Of a DNA stretch of 64,000 bases, positions 1 to 64,000 are shown piece by piece. Source of the stretch: Bacteroidia bacterium (GTDB lineage Bacteria > Bacteroidota > Bacteroidia > Flavobacteriales_D > Sanyastnellaceae). The translations under genes were made by a program, and so were the position numbers. Each line of letters starts with the position of its first letter. Within the stretch, counting starts at the first letter, position 1. A model generated the notes under the pieces. That model was not told where the DNA came from. It did no database searches and saw only the letters and a program-made list of their open reading frames with translations. The stretch is from positions 1-64,000 of the forward strand of contig JAUICJ010000006.1 of NCBI GenBank assembly GCA_030427925.1. The letters are read 5' to 3'.

Positions 1-1898
1 TCCGTGGCATCCGCGTTGTAGTTGCAAGCCATCGCGTCCTGGCAACCCGCCACTTCAAACTCGTCGCACACGCCATCCATGTCCGCATCCATCAGGCAGT
101 TGCCTTCGCAATCGTAACCGATCTCCGGATACGTGCAGCTTCCGTCGTCGTCCGTCGCGTCCATGTCGTAGTTGCACGCCATGCCATCGGTGCATCCACC
201 GACCTCGAACAAATCGCACACGCCGTCACCATCCGTGTCCACCAAGCATTCTCCATTGCAATCGTAGCCCGGGGTCGGGTACGAGCAGCTGCCATCGTTG
301 TTCGTCGCGGCCATGTCGTAATTGCAGGCGTTCGCGTCCGTGCAACCTTCCACTTCGAATTCGTCGCAAATGCCGTCCTCATCCGCATCGTTCAGGCACA
401 CCCCGTCGCAATCGTAACCCGCTTCGGCGTATTCACACGTTCCAGCATCGGTGGCGGTGGGAACGTAGTTGCAGGCCGTTTCATCTTGGCAGCCCACGAC
501 CTCATCTTCATCGCAGATGCCGTCCATGTCGGCGTCGTTCAAGCAGTTGCCGTCGCAATCCAGTCCGGCTTCAGCATACGTGCACGAACCATCGTCTTGG
601 GTCGCCGTCATGTCGTAGTTGCAGGCCATGTCATCCGTGCAACCCAAGCACGACGTGTACTCGCATGATCCGTCATCGGAAGTGGCGGTAGCCGAGAAGT
701 TGCAAGCCGTGTTGTCCGTGCAACCCGCGGTATCGAATTCATCGCAAATGCCGTTGCCGTTGGCATCGTTCAAGCAGTTTCCGTCGCAATCGAAGTAGGT
801 CTCCTCGGGGTACTCACAGGAGGCATCGTCGTCCGTTGCCGCCATATCGTAGTTGCAGGCCATCGCGTCCGTGCATCCGGGAACTTCATTCTCGTCGCAA
901 ATGCCGTCCATGTCGGCGTCGTTCAGGCAGTTGCCTTCACAATCCAGCCCCGCTCCAGCAAAGGTGCACGACCCGTCGTCGTCCGTAGCAGCCGCGTCGT
1001 AGTTGCACGCTGAGTTGTCGGTGCAACCCGGGATTTCATTCGCATCGCAAATGCCATCGCCGTCCGCATCGCCCAAGCACACTCCTTCGCAATCGTATCC
1101 CGCTTCAGCATACGTGCACGAGCCATCGTCCGCCGTTGCCGAAGCATCGAAGTTGCAAGCCGTTTCATCCATGCAGCCGTCAACAGCAGCCGTCGACGTC
1201 CCTGCGCCTTCGAAGCTGTACGTCAGCTGCAGCTGATCCGCACCGATTCCCAGCGGGAACACTTGTGCATTGATGGTTCCGCTGATCGTTCCCGCTGTGG
1301 TCAACTGGAGGAATAAGGTGCGCATCGTCGTGGGATCCGGCAACCCGTTCGGAGTCCCGTTCAACACGTACCACGCTCCCCCCGTGAAGTCATCCATGAC
1401 CACGTCGGAACCACTTTCTGGAGTTGCTGCGTTGAACGCGTTCGTCCAAGGCTGGGCCACGGACTCAACGGTTGAAACAGCCGTGTAAGGAGGAGTCGCA
1501 GACTCTTCGATGCCGATGGTGATCCAGCTATCGAATTCCATGTCCGGGAAGAACGAGAAAAACTGGGACTGCACGCCTCCGGCAGTCGAGCCTGAGGCAA
1601 ACGCATCATTGTAGAATCCGTCGCTTGTCATCAAGTAAAACGGGTTGTCTTCGTTGCCAAAAATGGAACTCAAGAAATCCGTTTCATTCACCATGTCGAT
1701 ATAGAAGCGGTAGGTCGTCATGCCGGCCAGGGCGCCGGTCGTGTGCACCGCATGCTCTTCGATGGTCATTGAATAATCGGCGGCCACTTGCGCAGACGCG
1801 TATTGGGTGGGCAAAACCCCGGAGAGTAACGCACCGGTCAATAAGCCCAAACCACTGGTTTTGAGCCCTTTGAACAATGCTGATGTCGAATTTGGCAT
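1..1898 (-). CDS. Giant secreted Cys-rich repeat protein, 3' end outside window
   Basis: The gene starts at an ATG at 1896-1898 and runs off the left edge without a stop, so only the first 632 or so residues are seen. A hydrophobic leader ending in YASAQ is a likely signal peptide. Residues about 40-235 form the recurrent domain of this window, with the motifs TTYRFYIDM, MEFDSWITIG and WYVLNG. From nt 1180 leftwards come tandem modules of about 50 residues (150 bp) with the pattern GCTD..ACNYD..AT.DDGSC.Y..GYDC.G.CL.DADGDG.CD. They have regularly spaced Cys, and Asp runs that look like calcium-binding loops. It is the upstream member of the 1-13450 array. Function is unknown; an extracellular structural or adhesive role is inferred. 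The secretion signal at the C-terminus is not visible. Confidence 0.85.
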   Translation of the reverse strand, partial: MPNSTSALFKGLKTSGLGLLTGALLSGVLPTQYASAQVAADYSMTIEEHAVHTTGALAGMTTYRFYIDMVNETDFLSSIFGNEDNPFYLMTSDGFYNDAFASGSTAGGVQSQFFSFFPDMEFDSWITIGIEESATPPYTAVSTVESVAQPWTNAFNAATPESGSDVVMDDFTGGAWYVLNGTPNGLPDPTTMRTLFLQLTTAGTISGTINAQVFPLGIGADQLQLTYSFEGAGTSTAAVDGCMDETACNFDASATADDGSCTYAEAGYDCEGVCLGDADGDGICDANEIPGCTDNSACNYDAAATDDDGSCTFAGAGLDCEGNCLNDADMDGICDENEVPGCTDAMACNYDMAATDDDASCEYPEETYFDCDGNCLNDANGNGICDEFDTAGCTDNTACNFSATATSDDGSCEYTSCLGCTDDMACNYDMTATQDDGSCTYAEAGLDCDGNCLNDADMDGICDEDEVVGCQDETACNYVPTATDAGTCEYAEAGYDCDGVCLNDADEDGICDEFEVEGCTDANACNYDMAATNNDGSCSYPTPGYDCNGECLVDTDGDGVCDLFEVGGCTDGMACNYDMDATDDDGSCTYPEIGYDCEGNCLMDADMDGVCDEFEVAGCQDAMACNYNADAT

Positions 1899-2029
1899 CG
1901 ATTTGAGGATTGGTTGTGTTTCGATCTGAATGAGCGAACAGGCCGCTCATGCGCAAACTTCGCAGAAATGCGAGGGAAAATCAGCAGACAACCACGAGAT
2001 TAACGAACAATTTACCTTGTAAAACGAAA

Positions 2030-2055
2030 ACGGGCCGCCCTTTCGGACGGCCCGT
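2030..2055 (-). terminator. Rho-independent terminator of the 2284-aa gene
   Basis: An 11-bp GC-rich stem (2030-2040 pairing with 2045-2055) encloses a tetraloop reading GAAA on the minus strand. It is followed on that strand by a T-rich tract (complement of 2021-2029). It lies 22 bp beyond the stop of the 2077-8931 gene. Confidence 0.8.
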
Positions 2056-2076
2056 TCCATCTAACTGCACCTGCCA

Positions 2077-5000
2077 TTAACGCTCGATGAGCAAGCGGGT
2101 TTGGGCGGTGCCTTCGTCGGTGATCGCGGAGAACACGTACCAACCCGCCGATAGGTGGCCGAAGTCCCATGAGCGCGCGCCGTTCCACGGTGCCGTGACT
2201 TCATTCCAAACCCGGCGGCCCGCGCCGTCATAGACATTCAGTTCCACGGTTGAAGACCAGCCCGCCAACTCAATGGAAACCACGCCTCGGGTGGGGTTCG
2301 GGTAAACCGCCCATTGCAGGGCCTCGACCTCGCCTACACCGACCGCGTCGATGTTGATTTCGGTGAGTTCGGTTTGGCAACCGTTCGCATCCGTCACCAC
2401 CAGGGAGTAGCTGCCAGCAGCGAGTCCGGTCACATCCTCATCCGTGCTCTGGAACGTGCCATCAAGCCCCGTCCAAGCGAACGTGTAATCCGGCGTCCCG
2501 CCCGAAACGGTGACGGCAATGCTGCCTGAGTTCGAACCGTTCGCATCCGGTTCGATGGCATCCACCGTGACCTCCAAAGCTTCCGGTTCGAAGACCTCCC
2601 CGGTCCACGTTGCCGTGCAGCCGGAAGCATCCTCCGCGCAAACCGTGTACGTACCAGCGCTGAGGCCCACGAACGTGTCGTCGGTGCTGAAGTTGGTGCA
2701 ATCGAAGGCAAACGCGTAGCTGCCCGTGCCGCCGTTGGCAAAGATCTGGATGGCCCCGTTCGCCCCGCCGTTGCATGAAACATCGGACACCACCGCGTCC
2801 ACGAGGAGCGGATCGGGAGAACCGACCACCACCTCGGTCACCGCCTCGCATCCGAGCGTGTCGACCACCGTAATGGTGTACGTTCCTTGGCCCAAGCCCG
2901 TCACGCTGTTGCCTTCAAGCGTTCCCACTGCGGGCAACCACGTAAAGGTCGGCGCATTCGAGCCGCTGACATCCACCGTAAAGGCTCCGTCCGCTGTGTC
3001 AAAGCACGTCGCATCCAGCGTTCCAGCAGCGGCCACTGCCACGTCACACGTGAAGCACGATCCGTCGTCGTCTGTGGCTTCCGCGTTGTAGTTGTCCGCC
3101 AGCGGATCCGTGCAACCGAGCACCTCAAAGGCATCGCAAACGCCATCGCCGTCCGCATCCTCCAAGCAGTTGCCGTCGCAGTCGTATTCGGGCTCTGCGT
3201 AGGTGCAGCTGCCGTCCTCTTCGGTGGCCTCCTCGGCGTAGTTGCATGCCGTTGGGTCCGTGCAACCTGCCAATGGATAGATGCAGGTGCCATCGTCGTC
3301 CGTGGCCGCATCGTTGTAATTCAAGGCCGTTGCATCGGTGCATCCGAGGAGTTCAAATTCATCGCACACGCCGTCGCCGTCGGTGTCGTTCACGCACGTT
3401 CCCGTGCAGTCGTAGCCTGCATCAGCGTAGGTGCAGGAGCCGTCGTCCACGTTCGCCGCATCGTCGAAGTTGCACGCCGTCAAATCCGTACAACCGAGAA
3501 CGGGCGCCTCGCACGAACCGTCGTCGTATTCGGCGTTCGCGTCGTAGTTCGCTGCCGTGTCGTCCGTGCATCCGCAGGAGTTGTCGATCGGAGTGAAATC
3601 CCACACGCCGTTCGTGAAGGCCAGCGGGTAGCGGAGCTCGTTCTCCCCCACTCCGTTCACGAAGACTTGCATGTTCACCACGCCGCTGAGCTCGCCGCCG
3701 GTCGTGAGCTGGGCGATGAGGACGCGGTGGTCGTCACCGGCCACCCCGTTGGGACTGCCATTCAGGAGGAACCACAGACCACCGATCTCGTCGTTGAGAA
3801 CGATGTCGTTGCCGGCTTCGAATGCGGTGGTCCAGGGGGTGGGACCTTGCACGGTTTGGACTTCACCCTCACCGGTGGCCGCTTGCTGGCTCAATCCGAT
3901 GGTCACCCAGCTGTCGAAGCCCAGCTCAGGGAAGGCCGCGAGCAGCATGGGATTCGTGGCCTGCGCGAGGGCACCACCGCCAGGGTGCTGATAGAAACTC
4001 GTCGTGCTCATGATCTCGAGGATGTCATCGCTGTTGCCAAACACGGAGCTGACGAAATCATCGGTGTTCTCGGTCGTAGCATAAAGGCGGTAAGTCGTTT
4101 GACCGGCCAAAACCCCGGCCGTGTGTTCCGCCACCACCTCGATTTCCAGGCCGTACGCGGGCGCTTCGCCGTTGCACGAGCAGAAATCGCACTCCCCTTC
4201 ATCCGTAGCTGCAGGATCGTAGTTGCAGGCGTTGTCCGCTTGGCAACCGACCACCTCAAACCCATCGCATACGCCATCGCCATCGGCATCCGCGAGGCAC
4301 GCGCCGTCGCAATCGTAGCCCGCTTCAGCGTATTCACATGAAGCATCGTCCACTTCGGCCGTGGCGTCGTAGTTGCAGGCCTCGGTGTCCGTGCAGCCTT
4401 CGATGGCGTGGAGGACGGTGATGGTTTGGACGAAGACGGTGCTGTTGCCGCACGCGTCGGTTGCTGTGTAGGTCCGCTCGATCACCGTGGACTCGTCGTC
4501 CGAGGAAAGGACCACGTCCTCGCTGACCCAGCTGGCCGTGAGGTCGCAGGCGTCCTGGATGAAGGCGGCGGGGTTGGGTACGGTTTGGCCCAACGCCTCG
4601 TCAACGATCAAGTTCTCCTCCAGCGCGAGGATGAACTCAGGCCCGACGGTATCCACCACCGTAATGTACTGAACAGCAGTCGCTTCGTTGCCCGCATCAT
4701 CCACTGCCGTGAAGGTCCGGGTGCAGAAATAGTTGAACGGAGCGCAGGGCAAAATGTACTCGATGGGGCCGTCGAAGAACGAAACCTGCACATCGGCGTC
4801 GCACTCGTCAATGGCCATGGCCATTCCGGTGGGCATGTCCTGGTCGCATGTGATGGTGGAATCCGCTGGAACGTAGACAAACGTCGGCGGCGTCACATCC
4901 GGGCTGCACGGGTACGTGCACGAGCCGTCGTCGTCCGTAGCCGCCGACTCGTAGTTGATGGCCGTCGCATCGGTGCATCCAGCCACCTCGAACGGATCAC

Positions 5001-8000
5001 ACACGCCGTCGCCGTCTGCATCGGCCAAGCAGTTGCCCGCGCAGTCGTACCCCGCATCGGCATACGTGCACGCCGCCGAATCCGTGGCCGAAGCATCGAA
5101 GTTGCATGCGGTGGCGTCCTGACATCCCGCGATCTCGAACTCGTCGCACACGCCGTCGCCGTCCGCGTCATTCAAGCAAACGCCTGCGCAATCGTATCCA
5201 CTCGCTGCGTAGGAGCAAGAACCGTCTTCGTCTGTGGCGCTCGCGTCGTAATTGCACGCGGTGTTGTCCGTGCAACCGGGCACCTCATTGGCGTCGCAAA
5301 TGCCGTCCGCATCCGCATCGGCCAAACACGCACCCGAGCAATCATAAAGCGGCTCGGCATACGTGCACGAACCATCATCGTCCGTCGCGTCGGCCTCGAA
5401 GTTGCACGCCACTGCATCCGTGCAGCCTGCCACTTCGAACTCGTCACAAACCCCGTCGCCATCCGCATCGTTCAAGCAAACTCCCGCACAATCGTACCCC
5501 GACTGGGCGTACGTGCACGTTCCGGGATCGGTCGCTGCCGGGTTGTAGTTGCACGCGCTCGCGTCAAGGCAACCCGCCACTTCGAGCCAATCGCAAATGC
5601 CATCGCCGTCCGAGTCCATCAGGCAGGTGCCCGAGCAGTCGTAGCCCGGAGTGGCGTACGTGCAGGAGCCGTCGTTGTTCGTCGCGGCGAGGTCGTAATT
5701 GCAGGCGTTCGAATCCGTGCAACCCGCGACTTCGAAGGCGTCGCAGACCCCATCACCGTCCGTGTCCACAAGGCACGTCCCGTCGCAGGCGTATTCGGGT
5801 TCGGCATACGTGCAGTTGGCGGCATCATCCGTCGCCGCAGCATCGTAGTTGCAAGCCATGGGATCCAAGCATCCTGCAATTTCATTCGCGTCGCACACGC
5901 CGTCGCCATCGGCATCTTCCAGGCACGTGCCATCGCAAGCATAGCCCTCCGGTGCGTATTCGCACGCATCGTCGATGGGCAAGCTGCACGCCCCGCCGAG
6001 GTTGACGCTAACAGCCACTTCTTCTAAACCAGAATCGGTGTAGTTGAAGATTTGGACAAACAATTCGCCGTCCAAGATGCCATCGGTGGTGAATTGCCCC
6101 AACAAAACGCGGAGGTCCTCACCGGCAATTCCGTTGGTGGCACCTTGCAAATTGTACCATCCCCCTCCCGTAACGTCATCAATGACGATGTCTCCACCGG
6201 CTTCAAAATTCACCAACCAAGGATTCGTCGGGCCGGCAATGATGTTCACAGGGCCTTCGCCTGCCGAAGGGTCCGCTGGGCCCTCGACCCCAATGGTCAC
6301 CCAGCTGTCGTAGGAAACAGCGGGAAAGAAAGGCAACAAACTCGCGTTGATGCCAGTCGCAACGCCCGCACCAAATGGGTCCTGGTAAAAAGACGTCGAT
6401 GAGCTGATGACGGTGGAAGCATTGCTGTCCCCGAAGACGCCGGAAACGAAGTCGTCCGGGTTTTCACACAACGCGTAAATGCGGTAGGTCGTGAAGCCCG
6501 TCAAGTCCACCTCCCCGATCATTCCATCGTGTTCCATCACGGTTTCGATTTGGACGCAATACCCCCAATCTGCCGTGTAGTTGCATGCGTTCGGATCGCC
6601 GCAAATCGGATCGTAGGTGCAGCTGCCGTCGTACTCCGTCGCATTCTCGTCGAAATTGTTGGCCAACGCATCGGTGCATCCCAACACTTCAAACGGATCG
6701 CACACCCCATCGCCGTCGCTGTCGAGCGCGCATGCGCCTTCGCAATCGTACCCGGTTTCGGGGTAGGTGCATTGCGTGTTGTCCGTCAAGGTCGCGGATG
6801 CATCATAGTTGCATGCGCTTTCATCGGTGCAACCGAGGCAAGAGAAGAATTCGCACGAGCCGTCGTTGATGGTGGCAAAGGGGTCGTAGTTGCAGGCTGA
6901 AGGGATGACGCATCCCGTTCCGTCCGAACCGCATGAGCCATTGTCATCCGTCGCCTCGGGATCGTAGTTGGGAGCCGTCGGATCCGTGCATCCTGCCACT
7001 TCCAGCGGATTGCAAATGCCGTCGCCATCGGTGTCTTCGAGGCAGTTGCCTTCGCAATCGTAGTGGGTTGCAGGGTAGACGCAGGTGCTCGGTGCGGGCA
7101 ACGTCGCCTCCGGATCGTAGTTGCACGCTGTAGCGTTCATGCAACCCAAGCACGTCGTGTACTCGCATGAGCCGTCGGACGTCGTGGCGTCCGGATCGTA
7201 GTTGCAGGCTGTTTGGATGACGCACCCCGGGACGGCGCACTGACCGCTGTCGATGGTGGCGTCCGGATCGTAGTTGGTGGCCTCTGGATTCGTGCACCCC
7301 ACGCATGAGTTGAAGTCGCAGCTTCCATCGTTCACGGTCGCTTCTGGATCGTAGTTGCAGGCCGTGCTCACGGTGCATCCGAATTGAACGCAGCTCGTGT
7401 ATTCGCAGGAACCATCGTTGTAAAGGGCCTGCGGATCAAAGTTGCACGCGTTTGAATCCGTGCATCCGATGCATGAGAAATAATCGCACGCGCCGGGGAT
7501 CGTGGCATTGGGGTCATAGTTGCACGCGCCCGGCACCATGCAGCCCTCTCCTCCAGCCACCGCGGTCATCGTGATGGCGTGTTCCAAAACCACTTCGTCG
7601 CACGCATTCAGAACGACTACTTGAAAACCATACTCCCCTCCATTTGTGATGACGAACGGGAAATCGGTCACGGCAGCATCCCCAGTGGCCGCCCAGACAG
7701 GGTCCGACCAAGTGAAGTTCGCCACAAACGAATTCGTGGTGTCCACATCCAACGAAGCGTCCGCAGCAAGCAGCGCCGAAATGTCGTGCACATAGTACGT
7801 CGATGGGTCGTTCCCCGCGCTCGGATCGAAGTCCAACTTCGCTTGGACCGTCAAGTCGCTGAAGCTGTAACCGCCGAGGTCCAGGTACATGACCGCGCTC
7901 CAGCTCGCATCCATCGTGGTACCGCCCGCTCCGTCTGGAGCAAATCCGGCCCCAGCTGAGTAGGCCGTCCCGGTGACGCCGATGAGTCCGTCGGGATCGT

Positions 8001-8931
8001 TGGGCGTGTGGAACGACAAAATGGACGAAATCGCCCCCGCATTTCCGACTCCGATGTACGTGGACATGTCGTTGTCCGACACCCCCAACGGCAAGGAGCC
8101 CGCTTCTGCGGACAAGCCATCGAGGTTGTCCGTGTCCGGACCATAAAAGTCGCTCTCGTTGTTGCCGAAAAAGAAGGGATAATCGCAGACCGTGGTGCCA
8201 TCGCCTTCTGGAACGCAGTTCAAAGCTCCTGGGCAATCCGCGGGCAAGCTCTCGGGAATGGGGTCGAAGACTTCGGTTCCGAGGAAGGACTTGGACACGA
8301 TGAACTCGTTTTGGCCATTGCCTTCTGGGAAGATTTGGACGTTGAAGGTTCCGGAAATCGTGCCGTTGGTGGTCAACTGTGCAATCAAAACCCGCTTCGA
8401 CTCACCCGCGATGCCGTTGGGGCTGCCATTCAGGATGTACCAAACACCTCCCGATGGGCTGGCCAACGACATCCCCGATGCCGCGCTCGTGGAGATGAAG
8501 CTGTCGACCCACGGTTCGTTCGGGCTGGCCACCGTCGAAATGGTGGTTTGGTTCCCCGTTGGCACTTGATCGATGCCGATGGTCACCCAGCTATCGAACT
8601 CGAGCTGCGGAAAGAACGGATAAAACGCTGGATTGACTCCGTCAGCGGTGCAACCGCTGGCGAACTCGCAATTGTACAACGTCCCGTCCAGGATTTCAAG
8701 ATCCATGGGCGTGCCCTGATCTCCGAAAACCGCGGAGACGAAATCCGTCTCGTGCTCGGTCTCCACATAAATCCTATAAGTCGTGTAGCCCGCAAGGTCC
8801 ATGGACCCGACCATTCCGGTGTGTTCCTCCAACACGTCGATGGAGAGGTTGTACTGGGCTTGGACACCTGCAATGAGGCAGGTTGCTAGCATCGCTGCCA
8901 GCAGGCCCTTTAAGGTGTTGATTTGCTTCAT
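2077..8931 (-). CDS. Giant T9SS-secreted Cys-rich repeat protein, about 2284 aa
   Basis: I prefer the ATG at 8929-8931, because MKQINTLKGLL..AGVQA is a compact signal peptide; an in-frame ATG lies 27 bp upstream at 8956-8958. Domain order by nt: recurrent TTYR/FDSWVTIG domain (8860-8270), unassigned region (8265-7560), Cys-rich modules (7560-6560), second TTYR domain (6560-5990), seven or so tandem 150-bp Cys/Asp modules (5980-4910), two HYR-like beta units (4905-4400), a short Cys block, third TTYR domain (4160-3600), more Cys modules (3570-3050) and three SprB-like repeats (3045-2340). The C-terminal T9SS type A sorting domain has AVYPNPTRG and ends RLLIER. About 12 DxDGDG.CD loops suggest calcium binding. 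Export by T9SS and surface attachment follow from the sorting domain; the molecular role is unknown. Confidence 0.92.
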   Translation of the reverse strand: MKQINTLKGLLAAMLATCLIAGVQAQYNLSIDVLEEHTGMVGSMDLAGYTTYRIYVETEHETDFVSAVFGDQGTPMDLEILDGTLYNCEFASGCTADGVNPAFYPFFPQLEFDSWVTIGIDQVPTGNQTTISTVASPNEPWVDSFISTSAASGMSLASPSGGVWYILNGSPNGIAGESKRVLIAQLTTNGTISGTFNVQIFPEGNGQNEFIVSKSFLGTEVFDPIPESLPADCPGALNCVPEGDGTTVCDYPFFFGNNESDFYGPDTDNLDGLSAEAGSLPLGVSDNDMSTYIGVGNAGAISSILSFHTPNDPDGLIGVTGTAYSAGAGFAPDGAGGTTMDASWSAVMYLDLGGYSFSDLTVQAKLDFDPSAGNDPSTYYVHDISALLAADASLDVDTTNSFVANFTWSDPVWAATGDAAVTDFPFVITNGGEYGFQVVVLNACDEVVLEHAITMTAVAGGEGCMVPGACNYDPNATIPGACDYFSCIGCTDSNACNFDPQALYNDGSCEYTSCVQFGCTVSTACNYDPEATVNDGSCDFNSCVGCTNPEATNYDPDATIDSGQCAVPGCVIQTACNYDPDATTSDGSCEYTTCLGCMNATACNYDPEATLPAPSTCVYPATHYDCEGNCLEDTDGDGICNPLEVAGCTDPTAPNYDPEATDDNGSCGSDGTGCVIPSACNYDPFATINDGSCEFFSCLGCTDESACNYDASATLTDNTQCTYPETGYDCEGACALDSDGDGVCDPFEVLGCTDALANNFDENATEYDGSCTYDPICGDPNACNYTADWGYCVQIETVMEHDGMIGEVDLTGFTTYRIYALCENPDDFVSGVFGDSNASTVISSSTSFYQDPFGAGVATGINASLLPFFPAVSYDSWVTIGVEGPADPSAGEGPVNIIAGPTNPWLVNFEAGGDIVIDDVTGGGWYNLQGATNGIAGEDLRVLLGQFTTDGILDGELFVQIFNYTDSGLEEVAVSVNLGGACSLPIDDACEYAPEGYACDGTCLEDADGDGVCDANEIAGCLDPMACNYDAAATDDAANCTYAEPEYACDGTCLVDTDGDGVCDAFEVAGCTDSNACNYDLAATNNDGSCTYATPGYDCSGTCLMDSDGDGICDWLEVAGCLDASACNYNPAATDPGTCTYAQSGYDCAGVCLNDADGDGVCDEFEVAGCTDAVACNFEADATDDDGSCTYAEPLYDCSGACLADADADGICDANEVPGCTDNTACNYDASATDEDGSCSYAASGYDCAGVCLNDADGDGVCDEFEIAGCQDATACNFDASATDSAACTYADAGYDCAGNCLADADGDGVCDPFEVAGCTDATAINYESAATDDDGSCTYPCSPDVTPPTFVYVPADSTITCDQDMPTGMAMAIDECDADVQVSFFDGPIEYILPCAPFNYFCTRTFTAVDDAGNEATAVQYITVVDTVGPEFILALEENLIVDEALGQTVPNPAAFIQDACDLTASWVSEDVVLSSDDESTVIERTYTATDACGNSTVFVQTITVLHAIEGCTDTEACNYDATAEVDDASCEYAEAGYDCDGACLADADGDGVCDGFEVVGCQADNACNYDPAATDEGECDFCSCNGEAPAYGLEIEVVAEHTAGVLAGQTTYRLYATTENTDDFVSSVFGNSDDILEIMSTTSFYQHPGGGALAQATNPMLLAAFPELGFDSWVTIGLSQQAATGEGEVQTVQGPTPWTTAFEAGNDIVLNDEIGGLWFLLNGSPNGVAGDDHRVLIAQLTTGGELSGVVNMQVFVNGVGENELRYPLAFTNGVWDFTPIDNSCGCTDDTAANYDANAEYDDGSCEAPVLGCTDLTACNFDDAANVDDGSCTYADAGYDCTGTCVNDTDGDGVCDEFELLGCTDATALNYNDAATDDDGTCIYPLAGCTDPTACNYAEEATEEDGSCTYAEPEYDCDGNCLEDADGDGVCDAFEVLGCTDPLADNYNAEATDDDGSCFTCDVAVAAAGTLDATCFDTADGAFTVDVSGSNAPTFTWLPAVGTLEGNSVTGLGQGTYTITVVDTLGCEAVTEVVVGSPDPLLVDAVVSDVSCNGGANGAIQIFANGGTGSYAFAFDCTNFSTDDTFVGLSAGTYTVCAEDASGCTATWTGEVFEPEALEVTVDAIEPDANGSNSGSIAVTVSGGTPDYTFAWTGLDGTFQSTDEDVTGLAAGSYSLVVTDANGCQTELTEINIDAVGVGEVEALQWAVYPNPTRGVVSIELAGWSSTVELNVYDGAGRRVWNEVTAPWNGARSWDFGHLSAGWYVFSAITDEGTAQTRLLIER
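4910..5980 (-). repeat. Tandem 150-bp Cys/Asp module array
   Basis: Seven consecutive coding repeats lie about 147-153 bp apart, judged from the recurring CACACGCCGTCGCC-type block at about 5001, 5148, 5297, 5450, 5594, 5744 and 5896. Each encodes one GCTD..ACNYD...DGSC...YDC.G.CL.D.DGDG.CD unit. Similar blocks occur in this gene at 6560-7560 and 3050-3570, in the gene at 1-1180, and more divergently in 52746-60470. Confidence 0.85.
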
Positions 8932-9061
8932 GTAAGCGGTTTTTGTGAATTGCTTCATGGATGGATGAATTTGACGCCAATTGCTCGACGCGAAGTTCTT
9001 TACGGCAGAAAGCCCGCGCAGGTTTCATTCGTTTGATTCTTACCCAACAAGCACAAAAAAA

Positions 9062-9088
9062 ACCGGCTCCCAAAATGAGAGCCGGCTT
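9062..9088 (-). terminator. Rho-independent terminator of the 802-aa gene
   Basis: A GAGCCGG/CCGGCTC hairpin (9063-9069 with 9079-9085) is followed on the minus strand by a run of eight T (complement of 9055-9062). It lies 23 bp beyond the stop at 9111. Confidence 0.8.
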
Positions 9089-9110
9089 CACAATTCAATT
9101 TCAGTAGGCG

Positions 9111-11519
9111 TCAGTCACGCTTCACCAATTGAAGCGACTCGCGCCCCGATTCGGTAGAAAGGTGGAATTGATAGAACCCATTGGCAATGCCAGAAAGGTC
9201 CATCATGAATTGGAAATCCCCAACGCGGTTTCCGAACGCTTCGCTGTACACCGCGCGACCTTGCATGTCGGTCACTTCAATCGCCAACCGCTCGCCGCGC
9301 AACCCTTCAAGGCTGACTTGGAACAAGCCCGTGCTCGGGTTGGGGTAAACGGCTACGCGCTCAGCAATCGAGAGGTCCGCAACGCCCAAAGCGATTTCAA
9401 CCTCGTAAGTGGTCTCGCAATCGTTGCTGTCGGTCACCGTCACGCTGTACCCTCCAGCGAAGGCCCCCGTGATGTCCTCGTCCACGGAGAAGAAGTTGTC
9501 GGGTCCGGACCATACGAACGTGTAAGGAGCCGTACCGCCCGTTACCGTGATGTCGATTTCGCCGTCACCCGTTTCATCCGCATTGACAACCGTGGACGTC
9601 ACTTCAATGGCATCCGGCTCAGAAACGGAGGCCGTAGCTTCTGCGCTGCAATTGTTCTGATCCTGTACGTAAATGGTGTACTCGCCCGGAGCCGTTGCAG
9701 GGAAGGTTCCACCCGCCACAAAGTTCACCCCGTCGATGCTGAACGTGTAGCTGCCTGTACCTCCCGTAGCCGAACCCGAAACGAAGCCGTCGGCTCCACC
9801 GTTGCATGCGATGTCGGTTGCCGTAGCCGTAGCCACCACCGGTGCAGGGTCGACCAATTCAACCGACTCTGTGGTTACGCAATCGTTCACGTCCGTGACC
9901 GTCACTTCGTACGTTCCAGCATCCAAATCCCCGAACAGGGACTGGTCCATGGCGTCCTCGCCATTGAAGGTGAACGCGTAGCCACCCGAACCTCCTGAAG
10001 CAGCGAAGGTCACCGAACCATCGGCAGCGCCGGTGCAGCTGATGCCCTCAGATGACAGCGTCAAATCCAATGCCATCGGCGCACCAATGGTCACGGGATT
10101 GGCTGTTTGGCCGGTGCAGCCGTTCACGTCCGAAACGTACACCGTGTAGGTGCCCGCCCCGACGTACAGAACGGATCCGTTGTTGTTGGTGCCTGTCGTG
10201 TAGTTCACCTGGTCCACGCTGTACTGCAGGCCCGTCGAGCCCGGCGTGCCGCCCACGGTGGTCACCAAAATGGTGCCGTCCTCCGAATCGGAGCACGAAG
10301 CGCTCGTAGAATTCGTCACGTACACGTTGATGACCGGGGGATTGTTGATGAAAATGGCCGGTGAGCTCGCCGTGCAACCGTTCTCGTCCTCCACGTAAAC
10401 CGTGTAGTTGCCCGAGGGCAGCCCCGTGAACTCCAAGGTTTCAGAAGGGTTCGAGAAGGTGTTGTCGTTCAAGCTGAACATCAGGTTGCCGGTTCCACCC
10501 GTTGCCGTGCCTCCGATGACTGCGTCTGAGTCGCCGTTGCACGACACCGCGCTTTCCAACACCGCGCTCACGGCAAGCGGAGCCGGTGCAACCACTTCAA
10601 ATTCCAAGGTGTCCACGCAACCTGCACCATCGATGCCCACGATGTAGTGAGCGCCGGCTGGCAGGTCATCGAAGTTCGGATTGGTGAAGGAAGGCGTTGC
10701 TCCATCAATGCCGTAAGTCACTCCAAATTGACCTCCGGTTTGTGCCACGGTGATTTCACCATCGGACAAGCCTGGGCAGGAAATCGAAGTCAACGAGCCG
10801 GGCGAAAGCACCAACGCGCAAGGGTAGTTGCACGGACCTTCCGCCGTCGCATCGGGGTTGTAGTTCTCGGCGGCTTCATCCATGCAGCCGAAAATGGCTC
10901 CGGAGTCCGAAGAGAACAGGAAGCCCTCTGCTTGCTGCTCGTTCGATTGGTTGCCCTCAACGAAGATCTGAATGTTGAAGGAGCCTTGGAACGTGCCCGA
11001 AGTCGTCAACTGCGCGATGAGCACTTTCAAATCATCGCCCGCAATGGAGTTGGGGTCCGTGGTCACGAACCACGAGCCGCCGAATTGGTCGTCCAAGATG
11101 AGGTCCCCCCCGCTGTTGAAGCTCTCCAGAGGAGCCACCATGCCCACCGTACCGACGTTCCCCAAAACGGGGTCACCTGGTGCGTATCCGATGGTGAGCC
11201 AGCTGTCGTACTCTGCTTCAGGAAACGCGGTGAAAAACAGCGCGTTCACCCCCTGCCCCAAGTCGTCCCCGAAGGTGGAGTTGAAGAAACCGTTTTCCGA
11301 CGTCAACGAGAGCGGAGCCGTTTCGTCGCCATAAACAGCTGACACCTTGTCCGTAGGGTTCGTCAAATCAGCGTAAACCCGGTAGGTCTTCATGCCCGCC
11401 AAGGACGCAATGCCCGTCGTATCGTGGTCCGCTACTTCGACTACCGAGTAGCCCACCAATTGGGCTTGGCTCAGGGAAATCATGCCCAAAGCCATCGCAG
11501 ATAGGATCAGTTTCTTCAT
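9111..11519 (-). CDS. T9SS-secreted SprB-repeat protein, 802 aa
   Basis: The signal peptide is MKKLILSAMALGMISLSQA. One recurrent TTYR domain follows (nt 11465-10920; motifs TYRVYADL, AEYDSWLTIGY, AGDDLKVLIAQLTT). Then comes a single Cys module (GCMDEAAENYNPDATAEGPC). Next are five or six SprB-type repeats (nt 10800-9420), each with the pattern C.G..DG.....GGTG.Y.F....G.YTV.V.D.NGC. A T9SS type A sorting domain follows (AVYPNPSTGLF, ending LQLVKRD). SprB repeats occur in the mobile gliding adhesin of Flavobacterium, so a cell-surface adhesive role is plausible, but whether the organism glides is not shown here. It is monocistronic, with its own promoter and terminator. Confidence 0.9.
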   Translation of the reverse strand: MKKLILSAMALGMISLSQAQLVGYSVVEVADHDTTGIASLAGMKTYRVYADLTNPTDKVSAVYGDETAPLSLTSENGFFNSTFGDDLGQGVNALFFTAFPEAEYDSWLTIGYAPGDPVLGNVGTVGMVAPLESFNSGGDLILDDQFGGSWFVTTDPNSIAGDDLKVLIAQLTTSGTFQGSFNIQIFVEGNQSNEQQAEGFLFSSDSGAIFGCMDEAAENYNPDATAEGPCNYPCALVLSPGSLTSISCPGLSDGEITVAQTGGQFGVTYGIDGATPSFTNPNFDDLPAGAHYIVGIDGAGCVDTLEFEVVAPAPLAVSAVLESAVSCNGDSDAVIGGTATGGTGNLMFSLNDNTFSNPSETLEFTGLPSGNYTVYVEDENGCTASSPAIFINNPPVINVYVTNSTSASCSDSEDGTILVTTVGGTPGSTGLQYSVDQVNYTTGTNNNGSVLYVGAGTYTVYVSDVNGCTGQTANPVTIGAPMALDLTLSSEGISCTGAADGSVTFAASGGSGGYAFTFNGEDAMDQSLFGDLDAGTYEVTVTDVNDCVTTESVELVDPAPVVATATATDIACNGGADGFVSGSATGGTGSYTFSIDGVNFVAGGTFPATAPGEYTIYVQDQNNCSAEATASVSEPDAIEVTSTVVNADETGDGEIDITVTGGTAPYTFVWSGPDNFFSVDEDITGAFAGGYSVTVTDSNDCETTYEVEIALGVADLSIAERVAVYPNPSTGLFQVSLEGLRGERLAIEVTDMQGRAVYSEAFGNRVGDFQFMMDLSGIANGFYQFHLSTESGRESLQLVKRD

Positions 11520-11554
11520 CTATTCTCTGAATTGTGAATTGCTTTCAATCGCAC

Positions 11555-11562
11555 CAAATATA
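11555..11562 (-). promoter_or_regulatory. Bacteroidota -7 box (TATATTTG)
   Basis: The minus-strand TATATTTG is an exact match to TAnnTTTG, about 35 nt before the ATG of the 802-aa gene. No clear -33 TTTG was found. Confidence 0.55.
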
Positions 11563-11598
11563 AACCCATTGATTGACTTGGAAGGAGATTGTTGCCGA

Positions 11599-11619
11599 GT
11601 GAATAATGCACTTATTCAC
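11599..11619. promoter_or_regulatory. Perfect 8-bp inverted repeat GTGAATAA-N5-TTATTCAC
   Basis: The two arms at 11599-11606 and 11612-11619 are perfect inverted copies. The centre is about 60 bp upstream of the start expected from the TATATTTG box at 11555-11562, a typical activator position. The regulator is unknown. Confidence 0.35.
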
Positions 11620-11650
11620 AACGCCAAGCCGCGGCGCTGTTCATAAAAAA

Positions 11651-11675
11651 AAGGGAGGCCACAGAGGCCTCCCTT
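11651..11675 (-). terminator. Rho-independent terminator of the 584-aa gene
   Basis: AAGGGAGGCC pairs with GGCCTCCCTT around a 5-nt loop. On the minus strand eight T follow (complement of 11645-11652). It lies about 20 bp after the stop at 11696. Confidence 0.85.
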
Positions 11676-11695
11676 TCCTTTCAATTCAAATGCAC

Positions 11696-13450
11696 TCAGT
11701 GCTTCACCACCGTCATCACCGTGCGGCGGTCACCCGCCAGCAATTCCAGCGCGTAGACGCCCGTTGCAACGGTTGACGTGTTGAGTTCGACGCGCGCATG
11801 GGCTGCGCCCATTACGTTTTGGCTCAACACCACGCGCCCCATCATGTCCACGAGTTGAATGGAAGCCACTTCAGCCACCGCATTCACTTCCACAATGAAC
11901 TGATCCTCAAACGGATTCGGGTACGCCAAGAGCGTTCCAGCCGTCAAGTCCGCCACGTCAGCAGGACCGCCAGCGCAGTTCAAGCAGGAGTTCCAGCAGA
12001 CCGCACCAAGCACTTCCGCAACGCCCGAGCGCGTGTGCTTCCGGTTGTACTCACCGAAACCGTTCGGCACTCCGCAACCGGCCGTTTCGAACGTCGTCGA
12101 GTCGGTTCCCACCACGAGGATGCCGCTCTCTTCCAGCGCATCGGCACCATTTGGCACGCCGTTGACGAACTTGTAAAAGATGTCAGCCGATCCCGAAATG
12201 TTGACCGTCGCTTCGTAGACCATGTCTTGGTCGTCGTCGCTCATCATGATGGCACCCGATTGCCAAGCCGGCGAAGTGAAGCTGCCCATCAAGTAAACGC
12301 CGTCGGCTGAAACCGTTTCGTTCGCCATGTCCAACCGGAACGTGATGTCCGCGGGGTCTGGGTTCTCAACGCAATCCGAAGCGCACGAATTGTAGCAGTA
12401 CAACACTTCCATCGATTCCGTACCGACGATGATTTCGCGGTTATCCGATCCTGCTGCAGCGCAATCCCCCGTGATCAATTCGTTGTCCACGTCACCGGCA
12501 CCACCGCCACCCCAGTCGGTGCCGTTGATGAACTTGTACTGATACGTGCCCGGCGCCAGCTCGAGTGTGGCCTCGTAAATGAGGTCGCCGTCGTCGTCGC
12601 TCAACATGTTCGCACCGGGTGTCCACCCTTGGAAGCTGCCTGCGACGCACACGCCATTCTCTGAGATGACCTCCTGCGTACTCATGTCCACGCGGAACGT
12701 GACCATCGTCGGAGCGACGCACGAACCACAGCTGCTGAAGCAGTGAGGCGCGCCCGTTCCAGCCACCCCCGTAACGATGGTGCTTTCCGTGATTTCGAGC
12801 ACGCGGTTACCCGCAGCATCCGCGCATTCCGCGCCGACCAGCAGGTCCTGAGGATCCGTCCAACCGTTCCCGTTGATGTACTTGTATCCGATGACGCCGC
12901 CGGTTCCCGTCGTGTCAATGGTGGTCGTGTACGTGTAGACCAAATCCCCATCGTCGTCCATCATCTCCGTATCCCCCGGCATCCAGCCTTGGAAATCCCC
13001 TGCGATGTGAACGCCGTTCGGCGAAATCGCCGCCTCTTGTGACATGTCCACACGGAACATGACCGTGATTTCGCCACACGCAGCGCACTCCCCGTAGCAG
13101 ACCGCGTATGAGGCGTCGCCCACCGCCGGATCGACCGTGATCGCGCGGTTGTTGTTCACGGCGCACGGAGCCGGAATGCCCTCGTCCATGCCCCAAGCGT
13201 TGCCGTTCACGAACTTGAACTCGTAAGTCGCCGCCGTGTCTGTCGTGAACGCGTATTCGTAAACGCCGTCCATGTCCGCGTCCGTCATTTCCGTTGCAGC
13301 GGGGTCCCAGCCTTGGAAACTACCGGCAACGTGCACGCCCTCGGCGGCCACGGTTTGGTTCTGCATGTCCACCGATAACGTCACCGTCACCTGCGCGGAA
13401 GCTGCGAACGCCGTGCCCAAGAGCGCCAGCATCGTGTAAAACTTCTTCAT
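11696..13450 (-). CDS. T9SS-secreted protein with four starch-binding-like modules, 584 aa
   Basis: The signal peptide is MKKFYTMLALLGTAFAASA. Four copies of a module of about 115-125 residues follow. Each carries V.F.VDM, then GVHVAGSFQGWDP, then an acidic M.DDDGD.VYE stretch, then Y.YKFINGN.W, and ends in a Cys-rich tail (CYGECAACG, CFSSCGSC, CYNSCASDC, CWNSCLNC). The G-S-F-x-x-W and Y-K-F-x-N-G pattern is that of CBM20/CBM48-like alpha-glucan-binding folds. A T9SS sorting domain closes the protein (AYPNPFEDQF, ending TVVKH). The module family is recognised by pattern only. The divergent GH13 amylase next door supports alpha-glucan binding at the cell surface, which is inference. Confidence 0.88.
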   Translation of the reverse strand: MKKFYTMLALLGTAFAASAQVTVTLSVDMQNQTVAAEGVHVAGSFQGWDPAATEMTDADMDGVYEYAFTTDTAATYEFKFVNGNAWGMDEGIPAPCAVNNNRAITVDPAVGDASYAVCYGECAACGEITVMFRVDMSQEAAISPNGVHIAGDFQGWMPGDTEMMDDDGDLVYTYTTTIDTTGTGGVIGYKYINGNGWTDPQDLLVGAECADAAGNRVLEITESTIVTGVAGTGAPHCFSSCGSCVAPTMVTFRVDMSTQEVISENGVCVAGSFQGWTPGANMLSDDDGDLIYEATLELAPGTYQYKFINGTDWGGGGAGDVDNELITGDCAAAGSDNREIIVGTESMEVLYCYNSCASDCVENPDPADITFRLDMANETVSADGVYLMGSFTSPAWQSGAIMMSDDDQDMVYEATVNISGSADIFYKFVNGVPNGADALEESGILVVGTDSTTFETAGCGVPNGFGEYNRKHTRSGVAEVLGAVCWNSCLNCAGGPADVADLTAGTLLAYPNPFEDQFIVEVNAVAEVASIQLVDMMGRVVLSQNVMGAAHARVELNTSTVATGVYALELLAGDRRTVMTVVKH

Positions 13451-13496
13451 GTGATTGAATTAAGTGGTTTGAATGATGTGTACTTTTCACACTTAG

Positions 13497-13504
13497 CAAA
13501 TTTA
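13497..13504 (-). promoter_or_regulatory. Bacteroidota -7 box (TAAATTTG)
   Basis: An exact TAnnTTTG match on the minus strand, 46 nt before the ATG at 13450. It sits in the 82-bp gap shared with the divergent amylase gene. Confidence 0.5.
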
Positions 13505-13532
13505 AGGGGCTTTGAGCCAAACCTCCACCACG

Positions 13533-15350
13533 ATGCGACGACTTTGTTACCAACACTTCGTGAATGAAATCCCGTTCATCGCGTTCGCGCTGCTCTGGTC
13601 CATCGGCGTTCAAGCGCAACGGGTGGACCCGCCCGGCTGGTGGCGATCGCTGCAAGGCGGTGAAGTGGAAGTCTTGGTTCGCTTCGCCGAGGCGCCGGTT
13701 GGCGTGCCGAGCGTGGAAACGAAGGGACCGATTGAGGTGGTCGGCCCCGTTAAGGTGGCGCCTTCGGGGCGGGACGGGTTCGTTTCCCTGCAACTCCTGC
13801 CTGGGGCGGGTGCGTGCGAATTGGTGTTCCATTGGCCCGGGGGCGAGCGGCGCTCCGTGCCGTTTACGCACCACGGCGACGCCCCTGCTCGCTTGCCGCA
13901 AGGGCTGCGTCCGCACGACACGATGTACTTGCTCATGCCCGATCGGTTTGCGAACGGCGACCCGGAGAACGACGACGTGCCGGGCATGCGCGAACGAGGC
14001 ACTGACCGCACGAATTTCGAGCGGCGGCACGGCGGGGACCTGAAGGGCGTGACGAGCAAGCTGCGGGAACTCGAGGAGCTCGGCATCACCGCGTTGTGGA
14101 TGACGCCCGTCGTGGAGAACGACATGGAGCGGACGAGCTACCACGGCTATGCGGCCACGGATTTGTACCGGGTGGATCCGCGGTTGGGGGATTGGGACGA
14201 CTATCGGACGCTGATCGACGAGGCGCACGCGCGCGGCATTCGTGTGGTGCACGATTGGGTGCCGAATCACTGGGGGGCGAACCACCCGTTGTTGGTGGAG
14301 CCCGTGGATCCGGCGTGGGTGCACGGGGCGTATTCGCCGACGAATTACCGGGGGGCGACGGTGGCGGATCCGCACGCGCTGCCGGCGGAGCGTGCGGCGT
14401 TTGAGGCGGGGTGGTTTGCGCGGGCGATGCCGGATTTGGACCAAACCCAACCGCACCTGGCCCGCTACCTCACCCAAGCCGCCCTCTGGACGCTCGCCAC
14501 CACCGGCGCGGACGCGCTGCGCATCGACACGTACACGTACCCCGACCCCGCGTTCATGGCGGAACACACGGCCGCCATCCGGGCCGCCTTCCCCGACGTC
14601 TTCCTCTTCGGCGAGGCGTGGGTCTACAGCGCGGCCGAACAAGCCCGGCTCGTGGCGGGCAGTCCGTTCGAACCCGGCGCGAGCAGCGGCCTCCACGCCA
14701 CGTGCGACTTCCAAACCTACTTCGCGCTGCGCGACGGGTTGCGGGAAGCGCCGGGCTGGGAAACGGGCTTGAGCCGGTGGTACCAAGCGCTGGCGCAGGA
14801 TTTCCTTTACGCCCATCCGGAGCGCCAAGTGACCTTACTGGACAACCACGACCTCGACCGGTGGCGCCACACCGCCGGCGACGACGCAACCGCGTTGATG
14901 GGGTGGGCGCTCGTCATGATGGGGCGCGGGATTCCGTGCATCTACTCGGGGAGTGAGCTCGGGTGGTCGGTGCCGGCCGCGCCGGACGGGCTGGTGCGGC
15001 CGGACTTTCCCGGCGGGTGGGAAGGCGATGAACGGGATGGGTTCCGCCCATTGACCTTGACCGAGGAGGAACGGTGGTGGCTGGAGCGCATCAAGCGGCT
15101 GTCGGCGTTCCGGTGGTACCATCCGGAGCTGATGGCCGCGCCGTTGACCCAGTCGATCCCACAGGGCGGCTGGTACTGGATGGAGCATCGGACCGCCACG
15201 GAGGCCGTTACGGTTTACGTGAACCGGTCGGACGAGCCGCGCCAGGTGAAGGGCGAGCGACCGGGATTCGATGTCATCGAGGGCGTCGGTGTCGACGCGG
15301 AATGGGACGTGGCGCCGGGTTCGTGCCGGGTGATTTACACGTCCTTCTGA
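13533..15350 (+). CDS. Secreted GH13 alpha-amylase / cyclomaltodextrinase-like, 605 aa
   Basis: It hydrolyses alpha-1,4-glucans. I start at the ATG at 13533, which gives a leader ending GVQAQ; a TTG seven codons upstream is in frame. An N-terminal beta domain (to about residue 125) precedes the GH13 barrel, as in Bacteroidota SusA/cyclomaltodextrinase-type enzymes. The barrel opens with DTMYLLMPDRFANGD. Catalytic residues by motif are nucleophile D332 (LRIDTYTYP), acid/base E361 (FLFGEAW) and D440 (LDNHD). A C-terminal beta domain ends at SCRVIYTSF. The hydrophobic leader points to the periplasm or outside. It is divergent from the four-module starch-binding protein; no SusC/SusD pair is in the window. 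Its 3' end overlaps the convergent thioesterase by 16 bp. Confidence 0.9.
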   Translation: MRRLCYQHFVNEIPFIAFALLWSIGVQAQRVDPPGWWRSLQGGEVEVLVRFAEAPVGVPSVETKGPIEVVGPVKVAPSGRDGFVSLQLLPGAGACELVFHWPGGERRSVPFTHHGDAPARLPQGLRPHDTMYLLMPDRFANGDPENDDVPGMRERGTDRTNFERRHGGDLKGVTSKLRELEELGITALWMTPVVENDMERTSYHGYAATDLYRVDPRLGDWDDYRTLIDEAHARGIRVVHDWVPNHWGANHPLLVEPVDPAWVHGAYSPTNYRGATVADPHALPAERAAFEAGWFARAMPDLDQTQPHLARYLTQAALWTLATTGADALRIDTYTYPDPAFMAEHTAAIRAAFPDVFLFGEAWVYSAAEQARLVAGSPFEPGASSGLHATCDFQTYFALRDGLREAPGWETGLSRWYQALAQDFLYAHPERQVTLLDNHDLDRWRHTAGDDATALMGWALVMMGRGIPCIYSGSELGWSVPAAPDGLVRPDFPGGWEGDERDGFRPLTLTEEERWWLERIKRLSAFRWYHPELMAAPLTQSIPQGGWYWMEHRTATEAVTVYVNRSDEPRQVKGERPGFDVIEGVGVDAEWDVAPGSCRVIYTSF

Positions 15351-15790
15351 GGCATGAGGTGGTCGGGGCGGGCGAAGCCTTCGCTGGCCATGGCCGCTTT
15401 CCAGGCTTCGGGGACCGCGATGGGGTGGCCGGCCGCGTGGTCGAAGCAAACCAGGGTGGTGCGGGCTTCGGCGCTGAGGTGGTTTTGGCCTGCGGCATGA
15501 AGCCAAACCTCGTACGCGAACGTCACGCTCTTCGTCCCCACCGCCTGCGTCCACGTGTAAATCGTCGCGTCCGCGCCAAAGGGAATCGGCCGGCAGTAAT
15601 CCACCTCGTGCCGCGCCACGACCATCCCCGCGTGGTGCCAGTCCCACTCGCGCCCTACGAGCCCCGCGAAATACGCGATGCGGCTCTGCTCGAAGTACGT
15701 CAGGAAAACGGCGTTGTTCACGATGCCGGCGGCGTCGATGTCCCCAAATCGAATTTCGGGCTTGTAAATGCGGTGGTCGGTGGCGTTCAT
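15335..15790 (-). CDS. Acyl-CoA thioesterase, 4HBT hot-dog family, 151 aa
   Basis: The reading frame extends to 15970, but the homologous part begins at the ATG at 15788-15790 (MNATDHRIYKPEIRFGDIDA), directly behind a -7 box. The signature RFGDIDAAGIVNNAVFLTYFE matches the 4-hydroxybenzoyl-CoA thioesterase/YbgC pattern with the catalytic Asp. YFEQSRIAYF and VVARHEVDY follow as in the family. It probably hydrolyses a short or medium acyl-CoA; the substrate cannot be told. It is divergent from the small membrane gene at 15821 with only 30 bp between the two ATGs. Confidence 0.85.
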   Translation of the reverse strand: MNATDHRIYKPEIRFGDIDAAGIVNNAVFLTYFEQSRIAYFAGLVGREWDWHHAGMVVARHEVDYCRPIPFGADATIYTWTQAVGTKSVTFAYEVWLHAAGQNHLSAEARTTLVCFDHAAGHPIAVPEAWKAAMASEGFARPDHLMPQKDV

Positions 15791-15795
15791 GGGGG

Positions 15796-15803
15796 CAAAA
15801 ATA
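15796..15803 (-). promoter_or_regulatory. -7 box (TATTTTTG) 5 nt before the thioesterase ATG
   Basis: An exact TAnnTTTG match on the minus strand followed by CCCCC and the ATG. Transcription would begin at or next to the start codon, which also favours the 15790 start over the longer frame. Confidence 0.55.
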
Positions 15804-15808
15804 CCCGT

Positions 15809-15816
15809 TAACTTCG
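15809..15816 (+). promoter_or_regulatory. -7 box (TAACTTCG) 4 nt before ATG 15821
   Basis: A one-mismatch TAnnTTTG box followed by CAGC and the ATG. It lies back to back with the thioesterase promoter, five bases away. Confidence 0.45.
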
Positions 15817-15820
15817 CAGC

Positions 15821-16138
15821 ATGAAACGCCGAACGATTTGGTTCATCGCTGCGCTGGTGGCGCTGGTGGGCACGCTCATTTTCTGGTTGGACGCTCCGGG
15901 CTTCGTGGCTTGGTTCAGTGGGGTGGCGGCGTTGCTCGGGGTCGCCGTGGCAGTCCGCTACGAACACCACCCGAAGCTGGACGCGGACTTCTTGGGCATT
16001 TTGGCGGTCGTGCCGTCGCTGTTATCAGCAGTCATTGCCTTGGGGCAGTGGCAAGTGGTGGGAACTTCGGGGCCGGAGGCGGCGTTGCCGGGGTTGATCG
16101 GGCTGGCAATTTGGTGGTCAAGGCCCCGAAAGGCTTGA
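15821..16138 (+). CDS. Small membrane protein, 105 aa
   Basis: I do not recognise the family. Three or four hydrophobic segments are visible: about residues 7-23, 28-45, 59-76 and 86-99. A short charged stretch (RYEHHPKLDAD) lies near residues 46-56, and the protein ends in SRPRKA. Coding is supported by the open frame, the upstream -7 box and the membrane-protein composition. It stands alone between the divergent thioesterase and the HU gene. Confidence 0.6.
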   Translation: MKRRTIWFIAALVALVGTLIFWLDAPGFVAWFSGVAALLGVAVAVRYEHHPKLDADFLGILAVVPSLLSAVIALGQWQVVGTSGPEAALPGLIGLAIWWSRPRKA

Positions 16139-16226
16139 AAACAGCGGGATTGCGGAGGGAAAGCGATGCCGTTATCAACAACTGCCCCTACTTTATTAAC
16201 AAATCGCAAGGAATCGCCCTGCATCC

Positions 16227-16259
16227 CTTGCTGCGCTTGAAATTCCGCCTATATATTTG
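16227..16259 (+). promoter_or_regulatory. hup promoter: CTTG-N21-TATATTTG
   Basis: The -7 box TATATTTG (16252-16259) matches TAnnTTTG exactly. A CTTG at 16227-16230 sits 21 bp upstream, close to the usual -33 spacing of Bacteroidota sigma factors. The leader to the ATG is about 30 nt. Confidence 0.6.
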
Positions 16260-16295
16260 GCGCGGTTCGTTTTTCAAACTCATTAACCTACAACC

Positions 16296-16565
16296 ATGAA
16301 CAAAGCTGAATTGGTGGATGCCATTGCCGAAGGATCAGGCATCTCAAAAGCAGACTCGAAGCGCGCATTGGACGCCTTCATCGACGCAACTACGAACGCA
16401 TTGAAGGCGGGCGACCGCGTGTCCCTCGTGGGCTTCGGTTCGTTCTCCGTTTCTGAGCGCGCTGAGCGCAAAGGCCGCAACCCGCAAACGGGTGCTGAAA
16501 TCACCATCGCTGCAAAGAAGGTGGTGAAGTTCAAGGCGGGCACGGAGTTGAGCGAAAAAATGTAA
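16296..16565 (+). CDS. hup: HU-family DNA-binding protein, 89 aa
   Basis: This is a histone-like nucleoid protein that bends and compacts DNA as a dimer. It is full length and collinear with [20 protein letters not shown] at the N-terminus, then [20 protein letters not shown] and the DNA-binding arm region [12 protein letters not shown], ending [14 protein letters not shown]. It has its own promoter (TATATTTG) and a strong terminator, so it is a single transcription unit, as expected for an abundant protein. Confidence 0.96.
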
Positions 16566-16590
16566 TTTCGTTCGAGCGAAAAAACTCGGA

Positions 16591-16626
16591 AAGGCCCTGC
16601 AGTTCGCTGCGGGGCTTTCTTTTTTA
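16591..16626 (+). terminator. Rho-independent terminator of hup
   Basis: The hairpin GCCCTGCAG / CTGCGGGGC with a TTCG loop is followed by TTTCTTTTTT. It ends 10 bp before the trmH start. Confidence 0.85.
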
Positions 16627-16635
16627 GTTGTTTGC

Positions 16636-17313
16636 ATGCCCCCCATCGAAGATCCCCGATACGAAGCGCTGCTGCCTTTCCTCAGTGAGGAGCGGATTGC
16701 GCGGTTCGAGCGCGTTTTGGACCAACGCACCCGCCACTTGACGGTGGTGATGGAAAACGTATTCCAATCCCGCAATGCGAGTGCAGTGATGCGATCGTGC
16801 GATGGGTTTGGATTGCAAGACGTCCACCTGATCGAAGACATCAACCCGTGGGTTCCGAATCGCGGGGTGTCGAAAGGCACGAACGCTTGGCTCACCCTGC
16901 ACCGCTACCGCTCGGCGGCGGACCCGACGGCGGCCTGCCTCGACCGGCTTCGGCGCACCGGCTACCAAATCGCCGTCACCTCGCCCCACGTGGACGGCTA
17001 CGACGTCACCGACCTTCCCATCGACCGGCCCGTGGCGGTGGTCATGGGCACCGAATGGGAGGGTGTTTCGGAGCGCATGCTCGCAGAAGCCGACCTGCAC
17101 GTCGCCATCCCCATGCACGGCTTCGCCGAAAGCCTGAACATCAGCGTGGCCGCTGCCGTGGTCATCCACGAATTGAACCGTCGCCTTCGGCAGTTGCCGC
17201 GCGAACGCTGGGAACTCTCGGAAGACGAAAAGCGGGAACTCCGCGCCCAATGGGCCATGGCGAGCGTGCGGAACGCCCCCGGCATTTTGAAGCGATTGGG
17301 CGTGCCCGCCTGA
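16636..17313 (+). CDS. trmH: tRNA (guanosine-18-2'-O)-methyltransferase TrmH, 225 aa
   Basis: A SPOUT-fold SAM-dependent enzyme that methylates the 2'-hydroxyl of G18 in the tRNA D-loop. Family motifs are all present: the N-terminal VVMENVFQSRNASAVMRSCD (with the Asn-Arg pair of motif 1), VVMGTEWEGVSE (motif 2) and IPMHGFAESLNISVAAAVV (motif 3, the trefoil-knot SAM site). Length is typical. It is followed 28 bp later by the MATE gene. TrmH is favoured over the related rRNA methyltransferases by the motif 1 context, but the exact RNA target is inferred. Confidence 0.9.
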   Translation: MPPIEDPRYEALLPFLSEERIARFERVLDQRTRHLTVVMENVFQSRNASAVMRSCDGFGLQDVHLIEDINPWVPNRGVSKGTNAWLTLHRYRSAADPTAACLDRLRRTGYQIAVTSPHVDGYDVTDLPIDRPVAVVMGTEWEGVSERMLAEADLHVAIPMHGFAESLNISVAAAVVIHELNRRLRQLPRERWELSEDEKRELRAQWAMASVRNAPGILKRLGVPA

Positions 17314-17326
17314 CCGCATTTCCCCC

Positions 17327-17334
17327 GACCTTTG
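17327..17334 (+). promoter_or_regulatory. -7-like box (GACCTTTG) before the MATE gene
   Basis: One mismatch to TAnnTTTG, ending 7 nt before the ATG at 17342. Confidence 0.35.
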
Positions 17335-17341
17335 CGGCCGC

Positions 17342-18679
17342 ATGTCGCACCTTTCTACCGCACCGTCCCAACTGCTTCGCGTGGCGCTTCCGATTTCCAT
17401 CGGAACGCTGGTGCAGTTCTTCGTGGTCTTGACGGACAATTACTTTTTGTCCTCGGTCAGCGAAGCGGCCATCAACGGAGCGGGCAATGCGGGACTCGTT
17501 TACCTGACCGCGAGCATGCTGGCCATCGGCAGCGCCTCGGGGTTCCAAATCATCATCGCGCGCCGACTTGGCGAACAACAGCCCGAAGCCGCCCGGAGCA
17601 CCTTCCGCACCTCGGTCTTGATCCACCTCGCGCTGGGCTTGGCGCTGGCCGGGCTGATGCACCTGTTGAACGCGACGGGCGTGTTCGGCGGCCTGTTCAA
17701 GAGCGCGGAAGTGCGGGCGGTGTTCGAGCCGTTTTTGGGCATCCGGTCCTGGGGGTTCCCCGTGTTCACGCTGCTGCTCGCATTCAATGCTTACTTCATG
17801 GGGCGGGCCAAAACCTGGCCCCTCCTCATCGTATCGGGAACCACCGCCGTACTCAACATGGTGCTCGACGCGGTGTTCGTGGGTGGATTCGGGGACTGGG
17901 TGGAAACCCAAGGCGCCCTCGGTGCCGCCCGCGCCTCGCTCATTTCGGAGGTGATGGGGCTGGTTGCGGCGGTCCTCGTGTTGCGCAAGGCGGCGCCGGA
18001 GTTCACGTGGAAGGGCGCGTTGTTGCCGGTGGCGGCGATCCGGGCGTGGTGGAAACTCGCGTACCCGTTGATGGGCCAGTTGGGCTTGACCATCGGCACG
18101 TGGACCGGCTTCTTCTTCCTCGTGGAACACGTGGGCGGCATGGAGCTGAAGGTTTCGCATTTGGCTCGGAACATGTTCATGCTGGCCTTTGTGGTCGCAC
18201 AAGGGATGGGCCAAACCACGCGCACCTACGTCAGCGGGCTCATCGGTGAAGGGCGCCAATCCGAACTCCGCGGCGTGCTCCAAACCATCATCGGCTTCAA
18301 CCTCCTCGGCATCCTCCTGCTCACCCACGGCTTCGTGGCCTACCCCCACCGCATCGCTGCGCTGTTCTTTGAGGGCGATCCGGTGGGCGCCGAGGCGTTC
18401 GTGAAGACGCTGCTCGTCATCTTCAGCGCGGTGCTGCTGTATGGGGTCACCTCCATCCTGCTCGCGTCGATCCAGGGCGCAGGGGCGACCCGGGCGGCCT
18501 TCCGCATTGAATTGTTTGCCGTCTTGCTTTACGTGCTGGTGACGTGGGCGATGACGGTTTGGCGCCCGCAACCGGTTTGGGTGATTTGGCGGGTGGAATG
18601 GGCGTACTTCAGCACCATCGGGCTGGGCTCGTGGTGGACGCTGCGGCGCCGAACTTGGATGAACCCGACAACGATTTGA
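17342..18679 (+). CDS. MATE-family efflux transporter, 445 aa
   Basis: An inner-membrane antiporter of the multidrug and toxin extrusion family with about 12 hydrophobic segments in two similar halves. The start is LLRVALPISIGTLVQFFVVL; LGALGAARAS-type loops and GRAKTWPLLIVSGTTAVLNM (mid-protein) match the family's repeated pattern, where the third-helix regions follow an N-x-x-L-D arrangement (VLNMVLDAVFV). The substrate is not predictable. fmt begins 2 bp after its stop, so the two genes are probably cotranscribed. Confidence 0.85.
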   Translation: MSHLSTAPSQLLRVALPISIGTLVQFFVVLTDNYFLSSVSEAAINGAGNAGLVYLTASMLAIGSASGFQIIIARRLGEQQPEAARSTFRTSVLIHLALGLALAGLMHLLNATGVFGGLFKSAEVRAVFEPFLGIRSWGFPVFTLLLAFNAYFMGRAKTWPLLIVSGTTAVLNMVLDAVFVGGFGDWVETQGALGAARASLISEVMGLVAAVLVLRKAAPEFTWKGALLPVAAIRAWWKLAYPLMGQLGLTIGTWTGFFFLVEHVGGMELKVSHLARNMFMLAFVVAQGMGQTTRTYVSGLIGEGRQSELRGVLQTIIGFNLLGILLLTHGFVAYPHRIAALFFEGDPVGAEAFVKTLLVIFSAVLLYGVTSILLASIQGAGATRAAFRIELFAVLLYVLVTWAMTVWRPQPVWVIWRVEWAYFSTIGLGSWWTLRRRTWMNPTTI

Positions 18680-18680
18680 C

Positions 18681-19670
18681 ATGGCCTACCCGACTGCTCC
18701 CCTTGATCGTCCGCTGCGCATCGCTTTTCTCGGAACCCCGGAATTCGCGGCGACGTGTTGCGCCCACCTCATCGACGGGCCGCACGAGGTGGTAGGGTGC
18801 GTGACCGCACCCGATCGTCCGGCAGGGCGCGGGCACAAATTGCAGCCCTCGGCCGTGAAGGAGCTCGCCGTGGAGCACGGCCTTCCGCTGCTGCAGCCGG
18901 AGAAGCTGCGGGCGCCGGAGTTTTTGGAGGCGTTTCGGGCGTGGGAGGCCGATGTGGCGATCGTGGTGGCGTTTCGGATGCTGCCGGAAGTGGTTTGGTC
19001 CATGCCTCCGTACGGGACCATCAACCTGCACGCCTCGCTCCTGCCCCAATTGCGCGGTGCAGCCCCCATCCAACGCGCCATCATGTACGGGCTGAAAACG
19101 ACCGGCGTGACGACCTTCGCCCTGCAACAGGCCATCGACACGGGCGCAGTCCTGCAATCGGCGCGGGTGTCCATCGGGCCCAACGAAACCGCGGGCAGCC
19201 TGCACGACCGCTTGCTCGAGTCCGGGAAGAAATTGCTGGCGAGTACGCTCAATGCGCTGGCGGAGGGGCGCTTGACGCCGACGCCGCAGGAAGCGTTGAT
19301 GCCATCCGACCCGCTGCTCGAGGCGCCGAAGCTGTTCCGGGACGATTGCCGGGTGAATTGGCACGCGACGTGCGACCGGGTGCACGACCACATCCGGGGA
19401 CTGAATCCGTTTCCGACGGCTTGGACGCCCGGGCCGGAGGGGCCCATCAAGTTGCTGAGCGGTCGGCCCATCGTCGGCGGCGACGCCTCCACGCCGGGCA
19501 CGTGGCGCGCTCACGCCGGGGCCGTTCAGGTGCGCTGCCACGACGGGTGGTACGAAATCACGGCATTGAAGCCGCCCGGGAAGCGGTTGCTCTCCGGAGC
19601 GGACTGGCTCAACGGCCACCAAGGCGCCTTGCCCGAGGGCTGGAACGAGGCGATCGCCGATCAGTCGTAA
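18681..19670 (+). CDS. fmt: Methionyl-tRNA formyltransferase, 329 aa
   Basis: It transfers a formyl group from 10-formyl-THF to initiator Met-tRNA. The Rossmann start [12 protein letters not shown], the active-site block [20 protein letters not shown] (Asn-x-His plus the SLLP.LRGA signature) and the Asp of AIDTGAVL are present. The C-terminal OB-like domain includes GLNPFPTAW. Length is typical. Its last 10 bp overlap the convergent mutB gene. FolD, which makes the formyl donor precursor, is encoded elsewhere in the window (61987). Confidence 0.95.
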
Positions 19671-21706
19671 GCGGCGAGCAGCACGCCGAGGATGTCCTTC
19701 GCGGACTCCGTGAGCGGGGTGCCCGGGCCAAAGATGCCCACCACGCCCGCGTCGTACAGCGCGTCGTGGTCGCCCGGAGGAATGACGCCGCCGGCCACCA
19801 CGAGGATGTCGGGGCGGCCGAGCGTTTCGAGCGCGCGGACGAGGCCGGGAACGAGGGTTTTGTGGCCGGCTGCGAGGGTCGAAATGCCCACGACGTGCAC
19901 GTCGTTGTCCACGGCCTGTTGCGCCACTTCCTCGGGGGTGCTGAAGAGCGGGCCGAGGTCGACGTCGAAGCCGAGGTCGGCGAAGGAGGACGCGACGACT
20001 TTCGCCCCGCGGTCGTGGCCGTCTTGGCCCATCTTCGCCACGAGGATGCGCGGGCGGCGGCCCATGCGCTCGGCGAACCGGTCGGTCAGGGCGCGCGTTT
20101 CGGTGAATGCGGATTCGCCTTCCATTTCGCGGGAGAAGATACCGCTGACTTTGCGATCGGCCGGGCGGTAGCGTCCAAAAACGTCTTCGAGGGCGGTGCT
20201 GATTTCGCCGAGGGTGGCGCGGACGCGGGCGGCTGCCACGCTCGCTTCGAGGAGGTTGCCGTCGGTGCGGGCGGCTTCGCGAAGGGCTTCGAGGGCCGCT
20301 TCGACCTGTGCGCCATCGCGGGAGGCGCGGAGGGCGGTGAGGCGGGCGATTTGGTCTGCGCGAACGGCCTCTTGATCGATGGCCAACACGTCGAGGTCGG
20401 CCTGCTCCTCCACCGGGAACAGGTTGACGCCGATGATGCGGTCGGCCCCGCGGTCAATGCGGGCTTGCTTGCGCGCCGCCGCTTCCTCGATGCGCAGCTT
20501 GGGCACCCCCGCTTCGATGGCCTTCGCCATGCCGCCGAGGGATTCGATTTCGTCCATGAGTTCGGTGGCAGCGGCGACCATTTGGGCCGTCAAATCCTCC
20601 ACCACGTGCGATCCCGCCCACGGGTCCACGGTCGCGGTCAACCCCGCCTCCGATTGCAGGAAGAGCTGCGTGTTCCGCGCGATCCGCGCCGAAGCGTCCG
20701 TCGGCAAGGCAATCGCCTCGTCGAGCGAATTCGTGTGCAGGGACTGCGTGCCGCCAAACGCCGCCGACATCGCCTCGATGGCCGTCCGCGCGACGTTGTT
20801 CCAAGGATCCTGAGCGGTCAGCGTCCACCCGCTCGTCTGCGTGTGCGTCCGGAGCGACAAGGACTTCTCGCTGCGCGGCCCAAACGCCTTCATCGCCCGC
20901 GCCCAAAGCAGCCGCGCCGCCCGCATTTTCGCCACCTCCTTCAAGTGCTCCATCCCGTTTGCCCAGAAAAAGCTCAGCCGCGGTGCGAACGCATCCACGT
21001 CCAGCCCCGCCGCAATGCCCGTCCGAACGTATTCGATGCCGTCGGCCAGCGTGTACGCCAGCTCGAGTTCCGGCGTCGCCCCCGCCTCCTGCATGTGGTA
21101 GCCGGAGATGGAAATGCTGTTGAACTTCGGCATGTGGCGGCTCGTGTACCCGAAGATGTCGGCGATGATGCGCATGCTCGGCGTCGGCGGGTAGATGTAC
21201 GTGTTGCGCACCATGAATTCCTTCAGGATGTCGTTTTGGATCGTGCCCTTCAGCGCTTCCGGCTGCACGCCTTGCTCTTCTGCAGCGACGATGTAGAAGG
21301 CCAAAACCGGCAACACCGCCCCATTCATCGTCATGCTGACCGACATCTCCCCGAGCGGAATCCCCTCGAACAGGCGCTTCATGTCCTCCACGCTGTCGAT
21401 GGCCACGCCCGCCATGCCGACGTCGCCGGTCACCCGCGGGTGGTCGCTGTCGTACCCGCGGTGAGTGGCGAGGTCGAAGGCGACGCTGAGGCCCTTTTGG
21501 CCTGCGGCGAGGTTGCGGCGATAGAACGCGTTGCTCTCCTCCGCCGTGGAGAATCCGGCGTACTGCCGAATGGTCCACGGGCTCGTCGTGTACATCGTGG
21601 CGTACGGCCCACCGAGATACGGCGGCGCGCCGGGCCCAAACCGTTCATGCGCCTGTTTCGGCGTATCGATCGCATAATGCGACTGGGGTTCAATCTTCGT
21701 GGCCAT
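19661..21706 (-). CDS. mutB: Methylmalonyl-CoA mutase large (catalytic) subunit, 681 aa
   Basis: It interconverts (R)-methylmalonyl-CoA and succinyl-CoA using adenosylcobalamin (propionate and odd-chain or branched-chain catabolism). The barrel domain opens with [18 protein letters not shown] and carries [20 protein letters not shown] and [19 protein letters not shown]. The C-terminal B12-binding domain has the base-off motif DGHDRG in [14 protein letters not shown]. At 681 residues it is shorter than usual (about 710-730), with the N-terminal arm before the YATMY block reduced to about 35 residues. It starts 3 bp after the mutA stop. Confidence 0.95.
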
Positions 21707-21709
21707 GGC

Positions 21710-22987
21710 TCAGGCTTCGTGGTCGGGGTAAAAAACGGGGGCGGCGAGGTCGGCGGGCATGGGCGCGTTGCCGCGTTCGACGTCTCGCGGCAGGAACAAT
21801 GACGCCTTCCGTCCTTGCTCCCGCCCAGCGAGGACGCGCTCCTTCCAAATGCCCTCCTCCAACAGCGTAGACCAACCGCCTTCACTAACGTCCGCAACAT
21901 ACTGGTTCCAAGCGCGTTCCACGGCTTGGTTCGTCAAGTACTCGAGGGCGTGGCTGCCCTGCATGGGGTCGAAGGTGAGGTGCAGGCTGGATTCCTCGCG
22001 CAGGAGGTGCTGGATGTTGCGGGCGTACCGGCGCGCCGATTCGGTGGCGTGGGGCTCGCGGAAGTCGTGGGGCAGCGTTTCGATGCCGTCGGCGCCGCCC
22101 AAAACCGACGCGTAGGTCGCGGTCGTGGTGCGGAGGAGGTTGTCCTCGGGCAGGGCGCGCACGAAGTTGCGGGTGCTCGTTCGGGCGTCGATCCAGAGGG
22201 GGCGGATGGCGGCGTGGCGGTGCGTGAGCCATTTGGCCCAAAGCATGCGCAGCGCGCGCAACGCAGCCACCTCCACCAGCACTTCCGACCCGACCGCCCA
22301 CCGCACAGTGCAGCGCGCCACAGCCTGCTCGAACCCGATGCCTTCCTTTTCCAACGCGGCCACGCCGGCATCCAAGCCGCTCAACACGGCGCTCAGCGCA
22401 TCGACGAGCGACGCCCCTGCATCCAACCACGGCGCGGCGTCCGCACCCCACGTAAGCAGCTTCGGATAAGCCGCGCCCCACGCTTCAACGTGGCGGGCGA
22501 GCCGCTCCCCATCGGCCGCGCGGAGCACATCCCGCGAGCACGAGCCCGTGAGCGCCTCCGCCGGCACCTGCCGCTCAACCAAATCCCGCAACAACCCCGT
22601 CGCCTCCGGCCCATCGAGGTGCACGTCGACCATCTCCAAGTGCACGCCCTCGAACAGCGCGTCCAGCCCATGCGCCTGCTGCGCGGCCTCGGAAATCCGC
22701 ACCCCCTGCACGCCGTGCAGGAGCGCTTGCATCAAGGAGGCAGGATCGTCCAGGGTTTGCTGAACTTGCCACGGTTGGCCAGCCTCCGGCGGCGCGATGG
22801 CGCGCTCGGGAAGCCCCACCGGCTGGGCAGCCGGGTCCGTGGGTTCTACCCGAACGGGCACCTGCCAGCCATCCGGGCGTTCTCGCTGTACGTCCGACCA
22901 CGGGCGGCCGCGCAGAGCCTTCTCCGACAAGGCCCGCCAGCGGGCTTCGTTCATCGGTTCGAAATCGTTCCAAGAGGCGTGTTGCAT
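21710..22987 (-). CDS. mutA: Methylmalonyl-CoA mutase small subunit, 425 aa
   Basis: The structural, B12-free partner of MutB in the bacterial heterodimer. Family features are WNDFEPMNEARWRALSEKAL at the start, a barrel with SVLGGADGIETLPHDFRE and RYARNIQHLLREESSLHLTFDPMQGSHALEYLT, and no DxHxxG cobalamin motif. At 425 residues it has lost most of the vestigial C-terminal domain; many homologues are 450-620. It is transcribed ahead of mutB with a 3-bp gap. The -7 box TAACTTCG ends 4 nt before the ATG. Confidence 0.92.
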   Translation of the reverse strand: MQHASWNDFEPMNEARWRALSEKALRGRPWSDVQRERPDGWQVPVRVEPTDPAAQPVGLPERAIAPPEAGQPWQVQQTLDDPASLMQALLHGVQGVRISEAAQQAHGLDALFEGVHLEMVDVHLDGPEATGLLRDLVERQVPAEALTGSCSRDVLRAADGERLARHVEAWGAAYPKLLTWGADAAPWLDAGASLVDALSAVLSGLDAGVAALEKEGIGFEQAVARCTVRWAVGSEVLVEVAALRALRMLWAKWLTHRHAAIRPLWIDARTSTRNFVRALPEDNLLRTTTATYASVLGGADGIETLPHDFREPHATESARRYARNIQHLLREESSLHLTFDPMQGSHALEYLTNQAVERAWNQYVADVSEGGWSTLLEEGIWKERVLAGREQGRKASLFLPRDVERGNAPMPADLAAPVFYPDHEA

Positions 22988-22991
22988 GCAG

Positions 22992-22999
22992 CGAAGTTA
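22992..22999 (-). promoter_or_regulatory. -7 box (TAACTTCG) 4 nt before mutA ATG
   Basis: One mismatch to TAnnTTTG; the spacer CTGC leads directly to the ATG, implying a leaderless mutAB mRNA. Confidence 0.45.
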
Positions 23000-23031
23000 A
23001 GGAGTGCGCCGTGCGAGGCTTCGCACGAAAG

Positions 23032-23059
23032 AAAAAAGCCAGCGCGTAAAGCGCTGGCT
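23032..23059 (-). terminator. Rho-independent terminator of the FISUMP gene
   Basis: AGCCAGCGC / GCGCTGGCT with a 5-nt loop; on the minus strand the stem is followed by TTTTTTC (complement of 23031-23037). It lies about 97 bp after the stop at 23156 and just ahead of the mutA promoter. Confidence 0.8.
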
Positions 23060-23155
23060 TCTCTCTTAGGCTGCAAGTTTCCCTGATCATCGCAGAAAAC
23101 GTGATTGCCACCTTCCTTTCGAATTTGATCATGAATCGACCTCAGCCAACTGAAA

Positions 23156-26100
23156 TCAATCCCGAATGCAGCGAATCATGAATCCCGTGTTGTATTCACT
23201 AGATCCCGAAGTCACTGCGTCGGAGGATGTGAGCTTCATGTGGTTCGCCTCCAATGTCCCTTCATTGCCTGTGTTTGCAACCCAGAAATGGGTTTCATTA
23301 AATGGACTAGAGGGTTCCCATCCATTGTTTCCTTTGTACGGGCTTGGAACTGCGTTGAAGTAATCGATCGTCGATGAACCATTCCAATCAGTTGAAGACT
23401 TGAGGAATGCACCAGCCGTTGATGCTCCTCCGTAGAAGTTCAAAAGTGTCGTCCAGTCGGCTTGGTCAGCCACACTCCAACCGGTTGGGCAAACTCCTGC
23501 CGAACTCTTCACAACATAGTAATTGTACAAGTATCCAACATCACTCGGACCATAGGCTGCATTCGCATTGTTTGTCACCCAAGAATTCGGGATGGCGGTT
23601 CCGTCCGAATAGGAGGAGGTGATCAAGTTTTCATCCATCCAGCACTGCCCACCAATGAGTACCGTGCCATAGGTATGGCCGTTGTACGTCACAGTTGGGA
23701 TGTCACAAGGGGTAGGACCTGAAGAATACGTCCAATTGAACTCATCGGATTCCAAATTGCCGTTTCCAGCTGCATCATTAAACGAACCTGCAGCAATGCT
23801 GATCGTACAGTCGCCGTCAGCATCAGGAGTGAACGTTGCGGAGTACGAAGAGCCAGCCCCTGTGAACGAAGAAATGACACCATTGGTAACCGTCACATCT
23901 TCTGCTGTGAAGTCCGTTGTTGCCTCCGAGGAGGTGAACGTCAAAGTGAGCGACGCATCGCTTGATGAGTCGCCATCAGAGACCTCCGAAGCCGTGATGC
24001 TGATGGCGGGAGGAGTCAAATCGAGGCTGATCCAGAAAAACTGGTCCGCAGCAATGCTGGCGTTCTGAGATTCATCTGAAAACGCGCCTGCAGCAACTTC
24101 GATGGCGCAATAGCCTGGCCCATCAGGCGTAAAGGTCGCTGTGTACGTCGTGCCCGAACCGGTGAATGCCGAAATCGATCCATTCAGCACCGTGATGTCT
24201 GCTGCATCGAAATCTGACGTGCTCTCTGATGCGGTGAACGTCATCGACAACGATGCATCCGGAGATGTTCCACCATCCATGACTTCCGCCGCCTCAATCG
24301 TCATCGTCGGCGGGGTCGCATCGGCTGCGAGGACGCAACGCACGGAAAACCCAGATCGCTTGTTGTAGTTGCCCTGAGCGATGATGTTGAGGTCGGTATA
24401 GAGTACGCGGCTATTGGCATTGCTGACGTCGCTGGCGTGGGGCGAGGAACTCCACCAGTTGCCGCTCGAACCGGCACTGTTGAAGTCTCCATTGGAGGAC
24501 TTGCGCGAGCCGCCCGGTAAACCCGAAAAACCACTGCTATTCGTACCGTCCCATGCGGGGTCTTCCATGGCAGCGGACTTCATCTTGCTCCCTGCGGCAC
24601 CTAAGCCACCCAAGTAAGTGGTCAACGTCGTCCATTCATCGTGTGTGGGCACAGACCAACCCGAGGGGCACAATTTGCCCGTGTTGACCGCATACCAATT
24701 GTACAACCGACCATAGGTCGCCAAATTCGTGGCTTCATTCGCACCGCCTTCGTCATAAATGGTCATCGCTCCATCTGTAGTGTTGGACCACGCCGCATTG
24801 TCCAACCCACTCGGGATGACTGCCTCATCGTTGTAGTTGGTGGACCGCAAGTTCTCCGCAAACCAACATTGTTCGCCAATCAGGACGGTTGCGTAATCAT
24901 AGCCGTCGTAAGTCATGACATCCCCACACGTATTGAATTCCGCAGCCCCGCCAGAGGCGGCCTGCAGCTCCTGGATTAATCCCTCCAAATAAGCAATGGT
25001 ATCCGAAAGGGCGACAATCGCGCGCTCGTTTGTGAAGTACAGGTTCGACGAACCTTCCGTCAAGACGTCGGTGTCGTGGTTGGAGAGGTCGCCGATTTGG
25101 CCATTGATCACGTCCATGACGCTCAGGCTGTCCGCCCACAACGTCGCCGCGACGTTCGCGCCCGAGCCGACCACTAAGCTGTCGTTCAACGTCGTAACAC
25201 CGTCAACAACCAACGTGCTGTTCAACGACGTGGCGCCATCAACATTGAGATCTAGGTCAACGTTAACGTCGTCATGGAAATCGGCTTGTCCGTTAACATC
25301 CAACGTGCTGCTCAACGACGTAGCGCCATCAACGTCCACGTCATCATCGAAATAGGAATATCCGTAAACATTCAACGTGCTGTTCAACGACGTAGCGCCA
25401 TCAACATTGAGAACTAGGTCAACGTTAACGTCGTCATGGAAATCGGCTTGTCCGCTAACATCCAAGGTGCTGTTCAACGACGTAGCGCCATCAACGTACA
25501 AGTCGTCATAGAAAGAGGAATATCCACTAACATCCAACGTGCTGTTGAGCGTCGTAGCGCCATCAACGTCCACGTCATCATCGAAATAGGAATATCCGTA
25601 AACATTCAACGTGCTGTTCAACGACGTAGCGCCATCAACATTGAGATCTAGGTCAACGTTAACGTCGTCATGGAAATCGGCTTGTCCGCTAACATCCAAG
25701 GTGCTGTTCAACGACGTAGCGCCATCAACATTGAGATCTAAGTCAACGTTAACGTTGTTATGGAGATCGGCTTGTCCGCTAACATCCAACGTGCTGTTGA
25801 GCGTCGTAGCACCGTCAACGGTCAATGAATACGCCGCGATGTCATCGAAGGTGACGTCGTCTGTCGTGCCGACAGCTTGACCAATTGAAATCTCTCCTTC
25901 GTCCAGTGTCACGCCTGTTCCCGCGGTGAAAGCATCTTGAGCCCGGGACTCGGTGAAGTACAGGTTGGTGGTGCCTTCAGACAAGGCATCGGTGTCGTGG
26001 TTGCTCAAGCTTGAAACGCGTCCGTTGATGACATCCGTGACCGCGATGCTGTCGGCAAACAACGTTCCGTCAATCACGGCATGGCCGTTGACGGTGAGGC

Positions 26101-26587
26101 TGTCCGTAAAGAGCCCTTTTCCATCCACTTTCAAGAGTCCAGATCCTTCCAAATCCAGAACAACGTCCTCATCTAAAGCGAAGATTGAATCCACATGAAG
26201 CCCCGACTGAAGGGTCAAACTGCCTTGGACAACCCCGTCTTTCATCAAGATCAAACTGTCGGCGGAAAGCGTACCATCCGCTCCGAAAGAGCCCACACCA
26301 AGAATGTCGTACCCGCTGTAATTGACGTCCATTCCTGGGTTGCTGCCATTTTCAAGAATGGTGGACCAACCACTGTTGGCTGCTCCCACGCTGAGGTAGT
26401 AAAGCTCGTTGATTGCATCTTGCAGGTTATTCGCTCTAATCTCTAGATAAGCCCTGTTTCCTTGAAAATTCGTGACCACTACTTGCGGCGGACTCGCATC
26501 AGGTTCGCTTTGTGCTAATCCTTGGACAGACCATCCAATGAGCGTGACCGTTGCAACCACGTGAAGGAGATAAATTATCCGTTTCAT
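23156..26587 (-). CDS. Secreted FISUMP protein on a tail-fibre-like repeat stalk, 1143 aa
   Basis: The signal peptide ends VQGLAQ. Residues about 185-250 and 465-530 carry SNHDTDALSEGTTNLYFT-type motifs typical of phage tail-fibre and similar beta-stalk proteins. Between them (about 252-462) lie nine or so tandem units of 24 or 30 residues (DGATSLNSTLDVSGQADF...). Residues about 547-755 form a FISUMP (Fibrobacter succinogenes major paralogous) domain (CGDVMTYDGYDYATVLIGEQ, CWFAENL, WYAVNTGKLCPSGWSVP). Two bacterial Ig-like domains follow (757-950; ATPPTMTIEAAEV, TPPAISITASEV). A second FISUMP domain (958-1143) ends FMIRCIRD. There is no T9SS sorting domain. The gene looks noticeably more AT-rich than its neighbours. 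Likely an extracellular adhesive or binding protein; the ligand is unknown. Confidence 0.88.
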   Translation of the reverse strand: MKRIIYLLHVVATVTLIGWSVQGLAQSEPDASPPQVVVTNFQGNRAYLEIRANNLQDAINELYYLSVGAANSGWSTILENGSNPGMDVNYSGYDILGVGSFGADGTLSADSLILMKDGVVQGSLTLQSGLHVDSIFALDEDVVLDLEGSGLLKVDGKGLFTDSLTVNGHAVIDGTLFADSIAVTDVINGRVSSLSNHDTDALSEGTTNLYFTESRAQDAFTAGTGVTLDEGEISIGQAVGTTDDVTFDDIAAYSLTVDGATTLNSTLDVSGQADLHNNVNVDLDLNVDGATSLNSTLDVSGQADFHDDVNVDLDLNVDGATSLNSTLNVYGYSYFDDDVDVDGATTLNSTLDVSGYSSFYDDLYVDGATSLNSTLDVSGQADFHDDVNVDLVLNVDGATSLNSTLNVYGYSYFDDDVDVDGATSLSSTLDVNGQADFHDDVNVDLDLNVDGATSLNSTLVVDGVTTLNDSLVVGSGANVAATLWADSLSVMDVINGQIGDLSNHDTDVLTEGSSNLYFTNERAIVALSDTIAYLEGLIQELQAASGGAAEFNTCGDVMTYDGYDYATVLIGEQCWFAENLRSTNYNDEAVIPSGLDNAAWSNTTDGAMTIYDEGGANEATNLATYGRLYNWYAVNTGKLCPSGWSVPTHDEWTTLTTYLGGLGAAGSKMKSAAMEDPAWDGTNSSGFSGLPGGSRKSSNGDFNSAGSSGNWWSSSPHASDVSNANSRVLYTDLNIIAQGNYNKRSGFSVRCVLAADATPPTMTIEAAEVMDGGTSPDASLSMTFTASESTSDFDAADITVLNGSISAFTGSGTTYTATFTPDGPGYCAIEVAAGAFSDESQNASIAADQFFWISLDLTPPAISITASEVSDGDSSSDASLTLTFTSSEATTDFTAEDVTVTNGVISSFTGAGSSYSATFTPDADGDCTISIAAGSFNDAAGNGNLESDEFNWTYSSGPTPCDIPTVTYNGHTYGTVLIGGQCWMDENLITSSYSDGTAIPNSWVTNNANAAYGPSDVGYLYNYYVVKSSAGVCPTGWSVADQADWTTLLNFYGGASTAGAFLKSSTDWNGSSTIDYFNAVPSPYKGNNGWEPSSPFNETHFWVANTGNEGTLEANHMKLTSSDAVTSGSSEYNTGFMIRCIRD
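25200..25830 (-). repeat. Tandem 72/90-bp coding repeats in the FISUMP stalk
   Basis: About nine in-frame units encode DGAT(S/T)LNSTL(D/N)V followed by a short variable part. Units are 24 residues (ending VDVD or LYVD) or 30 residues (ending VNVDLDLNV). Several long stretches are near-identical in nucleotides, for example around 25410-25480 and 25650-25720, which points to recent duplication. Confidence 0.85.
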
Positions 26588-27042
26588 CTGTATGAATGTT
26601 GATAATTCAAAGATAAAATGCCCTATCCAATCGACGAGTAAAACTACTTTTCACAAACTCTCAGAATGAGAATTTGTGGAATTCGTCACACATTTGGTGG
26701 TCTGAATACCCCCCTTGTCATATGACATCACCACCCAAGCTAAACCGATCATAATCAGATACTAACGAATGGAGTTGACGAACCCATCCGAATTTAACCT
26801 GAAATCAACACAGCATTCGAATTCACACATTCTGCCCTTGATTTCACATAATTAATCGACAGAATCCCGACGAACACCTCGCTGAAGCCCCAACTGCAGC
26901 CTCACGAGGGAAATTCGACGAACACAATTTGCCGAACAGATCATATGTTCGGGTAGCCAGATAACCGACAAGCCAGGCTGCCTTGCTTCCAATGCCCACT
27001 CCAGTCGCAAAAGACATGCCTCGAATCAAACAAGATCATGCC
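26588..27042. other. AT-rich intergenic region, no gene seen
   Basis: This 455-bp gap separates the divergent FISUMP gene and csaA. It holds the FISUMP promoter box (26608-26615) and a perfect 12-bp palindrome TGTCATATGACA at 26716-26727. Short open frames in it have no signal, family or repeat pattern that would support coding. It is clearly more AT-rich than the flanking housekeeping DNA. Confidence 0.5.
26608..26615 (-). promoter_or_regulatory. -7 box (TATCTTTG) of the FISUMP gene
   Basis: An exact TAnnTTTG match on the minus strand, 20 nt before the ATG at 26587. Confidence 0.55.
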
Positions 27043-27384
27043 ATGAAGCCCCTCACCCAACCCGACTCCTTCCACGCTGCAGACATCCGAATCGGGACCC
27101 TCTTGCACGCCGAACGAAACGAGACCGCCATCAAAACCGCGTTCGTGCTGCACATCGACTTTGGTGAAGAATTGGGGGTATTGAAATCCTCAGCCCAAAT
27201 CACGGCCCACTACACCGCCGAGTCCCTCATCGGGCGGCAAGTCGCGGCGGTCGTCAACTTTCCGCCACGACAAATCGGCAAGATGCGATCGCAATGCCTG
27301 GTCCTCGGCGCGGTGGAATCCGGTGGCGGCGTGGTGCTGCTCGCCCCGGATCGGCCCGTTGCGAATGGTACGCCGGTGGGATAG
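27043..27384 (+). CDS. csaA: CsaA-like tRNA-binding-domain protein, 113 aa
   Basis: A small OB-fold (EMAP-II type) protein related to Bacillus CsaA, which acts as an export-related chaperone and binds tRNA in vitro. I start at ATG 27043 (MKPLTQPDSFHAADIRIG), because the family aligns from there; the frame is open from 26983. Diagnostic motifs are VDIR(V/I)GT-like ADIRIGTLLHAE, VLHIDFGEELGVLKSSAQIT, HYTAESLIGRQVAAVVNFPP and RQIGKMRSQCLVLGA. Length is typical. It stands alone between the AT-rich gap and the HAD phosphatase gene. Confidence 0.9.
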   Translation: MKPLTQPDSFHAADIRIGTLLHAERNETAIKTAFVLHIDFGEELGVLKSSAQITAHYTAESLIGRQVAAVVNFPPRQIGKMRSQCLVLGAVESGGGVVLLAPDRPVANGTPVG

Positions 27385-27403
27385 CGAATTGGCGTGCGTG
27401 GGT

Positions 27404-27411
27404 TAGTTTTG
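27404..27411 (+). promoter_or_regulatory. -7 box (TAGTTTTG) 4 nt before ATG 27416
   Basis: An exact TAnnTTTG match; the spacer TTCC runs directly into the start codon, implying a leaderless transcript. Confidence 0.55.
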
Positions 27412-27415
27412 TTCC

Positions 27416-27925
27416 ATGCGCGCTGCTATATTTCTCGACCGGGATGGGGTCATCAACTACGACCCCGGAGATTACACGAAACACGTGAGTGAATTCCACT
27501 TACTCCCCACGGTTTTGGAAGCCCTGACTGTGCTGAAGGAACGCGGGTTCGAATTCGTTGTCATCACCAACCAAGGCGGCATCGCAAAAGGGTTGTACTC
27601 CCACGAAGACGTGGCCGAAATCCACGAGGAATTGCAGCGCGTTTGTACCGAAAACGGAACGCCGCTCCTCGACCTGTACTACAGCCCACACCATCCGAAC
27701 TACGGGGAATCGCTGTCACGCAAGCCAGGAAGCCTGATGATCGAACGCGCCTGCGCGCGGCACGGCATCGATCCCGCGCGGTCCTGGATGGTGGGCGACA
27801 AAGAGCGCGACCTCGAAGCTGGACGAGGTGCTGGGGTGCCGGGGTTGCTGATTCCGGTGAACGGCTCGCTCCTCGAAGCCACGCAGCACCTTCCCTTCAC
27901 TCCTGAAGCCGAAGCCCATGTTTGA
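27416..27925 (+). CDS. HAD-IIIA phosphatase, GmhB-like, 169 aa
   Basis: It resembles D-glycero-D-manno-heptose 1,7-bisphosphate 7-phosphatase and histidinol-phosphatase-type HAD enzymes. Motif I is FLDRDGVIN (nucleophile and acid Asp), motif II VVITNQGGIAKG, motif III Lys in SRKPGSLMIERA, and motif IV MVGDKERDLEAGRGAG. The loop that binds zinc through Cys in canonical GmhB reads YYSPHHPNYGESLSRKP, with the two His but no Cys, so zinc binding is probably lost. The substrate is therefore uncertain. It overlaps the next gene by 8 bp. Confidence 0.85.
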   Translation: MRAAIFLDRDGVINYDPGDYTKHVSEFHLLPTVLEALTVLKERGFEFVVITNQGGIAKGLYSHEDVAEIHEELQRVCTENGTPLLDLYYSPHHPNYGESLSRKPGSLMIERACARHGIDPARSWMVGDKERDLEAGRGAGVPGLLIPVNGSLLEATQHLPFTPEAEAHV

Positions 27926-28796
27926 CTTGAACGTCGCGGATTTTCGGCGTGAGATGTATTTGGTCGATGGCCGACTGGTCGACGAAAGTGGCCTGCCTCA
28001 CCCGTTGCGGAACCGAGGATTCCAATATGCGGACGGGTTTTTCGAGACCATTCGGGTTGCGCACGGGATTCCGCAGCACCTGCACCTTCATGTGGGCCGG
28101 ATCATGGCGAGCAGCAAGGCTTACGGATTCACGATTCCTGCGTCCTGGAACGCCACGTGGTTTCGGGCGCGATTGCTCGAACTCTGCCAAGCGAACCGCA
28201 TCGATCAAGGGGGCCGAATCCGCCTGACCTTCTTTCGCGCCGGGGGCGGGCGTTACACTCCCGAATCGGACGGAGTGACGTGGGTCGCTGAGGCCGAAGC
28301 GCTGGCCACGAACGCGTTCGAGCTGAATGAGAAGGGCCACAGGGTGGACATTTTTCCCGAAATGAAAAAGCCACTCGATCACGTGGCAAATTTCAAAAAC
28401 CTGTCGTGTGGTTTGTATGTCCAAAGCGGACTTTGGGCACGCGAGCGGTCCTTCGAGGAATCCCTCATCACGAACACCCGGAACCACGTCATCGAGTCCA
28501 CGCGCTCGAATTTGTTCCTGGTCAGCAACGGCGTGCTGTATACGCCGGGATTGGATTCAGGGACGACCGGCGGCATCATGCGGGCGGCGGTGGCGAATTT
28601 GGCCAGCAGCAACGGGTACAAAGTGTATGAATGCGACCTGACGCCTCAGGAGCTGTTGCGTGCCGATGAGTTGTTCTTGACCAATGCCATTCGGGGCATT
28701 CAATGGGTATCGAGCTATCGGACGAAGCGGTATTTCCACACGACAGCGGATGCGCTGCTGGCCTTGCTCAACGATTCGCTCGAGCGGCCGAGCTGA
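27918..28796 (+). CDS. Class IV aminotransferase (IlvE/PabC type), 292 aa
   Basis: A PLP enzyme of fold type IV, related to branched-chain aminotransferase, D-amino-acid aminotransferase and aminodeoxychorismate lyase. Visible motifs are GFQYADGFFETIRV (start of the fold), the PLP lysine in VANFKNLSCGLYVQ, the ITNTRNHVIESTRSNLFLV block and the TTGGIMRAAV phosphate-binding turn. Which of the three activities it has cannot be told from sequence alone; folate genes (folP, folD) occur in the window but not beside it. The ATG overlaps the end of the HAD gene, so translation is probably coupled. Confidence 0.85.
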   Translation: MFDLNVADFRREMYLVDGRLVDESGLPHPLRNRGFQYADGFFETIRVAHGIPQHLHLHVGRIMASSKAYGFTIPASWNATWFRARLLELCQANRIDQGGRIRLTFFRAGGGRYTPESDGVTWVAEAEALATNAFELNEKGHRVDIFPEMKKPLDHVANFKNLSCGLYVQSGLWARERSFEESLITNTRNHVIESTRSNLFLVSNGVLYTPGLDSGTTGGIMRAAVANLASSNGYKVYECDLTPQELLRADELFLTNAIRGIQWVSSYRTKRYFHTTADALLALLNDSLERPS

Positions 28797-29798
28797 TCAC
28801 GACAAGCGTACCCGCGGGTCGAGCCACGCGTACAGGACGTCCACGGCAGTGTTCACGGCCACGAACACGAGGGCGATGATGGCCACGCACCCCATCACGA
28901 TGGGCAAATCCCCCACTTCAAGGGCACGGAACATGAGAAGCCCCATGCCTTGCCAGCCGAAGACGAACTCAATGAAAACGGCCCCAGCGAGCATGCTGGC
29001 GAACCAGCCGCTTGCCGCCGTCAGGACTGGGTTGAGGGCATTGCGCAGGACGTGCCGAAAAAAGAGCCGTGTGGCCGAGATGCCCTTGCTTCGGGCGGTC
29101 CGGATGTAGGTGGTGCCCAAGACGTCGATGACGGCATTGCGGGTGAGCTGCGTCACCACGCTGACCGGGCGAATGCCGAGGGTCAAGGCCGGGAGGATGG
29201 CGTGGTGCCACGCGAGGCGAGGTCCTTCAAAAGGGTGGACCTCCATCAACCCGCCTGTCATCGGCAAGCCGGTCCATGCGTGGAGCACGGAACCGAAGAG
29301 CCAACTGACCCCGATGGCCATGACGAAGGACGGGGCGCTCATGCCAAGGGAGGCCAACGTCAGGACCCAGCGGTCCACCCGGCTGCCTGCGCGCGGTGCG
29401 AGCCACGCCCCCAACACCAAACCGAGCACCAAGGCCAGCCCCATGGCCGCCGTGGCGAGCAACATCGTCGCCGGCAGGGACTCACGGATGGCCGACAACA
29501 CCGGACGGTCCGAAACGAACGAACGACCGAGGCTCGGTGCAGCGATGTGCACGCCCTCAGCACGGGACCACTTCACCGGACTCAATTCCGCCCAAAACCG
29601 CACGTACCGCTCCAACAGCGGGCGGTCCAAACCATGTCGCGCACGGAAGGCGTCCACGACTTCTTGTCGTTCGTTTTGGCCGGCCATTTGGCGTGCCGGA
29701 TCCGGAACGAATGCGAAAATGAAGAACACGAGGGTCCACGCGCCCCAAAGCACGCCAGCTCCTTGGAGCAATTTCCGGGCCCACGTGCTCGCGTTCAT
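28797..29798 (-). CDS. ABC transporter permease, DppB/OppB type, 333 aa
   Basis: An inner-membrane permease of the peptide/nickel ABC importer family. I start at ATG 29796-29798, which shares its A with the TGA of the upstream gene (TGATG); the open frame runs on to 29933 inside that gene. The protein has an N-terminal transmembrane helix, a periplasmic loop and five further helices. The EAA-type coupling loop reads TYIRTARSKGISATRLFFRH. It ends AWLDPRVRLS as DppB proteins do. No DppC, ATPase or binding protein is next to it in this window, so partners must lie elsewhere or be missing. Confidence 0.85.
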   Translation of the reverse strand: MNASTWARKLLQGAGVLWGAWTLVFFIFAFVPDPARQMAGQNERQEVVDAFRARHGLDRPLLERYVRFWAELSPVKWSRAEGVHIAAPSLGRSFVSDRPVLSAIRESLPATMLLATAAMGLALVLGLVLGAWLAPRAGSRVDRWVLTLASLGMSAPSFVMAIGVSWLFGSVLHAWTGLPMTGGLMEVHPFEGPRLAWHHAILPALTLGIRPVSVVTQLTRNAVIDVLGTTYIRTARSKGISATRLFFRHVLRNALNPVLTAASGWFASMLAGAVFIEFVFGWQGMGLLMFRALEVGDLPIVMGCVAIIALVFVAVNTAVDVLYAWLDPRVRLS

Positions 29799-31162
29799 CA
29801 GCGCGCCAACGCCGCCACTTCCTCCCAGTCCGGCAAGCTGCGCCACGGCCACTTGCCGAGCACCTCCCCTTCCTTGAGCAACAGCAAGCCCGGATTCGAG
29901 CGCACCACGATCTTCAACTCCGTTTGGTCGCACGTGTAGAAATCGTACGGCGCATTGTGGGCCGCTCGGTAAGCCGCGTTCTCATTCGCATCCGCATTCG
30001 TCAAGCCGATCATCGCCCAGCCCGCCTTCGCCGCCGCCGTCGCCAACGCATTGAACTCCGGCTGCGCCGACGCTTCCGTCAAGGCCAAATCCCGGCTCAC
30101 ATGCATCAACACGTACCCGGGCTGCGACAGGAAATCCTCCGTCCACTCGCTGCCCTCCGCGTCGATGATTTGGAAATCCATAATGGGCGGCTCGTACCCC
30201 TCCGACAGCTTCACCTCAGGCCCGTCAAAGCTCACCTTCTCGTACGTGTTCTTGAACCAATCCTGGTTGTAAATCTCCAACCAATCCGTGCTCAACACTG
30301 CCGTATCGACTCCGGTCTGGACGTTGCGGAACGTGTACTCCGTGGCGTATTGCGGCGCCTCGAGCCCCAGCTCCTCCGCCGACTTCATGCCCTCGCGGAT
30401 GCTCTTTCCGACGGCATAAGCCCGGTAATCCTTCGCCGGCAGGTACGCCAGCGTCCACCACTGGAAGACTCCGCACACCACCGTCACGCCCAACGCCATC
30501 CACCACTCCCGTCCGGCCCCTGTCGACCGGCGCTTGATGCCCTCAGCCGCGATGAACGACAACGCAGCGAACAGCACCGGGAACAACCAGTTGAGCATCA
30601 GGTAGCTGAACAGGAAAATCACGACCAAGCTCGCCGTCAAGATGTACAGGCTCTCCTTGCCCTCATTCAACCGCATCCGCCCCGTGAAGGCGCCGAACAA
30701 AATGGGAATCGACAAAATGCTCAAGACCACGTCCTTCAAAAAACTCTCGTACGCCGTGAGCGGAATGGCGTCGCCGAAGCAGCCGCAGGTGAGCACGCAT
30801 TGGTTCGCGATTTCCACGAGCTGGCCCGTGGCATCGGTGATCATCTTCGTTCCAAGCGGATCGCAGGTAGCGGTGTACCACGTCAGCCACGTGAAGACCG
30901 CCATCATCACCGCGGTCAAGGCCGAGGTGAGCTTCGGGAGTGCGCCCACGAGGATGGCCACCCCGAGCAAAATCTCCGCGATGACCACGAAAACGGCCAC
31001 CGGCAACGCGTACTCCGTCATGCCCGGCCAGTTCAAGGCCCCAGGCTCGAAGTACTCCTCGAGTTTGTACATGAATCCGAGCGCATCGTTCGCCTTGATG
31101 AGGCCGGAAACGATGAAGAGCGAGCCCACCAAGGTGCGGGCGGAGTAGATGATCCAACGCAT
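29798..31162 (-). CDS. DoxX/MauE-like membrane protein with thioredoxin-like C-terminus (BT_3928 type), 454 aa
   Basis: The N-terminal third starts LVGSLFIVSGLIKANDALGF, a DoxX/MauE-type four-helix region with a conserved Cys cluster (CDPLG, then CVLTCGCFGD). More helices lie around residues 165-215 and 225-245. A soluble C-terminal part (about 300-454) resembles a thioredoxin fold without a CxxC (YDFYTCDQTELKIVVRSNPGLLLL). This layout is that of the Bacteroidota BT_3928 family, commonly found beside DUF1599 as here. A role in redox or disulfide maintenance is inferred. It is upstream of, and coupled with, the permease gene. Confidence 0.8.
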   Translation of the reverse strand: MRWIIYSARTLVGSLFIVSGLIKANDALGFMYKLEEYFEPGALNWPGMTEYALPVAVFVVIAEILLGVAILVGALPKLTSALTAVMMAVFTWLTWYTATCDPLGTKMITDATGQLVEIANQCVLTCGCFGDAIPLTAYESFLKDVVLSILSIPILFGAFTGRMRLNEGKESLYILTASLVVIFLFSYLMLNWLFPVLFAALSFIAAEGIKRRSTGAGREWWMALGVTVVCGVFQWWTLAYLPAKDYRAYAVGKSIREGMKSAEELGLEAPQYATEYTFRNVQTGVDTAVLSTDWLEIYNQDWFKNTYEKVSFDGPEVKLSEGYEPPIMDFQIIDAEGSEWTEDFLSQPGYVLMHVSRDLALTEASAQPEFNALATAAAKAGWAMIGLTNADANENAAYRAAHNAPYDFYTCDQTELKIVVRSNPGLLLLKEGEVLGKWPWRSLPDWEEVAALAR

Positions 31163-31201
31163 GGGGGCAATTTACGTCAGCGACCCGAAGCCGGTTTCAA
31201 T

Positions 31202-31777
31202 TCACGCGCCTTCTTCCAACAAAATGAGTGCAAAAAAAGCGTAATTGACCATGTCCTGGTAATTCGCCACCACGCCCTCGGAAACCCGCGTCTTCCCTTC
31301 GTTGTCCTCGATTTGCTTCACGCGCAACACCTTCATCAGGATGAGGTCGGTCAGGGAGGAAACGCGCATGTCGCGCCACGCCTCGCCGTAATCGTGGTTC
31401 TTGTCGAGCATGAGCTGGCGGGTGGACTCGGCGGCTTGGCGGTAGGCGGCCACGGCGGCATCGACCGGCAATTCCATCGGGGCATCGGCCGTCAGTTCGC
31501 ATTGGATTTGGGCGATGAGGCCGTAGTTGATGATGCCCATGAATTCGGGCTCAATGCCTTCGTCGACGCGGGCGGTGCCGGTTTCTTGCAGCGTCCGAAT
31601 GCGGTTCGCTTTGATGAAGATTTGGTCGGTCAGCGACGGCGGACGGAGGATACGCCAGGCGGTTCCGTAGTCCGCGGTTTTGTCTTGAAACAGCTGGAGG
31701 CAGCGGGCCAAAATCGCATCGTACGCCACCAGCGTGCCGCTCCCTTCAACTCCCGGATGTGGTTCAGGATTGCTCAT
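31202..31777 (-). CDS. DUF1599 protein, 191 aa
   Basis: Two tandem copies of the DUF1599 unit are visible: LQLFQDKTADYGTAWRILR followed by SLTDQIFIKANRIRTL, and QLMLDKNHDYGEAWRDMR followed by SLTDLILMKVLRVKQIE. The shared D-K-x-x-D-Y-G-x-A-W-R signature is Bacteroidota-specific. Function is not known; the D/E-rich helical pattern resembles nucleotide pyrophosphohydrolases, which is inference. I start at ATG 31777; the frame extends 12 codons further. It is divergent from folP and 39 bp upstream of the DoxX-like gene. Confidence 0.85.
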   Translation of the reverse strand: MSNPEPHPGVEGSGTLVAYDAILARCLQLFQDKTADYGTAWRILRPPSLTDQIFIKANRIRTLQETGTARVDEGIEPEFMGIINYGLIAQIQCELTADAPMELPVDAAVAAYRQAAESTRQLMLDKNHDYGEAWRDMRVSSLTDLILMKVLRVKQIEDNEGKTRVSEGVVANYQDMVNYAFFALILLEEGA

Positions 31778-31815
31778 CGTAACTTGCGGCAAGATACGCA
31801 CATCGCCGCGCAAGC

Positions 31816-32685
31816 TTGGAACACCTCCCCTACCATTTGAACCTGAACGGCCGATTGATGCCGCTGGACCGTCCGCGCATCCTCGGCATCCTGAACTGCA
31901 CGCCCGATTCGTTTCACGACGGGGGCCACCACAACCTCCCCGCCGCCGCGGTGGCGCACGGGTTGCGGATGCTCGACGCCGGCGCCGACCTCATCGACAT
32001 CGGCGGCCAAACCACCAAGCCCGGCGCCGAAGACGTGGGCGTCGAAACCGAATGGCAACGCATCGCCCCGGTCATCGACGGCCTCCTCGAAGCGCGCCCC
32101 TCGATCCCCCTCAGCGTCGACACCTTCCACGCCGAAGTCGCCCGCCGCGCCCTCGCAGCCGGAGCCGCCATGATCAACGACGTGACGGGCGGCCGCGATC
32201 CCGAAATGTGGCCCGTTGTCGCCGAAGCCGGCGCCCCCTACTGCCTGATGCACCTCCGCGGCACCCCGGCCACGATGCAGGACGATCCGCAGTACGACGA
32301 CGTGGTGGATACGGTCTACGCCCACCTCGACGAGGGACTCCACGCCGCCCGCGAAGCCGGCCTCTCCGACGTGATCCTCGATCCCGGCTTCGGCTTCGGC
32401 AAAACCACCGAACACAACTACGCCCTGCTCGCCGCCCTCGACCGCTTCCACGTGCTCGGTGCACCGCTGCTCGTCGGCGTCAGCAGGAAGTCCATGATTT
32501 GGCGACCCCTCGGCATCGAACCGGCGGACGCCCTCAACGGCACGACGGCCCTCCACGCTTGGGCCCTCGAGCGCGGCGCCCACCTCCTGCGCGTCCACGA
32601 CGTGCGCGCCGCCCGCGAAGCCGTCGACCTCTTCACCCTGCTGCGCGCGGGCACCCACCTCACCCCCAGGGTAAGCCCATGTTGA
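31816..32685 (+). CDS. folP: Dihydropteroate synthase, 289 aa
   Basis: It joins p-aminobenzoate to 6-hydroxymethyl-dihydropterin pyrophosphate in folate synthesis. Motifs are GILNCTPDSFHDGG (loop 1), DIGGQTTKPGAE (loop 2), SVDTFHAEVARRAL, AAMINDVTGG, DPGFGFGKTTEHNY and LLVGVSRKSMI, with the final RVHDVRAAREAVD. The start is uncertain: the family's N-terminal YHLNLNGRLMPLDRP region is kept only with the TTG at 31816, while the first ATG is at 31858. Its TGA overlaps the cdaA start. Confidence 0.93.
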   Translation: MEHLPYHLNLNGRLMPLDRPRILGILNCTPDSFHDGGHHNLPAAAVAHGLRMLDAGADLIDIGGQTTKPGAEDVGVETEWQRIAPVIDGLLEARPSIPLSVDTFHAEVARRALAAGAAMINDVTGGRDPEMWPVVAEAGAPYCLMHLRGTPATMQDDPQYDDVVDTVYAHLDEGLHAAREAGLSDVILDPGFGFGKTTEHNYALLAALDRFHVLGAPLLVGVSRKSMIWRPLGIEPADALNGTTALHAWALERGAHLLRVHDVRAAREAVDLFTLLRAGTHLTPRVSPC

Positions 32686-33527
32686 TGGCGATTTGGGAAT
32701 CCCTGTGGGCCAGCGGATTGGAAGATTGGCAGGACATCGGGACGTGGTGGGGCCTGTTCATTGCCATCCTCGATGGTGCATTGGTCGGCTTCATCATCTA
32801 CCAACTGTATCGGCTGACGCGCGGCACCTCCGCCATCCCGGTCTTTTTGGGGCTGTTGGCGATTTATGCGTTTTGGCAACTGATCACCGCGTTGGGATTG
32901 AATTTGCTCAGTGATTTGTTGGGCCAATTCATCGGCGTCGGGGTCATCGCCATCCTCATTGTCTTCCAGCAGGAGCTCCGGTCCTTCCTGTTGTTCATCG
33001 GGGACCAGGATTTCCTAAAAACGCAGCCCGTGTGGTTGCGCAACATTTTGCCTTCACGGCGGGATACGGGCAGTTCAGAAGTGAGCGAAATCGTCGAGGC
33101 CCTCTACCGCATTGCGGACCGCGGCGAGGGGGCGCTCGTGGTCATTGGCCGCAAATCGCCCCTTCAAACCCACATCGCAAGCGTGACCCCGTTGGACGCT
33201 GCCATTTCCGCGCCCCTCATCGAGAGCATCTTCTTCAAGAACAGCCCGCTTCACGACGGCGCGCTGCTCATCGCTTACGGGCGGATGACGGGCGTGAGGG
33301 CGGTGTTGCCCGTTTCGCAGCGCCCTGATTTGCCTCCGGAATGGGGCATGCGCCACCGGGCTGCGCTGGGAATCACGGAACGAACGGACGCCATTGCATT
33401 GGTGGTCAGTGAAGAACACCGGGACGTCCGGGTGGCCGTCGGTTCGGAACTCCAGGTCGCTCCAAGTCGTTCGGAGCTGTTGGGTTTGGTGCAAGAAGCC
33501 CTCGACCTGAGCGCTGCAAGGTCCTGA
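32679..33527 (+). CDS. cdaA: Diadenylate cyclase CdaA, 282 aa
   Basis: It makes the second messenger c-di-AMP from two ATP. Three N-terminal transmembrane helices (about residues 20-85) precede the cytoplasmic DAC domain. That domain has LIESIFFKNSPLHDGALLIA (DGA motif) and MRHRAALGITERTDAIALVVSEE (RHR motif), both needed for catalysis. In-frame ATGs at 32679 and 32685 both overlap the folP stop; I cannot choose between them. folP-cdaA pairing recurs in Bacteroidota. The partners CdaR and GlmM, known from Firmicutes operons, are not next to it. Confidence 0.93.
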   Translation: MLMAIWESLWASGLEDWQDIGTWWGLFIAILDGALVGFIIYQLYRLTRGTSAIPVFLGLLAIYAFWQLITALGLNLLSDLLGQFIGVGVIAILIVFQQELRSFLLFIGDQDFLKTQPVWLRNILPSRRDTGSSEVSEIVEALYRIADRGEGALVVIGRKSPLQTHIASVTPLDAAISAPLIESIFFKNSPLHDGALLIAYGRMTGVRAVLPVSQRPDLPPEWGMRHRAALGITERTDAIALVVSEEHRDVRVAVGSELQVAPSRSELLGLVQEALDLSAARS

Positions 33528-33535
33528 ACGCACAA

Positions 33536-33565
33536 CGCCCCGCTGCCAACAAAGGAAGCGGGGCG
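33536..33565. terminator. Hairpin between convergent cdaA and the choice-of-anchor B gene
   Basis: CGCCCCGCT (33536-33544) pairs with AGCGGGGCG (33557-33565). There is no T tract on either side, so termination is likely but not certain. It could serve both convergent genes. Confidence 0.4.
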
Positions 33566-33584
33566 CTGAACCAATTCCCGATGA

Positions 33585-35489
33585 TCAGTCTTGGATCACA
33601 AGGCGCTGAGCTTGACCCAAGGCCTTTCCTCCCTGTTCCATTCGGACGAAGTACAGCCCCGGAGGAACCGATGAAACATCCAAATTCAACCCTTCCACCG
33701 CCGGAAGCGCGGCCCATCGAAGAACTTCCCGTCCCAAAGCATCGAGCAGGATCACATCCGCCCCACGAGCCGCCCCAGCCAAACGCATGACGTCGCGAGC
33801 CGGATTGGGAGTCACCGACCACACCTCCGGGCGCGGCAGCGTCGTCGTGGAAACCACTTCGGGCGCAATGGACGCACTCGGACGCACCATGAAGAAGTGC
33901 GAGAACGTGGACACCGCGATGTTGCCGCTGGGGAAGTAGGGGTAATTGCTCCATGTTCCATCGAACACCGCCGCATCCGATTCGGGATTCGTGTCGAAGT
34001 ATCCGACGAGTTCCAGGATGCCGTTCGCGGGATCCACGGCATCGAGGACGCGCAGTCCGCTCAGGTAATTCGATTGGTACAACTTGTCGCCGATGACGTA
34101 CATGTTGTGGTCGATGGAGGCCACGGGAGCTTCGTAGAAACCGATGATGGAGGGATTGTCCAAGTCCGCAATGTCCACGACATACGTGCGCGTGTAATTC
34201 CCGAAATTCTGCTCGTCGAGTTCGTCGTTCAAATAAGAAAACCGGTGATCTTCACTGAGCCATCCTTGGTGCGTGTAACCGAGCTCGGAATAGTTCAACG
34301 TGGAAAGGAGCTGCACGTCCGACTTATCCTCGGCGTCCACAATGGCAAATCCGCTTTGGCCATTGAAGCAAAAGACGATTTCATGATCCGCGTACTCCGT
34401 GTCAGGACCGTGGTACACAACGGACTGGATGTCGTGGCTGTAATACCCATCGAACGCGCCCGCCAGCACGGGATTCGCTGGATCGTCCAAGCGAAGGATG
34501 TGCAATCCCCCATTGTACGTGTTGGTCCCCACCCCATACGCGTAACCGGTTTCCTCGTTGATGGCCACGTTGTGCGCGTTGCCAAATCCCATGTAGTGAG
34601 CCACCGGCGTCACTTCCGTCACTTGGTCCAAAGGCAAATCCAACAACGCCTGCAGATCGACCACCTGCATCCCATGCCCGCTTGCTTCCGACACGATGTA
34701 CGCGTGATCCATGTACACCTTCACATCCCGCCACAGGCTGGGCGATGTGGCCGTCGCCACGTTCGCAAAGTACACGATGTCCGTGGGATCGGTCACATCC
34801 AAGATGGCCAAACCATTGGAACGACCGAACAAGGCCAACTCCCTGCCTGAAACGGGATCGGCCCAGCCCCAGCAATCGTTGCCGTTGTCCCCGCCCCCAA
34901 GCGCTTCGAGGGGTTCAACGTCCAAGAGCTCCACGTTCATGCAGGGATACCCACCGGAATAGGCCATGGCCCCATTGGGCGAAACATGCCATTCGTAGAA
35001 GTAGTAGTAATAAGCGTACGCATTGGCCCCGGCAATGTTCGTCCCCGTGATGGAGCCCAAATCGCCCAGTGCGTAGGGATACGACAAGGCGCTCGGCGGC
35101 TCATCCCGCCACAATTGCGGGTCCGTATTGAGGCAATTCAACCCAAAGCCCGAACCAGCTGGCACGTCAAAATCGAGCACCACCCAGCTCTCGCCGTCCG
35201 GCACGTCGAGCACCACGTTCTGCATCACGTTCCCTTGGGGGTTGAGCAGCGCGAAGTTGCGGGAGGCGGCGCCGTTCGCGTACACCCGCACCGAATCGAT
35301 GGTGAACGGGAAGTACGCATCGAACTTCATGAAGTACGTGTTGTTCGACTGGTACAGGCCGGTTTGGTTTGCCAATTCGCCTCCCACAGCGGGACCGGAA
35401 CCGGACGCCTCTTCGCACGGAAAAGGACTTTGAGACCACGACGTTGCAGCAAGCAGCAAGGCCGCAGAGAGGGTAAGGTGTTTGATCAT
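33585..35489 (-). CDS. T9SS-secreted choice-of-anchor B family protein, 634 aa
   Basis: I start at ATG 35487-35489, where MIKHLTLSAALLLAATSWSQ forms a clean signal peptide; the frame extends to 35561 across a terminator. The N-terminal 170 or so residues are unassigned. The rest follows the choice-of-anchor B pattern of LVIVP-like beta-propeller repeats: CWGWADPVSGRELALFG, GLAILDVTDPTDIVYFANV, HNVAINEETGYAYGVG, LHILRLDDPANPVLAGAF and SYLNDELDEQNF. A T9SS type A sorting domain ends the protein (WSVTPNPARDVMRLAG, final QRLVIQD). It is extracellular or surface-anchored; the biological role is unknown. Confidence 0.88.
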   Translation of the reverse strand: MIKHLTLSAALLLAATSWSQSPFPCEEASGSGPAVGGELANQTGLYQSNNTYFMKFDAYFPFTIDSVRVYANGAASRNFALLNPQGNVMQNVVLDVPDGESWVVLDFDVPAGSGFGLNCLNTDPQLWRDEPPSALSYPYALGDLGSITGTNIAGANAYAYYYYFYEWHVSPNGAMAYSGGYPCMNVELLDVEPLEALGGGDNGNDCWGWADPVSGRELALFGRSNGLAILDVTDPTDIVYFANVATATSPSLWRDVKVYMDHAYIVSEASGHGMQVVDLQALLDLPLDQVTEVTPVAHYMGFGNAHNVAINEETGYAYGVGTNTYNGGLHILRLDDPANPVLAGAFDGYYSHDIQSVVYHGPDTEYADHEIVFCFNGQSGFAIVDAEDKSDVQLLSTLNYSELGYTHQGWLSEDHRFSYLNDELDEQNFGNYTRTYVVDIADLDNPSIIGFYEAPVASIDHNMYVIGDKLYQSNYLSGLRVLDAVDPANGILELVGYFDTNPESDAAVFDGTWSNYPYFPSGNIAVSTFSHFFMVRPSASIAPEVVSTTTLPRPEVWSVTPNPARDVMRLAGAARGADVILLDALGREVLRWAALPAVEGLNLDVSSVPPGLYFVRMEQGGKALGQAQRLVIQD

Positions 35490-35528
35490 TTCAAAAAGTT
35501 GCAGGTGGGGAAGGCGAGCTGAAAACAA

Positions 35529-35552
35529 CAATCGGCCCCGAAGGGCCGATTG
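35529..35552 (-). terminator. Rho-independent terminator after the 93-aa gene
   Basis: A 10-bp perfect stem (CAATCGGCCC / GGGCCGATTG), with loop TTCG on the minus strand, is followed there by TTGTTTTC (complement of 35521-35528). It lies 3 bp beyond the stop at 35555. Confidence 0.85.
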
Positions 35553-35554
35553 CG

Positions 35555-35836
35555 TTACCAATTATCGGATTCCCGCTCCAAGGTACGAAGCGAGATGCCA
35601 TTTCCTTGTTCCACTTCATGGATGGAGCGCATGAGCTCCCGCATGAAGCGGCTTTTGATGACCGGCGCCCCTGACGGCCGCTTGCCGATGACCAACCCGT
35701 CGGAGCGGTGCGTGTCGGCGATGTTGTCGAGCAGCTCCTCGATGGCGCCGAGGGCCCAGCCCTCCGATTCTGCGAGGACGCGTGCGACGATTTCGACCTT
35801 GCGCTCAGCCACGGTCCGTTGGGGTTCGGTGCTCAT
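35555..35836 (-). CDS. Small conserved-looking protein, 93 aa, coupled to DPP III gene
   Basis: I do not recognise the family. The protein is hydrophilic and mostly helical in pattern (VAERKVEIVARVLAESEGW, ALGAIEELLDNIADTHR), with a Lys/Arg/Ser middle (GLVIGKRPSGAPVIKSRF) and an acidic end (TLERESDNW). There is no signal peptide and no Cys pair. Its ATG overlaps the TGA of the DPP III gene (ATGA), and a strong terminator follows, so it is the last gene of that transcript. Coding is supported by this coupling. Confidence 0.7.
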   Translation of the reverse strand: MSTEPQRTVAERKVEIVARVLAESEGWALGAIEELLDNIADTHRSDGLVIGKRPSGAPVIKSRFMRELMRSIHEVEQGNGISLRTLERESDNW

Positions 35837-37863
35837 TGGATGCCGCGGAGGAAGTGGTAGGTGCGACCGTAGTGGAGCATCTGCTCGGTGAAGTCGTCCG
35901 GGTAGGTGAGTTCAACCGCGGTGATGGCGCCCTGTGCGTCCACCGTGGCTTCCATTTGGGGATTGATGAACCCGCCGTACGGCGCAATGCCCAGCACTTC
36001 GCTGCGCGCAAGCACTTCCTCGTGAATCGCAGGATCCACCTTTACGCCGTAGCCCTCCACGAGCGCCTTCGCTGCCTCGTAATCGCCCTGCGACTTGATG
36101 CGCTGCACCTCGCCGAGCAGCTCGGCGAACAACTCGTGCAAGCGGTCGTAGTTCCGGATGTCCAAGTACGTTTTGCCGTCGCGCACCTCGCGGACGATGG
36201 TGCCATCGCCTTCCGCGCGCTCGAAGCACCAGTGCGCGATCCAAGCGCGGTTCCGCATGTGGGCTTCCTCGATGTCCGCGCCCCGTTCGAGGCGGCGCAA
36301 CTGGAGCATCATGCCGTTGCGGATGTAGCTGTCGTATTCCGCCTTGCCCACTTCGAGGCTCTCCATCAAACCGAGCTCGACGAGCTTCGGGTCGAGCAAG
36401 TAGTAGAGCGCCACGAGGTCCGCGCGCCCTTCCTCGATGGTCGAGCTGTACTCCTTCAAGGTCGCCTTCGGTTCGCCCACGCCGTCTTCGAGTTGGCCAG
36501 AAGCGTGGCCGATGACTTCGTGCATGGCCGTGTGGAGCTTGCCCGCGAGTTCGCCGTGGGCCTTCGTGCGCTCGATTTCCTCCGCGTCGTTCGCGAACTC
36601 CTCGAGGATGCCGCTGCCGCCCGCTTGGTCGTACGCGTTGACGATGTTGCCGAGGCTCACCGACTTCGAACCGTGCATCACGCGGATCCAGTTCGAGTTG
36701 GGGAGGTTCACGCCGATGGGCGTGCTGGGGGAAGCGTCACCGGCCTCGCCGGCCACGTTCACCACGTTGTAGGTGATGCCGACGACCGTGTCCTTTTTGT
36801 GCGCCGGATCGAAGGGCATGTGGTCTTCGAACCACTGCGCGTTGTTCATGAGCATCGCCATGCGCTCGCTCGCTTCGAAGTCCTTGATTTGGACGATGGT
36901 CTCGTAGCTGCCCGTGTAGCCGAGCGGATCGTTGTACACTTCCACAAAGCCGTTGATGTAGTCCACATCGCCTTCGGTGTCCTGCACCCAATTGATGTTG
37001 TAAAGCTGCCACTTTTCGAGGTCACCGGTTTCGTAGTAGCTGATGAGGTGGCCGAGCGCGACGGATTGCTTTTCATTCTCCGCGTACTTCTGGGCTTCCT
37101 TCAGCCAGTAGACGACTTGGGCCAACGCGTCGCCGTACAACCCGCCGACGCGGTAGGGCTGCTCGACGACCTCCCCTTGCTCGTTTTTCACGAGGCGCGA
37201 ATTGAGGCTGTATTCGACGGGCGTGCGGTCCGTGGGATCTTCGATGGAGGCGTAGTAGGCCTGTGCTTCCTCGGTGGTCACGTCGGGCGCGTAGAAGTTG
37301 ATGGCCGAGCCTTCAACGAGGCCTTTCGACTTGTCCTGTTCCACTTTCTTCGGGTCGACCGTGGGATCGAAGATGACCGCGAGGAGTGTTTCGTCTGCGG
37401 TTTGGCCTGTGGCGTTGACCCATTCCATGAAGGCTTCCTGGCTGAAACCCGGGGTGAACTTCATGTTGCTGTAGTGGTGGTGGATGCCGTTGGAGAACCA
37501 AAACCGCTTCAGGTACACCACGAATTCCTCGAAATCCTTCGTCGTCCGGTCCCCTTCGTACCCGGTGTAAATCCCCTCGAACAGATCGCGCAACGTCAAG
37601 TTGTAGCGGTAGTTCTGGTCGTACATGATGTCGCGACCGCTCAATCCCGCCTGGTTGAGGCAGTAGACGAGGGCTTGTTGACGCGGGCTCAGTTGCTCCC
37701 AGCCGGGCACTTGGTAGCGAATGAGCTTGAGGTCGGCCACTTGTTCGGTTTGCCAAACAAACTCCTCCGCCACCGGCGTTTCAACTTCCGGAGCAGGGGC
37801 CTCGCCACATCCCGTGGCGAACACCACGCCGATCGCGGCGAGGTAGAATGGGAATTTAGTCAT
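35833..37863 (-). CDS. Dipeptidyl peptidase III-like lipoprotein (peptidase M49), 676 aa
   Basis: A zinc aminopeptidase that removes dipeptides from peptide N-termini. The open frame runs to 39228, but its upstream part is antisense to lptG; the gene starts at ATG 37861-37863 with a lipoprotein signal (GVVFATGC, Cys near residue 19). The M49 zinc motif is H448-E-V-I-G-H453 in TAMHEVIGHASGQ, with the second ligand region STIEEGRADLVALYYL. Bacteroidota periplasmic DPP III homologues are similar in size (about 670-700). It is divergent from lptG; the last bases overlap the 93-aa gene. Confidence 0.92.
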   Translation of the reverse strand: MTKFPFYLAAIGVVFATGCGEAPAPEVETPVAEEFVWQTEQVADLKLIRYQVPGWEQLSPRQQALVYCLNQAGLSGRDIMYDQNYRYNLTLRDLFEGIYTGYEGDRTTKDFEEFVVYLKRFWFSNGIHHHYSNMKFTPGFSQEAFMEWVNATGQTADETLLAVIFDPTVDPKKVEQDKSKGLVEGSAINFYAPDVTTEEAQAYYASIEDPTDRTPVEYSLNSRLVKNEQGEVVEQPYRVGGLYGDALAQVVYWLKEAQKYAENEKQSVALGHLISYYETGDLEKWQLYNINWVQDTEGDVDYINGFVEVYNDPLGYTGSYETIVQIKDFEASERMAMLMNNAQWFEDHMPFDPAHKKDTVVGITYNVVNVAGEAGDASPSTPIGVNLPNSNWIRVMHGSKSVSLGNIVNAYDQAGGSGILEEFANDAEEIERTKAHGELAGKLHTAMHEVIGHASGQLEDGVGEPKATLKEYSSTIEEGRADLVALYYLLDPKLVELGLMESLEVGKAEYDSYIRNGMMLQLRRLERGADIEEAHMRNRAWIAHWCFERAEGDGTIVREVRDGKTYLDIRNYDRLHELFAELLGEVQRIKSQGDYEAAKALVEGYGVKVDPAIHEEVLARSEVLGIAPYGGFINPQMEATVDAQGAITAVELTYPDDFTEQMLHYGRTYHFLRGIQ

Positions 37864-37935
37864 GTGATTGGGTTGAAATCGCGGGCAATTTAGCGACCGA
37901 AGGCCAAAGTCCCCGCACGCGCGGTGGTGTGTTGC

Positions 37936-37943
37936 TATCTTTG
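37936..37943 (+). promoter_or_regulatory. -7 box (TATCTTTG) that sets the lptG start
   Basis: An exact TAnnTTTG match. Transcription would begin near 37949, downstream of the GTG at 37924 that opens the longest frame, so translation should start later, at TTG 37966. Confidence 0.55.
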
Positions 37944-37965
37944 GCCGACCACCAACGCCCCTGAG

Positions 37966-39381
37966 TTGCGCAAACTGTCCCTGCTCTTGTTGCGGGCGTT
38001 CCTCGCCCCGTTTGCCGTCACCTTGCCGGTGGCGCTGTTCATCTTGGACATGCAGTTCTTGTGGGTGTACGCGGACGACCTCATCGGCAAGGGGCTGGAA
38101 CCGTGGATCATCGGAAAGTTGATGGTGTACGCTTCCGCGCGGCTCGTGAACATGGCGCTGCCGCTTGCCATCCTCGTGGCGTCCATCATGGCGCTGGGTT
38201 CGCTGGCCGAGCGGAATGAGCTGACGGCGATGAAGTCGTCGGGGTTGTCGCTTTGGCGCATCCTGCGGCCGTTGATGTGGACCATGGTGGGGATTTCGGT
38301 GGGCGCGTTTGCGTTCTCGAATTCGGTTTGGCCTGCAGCCAACCTGAAATTCAGGGCGTTGCTGTTTTCGGTGACCAAAAAGAAACCGACGCTCAACCTC
38401 CAACCCGGCCTCTTCTACACGGGCATCGAAGGCTTCGCAATCCGCGTCGACGCCAAAGACGACGACGGCACGCTCCACGACGTGCTCATCCACGACAACC
38501 GCGAGGCGAGCCTCGGCGCCACCCGCGTCATCCGCGCCCGCCGCGGCCGCATGGACCAACAAGGCGACTTCCTGATGCTCCACCTCGAAGACGGCTACAG
38601 CTACGAGGAAGACCTCGAACAGGCCAAACGGCGCCAAGAGCGGCTCCACCCCTTCATCTCCTCCTCGTTTACGGCCCAAACCCTCGCCATCGACCTCGGC
38701 TCCCTCGACTTCAATCAGGTCGACGAAGGCCTGTTCCAAAAGGTGCACGAAATGATGACCATCCGGCAGCTCGAACTCGCCATGGACTCGCTCGCGGGCG
38801 TGGCGGAATCCCGGCTGCAGGACGTGGCGCGCTACGGCGAGCGGAACGTGCTCCTGTTCCGCGATTCGCTGCGGCTCGATTCCGGGCGGGTGGTGGCGCC
38901 GGTGGCCGCGGCAGGGCCGGGCGTCGCGTTGGCCGGGCTGTCGCCGTCGCAGCGGCGGATGGCCTTCGATGCGGCGCGCGAACTGTCCCGCAATGCGAAG
39001 CAGGGCATCGAAAACGCCCTCGATGATGCGGCCTCGAAGCAGCGCCTCCGCAACCGGCACGCCGTCGAGTGGCACCGGAAGTTTTTCCTCGCGTCGAGTT
39101 GCATCCTCCTGTTCTTCATCGGCGCCCCGCTCGGCGCCATCATCCGCAAGGGCGGGCTGGGCATGCCGACGGTGGTGGCCATCGGCATCTTCCTGGCCTA
39201 CTACATCGTGTCGATCGTGGGGGAACAAATGATCAAATCAGGCACCCTCGAACCGCTTCCGGGCATGTGGCTCAGCACCGCGTTGCTGCTCCCGGTGGCG
39301 GTTTGGCTCACCCGCATGGCGATGCGCGATGCCCACATTCGGAGCATCCGCTGGCCGTGGAAACGCTTGCAGGCCAAATGA
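37966..39381 (+). CDS. lptG: LptF/LptG-family permease, 471 aa
   Basis: An inner-membrane subunit of the LPS transport ABC complex (YjgP/YjgQ family). The N-terminal helix block starts LRKLSLLLLRAFLAPFAVTL; three helices lie before about residue 120 and three after about 370, with a periplasmic beta-jellyroll between, as in the family. LAERNELTAMKSSGLSLWRI is the coupling-helix signature. The start is placed at TTG 37966, because the promoter box lies downstream of the only earlier in-frame start (GTG 37924). LptF and LptG are hard to separate by eye. Its TGA overlaps the next ATG, and two glycosyltransferases follow, which fits envelope polysaccharide work. Confidence 0.85.
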   Translation: MRKLSLLLLRAFLAPFAVTLPVALFILDMQFLWVYADDLIGKGLEPWIIGKLMVYASARLVNMALPLAILVASIMALGSLAERNELTAMKSSGLSLWRILRPLMWTMVGISVGAFAFSNSVWPAANLKFRALLFSVTKKKPTLNLQPGLFYTGIEGFAIRVDAKDDDGTLHDVLIHDNREASLGATRVIRARRGRMDQQGDFLMLHLEDGYSYEEDLEQAKRRQERLHPFISSSFTAQTLAIDLGSLDFNQVDEGLFQKVHEMMTIRQLELAMDSLAGVAESRLQDVARYGERNVLLFRDSLRLDSGRVVAPVAAAGPGVALAGLSPSQRRMAFDAARELSRNAKQGIENALDDAASKQRLRNRHAVEWHRKFFLASSCILLFFIGAPLGAIIRKGGLGMPTVVAIGIFLAYYIVSIVGEQMIKSGTLEPLPGMWLSTALLLPVAVWLTRMAMRDAHIRSIRWPWKRLQAK

Positions 39382-40568
39382 TGCGCATCCTTCAACTCTG
39401 CCACAAACCCCCGCGCCCCAGCCGGGACGGCGGCTGCCGCGCCATGGACGCCGTCACCCGCGGGCTGCTCGCGGCGGGCAACGAAGTGCGGGTCCTCGCC
39501 GCCTGCACGGACAAGCACCCCTTCGTGCCCCCATCGGACGCGGCGTACGCCGAGGCGACGCAGTTCGAGGCGGTCTACATCGACACGCGGGTCAACGCGC
39601 GCGACGCGCTGACGCACCTCATTTCCGGAGAGAGCTACAACGTGGCGCGATTCCACCACGGGGACCTGGAGGAGCGACTGCGGTGGATTTTGCAGCGGGA
39701 GGTGTTCGATTTGGTGCTGCTTGAGAGCCTCTTCACGGTGCCGTACCTGCCCGTGATCCGCAAGTACGTCGACGGGCCAGTGGTGCTGCGGGCGCACAAC
39801 GTGGAGCACCGGATTTGGGAAGGGCTCGCTGCGGAGACGGAAGCGCTGAGCCGGCGGCTGTACTTGAAGTTGCTGACGGACCAACTCGCCCGCTACGAAA
39901 TCAGCGTGCTGAACGACGTCGACGCGGTGGTCGCCATCTCGGACGAAGACGCGGCCATCTTCCGCGAACTCGGTTGCAAACGGCCGATCCACGTCACGCC
40001 GTTCGGGTACGACGCGGGGGCGATTCCCCGACCCGAGGGGCGGTTGCCCGACCACGTGTTCCATTTCGGCTCGATGGACTGGGAGCCCAACCGCGAGGGC
40101 GTCCGGTGGCTGCAGGAAACGGTGTGGCCCATCGTACTGGCCGACCGACCGGATGCGCGGTTGGTGTTGGCGGGGCGGAATTTCCCCGCGGATTGGCCGG
40201 TGGCCCCCGGCGTGGAGGTGCTGGGGGAAGTGGACGATGCGTGGAGCATGTTGAACCGGAACGGCATCATGGCCATTCCGTTGCACGCGGGCAGCGGGGT
40301 GCGCATCAAGGCCATCGAAGGATTGGCCACGGGGCGCCCCATCGTGTCCACGCGGCTGGGGATGGAGGGCCTCGGGCTTGAACCGGGGGTGCATTATCGG
40401 GAGGCCAACACCGCGGAATCCTTCGCTGCGGAACTGCTGAAGGCGCTCGAACACCCCCGCAATGCCCTGGAAATGGGCGCGCGCGGACGGGCCGCGGCCG
40501 AAGACCGATTTGAAAACGGGCACTTGATGGCAGGCCTGCTCGTGTTCCTTCAAGAGCTGACGGCATGA
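39381..40568 (+). CDS. Glycosyltransferase family 4-like, 395 aa
   Basis: A GT-B fold transferase, probably acting on cell-envelope or exported polysaccharide. The N-terminal domain starts MRILQLCHKPPRPSRDGGCRAMDAVTRG; VVLRAHNVEHRIWEGLA and DVDAVVAISDEDAAIFREL follow. The C-terminal donor-binding domain has HFGSMDWEPNREGVRWL and HAGSGVRIKAIEGLATGRPIV (the family's G-S-G-x-x-x-K-x-x-E motif). The ATG shares its A with the lptG TGA; another ATG directly precedes it at 39378. Donor and acceptor are unknown. It overlaps the next gene by 4 bp. Confidence 0.87.
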   Translation: MRILQLCHKPPRPSRDGGCRAMDAVTRGLLAAGNEVRVLAACTDKHPFVPPSDAAYAEATQFEAVYIDTRVNARDALTHLISGESYNVARFHHGDLEERLRWILQREVFDLVLLESLFTVPYLPVIRKYVDGPVVLRAHNVEHRIWEGLAAETEALSRRLYLKLLTDQLARYEISVLNDVDAVVAISDEDAAIFRELGCKRPIHVTPFGYDAGAIPRPEGRLPDHVFHFGSMDWEPNREGVRWLQETVWPIVLADRPDARLVLAGRNFPADWPVAPGVEVLGEVDDAWSMLNRNGIMAIPLHAGSGVRIKAIEGLATGRPIVSTRLGMEGLGLEPGVHYREANTAESFAAELLKALEHPRNALEMGARGRAAAEDRFENGHLMAGLLVFLQELTA

Positions 40569-41803
40569 AGGTCGCGGTGTTGACCTCGCGGTGGCCGTGG
40601 CCGTTGGAGAAGGGCGACAAGTTGCGGTTGTACCATCAGTTGCGGGCGTTGAGCGAGCACGTGGAGCTGCATTTGGTGTGCCTCGTGGACCGGGAGCCGA
40701 CGTCGGAGGAGCGGGCGGCTCTTGCGCCGTGGGTGTCGGGGTTGCACGCGGTGAAGCTTTCGCCGTGGCGGCGTGCCTTGCGGTTGGCTTGGGCGCCGTT
40801 GAGTTCGCGGCCGTTCCAGGTGCACTGGTTTTACCAGCGGGGGGCGCATCGGCAGGTGTTGCGGGTTTTGGGCCAAATCCAGCCCGACCAACTCCTCGCC
40901 CAGCTCATTCGCACCTCCGAGTACGTGAAGGAGCTGCACGAAATCCCGCGCACGCTCGATTACATGGACGCCCTGAGCGCGGGCATGGCGCGCCGAGCGG
41001 AAAAGCACCGCGGACCGCGGCGCTGGTTGTTCGCCCTCGAAGCCCGGCGCCTGAAGCGCTACGAGGCGAGCGTCTTCGATTACTTCGACGGCCACAGCAT
41101 CATCACCGAGGCGGATCAACGGTCCATTGCCCATCCCGATCGTGCGCGCATCGCCATCGTTCCCAACGGCGTTGACACGGCCTTTTTCCAACCGGCCCCG
41201 CCCCCGCCCTCCCGCCCCTTGACCGCGAGCTTCATCGGCAACATGGCCTATCCGCCCAACGTCGATGCCGCTCTCCGGCTCGCCCTCGAAATCCGCCCCC
41301 TCGCGCCCACCGGCGTGCACTGGCTCATCGCCGGCGCCACCCCCACCCCGGCCGTCAAAGCCCTGCACGGCGGGTCGGTCGAAGTCACGGGATGGCTCGA
41401 CGACATCCGTTTGGCCTACCACCGCTCGCACCTGTTCGTCGCCCCCATCGTCCTCGGATCCGGCCAGCAAAACAAGCTCCTCGAAGCCATGGCCTGCGGC
41501 CTCCCGTGCATCGTTTCCCCCCAAGTGCGCCACGGACTCGGCCCCCACCTCATCGCACCCGACGGCCCCCTCAACCCCGACCGCATCGCGACCGCCCACG
41601 CCATCCTCGCCGACACGCCCCAGGACTTCGCGGACCGCATCGCCGAGCTCACCGACCACCCCGAATGGCGCGCCATCCTCGGAAGAAATGCACGGCGGTT
41701 TGTCGAAGAACACGCATCGTGGTCAGTCGAATCCGCCAAGCTCCTCGCTACATTCGCAGCAGTGCCGGATGAAACCACCCCGGCCCTTCGGACCCCATCA
41801 TGA
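40565..41803 (+). CDS. Glycosyltransferase family 4-like, 412 aa
   Basis: A second GT-B transferase, distantly similar to the previous gene. It opens MKVAVLTSRWPWPLEKGDKL, typical of the sugar-transferase group that includes exosortase-associated TIGR03087 proteins. It continues with PRTLDYMDALSAGMARRA, IAIVPNGVDTAFFQP, SFIGNMAYPPNVDAALRL, and a donor-site block VLGSGQQNKLLEAMACGLP (G-S-G-x-x-x-K-x-x-E). ATGA overlap (40565-40568) with the upstream gene and a 4-bp overlap with the downstream oxygenase put lptG, both transferases and the oxygenase in one operon. Confidence 0.87.
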   Translation: MKVAVLTSRWPWPLEKGDKLRLYHQLRALSEHVELHLVCLVDREPTSEERAALAPWVSGLHAVKLSPWRRALRLAWAPLSSRPFQVHWFYQRGAHRQVLRVLGQIQPDQLLAQLIRTSEYVKELHEIPRTLDYMDALSAGMARRAEKHRGPRRWLFALEARRLKRYEASVFDYFDGHSIITEADQRSIAHPDRARIAIVPNGVDTAFFQPAPPPPSRPLTASFIGNMAYPPNVDAALRLALEIRPLAPTGVHWLIAGATPTPAVKALHGGSVEVTGWLDDIRLAYHRSHLFVAPIVLGSGQQNKLLEAMACGLPCIVSPQVRHGLGPHLIAPDGPLNPDRIATAHAILADTPQDFADRIAELTDHPEWRAILGRNARRFVEEHASWSVESAKLLATFAAVPDETTPALRTPS

Positions 41804-42777
41804 GCAATTCCTCTGACATCAGCATGATCGCCGGCATCCCCACACTCAACGTGGGCGACTTCCTGAACGGCGATGCGGAAGCCCGCAACCGCTTCATCGC
41901 GCAACTCGGCGCCGCCTATGAAGGCATCGGCTTCGCCGCCATCCACGGCCACGGCATCCCCGACGACCTCATCGCACGGCTGTACGACCAATCGAAGGCA
42001 TTCTTTGGCTTACCGGTTGAGACGAAGCAGCGGTACATGCGTCCGGAAACGAACAACCAACGCGGCTACGTGGCCTTTGGCACCGAGCACGCGAAGGATT
42101 CGGCGGCTGCGGACTTGAAGGAGTTTTGGCAAGTCGGTCAACCCACGCCACCGGCAGACGGCAACCCCGACGAATTCCCGCCCAACTCCGATTGCACGGA
42201 ATTGCCGGAATTCGGCCCCACTGCGAAGCAGGCGTTCGAAGCCTTGGAGTCGCTCGGGTTGGTGATGCTGCGTGCGATTGCGCTGCACTTGGAACTGCCG
42301 GAGGGGTACTTCGATGCTTGGGTCCCTGGCGGTTCGAGCATTTTGCGGGCGATTCACTACCCGCCCATCACCCACGAGCCCGAAAGTTCCGTCCGCTCGG
42401 GGCAGCACGAAGACATCAACCTCATCACGCTGCTTGTGGGCGCATCGGCATCGGGTTTGGAAGTGTTGCGGCACGACGGTGCCTGGATTCCGGTGACGGC
42501 CCTGCCGGAGCACATCGTGGTCAACGTGGGCGACATGCTCCAGCGGCTGACGAACCACCAATTGAAGTCCACGACCCACCGCGTCGTGAACCCGCCACGG
42601 GAGCAATGGAGCTCGCCGCGCTTCAGCATGCCCTTCTTTTGTCATCCCCGTCCGGAGATGCGGCTCGACGCCTTGCCGCACTTGGTACCCGCTGGGGAGG
42701 AACCGAAGGAAGCGCCCATCACCGCGGGCGAATACCTGCACCAACGGCTGCTTGAGATCGGCCTCGCGAAGGGCTGA
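41800..42777 (+). CDS. Isopenicillin N synthase-like 2OG-Fe(II) oxygenase, 325 aa
   Basis: A non-heme iron dioxygenase. The N-terminal DIOX_N part (IPTLNVGDFL, GFAAIHGHGIPDDLIARL, FFGLPVETKQRY) precedes the catalytic double-stranded beta-helix. Iron ligands by motif are H203 and D205 (GQHEDINLITLL) and H260 (KSTTHRVVNP); R274 (SPRFSMPFF) would bind 2-oxoglutarate. The substrate is unknown. It ends the lptG-glycosyltransferase operon by overlap, which may mean modification of a sugar or lipid, though oxygenases of this class are common in small-molecule metabolism too. Confidence 0.88.
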   Translation: MSNSSDISMIAGIPTLNVGDFLNGDAEARNRFIAQLGAAYEGIGFAAIHGHGIPDDLIARLYDQSKAFFGLPVETKQRYMRPETNNQRGYVAFGTEHAKDSAAADLKEFWQVGQPTPPADGNPDEFPPNSDCTELPEFGPTAKQAFEALESLGLVMLRAIALHLELPEGYFDAWVPGGSSILRAIHYPPITHEPESSVRSGQHEDINLITLLVGASASGLEVLRHDGAWIPVTALPEHIVVNVGDMLQRLTNHQLKSTTHRVVNPPREQWSSPRFSMPFFCHPRPEMRLDALPHLVPAGEEPKEAPITAGEYLHQRLLEIGLAKG

Positions 42778-42787
42778 AGTTGACCTC

Positions 42788-42801
42788 GTGACCCACGTCA
42801 C
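42788..42801. promoter_or_regulatory. Crp/Fnr-type operator GTGA-N6-TCAC
   Basis: A perfect dyad GTGACCCACGTCAC, extended to CGTGAC..GTCACG at 42787-42802. Its centre (42794.5) is about 42 bp upstream of the start implied by the -7 box at 42824-42831, the classic class II activator position. The regulator gene is not in the window. Confidence 0.6.
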
Positions 42802-42823
42802 GGTATGCCGGTCGGTCGGGGCG

Positions 42824-42831
42824 TAACCTTG
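42824..42831 (+). promoter_or_regulatory. -7-like box (TAACCTTG) of the sulfur operon
   Basis: One mismatch to TAnnTTTG, 26 nt before the ATG at 42858, downstream of the GTGA-N6-TCAC dyad. Confidence 0.45.
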
Positions 42832-42857
42832 CATCGTCAACACACAAACTGGATGCG

Positions 42858-43658
42858 ATGGAAACCTTGGAATTGATTGCAGTGCTCGGATACGCGGCCG
42901 CCTTGGTGGTGGGCTTGGTTTTGGGCCTGATTGGAGGAGGTGGGAGCATCCTGACCGTGCCGGTGTTGGTTTACTTGTTGAAGGTCGATGCGGAGATGGC
43001 CACGGCGTACAGCTTGTTCGTAGTGGGCATTTCGGCGGCCTTCGGAGCGGTGCAGAATTACCGCAACGGGCTCGTGGACATGAAGACGGGCATCGTCTTC
43101 GCTTTGCCCTCGCTTGCCGCCGTGTATGCCACGCGCCGTTGGATGATTCCCGCCATCCCCGATTCGTTTGAAATCGCGGGATTGCCGTTGACGAAAAGCC
43201 TGCTCATCATGGTGCTGTTTGCCATCTTGATGATTGCTGCTTCGGTTTCGATGATCCGTGGCCGCAAGGAATCGAAGGAGGAAACGGGGCAGGCCAATTG
43301 GTGGCTTGTGCCGATCGAAGGCGTGGCCGTCGGAGTCCTGACGGGAATGGTCGGTGCCGGCGGCGGATTCCTCATCATCCCGGCCTTGGTCGTCTTGGTG
43401 CGGATGCCGATGAAGGTCGCCGTGGGCACGTCGCTGATGATCATCGCTTTCAAATCCATGATCGGATTCGTCGGCGACCTCGGAACGGACAAGGTCATGG
43501 ACTGGACGTTGCTCGGGATTTTCACGTCGTTGACGGTCGTCGGCATCCTGCTTGGCATGCAACTTTCCAAGCGGATCGACGGCGGCGCACTGAAGAAAGG
43601 ATTCGGTTACTTTGTTCTCATCATGGGGACGTTCATTCTCCTGAAGGAAATCATCTGA
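42858..43658 (+). CDS. TauE/SafE-family sulfite/anion exporter, 266 aa
   Basis: An integral membrane protein with about eight helices. The two family repeats each carry a glycine-rich signature: VLGLIGGGGSILTVPVLVYL near the N-terminus and VGVLTGMVGAGGGFLIIPAL after the middle. A charged cytoplasmic loop (RGRKESKEETGQ) separates the halves. The neighbouring persulfide dioxygenase/rhodanese and YeeE-type genes make export of sulfite or another oxidised sulfur anion the likely job. It is the first gene of the operon. Confidence 0.9.
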   Translation: METLELIAVLGYAAALVVGLVLGLIGGGGSILTVPVLVYLLKVDAEMATAYSLFVVGISAAFGAVQNYRNGLVDMKTGIVFALPSLAAVYATRRWMIPAIPDSFEIAGLPLTKSLLIMVLFAILMIAASVSMIRGRKESKEETGQANWWLVPIEGVAVGVLTGMVGAGGGFLIIPALVVLVRMPMKVAVGTSLMIIAFKSMIGFVGDLGTDKVMDWTLLGIFTSLTVVGILLGMQLSKRIDGGALKKGFGYFVLIMGTFILLKEII

Positions 43659-43733
43659 TGAGATGACGGGCCTCAGATTTGGCCCAAAACCGAACCCCGA
43701 AATTTGAAAAAGAAACAATAAAAATCACACATC

Positions 43734-45146
43734 ATGCACATTGAGCAGATTTACACGGGATGTTTAGCGCAAGGCGCTTACTACATCGAAAGCAACGGCG
43801 AAGCCGCCATCGTGGATCCCTTGCGCGAAACCAAGGATTACATCGAGAAGGCCGCCAGCCGTGGTGCAAAAATCAAGTACATCCTCGAAACCCACTTCCA
43901 TGCGGATTTCGTTTCGGGACACGTGGACTTGGCCCAGAAGACGGGCGCAAAGATTGTGTACGGTCCGACGGCAACGCCGGAATACGACATCCACTTGGCT
44001 GAGGACGGCGAGGAGCTGAAGCTGGGCGACATCACGTTGAAGGTGCTGCACACGCCCGGTCACACCATGGAGTCGACGTGCTTCCTCCTGCTGGACGAAA
44101 ACGGCAAGGAGCACTCAGTCTTCACCGGGGACACGCTGTTCATCGGGGATGTGGGGCGTCCTGATTTGGCCCAAAAAGCGGCCCACCTCACCCAAGAGCA
44201 GCTCGCTGCCATCCTGTTCCACAGCCTCCGCGACAAGGTCATGACCCTGCCGCACGAGACCATTGTCTACCCCGGTCACGGTGCCGGCTCCGCGTGCGGC
44301 AAGCACATGAGCAGCCAAACCTGGGACACCATCGGCAACCAAATCGCAACCAACTACGCCCTGCGCGCGGACATGACCGAAGCGGAATTCGTGAAGGAAG
44401 TGACGGACGGCTTGCTGCCTCCACCGCAGTACTTCCCGAAGAACGCTGCGATGAATAAGATGGACATCGTTTCCATCGACAACGTGCTCGAGCGCGGAAC
44501 CGTAGCCCTCGATCCGGACACGTTCGAAGCGATGGCGAACCACGAAGGCGCGATGGTCCTCGACACGCGTTCGCAAGAGGACTTCGTCGCGGGTCACGTG
44601 CCCAACTCGATCTTCATCGGCATCGACGGCAGCTTCGCTCCGTGGGTCGGTGCATTGGTGGCGGACTTGAACCAACCGCTCGTTCTCATCGCGCCGGAAG
44701 GCCGCGAGGAAGAGGTGGTGACGCGCTTGTCGCGGGTCGGGTACGACAATACGCTCGGTTACCTCGAAGGCGGCCTCGCTGCTTGGAAGGCGGCGGGCAA
44801 AGAGGTCGGCACCATCGAGCAAGTCACGGCGGAACAAGTTGCGGCAGGCTTCGAAGGCCGGGATTGGGAGTTGCTCGACGTGCGGAAGCCCGGTGAATTT
44901 GAGGCGGAGCACATTGACGGCGCGAACAGCTTGCCCCTCGATTACGTGAACGAAAAGATGGACGCCATCGACCCGAACAAGACCTACTGGGCGCACTGCG
45001 CAGGTGGCTACCGTTCGGTCATCTTCAACTCGATTTTGAAGGCGCGGGGCTTCCACAACGTGGTCGACATCGCGGGCGGTTTCAAGGCCCTCGAGGGGAC
45101 TGCTTTGCCGAAAACGGATTATGTTTGTCCTTCAACCCTGAAGTAA
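43734..45146 (+). CDS. Persulfide dioxygenase-like MBL hydrolase fused to two rhodanese domains, 470 aa
   Basis: Residues 1 to about 245 form an ETHE1/BLH-type metallo-beta-lactamase fold with THFHADFVSGH, HTPGHTMESTCF, FTGDTLFIGDVGRPDL and VYPGHGAGSACGK. This family oxidises glutathione persulfide to sulfite. Rhodanese domain 1 (about 255-350) has VLDTRSQEDFVAGHVP, but its active-site position reads LIAPEGREEE without Cys. Domain 2 (about 365-465) has the catalytic loop YWAHCAGGYRSV. It would move sulfane sulfur and oxidise it; the sulfite formed can leave through the TauE protein. It lies 75 bp after the TauE gene and 6 bp before the YeeE gene. Confidence 0.92.
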   Translation: MHIEQIYTGCLAQGAYYIESNGEAAIVDPLRETKDYIEKAASRGAKIKYILETHFHADFVSGHVDLAQKTGAKIVYGPTATPEYDIHLAEDGEELKLGDITLKVLHTPGHTMESTCFLLLDENGKEHSVFTGDTLFIGDVGRPDLAQKAAHLTQEQLAAILFHSLRDKVMTLPHETIVYPGHGAGSACGKHMSSQTWDTIGNQIATNYALRADMTEAEFVKEVTDGLLPPPQYFPKNAAMNKMDIVSIDNVLERGTVALDPDTFEAMANHEGAMVLDTRSQEDFVAGHVPNSIFIGIDGSFAPWVGALVADLNQPLVLIAPEGREEEVVTRLSRVGYDNTLGYLEGGLAAWKAAGKEVGTIEQVTAEQVAAGFEGRDWELLDVRKPGEFEAEHIDGANSLPLDYVNEKMDAIDPNKTYWAHCAGGYRSVIFNSILKARGFHNVVDIAGGFKALEGTALPKTDYVCPSTLK

Positions 45147-45152
45147 AATTTC

Positions 45153-45710
45153 GTGGAAATATTGACTGCTCCTTGGCCTTGGTACATCACCGGTCCGATC
45201 ATCGCGATCACCATGGCCTCGCTGCTTTTCGCTGGGAAGCGCTTCGGCGTCTCCAGCAACTTTCAGACCCTCTGCACCATCGGCGGTGCAGGGCGCCTTT
45301 CGGACTACTTCAAGATCGACTGGCGCGAACGGAAATGGAACCTGGCATTCGTGCTGGGTTCCATTTTTGGTGGGGCCTTGAGTGGATACGTGATGCGCCC
45401 TGACGTGCACGTGGACCTCGCCGAATCGACCGTTGCGAAAATGAAGGAATGGGGGGTTGAAAATCCGGGCGAAGGGTTGGCTCCTGCCGAAATCTTTGGC
45501 CCTGAAGCGTGGTCCGATCCGTGGGCACTCCTCGTGTTGCTCGCTGGCGGCTTCCTCGTTGGATTCGGTACCCGTTATGCGGACGGATGCACTTCGGGTC
45601 ATGCCATTTCGGGCTTGTGCAGCTTGCAGTTGCCGTCGCTCATCGCCGTGGTCGGTTTCTTCATCGGAGGCCTTTTGGTCACTCAATTTGTCATGCCCTA
45701 CCTCTTTTGA
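45153..45710 (+). CDS. YeeE/YedE-family (TsuA-type) sulfur transporter half, 185 aa
   Basis: A membrane protein of the thiosulfate/sulfur transport family. The start codon is GTG (45153), 6 bp after the upstream stop. Family motifs are ITMASLLFAGKRFGVSSNFQTLC, LGSIFGGALSGYV and the conserved Cys block YADGCTSGHAISGLCSLQLPS; YeeE proteins pass thiosulfate along such Cys residues. It is half the size of full YeeE; the second half is the next gene, 2 bp downstream. Together they would import or move reduced sulfur feeding the dioxygenase/rhodanese enzyme. Confidence 0.9.
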   Translation: MEILTAPWPWYITGPIIAITMASLLFAGKRFGVSSNFQTLCTIGGAGRLSDYFKIDWRERKWNLAFVLGSIFGGALSGYVMRPDVHVDLAESTVAKMKEWGVENPGEGLAPAEIFGPEAWSDPWALLVLLAGGFLVGFGTRYADGCTSGHAISGLCSLQLPSLIAVVGFFIGGLLVTQFVMPYLF

Positions 45711-45712
45711 TC

Positions 45713-46120
45713 ATGTGGAGATTCATACTCATCGGAATGGTGTTCGGGGTCGCATTGACCCAAGGTGAAGTGGTGAGCTGGTACCGCATCACGGAGATGT
45801 TCCAGTTCGACAGCTTTCACATGTACGGGGTGATCGGCTCGGCGGTGGTGGTCGGCGCCCTATTCCTGCAAATCGCTAAAGTGAAGAATTGGCACTCTGC
45901 TGCAGGCAAACCGTTCGACGTGTTCCGCTACGAAGGCAACTGGAAGCGCTACCTGATTGGCGGAACCATCTTCGGGATGGGCTGGGCCGTGACCGGAGCT
46001 TGCCCAGGGCCGATGTTCATCCTGGCGGGGGCGGGAGTTTGGCCGATTTTGGTGGCCATCCTCGGCGGCATTTTGGGAACCCTTGCTTACGCAGCTGTGC
46101 GCAAGCATTTGCCGCACTGA
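45713..46120 (+). CDS. DUF6691/YeeE-like second half of sulfur transporter, 135 aa
   Basis: It starts at ATG 45713 ([20 protein letters not shown]); the open frame upstream lies inside the previous gene. Four hydrophobic segments are visible, and the YeeE-type [21 protein letters not shown] motif carries the conserved Cys. It pairs with the preceding gene as a split YeeE/YedE transporter, an arrangement common in Bacteroidota and Proteobacteria sulfur clusters. It is the last gene of the operon; no clear terminator is seen before the protease gene at 46220. Confidence 0.88.
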
Positions 46121-46219
46121 GCTTAGCATTCGTTAGCAAGGGCGTTTGGATTTCTTTGCGCTTTCTCGGCGCAGTTTTTTGCGTGTGAATTGTTCTTTTG
46201 AAGGACAAATTCAACGCAC

Positions 46220-47428
46220 ATGAAAACCCTCCTTTCGGCTTTTTTCGGAGCGCTCATTGGCGGCGGCCTCATTTGGGCCGCCGTTGCGCTGCCGGTCTTG
46301 CGTCAAGAAGCGAACGACGCGCAGGAATTCGTTTCGGTGAATTGGGTTCCCGATCGCGCATCGAGCCCGGCTGCTGCCCCCTTGCCCGTGGTGTCGGCGC
46401 CCGCTCCCGTGGTGGATTTGCGCCAAGCAGCGCGAGAAAGCGTGCATGCAGTGGTGCACGTGAAGACGGTGTCGCGTGCGGCGGTGCCCTACAATCCTTG
46501 GATGGACTTTTGGGGCATTCCCAATTCGCCCCGCATCCGCCAAGGTTCGGGTTCCGGGGTCATCATCGATTCCCAAGGGTTCATCTTGACCAACAACCAC
46601 GTCATCGACGGAGCCGACCACATCGAAGTCAGCCTGAACGACCGCCGTTCGTTCGAGGCGGAAGTGGTGGGCACGGATCCGGGCACGGACTTGGCGGTGC
46701 TGCGCATTGCACAGGTGGACGACCTGCCTTCTCTGCAATTCGGATCGTCCGACGACTTGGAAATCGGGGAATGGGTGCTGGCGGTGGGGAACCCCTTCGA
46801 TTTGACCTCGACCGTCACCGCAGGCATCGTTTCGGCGAAGGCGCGCAACCTGCAGCTCCTTCGACCGGATTACCGCAACGACGTGTTCCCAGTCGAGTCG
46901 TTCATCCAAACCGATGCCGCCGTCAATCCCGGCAATTCAGGAGGGGCTTTGGTGAACGCTTCGGGGCAACTCGTGGGCATCAACACGGCGATTGCTTCCC
47001 AAACCGGCAGCTACGCCGGATACGCCTTCGCCGTGCCTGCATCCATCGCACGCAAGGTCAGCAGCGACCTGATAGCCTATGGACGGGTGCAACGGGCCTT
47101 CATCGGAATATCGGGAGCGGGCGTCACGCCGGAGTTGGCGGAAGAAATGGGACTGGATGCGGTGCAGGGGGTTTGGATTCACAGCTTGAGTGCAGGAGGA
47201 GGTGCGGAAGACGCCGGCATTGAGCCAGGGGACGTCCTGATTCGGATCAATGGGCAGGCCGTCAACTCGATTTCGGAACTGCAGGAGGAGGTCGCCCGCC
47301 ACGACCCCGGCGATACGGTACTGGTTGAAATCCAAGGTCATGACCGCCCCATTCAGGTTCAGTTGCGGGACGTTCATGGGGGCACCGAAGTGAAAGACCG
47401 CCTGCAATGGAATCGCGAGCACACCTGA
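46220..47428 (+). CDS. DegP/HtrA-type serine protease with one PDZ domain, 402 aa
   Basis: An envelope quality-control protease. An N-terminal signal or anchor (LLSAFFGALIGGGLIWAAVAL) precedes a Pro/Ala-rich linker. The chymotrypsin-fold domain carries the triad H127 (LTNNHVIDGA), D157 (GTDLAVL) and S240 (NPGNSGGAL). A single PDZ domain (about 300-395) follows with GVWIHSLSAGGGAEDAGIEPGDVLIRIN. One PDZ makes it DegS-like in layout, though Bacteroidota Do-family enzymes vary. It is complete. Confidence 0.93.
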   Translation: MKTLLSAFFGALIGGGLIWAAVALPVLRQEANDAQEFVSVNWVPDRASSPAAAPLPVVSAPAPVVDLRQAARESVHAVVHVKTVSRAAVPYNPWMDFWGIPNSPRIRQGSGSGVIIDSQGFILTNNHVIDGADHIEVSLNDRRSFEAEVVGTDPGTDLAVLRIAQVDDLPSLQFGSSDDLEIGEWVLAVGNPFDLTSTVTAGIVSAKARNLQLLRPDYRNDVFPVESFIQTDAAVNPGNSGGALVNASGQLVGINTAIASQTGSYAGYAFAVPASIARKVSSDLIAYGRVQRAFIGISGAGVTPELAEEMGLDAVQGVWIHSLSAGGGAEDAGIEPGDVLIRINGQAVNSISELQEEVARHDPGDTVLVEIQGHDRPIQVQLRDVHGGTEVKDRLQWNREHT

Positions 47429-47454
47429 GCGCAACCCCTCGCCCGTTCCGTCCG

Positions 47455-47462
47455 TATCTTAG
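47455..47462 (+). promoter_or_regulatory. -7-like box (TATCTTAG) 6 nt before ATG 47469
   Basis: One mismatch to TAnnTTTG; the spacer CCCAGC leads into the start codon. Confidence 0.45.
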
Positions 47463-47468
47463 CCCAGC

Positions 47469-48227
47469 ATGAAACATTTGGTACGTAACATGGCCCCGAT
47501 GATTTGGGCAGCGGTGCTGGCAACCAGCTGGCAAGGATGTGGCGAGGGTTCGGCCACGTCATCGGCGGGAAACGATGCTGTCGTCCCCGAAACCACCGGC
47601 AGCGTGGTGACCGCGAACACCCCGGTCACCATCACGCAAGCTCCGGCTGCAGCGCTGTTTTTGGAGCAAGAACAGGTCGATGAAATCCTGGACGATTTGG
47701 ACAGCTACTTCACCGCCCAAAACCAAGGCGACTGGGATGCGATCCTTGATTTCTATCCCCTTCATCGCTCCCCGATGGATTCCACCACCCGGGCCACAAC
47801 GATTGAAGGCATGAACACTTGGTGGGAAAAGGGCCTGCGCAACCAAACCGAGCTGGCCGACCTCCTGTACGCTTCCACCCCGTATCGGGATGGCGATCAG
47901 GACGTGGTCCTCTTGAATCTGGACCTCCTTCACCGCGTCATTTTCATCGATTTTGAAGGGAACCCTTCGGGCATGAAAGGCATGGTCGAATCCAATTATG
48001 GAAAAGGCAATGCCCAATTCTTCTCGGAAGAAGGAGACCCGAAGGTGGAGTATTGGGAAGTCCGAGGGGACAACCGGTTGTGGGCGGTCAAGGAAGTGGG
48101 CAGTGACCACTGGTGTTTTCTCCCTGCGAACTTCAATGAGCGCGGCGGCGGGCAGTTCATGACGGTGGATGCGATGACGACCTTGTTGCGGCACCGCAGC
48201 GAAAACGACCCCAACCGACTGCGTTAA
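47469..48227 (+). CDS. Putative lipoprotein, unknown function, 252 aa
   Basis: The N-terminus has a hydrophobic segment ending in a possible lipobox (ATSWQGC, Cys near residue 24) and a Ser/Thr/Val-rich linker (about 28-60). The remaining part begins with FLEQEQVDEILDDLDSYFTAQNQGDWDAILDFY. The helix-plus-strand pattern, with A.N.GDW..IL.FY, resembles NTF2/SnoaL-like proteins; this is weak evidence. No catalytic motif is clear. Its stop is 1 bp before the amidinotransferase gene, so the two are probably cotranscribed. Confidence 0.7.
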   Translation: MKHLVRNMAPMIWAAVLATSWQGCGEGSATSSAGNDAVVPETTGSVVTANTPVTITQAPAAALFLEQEQVDEILDDLDSYFTAQNQGDWDAILDFYPLHRSPMDSTTRATTIEGMNTWWEKGLRNQTELADLLYASTPYRDGDQDVVLLNLDLLHRVIFIDFEGNPSGMKGMVESNYGKGNAQFFSEEGDPKVEYWEVRGDNRLWAVKEVGSDHWCFLPANFNERGGGQFMTVDAMTTLLRHRSENDPNRLR

Positions 48228-48228
48228 C

Positions 48229-49155
48229 ATGAAGGCGTCATTGCCCGTGCCCTGGCACATTCGGGATGAGTGGGCGCCCTTGGAAGCGGTCATGGTCGGC
48301 ATCGGCCGGGGCATGGGCGGAGTGCCTTCCATCGAGGAGACCTACGATCCCAAATCCCGTGAACACGTTCTCGCTGGCACCTACCCCACCGAGGAGGATG
48401 TAATCCGCGAACTGGATGGGCTGGCGGAATTGTTGGACAAGGAGGACGTGCTCGTGTTGCGTCCGGACGCGTTGGGCATCAACCAGGTGTTTACGCGCGA
48501 CATCGGCATCGTCATCGGCAATGAGTTCATCATGACGCACATGGTGGAGGACCGGCGGCCGGAACAGCAAGGGCTGAACACCATGCTGCACCGCAATCCG
48601 GGACGGGTGTTGCATCCACCGGCCACCGTTCGGATGGAAGGCGGCGACGTGATGCCGATGAATGGAAGGCTTTGGGTGGGCTACTCAGGGCCTCAGGACT
48701 TCGAACAGTTCACGACGGCGCGCACGAATGCCGCCGCGTTGGATTGGCTTCAAGCGGAGTTTCCGGCCTGGGAGGTGCGCGGATTTGAATTGGCCAAATC
48801 CGATACCGATCCGCGTCGCAATGCCCTTCATTTGGACTGCTGCTTCTCCCCGCTCGGGCTCGGCCACGCCATCTTCCACCCTGCGGGACTGAAGCACGCG
48901 GAAGACGTGGAGTTCATTCGGCAGCACTACCCGGGCGGCAACCGGCTTGAAGTGACGGCCGAAGAAATGTACCACATGCACTGCAACCTGTTTTCTGTGG
49001 CGCCCGATGTGGTCGTTTCTGGACTCGGATTCAATCGGGTGAACGCGCAGTTGCGCGAATGGGGATACCGGGTTTTGGAACTGCCTTACCACGAAACGGC
49101 GAAAATGGAAGGACTGCTTCGCTGCACCACGCTTCCGCTTCGCAGAACCCCTTAA
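48229..49155 (+). CDS. Arginine deiminase/amidinotransferase-superfamily protein, 308 aa
   Basis: A pentein-fold enzyme of the guanidino-group-modifying superfamily (arginine deiminase, DDAH, amidinotransferase). Motifs are WAPLEAVMVGIGRGM (substrate strand), VFTRDIGIVIGNEFI, RMEGGDVMP, NALHLDCCFSPLGLGHAIF (Asp/His region) and the catalytic Cys C299 in LLRCTTLPLRR. It likely acts on arginine or a derivative, releasing citrulline; the exact substrate is not fixed by sequence. The neighbouring citrulline hydrolase supports an arginine route. It follows the lipoprotein gene by 1 bp. Confidence 0.87.
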   Translation: MKASLPVPWHIRDEWAPLEAVMVGIGRGMGGVPSIEETYDPKSREHVLAGTYPTEEDVIRELDGLAELLDKEDVLVLRPDALGINQVFTRDIGIVIGNEFIMTHMVEDRRPEQQGLNTMLHRNPGRVLHPPATVRMEGGDVMPMNGRLWVGYSGPQDFEQFTTARTNAAALDWLQAEFPAWEVRGFELAKSDTDPRRNALHLDCCFSPLGLGHAIFHPAGLKHAEDVEFIRQHYPGGNRLEVTAEEMYHMHCNLFSVAPDVVVSGLGFNRVNAQLREWGYRVLELPYHETAKMEGLLRCTTLPLRRTP

Positions 49156-49160
49156 CTTCG
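49153..49160 (+). promoter_or_regulatory. -7-like box (TAACTTCG) before ctlX
   Basis: One mismatch to TAnnTTTG; it overlaps the stop codon of the preceding gene and lies about 20 nt before the ATG at 49180. Confidence 0.4.
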
Positions 49161-49179
49161 CGGCGCAATAGCGCTGACG

Positions 49180-50118
49180 ATGCAATCCACTTCTCATTTG
49201 GTGATGATCCGCCCAGCCACGTTCCGGAAGAACGAGGAAACGGCGACGAACAATTTGTACCAACGCGAACTCGCAGGCCTCTCGGCGGCCGAAGTGCTCG
49301 ATCTGGCCTTGGATGAGTTCGATGGATTCGTGGCGGCTTTGGAGGCTGCAGGCGTTCAAGTCGACGTGGTGGAGGCCGATCCAGAGGTGGATGCGCCCGA
49401 CGCGTTGTTTCCGAACAACTGGATCAGTTTCCATGAAGACGGTCGGGTGGGCTTGTACCCGATGTTCGCTCCGAATCGCCGGTTGGAGCGCCGAGAAGAC
49501 GTGGTGTTTGATCTCGAGCTGCGCGGATTTGGGGTCAAAGAGGTGGTGGACTTCACGGAGTTTGAGGGGCATGGCGTGTTCCTCGAAGGGACAGGTAGCC
49601 TCGTCCTCGATCGGGTCAATCGACGCGCCTATGCCGCGCTTTCTGGACGGACCCACCTCGATGGGCTTCGGGCGTTTTGCGAGGCGTTCGATTACGAAGG
49701 CATTCCATTCACGGCGAACCAAACCGGCCCCACCGGTCGGACGCCGATTTACCACACGAACGTGATGATGAGCGTGGGCACCGCGTTTGCTGCCGTTTGC
49801 CTCGACTGCATCGACGACGTGGATGAGCGCGAGATGGTGCGCGAAGCCCTCGAAGCGGATGGGAAGGAAATCGTTGAGTTGTCCGAAGACCAAATCAACC
49901 AGTTCGCGGGCAACATGCTTGAAATCCAATCGACCGAGGGCGCGCCCCTCATCGCGCTGAGCAGCCAAGCATTCAACGCATTGACTCCCGATCAGCGGTC
50001 GGTGCTGGAGCGGCATGGCCGCTTGGTACACGCTCCCCTTGAGACCATTGAAACCTGTGGCGGCGGCAGCGCCCGCTGCATGCTCGCTGAGAATTTCCTG
50101 CCCCGCCTCACGGCCTAA
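49180..50118 (+). CDS. ctlX: Citrulline utilisation hydrolase CtlX, 312 aa
   Basis: A pentein hydrolase; the characterised Francisella CtlX converts citrulline to ornithine. Family features are DALFPNNWISFHEDGRVGLYP, GTGSLVLDRVNRRAYAALS, YHTNVMMSVGTAFAAVCLD and the catalytic Cys C293 in ETCGGGSARCMLAE. Length is typical. It sits 24 bp after the arginine-deiminase-like gene and 10 bp before argS, so three consecutive genes deal with arginine or its products. Confidence 0.92.
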   Translation: MQSTSHLVMIRPATFRKNEETATNNLYQRELAGLSAAEVLDLALDEFDGFVAALEAAGVQVDVVEADPEVDAPDALFPNNWISFHEDGRVGLYPMFAPNRRLERREDVVFDLELRGFGVKEVVDFTEFEGHGVFLEGTGSLVLDRVNRRAYAALSGRTHLDGLRAFCEAFDYEGIPFTANQTGPTGRTPIYHTNVMMSVGTAFAAVCLDCIDDVDEREMVREALEADGKEIVELSEDQINQFAGNMLEIQSTEGAPLIALSSQAFNALTPDQRSVLERHGRLVHAPLETIETCGGGSARCMLAENFLPRLTA

Positions 50119-50128
50119 CCCCTTGACC

Positions 50129-51919
50129 ATGACCACCGACTTGCACCTCCAACACCTCGTTTCCGAGGCCGTTCAAGCGTGTTTCTCCGCTGAAGTGGCC
50201 CCGGCCGACATCCAAATTCAACAAACCCGGAAGGAATTCGAAGGGGACCGCACGATCGTGGTGTTCCCCCTGACCCGCGTTTCAAAACTCGCTCCGCCGG
50301 CCACTGCGGAAGCGCTTGGTGCGCATTTGGTGGAACACGCTCCGGTCGTCGTGGCGTTTCAGGTGGTGAAGGGGTTCTTGAACTTGACGTTGGCGACGAG
50401 CCATTGGTTGACGGAGGTGAACAAGGCGTTGGGCGATGAGCGGTTTGGCCTTCAACCGGCCGGCAGCAAGCCCCAAGTCCTTGTGGAATATTCTTCGCCC
50501 AACACGAACAAACCGCTGCACCTCGGCCACCTGCGGAACAACTTCCTCGGGTACGCGGTGTCGCGCATTCTCGAAGCAAATGGGCATCCAGTCGTGAAGG
50601 CCCAAATCATCAACGACCGCGGCATCCACATCTGCAAGTCGATGGTGGCCTGGCAGCACTTTGCGAACGGGGAAACGCCCGCATCCAGCGGGTTGAAAGG
50701 GGACAAATTGGTGGGCAAGTACTACGTCCTGTTCGACCAAGAGCACCGTCGCCAAACGGAGGAACGGAAAGCCGCTGGCATCCCGGAAGATGAGGCGAAG
50801 AATGATGCGCCCATCTTGGTTGAGGCTCGGGAAATGCTGAAAGCCTGGGAGGCCGGGGATGCCGAAGTGATGGCCTTGTGGAAAACGATGAACGAATGGG
50901 TTTACGAGGGATTTGGCGCGACTTATGCGGAGATGGGGGTATCATTCGATCAGCTGTACTACGAGTCGGAAACGTATTTGCTGGGCAAATCGGTGGTCGA
51001 AGAAGGGCTTGAGCGCGGGGTGTTTTTTAAGAAGGAGAACGGGAGTGTTTGGATCGATTTGACGGAAGATGGGCTCGACGAAAAGTTGTTGCTGCGGGCC
51101 GATGGCACGTCGGTCTACATGACGCAGGACATCGGTACGGCCATCCAGCGTTTTCGGGACTTCCCGGATTTGGACCGCCAAGTCTATACGGTGGGGAACG
51201 AACAGGAATACCACTTCAAGGTGCTGTTCCTCATTTTGAAGAAGCTGGGATTTGAACAGGCAGCGCGCAATTTCCACTTGAGTTACGGGATGGTGGAATT
51301 GCCCGACGGGAAGATGAAGTCGCGGGAAGGGCGCGTGGTCGATGCGGATGACTTGTTGGAGGAGATGGCGTCAACGGCTGCCGAAATGGCGCAGGAACGC
51401 GGGCGCATCGAAGAATTGTCGAAAGCGGAACGTGAGGAGTTGTTCAAGCGCGTGGGGTATGGGGCGTTGAAGTACTTCCTTTTGAAGGTTTCGCCAGTCA
51501 AGGGCATGCAATTCGATCCGGAGGCATCGATTGACTTTTTGGGCAATACGGGGCCTTTCATTCAGTTCAACTTCGTTCGCGCGTTGAGCATGTTGCGCCG
51601 GGCGGGCAGCGATTTGGAAGGCAATTGGTCGGTCGATCCGGGCACTTCCATTGACAAAGAGGAGGTGCTGCTCATCCAAAAAGCCATCGAATTGCCTGCG
51701 GTCATTGCGGAATGTGCGGCGTCATACGACCCTTCCCATTTGGCCAATTATTGCTACGATTTGACCAAATCCTACTCGTCCTGGTACAACAACCACCCCG
51801 TGCTGAACGAGGAAAATGAGGCCATCCGCACCACGCGGCTCGCGTTGAGTGCCTTGTGCGCGCGCAACCTCCGGACGGGAATGGGCCTGTTGGGCATTGA
51901 CATGCCCGACCGCATGTGA
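50129..51919 (+). CDS. argS: Arginyl-tRNA synthetase, 596 aa
   Basis: It charges tRNA-Arg. I start at ATG 50129; the earlier open frame is inside ctlX. An N-terminal Add-1 domain precedes the class I catalytic core, with YSSPNTNKPLHLGHLRNN (HIGH-type HLGH) and the KMSKS counterpart in LPDGKMKSREGRVVDADD. The anticodon-binding DALR domain closes with SALCARNLRTGMGLLGIDMPDRM. Length is typical. It is convergent with the 137-aa gene, with 4 bp between stops. Confidence 0.95.
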   Translation: MTTDLHLQHLVSEAVQACFSAEVAPADIQIQQTRKEFEGDRTIVVFPLTRVSKLAPPATAEALGAHLVEHAPVVVAFQVVKGFLNLTLATSHWLTEVNKALGDERFGLQPAGSKPQVLVEYSSPNTNKPLHLGHLRNNFLGYAVSRILEANGHPVVKAQIINDRGIHICKSMVAWQHFANGETPASSGLKGDKLVGKYYVLFDQEHRRQTEERKAAGIPEDEAKNDAPILVEAREMLKAWEAGDAEVMALWKTMNEWVYEGFGATYAEMGVSFDQLYYESETYLLGKSVVEEGLERGVFFKKENGSVWIDLTEDGLDEKLLLRADGTSVYMTQDIGTAIQRFRDFPDLDRQVYTVGNEQEYHFKVLFLILKKLGFEQAARNFHLSYGMVELPDGKMKSREGRVVDADDLLEEMASTAAEMAQERGRIEELSKAEREELFKRVGYGALKYFLLKVSPVKGMQFDPEASIDFLGNTGPFIQFNFVRALSMLRRAGSDLEGNWSVDPGTSIDKEEVLLIQKAIELPAVIAECAASYDPSHLANYCYDLTKSYSSWYNNHPVLNEENEAIRTTRLALSALCARNLRTGMGLLGIDMPDRM

Positions 51920-51923
51920 TGGG

Positions 51924-52337
51924 TCAAGGCAGCTGAACGAATCGCTGCAAAACTTGATGTGGCGTGACCAACCGGTAACTGTTCCGTCCTGAACGCTTCC
52001 CTGTCAAATCAAATTCAATGGTGTGTTCACCGGGCTCCATCGTTCGGGTCCACATGGCGGTGGTCTGGCCATCGGGGTGTTCCCACATGCATGTGACCTC
52101 GACGACATCGGGAATGCGCAGTTGAACGAACAGGGCATCCCCGCGGCGCTCGTCCCGGTCGGACGCGAATTCCGTGTACATGCCCTGCGTCTCATGCTTG
52201 CGCACCGCAGCAGCCATTCGCTTCATCAGGATGTAGATCAACAGGGCAATCAAGGCCACCAAGAGGACCCAGCTCAAGTCACTCAGGTTCTCGGTTAACC
52301 AACTGGCCTCTTGTTGCAATCGAAGCCGGGAAGTCAT
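51924..52337 (-). CDS. Small single-pass membrane protein, 137 aa
   Basis: I do not recognise the family. Residues about 18-38 form one transmembrane helix (LSDLSWVLLVALIALLIYIL), followed by a basic turn (MKRMAAAVRKHE). The C-terminal 85 or so residues look like a beta-rich soluble domain (VQLRIPDVVEVTCMWEH, HTIEFDLTGKRSG). Its ATG overlaps the end of the DUF493 gene by 4 bp, so the two form a small operon. Confidence 0.7.
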   Translation of the reverse strand: MTSRLRLQQEASWLTENLSDLSWVLLVALIALLIYILMKRMAAAVRKHETQGMYTEFASDRDERRGDALFVQLRIPDVVEVTCMWEHPDGQTTAMWTRTMEPGEHTIEFDLTGKRSGRNSYRLVTPHQVLQRFVQLP

Positions 52338-52621
52338 AGGCTCATGATGCCTTGGATTTGGCCTGCAGCTTCATAGCGCAAAAAGACGTGCTCAGCGCTA
52401 GGCAGGACCTCCCGAATGGTGAAAGAAATGTAGTTCCCATTCCGCGAATGGCGCTCTGAAACCTCCGCCCCTACCCCGAAGTGCGCTTTCAACTCAGCAA
52501 TGCGCGCTGGATCATTGGGCAAAACGAACTTGAAGGTGAAGGCGCTGGGCCAATCGTGAAACGCATCCAATTGTTTACGCAACCGCTCTCGTCGCTCTTC
52601 TGGGGTTTCTTCCTTGTTCAT
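52334..52621 (-). CDS. DUF493 (YbeD-like) protein, 95 aa
   Basis: A small cytoplasmic ferredoxin-like-fold protein related to E. coli YbeD. AFHDWPSAFTFKFVLPN at the start of the fold and the alternating GNYISFTIREVLPSAEHVFLRYE match DUF493. Function is unsettled; an allosteric-regulator-like fold is known for the family. Its promoter box TAATTTTG ends 4 nt before the ATG. Confidence 0.82.
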   Translation of the reverse strand: MNKEETPEERRERLRKQLDAFHDWPSAFTFKFVLPNDPARIAELKAHFGVGAEVSERHSRNGNYISFTIREVLPSAEHVFLRYEAAGQIQGIMSL

Positions 52622-52625
52622 AGTG

Positions 52626-52633
52626 CAAAATTA
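52626..52633 (-). promoter_or_regulatory. -7 box (TAATTTTG) 4 nt before the DUF493 ATG
   Basis: An exact TAnnTTTG match on the minus strand; the spacer CACT leads to the start codon. Confidence 0.55.
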
Positions 52634-52661
52634 AGCGGAATGTCGCGGTAAAAATCAAGAA

Positions 52662-52685
52662 GGGGCCGCATCGAAATGCGGCCCC
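52662..52685 (-). terminator. Rho-independent terminator of the 2574-aa gene
   Basis: A 10-bp stem (GGGGCCGCAT / ATGCGGCCCC) with loop TTCG on the minus strand is followed there by TTCTTGATTTTT. It lies about 60 bp beyond the stop at 52746. Confidence 0.85.
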
Positions 52686-52745
52686 CCCTCTAGGATTCGG
52701 TCTTGCCAGACTCGAAATCGTACATGCCTTTCGGCTCGTGTGCTA

Positions 52746-55700
52746 TCAGTTGCAAGAGGTTCCGTAGAACTGGAAGAACTCAAGCAGGTCGTTCACGTTG
52801 ACTTCGCCGTTCTCGTCGAGGTCAGCAGGGCACGGATCTGGGTAATCGCAACCACCGGGGTAGTTCGCGTTCACATTGTAATCCAATCCCTCTGGATCCA
52901 TGCAACCCACGATCACGCAGCTGCCATCGTCTTGGCTGGCAACTGGGTTGTAGTTCGCAGCGCCAGAGTCGGTGCAGCCTTCGTAGATGCAGCTGCCGTC
53001 ATCGACCAGAGCCGTATCGTCGTAGTTCACCGCGTCCGCATACGTGCAACCTGCGTAGAACGTCACCAACACGTGCTGGTTGAAGGTCGTGCTGTTGCCG
53101 CATGCATCCGTGATGGTGTAGACGCGAGACAATTCGAATCCGTAAACGCCTGACGCTGCATACGTGTCCTCGGTTTCGATGCTGTACTCGCTGCAATCTT
53201 CAATCACTTCCAATTCAACCAACTGAGGCAGGGTTTGGTCCGTGTAGTACACCAAGCTGATTTCGTCGGAACCGACGACTTCAGGTGCGGTGTTGTCCTC
53301 CAAAGTGATGATTTGAACATCTTGGGAGAAGTTGCCGCAACCATCGGTAGCCGTCCAAGTACGGGTGATGATGTTGTCATTGAAGCAAGAACCTTCGCTC
53401 GTTGAAACCGCGTCCTCATAAGTGAGTTCGATGTCAGCAGAGCAGATGTCAGCAGCATCGGTTACTTCACCCGTCAAGGAGAGGTCGGACAAGTCCGTTC
53501 CGCATTCCAAGGTCACGTCAGCAGGTGCCGTGAAGGTCGGAGCAATGTCGTCCGTGAAGACGATCATTTGCGTGCTCGACGTGCTGTTGCCGCATGCGTC
53601 AGTCGCCGTGAAGGTCCGCAAAATGCTCATGGCACCCGTGCAGGTCATGGACGAATTGACGTCGATGTAATCCACCGTTACTGCAGAACAACCATCCGTA
53701 GCAGCCGGGAGGTCGGTGGGCAGCGCCTCACCACATCCCAATTCAATCGTTTCAGCGACCGCTTCCATTTCAGGTGCCGTCGTGTCGATGAACTGGATGA
53801 ATTGAACCGCAGAAGTTGCATTGCCACATCCATCGGTGACCGTCCACGTCCGACGAATGACATCGTCAGCGAAGCAACCATCAGCACTGGTTTCAATGAC
53901 GTCCTCGTGAGAAACCGTCAGTTCACTCATGCAGTTGTCGGCCAAGTCCGTAGGCTCACCCATCGCTGCAGTCGAAGCATCCGCGCCGCATTCGACCGAT
54001 GCATCAGCAGGAGCCGTGAAGGTCGGGGCCTCCGTGTCAGCGTAGGTGACCGTTTGCGTCGCAACCGCCGTGTTGCCGCAACCATCCGTTGCCGTGAAGG
54101 TGCGGATCACTGCTGCCATGCCCGTGCAGTTCGTTTCGCCGGCTGACTCAGACACCGTCACTGTGACACCGCTGCACGCATCCGTTGCCTCTGCCATGTC
54201 CGTTGGAATCGCATCACCGCAAGCGATGGAGATGTCCGCAGGCACACTCGTGAAGACCGGCTCCACTTCGTCGACGATGGTGATGGTCTGGGTAGCAGTC
54301 GTGGTGTTGCCGCACTCATCCTCAGCAGTCCAGGTCCGGATGATCACGTCACCAGCGAAACAAATGTCCTCACCCGCAGCATCGCTGTATTCGATCGTCG
54401 CAGAACCGCATCCGTCCATCAGATTGGTCACGTCACCCGTCAAGGCCAAATCCGTTGCGTCAGCACCGCAAGCGATGGTTGCGTCAGCAGGTACCGTGAA
54501 CGTCGGTCCCGTGATGTCCTCTACGGTGATGTTCTGGACGATGGAAGCTGAATAGCCCACGTTGTCCGTAACCGTCCACGTCCGAACAATGGTGTAGCTG
54601 TTGGGGCAAGAGCCCGGAGTCACCACGTCGACAAAGTCGAAGTCGAGTTCAGAATCGCAGTTATCGGATGCCACAGGGAAGACGTATTCCGTTTGGATGG
54701 CTTCGCAAGTCGTCGTGTAGTGCTCGACGCTCTCGATGACAGGAGAGCTGTTGTCGAACAAGCAGACGTCATCGCAGGACGCTTCGTTCGTCACGTAGTA
54801 GCAGTTGCCGTCGTCGGTGACCGCTTCCTCGTCGTAGTTGCACGCCATCTCATCCGTGCAAGCGCAGTAGGGCGAGCCCCATGACATGCTGACGTACTTC
54901 GTGCTGCCTGCAGCCAAACCTTCTGGGAAGATCTGTGCATACAACTGGATGTTCAAAGTACCAGGCGTGGTCAACTGAGCGACCAGCACCCGGTTGTCGT
55001 CACCTGCAACACCATAAGCATCGCTCGTTTCAGCAGACAAGTACCAACCGCTTCCGACCACGTCGTCGATGACGATGTCCGAACCGGATTCAAACGCTCC
55101 GATCCATTCCGGGTCAGAACCTCCCAATTGAGTGGGGACCTGGATGGAAGACACGGGCGTGTTTTCACCAATCGTAACCCAAGAATCGTACTCCAACGTT
55201 GGGAATGACGCGAACAGCGCAGCGTTCGGCCGGAATTCCGTTCCGTAAATGTCTTGGAAGAACTGGCTAGACGAAGCCAACACAATCGGATTCAAATCGT
55301 TACCGAGCAGCGCGTTCAGGCGGTCCGTCGGGTTCGCCGTCGTCACGTAGACGCGGTAGGTGGTCATGCCTGGGATGCCATCCACAGCCACTTCTTCGAT
55401 TTCGATGCCGTACTCGTCATCGCTCGAGAAGAGGATTGGGCAGCTGCAGTAGTCACAGAAGTCCTGTGAAGGCTGCTCCGCCGTCGGGTCGTAGTTGCAT
55501 GCCGTTGCATCGTTGCAACCCTGCAACGCATCGCAAATCAAGTCGCTGTTTTGGTCGAGGCAATTGCCATCGCAATCGTAACCGAAATCAGCGTAGGTGC
55601 ATGAGCCATTGTCGGTGACCGCGTTGGGTGCGTAGTTGCACGCCATAGCATCCGTACATCCCGAGCAATCTTCGGTGAAGAAGCACGAGCCATCGTTGTC

Positions 55701-58700
55701 CGTCGCGCCGAGGTCGTAGTTGCAGGCCGTATCATCCGTGCAACCAGGAACTTCGTCCTCGTCACAAACGCCATCCGCGTCTGCATCGTTCAAGCAAGCA
55801 CCGTCACAATCGACGTATGAGTTGCCATAGATGTCCTCTGGGAAGACGCACTCCGCTTCGTTGGAGTAGGTCGCGGAAGCGTCGTAGTTGCAGGCCGTTT
55901 CGTTCAGGCAACCGCATGAGTTCGTGCCGAAGCTCAAGGTCAGGTATTCCGCATCGGCACCGACGCCGTTCGGGAAGACTTGTACGAACATTTGTCCTGA
56001 AACTTCGCCGTCCGTGGTCAACTGAGCCACCAAAACGCGCTGGTCTTCACCCGCATATCCGTTGGAGAATGTGGGGAGGGTGAACCAAGAACCTCCGAAG
56101 AAGCTGCTGATGTCCAAGTTGTTTCCTTGTTCGAATGAAGCAATCCAAGAATCTCCTTGGGCTTGAACAAACGTGATTTCAGATTCACCCGCTGCAGGCA
56201 ACGACTCGATGCCCATGGTCAACCAGCTGTCGTATTGGAGCGAAGGCATGAAGCCGAAGAACAACGGGTTGATTGAGGCTGCAGAGTACGAACCAAACTG
56301 TTCCTGATGGAAGCTCGTCGTGGTGTTCAAGAAGGTCGGAACCACTTCATCACCCGCAATGGCAGAGACGAAGTCCGTAGGCGAAGGCGTCGTAACATAG
56401 ACGCGGTAAGTGTTCAGGCCCGGGATGCCGTTCTCAACGTGCAACTCCAACTCCAACCCGAAGCCATTCTGGCCGCCTGAAGTATTGCCGCAAGAACAGA
56501 AGTCACACGATCCGTCTTCGTACGTGGCGGTCATGTCGTAGTTGCAAGCCAAAGCATCCGTGCAACCCAGGATTTCATTGACCACAATGGTTTGGTTCGC
56601 AAATGCCGTATTACCACAAGCGTCCGTAGCCGTGAACGTGCGGGTAATGGTCGTAGCCAAATCACCCACAACAGGCACATCGCTGTACGTAACGGTCGGC
56701 TCGCTGCAGTTATCCGAAGCTTGCGCCAATGCCGTCGGGAGTGACTCACCGATTTCCAAGGTCACATCCGCCGGAACCGACGTGAACACAGGAGCTTCGT
56801 TGTCAACAACGGTCATGGAATGGCTCCGAACCGTGGTGTTGCTGCATCCGTCCACCGCTGTGAATGTGCGGACAATGGTGTAGTTGTTGGGGCATGCACC
56901 TGGCATGATCGTTTCCACAACAGACACCGCGGCTGAACCTTCACAATCCATGGCCTCAGGCGTCGCCAATGACGTATCATCCGAGCAGCTGACCGTGACG
57001 TCCTCAGGGAAGTCAACGAATTCCGGACCTTGGGTATCCACGATCGTAATGGTCTGGGTAGCCGTGTCCGTATTGCCCGCATCGTCAGAAACGGTCCACG
57101 TACGCAACACCCCGTTGGAAGCCAAGCAAGTTACTTGGTTCGCCACTTCGAAGCTGGCCGTTTCACCCTCAGTGTAGACGGCATTGCCCGTGAACGAAAT
57201 GACCAACGCACCGTTGCTCGACGTCGCAGACAATTCCGCGTTGGGAGCGATTCCGTTGGAAACCACTGAGATCGCGCCGAAATCAAATCCAACCGCATTG
57301 TCGATTGTCAGGGTAGCGTAATCGTATGCGTAGGCTCCAGTGACCGTGCCCGTCACCGTCAAGGTGATCATGGAACCATCGATGTCCACTTCGAAAAGAC
57401 CGCGGTGTGATACGGGGTTAGAAACCACATCATCCGCTGACATTTCCAAACCTGCCCCCACCGTTACGCCTTCTGCAGAAACCACGTAAGGTTGACCGAA
57501 CAAACCTGGCAAATTCAAGCCGTAGCTCGCATTCAAGTCAAGGGTTACGCCGTTCAAGCTCGCAGAGTTTCCGAGCGGAGCGTCCTCGTAAGTCCAAGAC
57601 AATTCACCATCACAATTGTCCGTAGAAGCGGTCGGCTCTCCCGTAACGGATGGGTCGATGCCTTCAGCGCATTCAACCGTCACGTCCGCTGGTGCGACCG
57701 CGACCGGTGCAACTTCATCAATCAAGGTCATGGTCTGCACCGCCGTTGCCGTGTTGCCCGCAGCGTCAGTTGCGGTAAAGGTCCGGGTGACCACAAACGT
57801 ACCCATCATGGGGGCAATCTCGTCCTCATACGTCACGACCACAGGCAGTCCGCATCCGCCATCCACCGCAACCGCCATCTCCGTGGGGAGGTCGCTGTCG
57901 CACGCCATTACAGCGTCAGCTGGAACCGAAGTGAACGTCGGGGCTTCCGTGTCTTCCGTCATGTAGTTGAAAGGAAGGGTCACACGCTGATCCACTCCTT
58001 GATCTCCTTGGTCGAAGATTTGAACGTACAACTGACCGCTGAGCATTCCAGTGGTTGTGAATTGACCAACCAAAACGCGGTGGTCATCCCCTGCAACGCC
58101 ATTGTCGTAGTCCGCCGTAACGAACCAGCTGTCGCCCAACGTGCTCGTGAGGTCGATGTTGCCTCCAGCTTGGAATACCTCAGCCCAATCCGTGGTGCTG
58201 GCCAATTGAGGTGACCCATAACCCTCCGGCAGGATTGAAGACTCCACACCAATCGTCACCCAGCTGTCGTAAGCGAGTTCCGGGTAGACTCCGAAGAAGG
58301 CGGGCATCAAATAGGTCGGGAAAGGCGACGGGGACAGCGTTCCTTGGAAGAACGACGTGGTCGTGTTGATCATGGTCGGGAACTCCGAAGTGCCCGAAAT
58401 GGCCGAGACCAAGTCCGTTGCATCATCGGTGTTCACGTACATCCGGTAGGTCGTACCGTATTCTGAAGTGGCGTGCTCCTCAATTGAAACGAAGTAACCG
58501 TCAACTTCCGTCGTGCTGTAGCAGCAGTAATCGCAAGAACCATCGTTGTCCGTTGCGCCAGAATCGTAGTTGCAAGCATCAGCCTCGGTGCAACCACCCA
58601 CTTCGAATTCATCGCAAACGCCGTCCATGTCCGCATCGTTCACGCATGAACCATCGCACGTGTAACCCGCATCCGGGTACAAGCAAAGGCTGTTATCGGT

Positions 58701-60470
58701 GTCTGTGGTCGAATCGCTGTTGAAGTTGCAAGCGGTTGCATCCGTGCAATCGACGACTTCATACATGTCGCAAACTCCGTCACCATCTGCATCGGCCAAG
58801 CAATTGCCTTCGCAGTCGTAACCCGCCGTTGGCCAAACACAGGGAACGATGTCCGTCGCACCCATCACGTAGTTGCAAGCACCCTCCACCATGCAACCTA
58901 CAATTTCATCCTCATCGCAGACGTAGTCACCATCGGAATCGTTCAAGCAGTTTTCGTCGCAATCAACGTAGTCCACGCCGTAAACATCAATGGGGTACTG
59001 GCAGGTACCATCATCCCACAGGGCATTCACGTCGTAGTTGCACGCTGATTCGTCCGTGCATGCGCACATCGGAGTGCTGAACGAAGCAACGTATTGAATT
59101 TCATTCTCTTGCACGCCATTCGGAAAGACTTGGATCAGGGCCGTTCCGCTGAGGTAGCCATCAGTAGTGAATTGTCCAATGAGCACGCGGTTGTCATCGC
59201 CTGCAATGGCATTGCTACCGCCCGGCTGAGCAAACCACGCACCCCCCGTGAGGGTCGAGATGCTGATGTTGCCTCCGGCTTCGAAGGTGGTTGCCCAGTC
59301 TTCGCCAGGAGTGTTCGCCAATTGGGTTGCATTTTCTCCCGTGCCTGCAGGGCCAGTCAGGCCAATGGTTACGTACGAATCGTACTCCATCTCAGGGAAG
59401 GTCGGGAAGAAAAGCGGATTCAACGGCTGTGACGTAGCCGCACCCTGTGGGTGCTGATAGAAGGACGTGGTCGTCGCCATCTCCAGCGGGCTCGCCTCCA
59501 AACCAGCAACTGCCGACAAGGCATCGCCCGGGTTCGCCGTCGTTGCGTAGACGCGGTAGGTGCGCATGCCAACGACTCCACCAACAGCATGCAATTCGAC
59601 GTCGAGGCCGTAGCCTTCCGTGTCAGAAGTCAACGCGTTGCAGCAGTAATCGCACGAGCCATCATCGTCCGTTGCTCCTGAATCGAAGTTGCACGCGGTG
59701 TTGTCCGTGCAACCGAGGTAGATGCAAGAACCATCGTTGATGGTCGCTTCTTCCAGGTAGGAAGGTGAAGCGGGATCGGTGCAGCCACAAATTTCTGACG
59801 AGAACGTGAATTGGTGCGTGAACGTTCCACCTGCCGCAGCTTGAATGGTCACATTGAGCGCTCCGCCCAAGTCACCATCGGTGGTCAATTGCGCCAACAA
59901 CACTTTCTGGTCATCACCTGCGAATCCGTTCGAGCCGCCGTTGATGAACCACCCACCATCGATGGCCCCACCCACGCTGAAGCTGGAGCCGTTTGCAAAA
60001 TCAGCAGCCCATGCGGACTCTGCTTGCAACGAAACTCCTTGTTGACCTGAAGCGGGCTGGCCCGTCAAACCGATGGTTACCCAGCTATCGAACTCGAGCG
60101 CTGGAAAGAAACCGAACAATGCAGGGTTGATCAAATTCGACGTGTTGCCTCCGTATTGGTGCTGGTAGAATGAACCCGTGGTGGAAAGGGCCACCGTCCC
60201 ACCATCACCACCCGACAGCACAGCGGACACATAGTCAGCCGCGTCAGGCGTATTGAGGTAGACCCGATATGTGGTCATACCAGCGAGCCCGCTGAGGGCT
60301 CCAGAGGCGTCGGCTCCAAATGTTGCGAGCTCTTCGACAGACAACTCAAAGCCCGGGTGGTCAGCCGGTTGAGCGCCATAGTCATAGCAAGCAGTCTGAG
60401 CGACTAATTTGCCTGAAACACTTGAGAATCCGACAAGTGCAGCAAGCAGGAAGTAGAATTTCGTCTGCAT
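52746..60470 (-). CDS. Giant secreted multi-domain Cys-rich protein with dockerin-like end, 2574 aa
   Basis: I start at ATG 60468-60470 (MQTKFYFLLAALVGFSS...LVAQ, a signal peptide); the frame opens 19 codons earlier. It carries five copies of the recurrent TTYR/DSWVTIG domain (nt about 60370-59780, 59630-59070, 58505-57970, 56465-55925 and 55430-54880). Cys/Asp GCTD..ACNYD modules separate them. Two blocks of HYR-like Ig units (57960-56560 and 54760-53070) hold about 11 units of the type D..APTFT.PAD...CG...T.TATDACGN. One HYR unit has an insertion of about 150 residues (57130-57580). The protein ends in a single EF-hand-like loop, DLDENGEVNVNDLLEFF, instead of a T9SS Y-P-N-P domain. The role is unknown; a surface or matrix protein is inferred. 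Confidence 0.9.
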   Translation of the reverse strand: MQTKFYFLLAALVGFSSVSGKLVAQTACYDYGAQPADHPGFELSVEELATFGADASGALSGLAGMTTYRVYLNTPDAADYVSAVLSGGDGGTVALSTTGSFYQHQYGGNTSNLINPALFGFFPALEFDSWVTIGLTGQPASGQQGVSLQAESAWAADFANGSSFSVGGAIDGGWFINGGSNGFAGDDQKVLLAQLTTDGDLGGALNVTIQAAAGGTFTHQFTFSSEICGCTDPASPSYLEEATINDGSCIYLGCTDNTACNFDSGATDDDGSCDYCCNALTSDTEGYGLDVELHAVGGVVGMRTYRVYATTANPGDALSAVAGLEASPLEMATTTSFYQHPQGAATSQPLNPLFFPTFPEMEYDSYVTIGLTGPAGTGENATQLANTPGEDWATTFEAGGNISISTLTGGAWFAQPGGSNAIAGDDNRVLIGQFTTDGYLSGTALIQVFPNGVQENEIQYVASFSTPMCACTDESACNYDVNALWDDGTCQYPIDVYGVDYVDCDENCLNDSDGDYVCDEDEIVGCMVEGACNYVMGATDIVPCVWPTAGYDCEGNCLADADGDGVCDMYEVVDCTDATACNFNSDSTTDTDNSLCLYPDAGYTCDGSCVNDADMDGVCDEFEVGGCTEADACNYDSGATDNDGSCDYCCYSTTEVDGYFVSIEEHATSEYGTTYRMYVNTDDATDLVSAISGTSEFPTMINTTTSFFQGTLSPSPFPTYLMPAFFGVYPELAYDSWVTIGVESSILPEGYGSPQLASTTDWAEVFQAGGNIDLTSTLGDSWFVTADYDNGVAGDDHRVLVGQFTTTGMLSGQLYVQIFDQGDQGVDQRVTLPFNYMTEDTEAPTFTSVPADAVMACDSDLPTEMAVAVDGGCGLPVVVTYEDEIAPMMGTFVVTRTFTATDAAGNTATAVQTMTLIDEVAPVAVAPADVTVECAEGIDPSVTGEPTASTDNCDGELSWTYEDAPLGNSASLNGVTLDLNASYGLNLPGLFGQPYVVSAEGVTVGAGLEMSADDVVSNPVSHRGLFEVDIDGSMITLTVTGTVTGAYAYDYATLTIDNAVGFDFGAISVVSNGIAPNAELSATSSNGALVISFTGNAVYTEGETASFEVANQVTCLASNGVLRTWTVSDDAGNTDTATQTITIVDTQGPEFVDFPEDVTVSCSDDTSLATPEAMDCEGSAAVSVVETIMPGACPNNYTIVRTFTAVDGCSNTTVRSHSMTVVDNEAPVFTSVPADVTLEIGESLPTALAQASDNCSEPTVTYSDVPVVGDLATTITRTFTATDACGNTAFANQTIVVNEILGCTDALACNYDMTATYEDGSCDFCSCGNTSGGQNGFGLELELHVENGIPGLNTYRVYVTTPSPTDFVSAIAGDEVVPTFLNTTTSFHQEQFGSYSAASINPLFFGFMPSLQYDSWLTMGIESLPAAGESEITFVQAQGDSWIASFEQGNNLDISSFFGGSWFTLPTFSNGYAGEDQRVLVAQLTTDGEVSGQMFVQVFPNGVGADAEYLTLSFGTNSCGCLNETACNYDASATYSNEAECVFPEDIYGNSYVDCDGACLNDADADGVCDEDEVPGCTDDTACNYDLGATDNDGSCFFTEDCSGCTDAMACNYAPNAVTDNGSCTYADFGYDCDGNCLDQNSDLICDALQGCNDATACNYDPTAEQPSQDFCDYCSCPILFSSDDEYGIEIEEVAVDGIPGMTTYRVYVTTANPTDRLNALLGNDLNPIVLASSSQFFQDIYGTEFRPNAALFASFPTLEYDSWVTIGENTPVSSIQVPTQLGGSDPEWIGAFESGSDIVIDDVVGSGWYLSAETSDAYGVAGDDNRVLVAQLTTPGTLNIQLYAQIFPEGLAAGSTKYVSMSWGSPYCACTDEMACNYDEEAVTDDGNCYYVTNEASCDDVCLFDNSSPVIESVEHYTTTCEAIQTEYVFPVASDNCDSELDFDFVDVVTPGSCPNSYTIVRTWTVTDNVGYSASIVQNITVEDITGPTFTVPADATIACGADATDLALTGDVTNLMDGCGSATIEYSDAAGEDICFAGDVIIRTWTAEDECGNTTTATQTITIVDEVEPVFTSVPADISIACGDAIPTDMAEATDACSGVTVTVSESAGETNCTGMAAVIRTFTATDGCGNTAVATQTVTYADTEAPTFTAPADASVECGADASTAAMGEPTDLADNCMSELTVSHEDVIETSADGCFADDVIRRTWTVTDGCGNATSAVQFIQFIDTTAPEMEAVAETIELGCGEALPTDLPAATDGCSAVTVDYIDVNSSMTCTGAMSILRTFTATDACGNSTSSTQMIVFTDDIAPTFTAPADVTLECGTDLSDLSLTGEVTDAADICSADIELTYEDAVSTSEGSCFNDNIITRTWTATDGCGNFSQDVQIITLEDNTAPEVVGSDEISLVYYTDQTLPQLVELEVIEDCSEYSIETEDTYAASGVYGFELSRVYTITDACGNSTTFNQHVLVTFYAGCTYADAVNYDDTALVDDGSCIYEGCTDSGAANYNPVASQDDGSCVIVGCMDPEGLDYNVNANYPGGCDYPDPCPADLDENGEVNVNDLLEFFQFYGTSCN

Positions 60471-60490
60471 TATTCCTAGGTTAAGCGACC

Positions 60491-60498
60491 GAAAATTA
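60491..60498 (-). promoter_or_regulatory. Possible -7 box (TAATTTTC) of the 2574-aa gene
   Basis: One mismatch to TAnnTTTG, 20 nt before the ATG. A CTTG lies about 20 nt further upstream on the minus strand at the expected -33 spacing. Confidence 0.35.
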
Positions 60499-60608
60499 CG
60501 AAATATCGACCCAACAAACAAGCACAACGGCGGGAAAATCGCCTCCGTCGAAAAAAAAAGACGATTCGACGCATGAAGAAGACCCCGCTAAGCCCCGCAA
60601 TACTTGCG

Positions 60609-60616
60609 TATCTTAG
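60609..60616 (+). promoter_or_regulatory. -7-like box (TATCTTAG) of ffh
   Basis: One mismatch to TAnnTTTG, 20 nt before ATG 60637. It overlaps the longer frame's TTG start, which argues for the ATG. Confidence 0.4.
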
Positions 60617-60636
60617 CGGTCTACAATCTCAGCAGG

Positions 60637-61974
60637 ATGTTCGATAATCTACAGGAAAAATTCGACCGTGCGTTTCAAATTTTGAAAGGACACGGCTCCA
60701 TCACAGAGGTGAATGTGGGCGATACGTTGAAGGAGGTGCGAAAAGCCCTGCTTGACGCCGATGTCGACTACAAAACCGCGAAGGAATTCACCCAACGAGT
60801 CAAGGAGGAAGCCCTCGGTCGCGAAGTCTTGACCTCGCTCAAGCCGGGCCAACTTCTCGTGAAAATCACGCACGAAGAATTGACCAAATTGATGGGTGAG
60901 GCTGCTGCAGATTTTCGCGTTCAAGGGAAGCCTGCTGTCATTCTTTTGGCCGGTCTTCAAGGCGCTGGAAAAACCACCCATGCGGGCAAATTGGCCAAGC
61001 TCATCGAGGACCAATTCAAAAAGAAGGTGTTGCTCGTCGCCTGTGACGTTCACCGTCCCGCGGCCGTGGACCAATTGAAGGTGGTGGGAGAAAGCGTCGG
61101 GGTCGACGTGTATGCTGAGCCGGGCGTTTTAGACGCTCCGGGCATTGCGGAGCGGGGGTTGGCTCATGCCAAATCCAGCGGCCACCAAGCCGTGATCATC
61201 GACACCGCAGGTCGTTTGGCCATCGACGAAGACATGATGCGTGAAATCGACCTGGTCAAAGCCGTGGCCAAGCCAACGGAAACCCTGTTCGTGGTCGATT
61301 CCATGACAGGTCAGGACGCCGTTCGAACCGCCGCTACCTTCAATGAGCGATTGGATTTTGACGGAGTCATTTTGACCAAATTGGACGGTGACACGCGCGG
61401 CGGTGCGGCCCTCTCCATACATTCCGTCGTGGGCAAACCCATCAAGTTCGTCGGGGTCGGCGAAAAGATGGACGCCCTCGAGGTCTTTCACCCAAACCGC
61501 ATGGCGGAGCGCATCTTGGGCATGGGAGACGTGGTTTCGCTCGTGGAGCGGGCGCAGCAAGTCATTGACGAAAAGGAAGCGGCCCGTTTGGAGTCGAAAA
61601 TTCGCAAGAACAAATTCGACCTCGAGGATTTCCTTCAGCAAATCCAACAGCTCAAAAAAATGGGCAACTTGAAGGATTTGATGAGCATGATCCCCGGAAT
61701 GAGCAAGGCCCTCAAGGGCATCGACATCGATGACAACACCTTCAAACAAGTTGAGTGCATCATCCAGTCCATGACCCCTGAAGAACGCGCAAATCCGGGC
61801 ATCATCAATCCGGCGCGGAAGCAGCGCATCGCGCGGGGATCGGGAAAAGACATCCAGGACATCAATCGCCTGCTCAAGCAGTTTGAGGACATGCGGAAAA
61901 TGATGCACACCATGACCAATGGCGCCGGCGGGAAGCGCAGCCGGGCAGCCGGCTTGTCAGCGCTGCGTCGCTAA
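60637..61974 (+). CDS. ffh: Signal recognition particle protein Ffh, 445 aa
   Basis: The SRP GTPase that targets nascent inner-membrane proteins. I start at ATG 60637 (MFDNLQEKFDRAFQILKG). The N domain is followed by the G domain with P-loop AGLQGAGKTTHAGKLA, CDVHRPAAVDQLK, IIDTAGRLAIDE and LTKLDGDTRGGAALS. The Met-rich M domain holds LEDFLQQIQQLKKMGNLKD, SMIPGM and the RNA-binding RIARGSGKDIQDIN. It is complete. FolD starts 12 bp after the stop. Confidence 0.96.
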   Translation: MFDNLQEKFDRAFQILKGHGSITEVNVGDTLKEVRKALLDADVDYKTAKEFTQRVKEEALGREVLTSLKPGQLLVKITHEELTKLMGEAAADFRVQGKPAVILLAGLQGAGKTTHAGKLAKLIEDQFKKKVLLVACDVHRPAAVDQLKVVGESVGVDVYAEPGVLDAPGIAERGLAHAKSSGHQAVIIDTAGRLAIDEDMMREIDLVKAVAKPTETLFVVDSMTGQDAVRTAATFNERLDFDGVILTKLDGDTRGGAALSIHSVVGKPIKFVGVGEKMDALEVFHPNRMAERILGMGDVVSLVERAQQVIDEKEAARLESKIRKNKFDLEDFLQQIQQLKKMGNLKDLMSMIPGMSKALKGIDIDDNTFKQVECIIQSMTPEERANPGIINPARKQRIARGSGKDIQDINRLLKQFEDMRKMMHTMTNGAGGKRSRAAGLSALRR

Positions 61975-61986
61975 TCCCCCCACCCC

Positions 61987-62856
61987 ATGCTCCTCGACGG
62001 AAAAAGCACCTCCCTTGCAATTCAATCGGAACTGGCTGAAGCTGTGGCACAGCGGGTTGCGGAAGGCAAAAAACGGCCGCATTTGGCTGCGATTTTAGTG
62101 GGCAACCACCCCGCAAGCCGCGCGTATGTGGGGCACAAGGTGAAGGCCTGTGATCGCATTGGATTCGAGAGCACGTTGGTCGAGCTGTCCGAATCGGTGA
62201 CGGAAGCAGCATTGCTCGATTCTGTTCGGCAGCTCAACGAAGACGATTCGGTTGACGGCTTCATCGTACAATTGCCCCTCCCCGGCCACATCGACGAACA
62301 GCGCATCATCGAAGCCATCGCTCCTGAAAAGGACGTGGACGGTTTTCATCCGGTGAATGTGGGGCGCATGACCCTCGGCCTGCCGTGTTTCTTGCCTGCT
62401 ACCCCAGCGGGAATCCTCGAATTGTTGAAGCGCTCGGGAATTGGGACGACGGGCAAGCACGTGGTTGTGGTCGGGCGCAGTGCCATTGTTGGCACGCCGA
62501 TTTCGGTTTTGCTGAGTCGATCGGGAGAGCCGGGCAATGCGACGGTGACCTTGTGTCATAGCCGAACGGTGGATTTGGCCTCGATCACGCGCCAAGCAGA
62601 CATCCTCATCGCGGCCATCGGCAAAGCGCATTTCATTGGTGAAGAACACGTGAAAGATGGTGCAGTCGTCGTGGACGTGGGCATCAACCACATACCAGAC
62701 GCCACGAAGAAAAGCGGGCGGCGCATGGTCGGTGACGTGGATTTCGAGGCCGTAGCGCCGAAGTGCTCAGCGATAACGCCGGTGCCGGGAGGCGTGGGGC
62801 CGATGACGATTGCGGCGTTGTTGCAGAACACGATGCGAGCCGCGGCGCGCGGATGA
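61987..62856 (+). CDS. folD: Bifunctional methylenetetrahydrofolate dehydrogenase/cyclohydrolase, 289 aa
   Basis: It interconverts 5,10-methylene-THF and 10-formyl-THF. The active-site Tyr/Lys block reads SRAYVGHKVKACDRIGF, the substrate block FIVQLPLPGHIDEQRI, and the NADP site VVVVGRSAIVGTPISVLL. The C-terminal signature is TPVPGGVGPMTIAALLQNT. Length is typical. It supplies formyl-THF for Fmt, encoded at 18681. Its TGA overlaps the ribD ATG. Confidence 0.95.
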   Translation: MLLDGKSTSLAIQSELAEAVAQRVAEGKKRPHLAAILVGNHPASRAYVGHKVKACDRIGFESTLVELSESVTEAALLDSVRQLNEDDSVDGFIVQLPLPGHIDEQRIIEAIAPEKDVDGFHPVNVGRMTLGLPCFLPATPAGILELLKRSGIGTTGKHVVVVGRSAIVGTPISVLLSRSGEPGNATVTLCHSRTVDLASITRQADILIAAIGKAHFIGEEHVKDGAVVVDVGINHIPDATKKSGRRMVGDVDFEAVAPKCSAITPVPGGVGPMTIAALLQNTMRAAARG

Positions 62857-63884
62857 CGCAGGAGGATCGCCGTTTCATGAACCGGGCGTTCGAGCTCGGG
62901 GAGCGGGGGCGCTTGTTTTCCGCGCCGAATCCTCATGTCGGCTGCGTGATTGCTGCTCGGGGTGAGGTGTGGGGAGAAGGGTGGCACCACCGGTCAGGGG
63001 AACGGCATGCCGAAGTGCATGCTTTGGCTCGGGTGCGGGCGGATCGAAAGGAGCGGCTTGCGGAAGCCACGGCGTATGTGACCTTGGAGCCCTGTGCGCA
63101 CGTGGGGAAGACACCGCCGTGTGCCGATGCGCTGCTGGCTGCAGGCGTGGGACGGGTGGTGGCCGCTGTGCGCGATCCGGCGCCTTGGGTGTCGGGGGCG
63201 GGGTTTCATCGGCTCGCTGAAGGCGGGGTTCGGACCCACTGGGCGAACCCCGAAACGGCGCAGCTGGCGCAGGTGTTCAACCGCCGATTCTTTTCGCGCG
63301 AGCGGCCTTGGATTGTCTTGAAATGGGCGGAGACCTTGGACGGTTTTCTCGGCCCAAAAAACGCACTTGCACAGCACGTCATCACCTCGCCCTGGGCGCA
63401 GCGATTGACCCACCGATGGCGCGCTGAGGAACAGGGCATCCTGGTCGGACGCCGCACGTGGTTGACGGATCAGCCGGGACTTGACGTGCGGAAAGCACCG
63501 GGGAAATCACCCGTGCGCATCGTGCTCGCGCCGAGCTATCCTCGCCAGGCGCCACCGGACATTTGGTGGGTTACCGCCCCGGAGTTCGTGAAGGGGCCAC
63601 GGGATTTGGCATGGCTCCCGGAGGACGGCCTCCACTCCATGGTCCGGATGCTTCGTACCGCGGCAGGCGTTCATTCCCTGCTCGTCGAAGGCGGGGGCGC
63701 TACCCTTCAGTCCTTCGTAGACGCCGGTTGCTGGGACGAATGCAAATGGTGGGTCGCGGACGCCCCGTTGGGCACGCCCGGCATCCCCGCTCCTGTTTGG
63801 CCCGATGGTCCCAGCGCCTGGCGCGAACACGGTCGCGGCCCCGCCGAAACGTGGCACCGGTTCATTCGCCCCCTTCCGCGCTGA
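62853..63884 (+). CDS. ribD: Riboflavin biosynthesis deaminase/reductase RibD, 343 aa
   Basis: It deaminates and then reduces the pyrimidine intermediate of riboflavin synthesis. I start at ATG 62853 (MTQEDRRFMNRAFELGERG), which overlaps the folD stop (ATGA). The N-terminal zinc deaminase domain has APNPHVGCVI, ERHAEVHAL and LEPCAHVGKTPPCADALL (His/Cys/Cys ligands with the catalytic Glu). The C-terminal reductase domain (from about residue 145) has LKWAETLDGFLG, GILVGRRTWLTDQPGLDVR and LLVEGGGATLQSFVDAG. It is complete and overlaps the convergent partial gene by 23 bp. Confidence 0.93.
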   Translation: MTQEDRRFMNRAFELGERGRLFSAPNPHVGCVIAARGEVWGEGWHHRSGERHAEVHALARVRADRKERLAEATAYVTLEPCAHVGKTPPCADALLAAGVGRVVAAVRDPAPWVSGAGFHRLAEGGVRTHWANPETAQLAQVFNRRFFSRERPWIVLKWAETLDGFLGPKNALAQHVITSPWAQRLTHRWRAEEQGILVGRRTWLTDQPGLDVRKAPGKSPVRIVLAPSYPRQAPPDIWWVTAPEFVKGPRDLAWLPEDGLHSMVRMLRTAAGVHSLLVEGGGATLQSFVDAGCWDECKWWVADAPLGTPGIPAPVWPDGPSAWREHGRGPAETWHRFIRPLPR

Positions 63885-64000
63885 CCGGCGAAGCCAACCC
63901 GTCGGGCGTCATCGCCCACGTCCTGCCGGTCAGCCGCCTTCCCCAAACCCCGTCCACGTGGCGCGCATCGTCGATCCAATCCTCCAGCGACGGGTCGATC
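63862..64000 (-). CDS. 3' end of an unidentified minus-strand gene
   Basis: An open frame enters from the right edge and stops at TGA 63862-63864. It encodes 45 residues, including LEDWIDDARHVDGVWGRRL and TWAMTPDGLASPVSAEGGE. Codon pattern and convergent position next to ribD make it plausible, but it is too short to assign. It could also be a chance frame. Confidence 0.35.
   Translation of the reverse strand, partial: IDPSLEDWIDDARHVDGVWGRRLTGRTWAMTPDGLASPVSAEGGE

Follow-up and report, generated by a model that had tools for sequence, protein, structure and literature searches.

We consider it likely that two giant genes at the start of a Flavobacteriales contig, A and B, encode exported surface proteins in which strings of disulfide-closed calcium modules serve as stiff spacers for beta domains. 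This reading is based on the repeats themselves, a cysteine pairing rule, the conservation of a calcium-type loop, export signals, the spread of the module through one bacterial family and folding predicted with high confidence. The window in which the genes lie comprises the first 64 kb of contig C22 in a genome (G000) of 2.95 Mb that is 99.5% complete; base 1 of the window is base 1 of the contig. Its minus strand carries four genes, A, B, D and C, that draw on one common building set, consisting of a signal peptide, the FDSWVTIG beta domain of ~180 residues and the Cys/Asp modules, with SprB repeats as additions in B and D and HYR_4C repeats in C.

All features of these genes within the window lie on the minus strand. 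The 5' part of gene A (positions 3..1898) encodes 632 residues up to the contig end: a signal peptide ending in ..ASAQ, one beta domain in the form FDSWITIG (1215..1763, placed by sequence match and by an AlphaFold2 model of 1032-1787) and an array of nine modules (3..1178), which are identified by profile, are spaced by 50, 50, 51, 27, 50, 49, 50 and 50 residues and include seven EF-type loops. The gene is known only in part because the contig end, an assembly break, interrupts its array. Its 3' end is found on contig C14 (3-1058), which was joined to it not via the assembly, but via 73% DNA identity to an intact 1009-residue gene of a sister species (G001). Gene B (2077..8958; 2293 residues) starts with a signal peptide (..GVQAQ) and contains SprB repeats, three beta domains found by sequence match (8284..8853, 6010..6558 and 3634..4155) and 25 modules. 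The modules form a first array of mixed short (24-29 residues) and long copies (6570..7545, coordinates from profile positions), a second one of seven modules spaced by 49-50 residues (4917..5874), a pair defined by profile (4171..4398) and a fourth group of five modules, again short and long mixed (3055..3573). Gene D (9111..11519; 802 residues) has one beta domain (10938-11420), one module recognized by motif, and SprB repeats. Gene C (52746..60470; ~2574 residues counted from the ATG) combines five beta domains with 14 modules and HYR_4C repeats.

Counted by position, the first half of the module reads G-C-T-D-x-x-A-C-N-Y-D-x-x-A-T-x-D-D-G-S-C, to which long modules append YDCxGxCLxDxDxDGxCDxxE. 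With a regular expression for the core, we count 9 copies in A and 20 in B; shuffled sequences contain, on average, 0.002 and 0.010 (maximum 1 in 500 shuffles each). The preliminary description of this DNA, made from the letters of the sequence, was therefore right in seeing repeated Cys/Asp modules in both giant genes. A profile recognizes 9 modules in A, 25 in B and 14 in C, with 7, 11 and 3 EF-type loops, respectively. Three main sizes can be told apart, namely ~24 residues with two cysteines, 26-27 residues with four, and 49-50 residues with six cysteines and a 12-residue EF-hand-type loop. The spacing of 147-153 bp given previously holds for the long modules, whereas the shorter kinds, which had not been distinguished, recur every 72-87 bp. 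A further form of ~36 residues with a cysteine within the core (AGCDDGSC..CGNCGG), likewise with an even number of cysteines, occurs at three loci (L071, L119 and L141). On the DNA level, modules are mostly 65-75% identical to each other, and TRF reports one array in positions 1-9000, with 2.7 copies and 69% match. When this stretch is compared with itself and with gene C, as had been proposed, the module indeed turns out to be common to C, but the longest exact repeat measures 25 bp within 1-9000 and 27 bp to 52746-60527. Nor is the module local to two adjacent genes: 138 matches across the 2.95 Mb genome rule out a peculiarity of neighbours.

If the cysteines pair within each module, their number per module should be even. 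Among distinct modules closely trailed by another one, it is even in 289 of 293 and odd in 4; among near-complete long modules, it is even in 808 and odd in 15 of 823, a set of distinct sequences drawn from 1776 distinct aligned stretches at all loci, with the gapped ones left out. The same rule is apparent in the linker that follows the core. Where the cysteine at position 8 (C8) is present, the linker has an odd number of cysteines in 219 of 235 modules; of the 58 modules that lack it, 57 have an even linker count (Fisher p 9.7e-45, a value that overstates independence because the modules are related sequences). In short modules, this relationship is tighter still, with exactly one linker cysteine in 44 of 47 that have C8 and none in all 36 that lack it. 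Most of the seeming exceptions carry an extra cysteine beside the core (AGCDDGSC type), which restores parity.

In the long modules, six cysteine columns (2, 8, 21, 30, 34 and 44) are occupied in 92-100% of the 823 sequences. From the pairing rule, we infer bonds between C2 and C21 and between C8 and the first linker cysteine. A bond between C34 and C44 around the loop is probable; it is the weakest of these assignments, resting on three modules in which both residues are jointly missing, and 60 of the 823 long modules have no C34 in the corresponding alignment column. Parity and the co-occurrence of C8 with its partner thus bear out, at the level of sequence, the earlier picture of disulfide-locked repeats with regular cysteine pairs.

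The loop of the long modules is almost invariant. Position 1 (D37) is Asp in 821 of 823 sequences, position 3 (D39) Asp in 780 and Asn in 40, and position 5 (D41) Asp in 783 and Asn in 39, while position 12 (E48) is Glu in all 756 ungapped cases. Asp at positions 1, 3 and 5 with Glu at 12, the way in which EF-hand-type calcium loops space their ligands, is hence found in nearly all of this set of 823. The helix-loop-helix pair of EF-hands is not seen in the AlphaFold2 model, which has only three-residue helical turns (HHH) near the loops, and all Pfam EF-hand models stay below cut-off on the genes and on a two-module stretch. Pfam TSP3_bac matches gene B with 44.5 bits (cut-off 25); gene A has no match at E up to 1, and the two-module stretch alone scores 14.5 bits, below cut-off. 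The earlier suggestion of calcium-binding-type repeats is therefore upheld by the near-invariant D1, D3, D5 and E12 together with the TSP3_bac match in B, again as judged from sequence. As in the bacterial TSP3 repeat of Pfam (PF18884), a DxDxDG calcium loop occurs in tandem with cysteines; unlike it, the loop has a Glu as its last residue (position 12) and forms a unit of two parts with GCTD..ACNYD..DDGSC, a half for which no Pfam or NCBIfam model exceeds its cut-off. The modules presumably also resemble the thrombospondin type 3 repeats of animals.

AlphaFold2 predicts a three-module array with a pLDDT of 93.6 and a pTM of 0.57 (78 natural three-module rows of 160), and the beta domain of gene A with one module (1032-1787) with a pLDDT of 93.5 and a pTM of 0.84. 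These models contained no ions and were judged by their confidence scores, not by disulfide or calcium geometry. Accordingly qualified, the modules of the array appear well defined, but their relative orientation and the overall bend, and with them the stiffness, are not reliably predicted at a pTM of 0.57. In a Foldseek search of the PDB with the array model, no chain was found, which does not demonstrate a new fold; the sequence profiles of array and beta domain likewise have no match among PDB sequences.

The route out of the cell can be read from both ends of the proteins. The signal peptides of A, B, C and D all have a Gln right after the likely cleavage site. At its C-terminus, gene B encodes a type A sorting domain of the type IX secretion system (T9SS; 2086..2307), recognized by PF18962 (29.1 bits, cut-off 27) and TIGR04183 (32 bits, cut-off 23). 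Por_Secre_tail is also found over cut-off in gene D and in the detached part of gene A (C14:834-1052, 40.7 bits); gene C matches neither PF18962 nor TIGR04183 at E up to 1. A gene for the SprA translocon is present on contig C6 (PF14349, E 3.4e-155), and together with 56 type A tail matches it indicates a type IX route in this genome. Signal peptides and type IX tails thus support the surface location that had been assumed for A and B. With signal peptide, SprB repeats and a C-terminal sorting domain, cargo of the A/B/D type resembles SprB/RemA-like gliding adhesins. It differs from SprB, which has a type B tail according to passages of PMC10202324, in the type A tail of A, B and D and in the additional Cys/Ca module and FDSWVTIG domain.

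Gene C ends differently. Its last ~28 residues (52749..52832) follow the pattern CPGDLNxDGxVxxxDLLxFLxxFGxxC, with one calcium-type loop between two cysteines at the extreme C-terminus. This tail has 69 matches in the genome, on 55 ORFs (gene C and 54 others), none of which is among the 56 with a type A tail. In the loci that we read, 21 of 23 tail matches start 26-32 residues before the end of the frame, and all 15 fully read tail ORFs of this genome have a signal-peptide-like start, 11 by pattern and 4 by eye. The loop (DxNxDGxVxxxDLL) and the cysteine at the protein end are reminiscent of the GC-type dockerin NF041540, but the gene C tail is a single repeat, not the full 67-position domain with two tandem calcium repeats, and scores 16.1 bits against a cut-off of 29; of four tails compared with this model, three reach 16.1-21.7 bits and the fourth gives no match. 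In one case (G000:C45:54540-55889), an ORF with two tail matches also contains a Pfam cohesin. The word 'dockerin' is absent from the searched passages of T9SS papers, including PMC10202324. It is conceivable, if rather doubtful, that the exported surface proteins of this family fall into two classes, one of them so far unrecognised. In this second class, the dockerin-like tail would stand in for the type IX tail as a signal for sorting or anchoring, and it may dock calcium-dependently on a surface partner, half a dockerin at a time.

The module characterizes an entire bacterial family and is not a fast-changing repeat confined to A and B. At 1e-3, it matches 36 of 36 relatives within the family and 13 of 23 genomes from other families of the order. 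The three-module profile matches 17 of 395 genomes across the phylum, two of which belong to the family, and most of the others match over a short part only. The beta domain is found in 65 of 66 family genomes and 10 of 133 others, among the matches listed, and the dockerin-like tail in 36 of 37 family genomes versus 2 of 23 from other families of the order. In genus g4, two genomes keep many modules (42 and 49), with tails nearly absent (1 and 0) and beta domains scarce (4 in each); two loci of this genus (L078 and L079) contain long, regular arrays with ~20 modules of ~147 bp in a row. Named relatives of the module are mostly metagenome-assembled genomes (MAGs) titled Flavobacteriales, Crocinitomicaceae, Cryomorphaceae or Bacteroidetes. 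Three loci with euryarchaeote titles (L145-L147) carry the module, and two of them (L145 and L147) the tail; they probably stem from misbinned Flavobacteriales, and we do not count them as an archaeal occurrence. By eye, L145 has a bacterial-looking, aminoacyl-tRNA-synthetase-like neighbour.

The combination of beta domains with dockerin-like tails could also be understood as a scaffoldin-like assembly, in which the FDSWVTIG domains would be cohesin-like receivers, the tails would plug into them and the Cys/Ca modules would be rigid linkers. Cohesins are numerous among the best 50 rows of a VIA structure comparison with the beta domain (best Z 5.7, rmsd 3.8, 123 aligned residues), the genome has its 69 tail matches, and the numbers of tails and domains correlate across 37 genomes (rho 0.80). 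Furthermore, in two relatives, GCTD modules are separated from a GDLNHD dockerin-like loop by a cohesin-like domain, which exceeds the Pfam cut-off in L164 and stays below it in L170. Yet the folds retrieved by VIA are a mixture of beta sandwiches whose highest Z is 6.2, short of 8, and the cohesins are outranked by a lipoxygenase/zonadhesin entry and by Als adhesins; a Foldseek search of the PDB with the beta domain gives no hit under E 0.01. Pfam cohesin matches 0 of 31 FDSWVTIG domains, which have no other family match either, and an hhalign comparison with nine cohesin-hit domains aligned the GCTD module only. As sequence gives it no support, we do not adopt a cohesin identity for the beta domain, whose fold is ambiguous. 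The counts of modules, domains and tails all correlate (rho 0.66 to 0.83), modules with domains as highly as 0.83, which leaves no special tie between tails and domains; one genome (G039) has 15 domains and a single tail, and the tail has one calcium repeat instead of two. We therefore regard a scaffoldin as highly improbable. Just as little probability is given to a calcium or metal store or a protective coat, in which the acidic, Cys-rich arrays would matter as a bulk layer and not as a spacer. The 138 module matches in a genome of this size and the acidity of the EF loops would suit such a layer, but the modules alternate with domains of other kinds (beta, HYR and SprB), for which a mere coat would have no use, and the layout of the arrays in B is conserved.

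This conservation also bears on the proposal that DNA similarity between modules promotes unequal recombination, so that array length probably varies. In its strong form, arrays of A and B would be hypervariable contingency loci, with modules swapped within and between the genes and a quick change of length and sequence. The comparison draws on one genome each of two species, in which several genes broken by contig ends could not be counted. In the sister species (G001), A and B adjoin as well. Gene A has 72% identity to its ortholog and lacks a stretch of 67 residues; only 2 of its 9 modules are best matched by the module at the same position (7 have lost this identity), the ortholog is nearer in 4 of 9, and overall it is no closer than the paralogs (0.66 versus 0.68). 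Another gene (C30+) has four additional 59-residue modules in G001. Arrays on C46, C36 and C30 contain exact repeats of 40-89 bp, and of the 102 contig ends in the assembly, 9 are no more than 200 bp away from a module match; both observations show that young arrays exist elsewhere in the genome. Gene B, however, has 73% protein identity to its ortholog over 2306 residues with small gaps only, 25 modules in both species and equal spacings in 23 of 24 cases. Its modules are nearest to the one at the same position in G001 in 18 of 25 cases, and in 21 of 25 the ortholog is closer than any other module of the same gene. Further gene pairs are equal as well, with 22:22 and 9:9 modules, and the longest exact repeat in 1-9000 is the 25 bp mentioned above. 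Between these two species, the recombination idea is thus partly right, as it holds for A and some other genes and fails for B, and fast length change is ruled out as a general statement; hypervariable arrays are an unlikely explanation for the two genes.

Contig ends cluster in arrays, including base 1 of the window and ends of C15, C11, C14, C30, C46, C36 and C28, and array lengths in such MAGs are consequently underestimated. A much younger repeat of another kind is found in gene F (23156-26587), where the region 25205-25820 consists of a 234-bp unit with 97% match and exact repeats of up to 94 bp. It encodes VDGATSLNSTLDVSGQ-type repeats and would be more likely than A or B to vary in length.

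Returning to A and B as exported surface proteins with modular spacers, we envisage that both would leave the cell by Sec and then by the type IX system onto the cell surface. Their backbone would be a string of small modules, each closed independently by its own disulfides, that fold on C2-C21 in every case and on C8 with the cysteine just past the core, and in the long ones probably also on C34-C44. Each long module would contribute one EF-hand-type calcium site. Provided that the modules are oxidized and occupied by calcium in vivo, such strings would be stiff, protease-resistant spacers set by calcium, in keeping with the 'fibre' proposed before, and would hold the FDSWVTIG domains off the outer membrane. 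These beta domains are likelier binding parts than the modules, and adhesion or cell-cell contact may be the purpose of the whole.

Relatives of the module are also encoded by viruses. We find them at 17 IMG/VR loci, while a second scan with short modules found none, and BFVD yields 11 hits at E up to 1e-3. In tblastn searches, phage and plasmid records have no match at 1e-5 with long modules, nor do phage records at 1e-3 with short ones. The viral contigs L185-L198 encode exported-looking proteins of ~470-800 residues with a Cys/Ca module and a T9SS sorting domain; seven of these proteins, from 7 of the 17 loci, were scanned, and every one has such a domain at E up to 0.01, which exceeds the cut-off in L187, L194, L196 and L185. 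In a PHROG scan of eight neighbours or module proteins, one matched, a neighbour identified as a virion structural protein (phrog_22602). Phage-borne type IX cargo has already been published for Cryophage, where it comprises an endoglucanase, a GH39 and a PA14 protein according to the part of PMC7468147 that deals with them. The viral contigs described here similarly encode T9SS-tailed proteins and differ in that these bear the module of the host family. They are a new instance of a phenomenon already in print, and they suggest that phages act on the cell surface of this family.

We found no description of the module in the literature searched, which was matched letter for letter with module strings and consisted mostly of non-subscription papers. 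Likewise, among titles and the beginnings of abstracts, there was no match on TSP3 with T9SS, on dockerins or cohesins in Bacteroidetes, on dockerins in Flavobacteriales, or on Cys-rich repeats in Cryomorphaceae or Crocinitomicaceae. In the curated libraries that we searched, the GCTD half, the beta domain and the tail all lack a model that exceeds its cut-off, and giant proteins built from them are therefore hard to annotate at present. The cysteine pairing rule can be deduced without any data beyond the sequence, and hundreds of variants that contain two, four or six cysteines exist in nature; the modules are therefore a good system for studying how disulfide-rich modules gain and lose bonds. 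A and B belong to a surface system that extends through the whole family. In combination, the module, the beta domain and the tail are so strong a mark of this uncultured family of Flavobacteriales that its cell surface probably differs from that of the model gliding bacteria.

Follow-up and report, generated by a model that had tools for sequence, protein, structure and literature searches.

A modular FISUMP-headed fibre gene of a genus-expanded family in a Sanyastnellaceae bacterium, and the probable DGR ancestry of its variable heads

Between the housekeeping genes mutA and csaA of a Bacteroidia bacterium (Sanyastnellaceae; assembly GCA_030427925.1, contig JAUICJ010000006.1) stands a long gene that raises the question of what kind of fibre it encodes, how it came to occupy this site, and how its heads came to vary. 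The window analyzed here is the first 64,000 nucleotides of that contig. A preliminary description had proposed a FISUMP adhesin on a phage-tail-fibre-like stalk in an AT-richer island, to be explained by a recently acquired or fast-evolving recognition fibre. The reading favored here, with moderate confidence, is that of an exported, probably trimeric surface fibre from a genus-expanded family, with FISUMP heads that carry a variable patch linked to diversity-generating retroelements (DGRs) and a variety that now resides in parallel genes.

The open reading frame at 23156-26587 (minus strand, as are all of its parts) encodes 1143 amino acids and represents a modular fibre/adhesin gene. It begins with a signal peptide (26507..26587), judged by eye from the sequence, with MKRIIYLLHVVATVTLIGWSVQGLA before the cut and QS after it. 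The N-terminal cap domain that follows (26207..26491; residues 33-127) was matched by no Pfam model and is defined by a profile family of 13 proteins in the genome (one further weak partial match aside), in the tree of which the present cap forms the longest branch. The chain continues with the motif NLYFTESRA (25940..25966), a stalk of 24/30-residue VDGATxLNSTLxV repeats delimited by repeat analysis (25148..25840), and the motif NLYFTNERA (25019..25045), the NLYFT(E/N)xR motifs of the preliminary description thus occurring once each. A predicted helix or coiled coil (24956..25027), seen as a helix in a low-confidence stalk model, precedes FISUMP head 1 (24332..24937; PF09603 and an AlphaFold2 model), the hypervariable C-terminal part of which (24335..24520) matches DGR template repeats from sister genera. 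Two Big_12 Ig-like domains (23726..24316; Pfam) then separate head 1 from the C-terminal head 2 (23159..23707; Pfam and alignment), to which it is 34% identical, and the arrangement of two FISUMP domains split by Ig-like domains is thereby confirmed. Beyond the gene, a hairpin followed by a T-run (23029..23060; minus strand; dG -21.6 kcal/mol), not picked up by the pattern scan, is a likely intrinsic terminator and probably ends the fibre transcript.

Membership in the FISUMP proteins is clear, with 201 bits for PF09603 on the whole protein (cut-off 33.9; two domains) and 179 for TIGR02145 (curated cut-off 41.65). Like other FISUMP/Fib_succ_major proteins, it scores far above both cut-offs in two stretches, has conserved cysteines, and is exported; unlike them, it carries its heads on a capped repeat stalk and belongs to a large family in which stalks and heads evolve separately. 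Phage proteins annotated with a FISUMP domain match strongly as well (E 4e-21). FISUMP matches were also seen in MAGs labelled Woesearchaeota, Bacilli, and Mollicutes (L058, L063, L066, L069-L071, L075), pointing to either binning error or wide transfer.

The AlphaFold2 model of head 1 (mean pLDDT 96) found its best PDB match in the C-terminal domain of Lcl, followed by many C-type lectins, all of them weak matches (E 0.018 and probability 0.28 for that to a C-type-lectin-like domain), and searching solved structures by sequence, with a profile of the head, returned nothing convincing. The Legionella Lcl adhesin (PMC11162425) likewise has an N-terminal region, a long repeat stalk, and a C-terminal head (trimeric in Lcl), and Lcl_C passes its Pfam cut-off in a single paralogue, L084 (36.8). 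However, the Lcl stalk is collagen-like, and Lcl_C (PF07603) stays below its cut-off in the present protein (15.1 bits against 34.9). The T9SS sorting domain Por_Secre_tail had no Pfam match in the fibre protein and is present in window neighbors. At 2077-13450 of the window, three consecutive proteins bear T9SS sorting domains; two have SprB repeats (one of these also TSP3) and the third has carbohydrate-binding modules. A 2593-residue protein with HYR_4C domains is encoded at 52746-60527 (minus strand).

In the stalk, VDG(A/V)T opens a repeat nine times, with 30, 30, 24, 24, 30, 24, 30, and 12 residues from one start to the next, so that the nine 24- or 30-residue units counted earlier hold as starts, but only seven are full units. 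Near-identity of the repeat DNA was borne out by a 234-bp block repeated at 97% identity, on account of which the stalk has probably changed in length recently. Its structure model is poor (pLDDT 55). Over the repeats, the stalk matches the phage structural family PHROG_697 (E 2e-19) and shares 36-40% identity with YadA-domain structural proteins of cyanophages, a cyanophage fibre being similar too, and the comparison with phage fibres was therefore apt. YadA_head, a domain known from trimeric adhesins, forms repeats in two relatives that share the cap, from two genera (L151 of G001, E 1.8e-36; L169 of G065, E 4.4e-35), which suggests that the present fibre may be trimeric. In contrast to YadA-type adhesins, the present protein has its head at the C-terminus, where no YadA anchor barrel was matched by Pfam and the chain ends in FISUMP; it thus lacks the mark of a type Vc trimeric autotransporter.

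The gene has a large kindred. Besides the 13 copies in its own genome, the cap profile found at least seven in the genus-mate G001; G013 has a single copy, as does each of seven genomes from a further genus, and the cap is present in 10 of the 114 family genomes overall. The fibre protein has 91 tblastn matches in its own genome, and 99 of the 114 genomes contain a FISUMP domain, which is most numerous in the genus of the present genome (counts of at least 26). Copy number is approximate because contigs often end within fibre genes, as would be expected if repeats break assembly. For one paralogue pair, on contigs C24 and C10, differences at fourfold sites amount to 31/221 in the stalk (14%) versus 67/93 in the head region (72%; p = 2e-23); in this pair, on which the contrast was measured in place of the gene at 23156-26587, stalk and head have separate histories. 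Some cap proteins end in domains without a Pfam match (L083, L171). L083 and L156 are cap/stalk-type fibres without FISUMP heads, and their C-terminal domain, which has no Pfam match, looks C1q/TNF-like by eye. In L174 (1097-3796; contig C3 of the present genome), repeats that match DUF2345 come after part of the cap motif.

The closest relatives of head 1 are other heads of the same genome. When the few head pairs compared, three in number, were pooled, the last ~36 codons showed 68 non-synonymous to 13 synonymous differences versus 148 to 101 in the core (p = 4.5e-5), and the cores differ as well. The heads thus evolve fast, as had been supposed of the recognition fibre, recognition itself being the role they would plausibly serve. 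Fib_succ_major domains have been reported as DGR targets, and the Bacuni phages possess 35-residue variable repeats at the C-terminus (PMC4159848, PMC8143477). Like these targets, including those with DUF1566, the present heads have their variable residues at the C-terminal end of the same domain, and sister genera possess the template and reverse transcriptase; the present case differs in its many paralogues and in that several heads are internal to the protein.

A clear example of such a system is seen in G013, where the FISUMP C-terminus has an Asn-rich template copy beside a reverse transcriptase with YVDD and IGNLTSQ motifs. Mismatches between this template and a 257-residue FISUMP protein fall on 29 of 57 adenines versus 2 of 141 other bases (p = 9e-17); with template, reverse transcriptase, and adenine-biased target all in place, G013 carries a DGR. 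Similar pairs of template and reverse transcriptase occur in G014, G074, G119, G043, G091, and G092, and a related reverse transcriptase was found in 11 of the 114 genomes. In the sister genera, the template repeat corresponds to the last ~60 codons of FISUMP. In G119, a DGR was noted with at least five tandem FISUMP genes beside its template and reverse transcriptase (L233; G119:C2:212500-220637).

The variable columns of the heads match those of the templates: columns in which four or more of the six templates have Asn show an entropy of 3.08 bits in the heads of the present genome versus 1.31 elsewhere (p = 8e-8). Mismatches of the gene at 23156-26587 to the G013 template, which comes from another genus, fall on 26 of 56 adenines versus 40 of 137 other bases (p = 0.03). 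Searches of the present genome with RVT_1 and the G013 enzyme revealed no reverse transcriptase, and no template was found either, the best match to that of G013 (71%) being coding FISUMP. If templated mutagenesis from AAY codons were active, an excess of pyrimidines at third positions would be expected, and no such excess was seen at the template-Asn columns (0.65 versus 0.65, fourfold codons of the genome's heads). The heads accordingly show no codon fingerprint of recent adenine mutagenesis, and the case for DGR ancestry comes from the column matching and the relatives. Since the columns match and the fingerprint is missing, we favor an old DGR ancestry, with duplication, recombination, and selection acting afterwards; the heads are probably a multi-copy repertoire of DGR ancestry, and the DGR would have been lost in this genus rather than gained late in its sisters.

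The main rival holds that an active DGR is present in the strain, escaped detection since assemblies break at template and variable repeats and short contigs go unbinned, and still rewrites the heads. It draws on the same column matching, on the several contigs of the present genome that end inside the fibre family, on the position of the G013 DGR at the end of a 3.5-kb contig, and on a fragment of a DGR-type reverse transcriptase, with 70% identity to the G013 enzyme, at the start of contig C60 in the genus-mate G001. We consider it unlikely, given that the genome is 99.5% complete and yielded neither enzyme nor template, that the heads lack the pyrimidine fingerprint and differ in their cores too, and that homology of the G001 enzyme breaks off just past YVDD.

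The arrival of the gene at its present site can be read from comparison with relatives. In G001, which has no orthologue there, only ~40 bp separate the starts of mutA and csaA, the HAD, aminotransferase, and permease genes come next as they do here, and the segment at 22988..27042 is thus an insertion. The synteny comparison counted 35 relatives in which mutA directly adjoins csaA or the HAD gene and the slot holds no FISUMP gene; surroundings are conserved, and the gene itself is lineage-specific. Only the present genome and G003, of another genus, have a FISUMP gene in the slot, and the G003 protein is a different one that has its own N-terminal part. The two insertions are best read as separate events, although a gene present in the common ancestor and lost many times since may also account for them. 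The G003 gene (L134, 10044-13394; G003:C17), upstream of mutA, encodes an exported FISUMP-tipped protein, the N-terminal half of which appears phospholipase-D-like by eye, and the slot is a possible insertion hot spot.

Had the entire gene been acquired horizontally in recent times, whether from a phage or from some other bacterium, this would fit its absence from the corresponding site of the genus-mate, the cyanophage-like stalk repeats, and the base composition. The gene has a GC of 0.524 and a GC3 of 0.597, compared with GC3 values of 0.83-0.86 for the mut genes and 0.69-0.73 for csaA and the next two genes, and upstream GC (26588-26982) falls to 0.43; the AT-richer gene and gap of the preliminary description were therefore real, and the 455-bp length given for the gap holds if the ATG at 27043 is the csaA start. 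However, paralogues are also AT-richer than most housekeeping neighbors (GC3 0.63-0.77) and have upstream DNA with a GC of 0.43-0.55, and AT-richness is largely a trait of the whole family, with the present copy the most extreme. Foreign origin on composition alone was dropped once the paralogues had been measured, and upstream DNA as a shared cassette was ruled out by a sequence unique in the genome. With a 13-copy resident family shared with the genus-mate, a head 1 that groups with heads of the same genome, neighbors without a mobile-element gene, and only one chance-size 9-bp match in the search for target-site duplications or inverted repeats, acquisition from outside is quite improbable. 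What endures of the original proposal is a lineage-specific insertion with phage-like stalk repeats and fast heads; the foreign gene does not. It is highly improbable that the protein serves as a tail fibre, whether of a prophage, of a contractile injection system, or of some similar particle, for the PHROG_697 and cyanophage similarities are confined to the repeats, whereas the protein has a signal peptide, its neighbors are housekeeping rather than phage structural genes, and its relatives are dispersed bacterial loci that also begin with signal-like leaders.

Returning to the favored surface fibre, the cap would anchor it at the cell and start the beta-repeat stalk, after which the NLYFT junctions and short coiled coil would lead the chain into a head in which Ig-like domains separate the FISUMP domains and which may bind a ligand. 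The fibre family has expanded in the genus, and its copies would arise by duplication to further loci, in this case the one between mutA and csaA. Stalks would be homogenized and lengthened by recombination among near-identical repeats, while heads would be exchanged between copies and diverge. The FISUMP head would present its hypervariable patch, the last ~60 codons, which is the same patch that the DGR rewrites in sister genera, and head variety in this genome is now most likely maintained across many parallel genes by diversifying selection.

It is tempting to suggest, more tentatively, that the genus has swapped a receptor-mutating retroelement serving one or a few receptors for a large library of fibre genes, the heads of which descend from DGR-rewritten FISUMP and the diversity of which is kept by recombination through shared stalks, much as in receptor gene families. 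If right, this would connect two bacterial routes to surface-receptor diversity, namely retroelement-targeted hypermutation and paralogue recombination, and would offer about 20 genera in which the gain, use, and possible loss of DGRs on one domain could be compared. FISUMP, on which little functional work was found in the literature, would thereby gain a testable role as the variable binding tip on a fibre.
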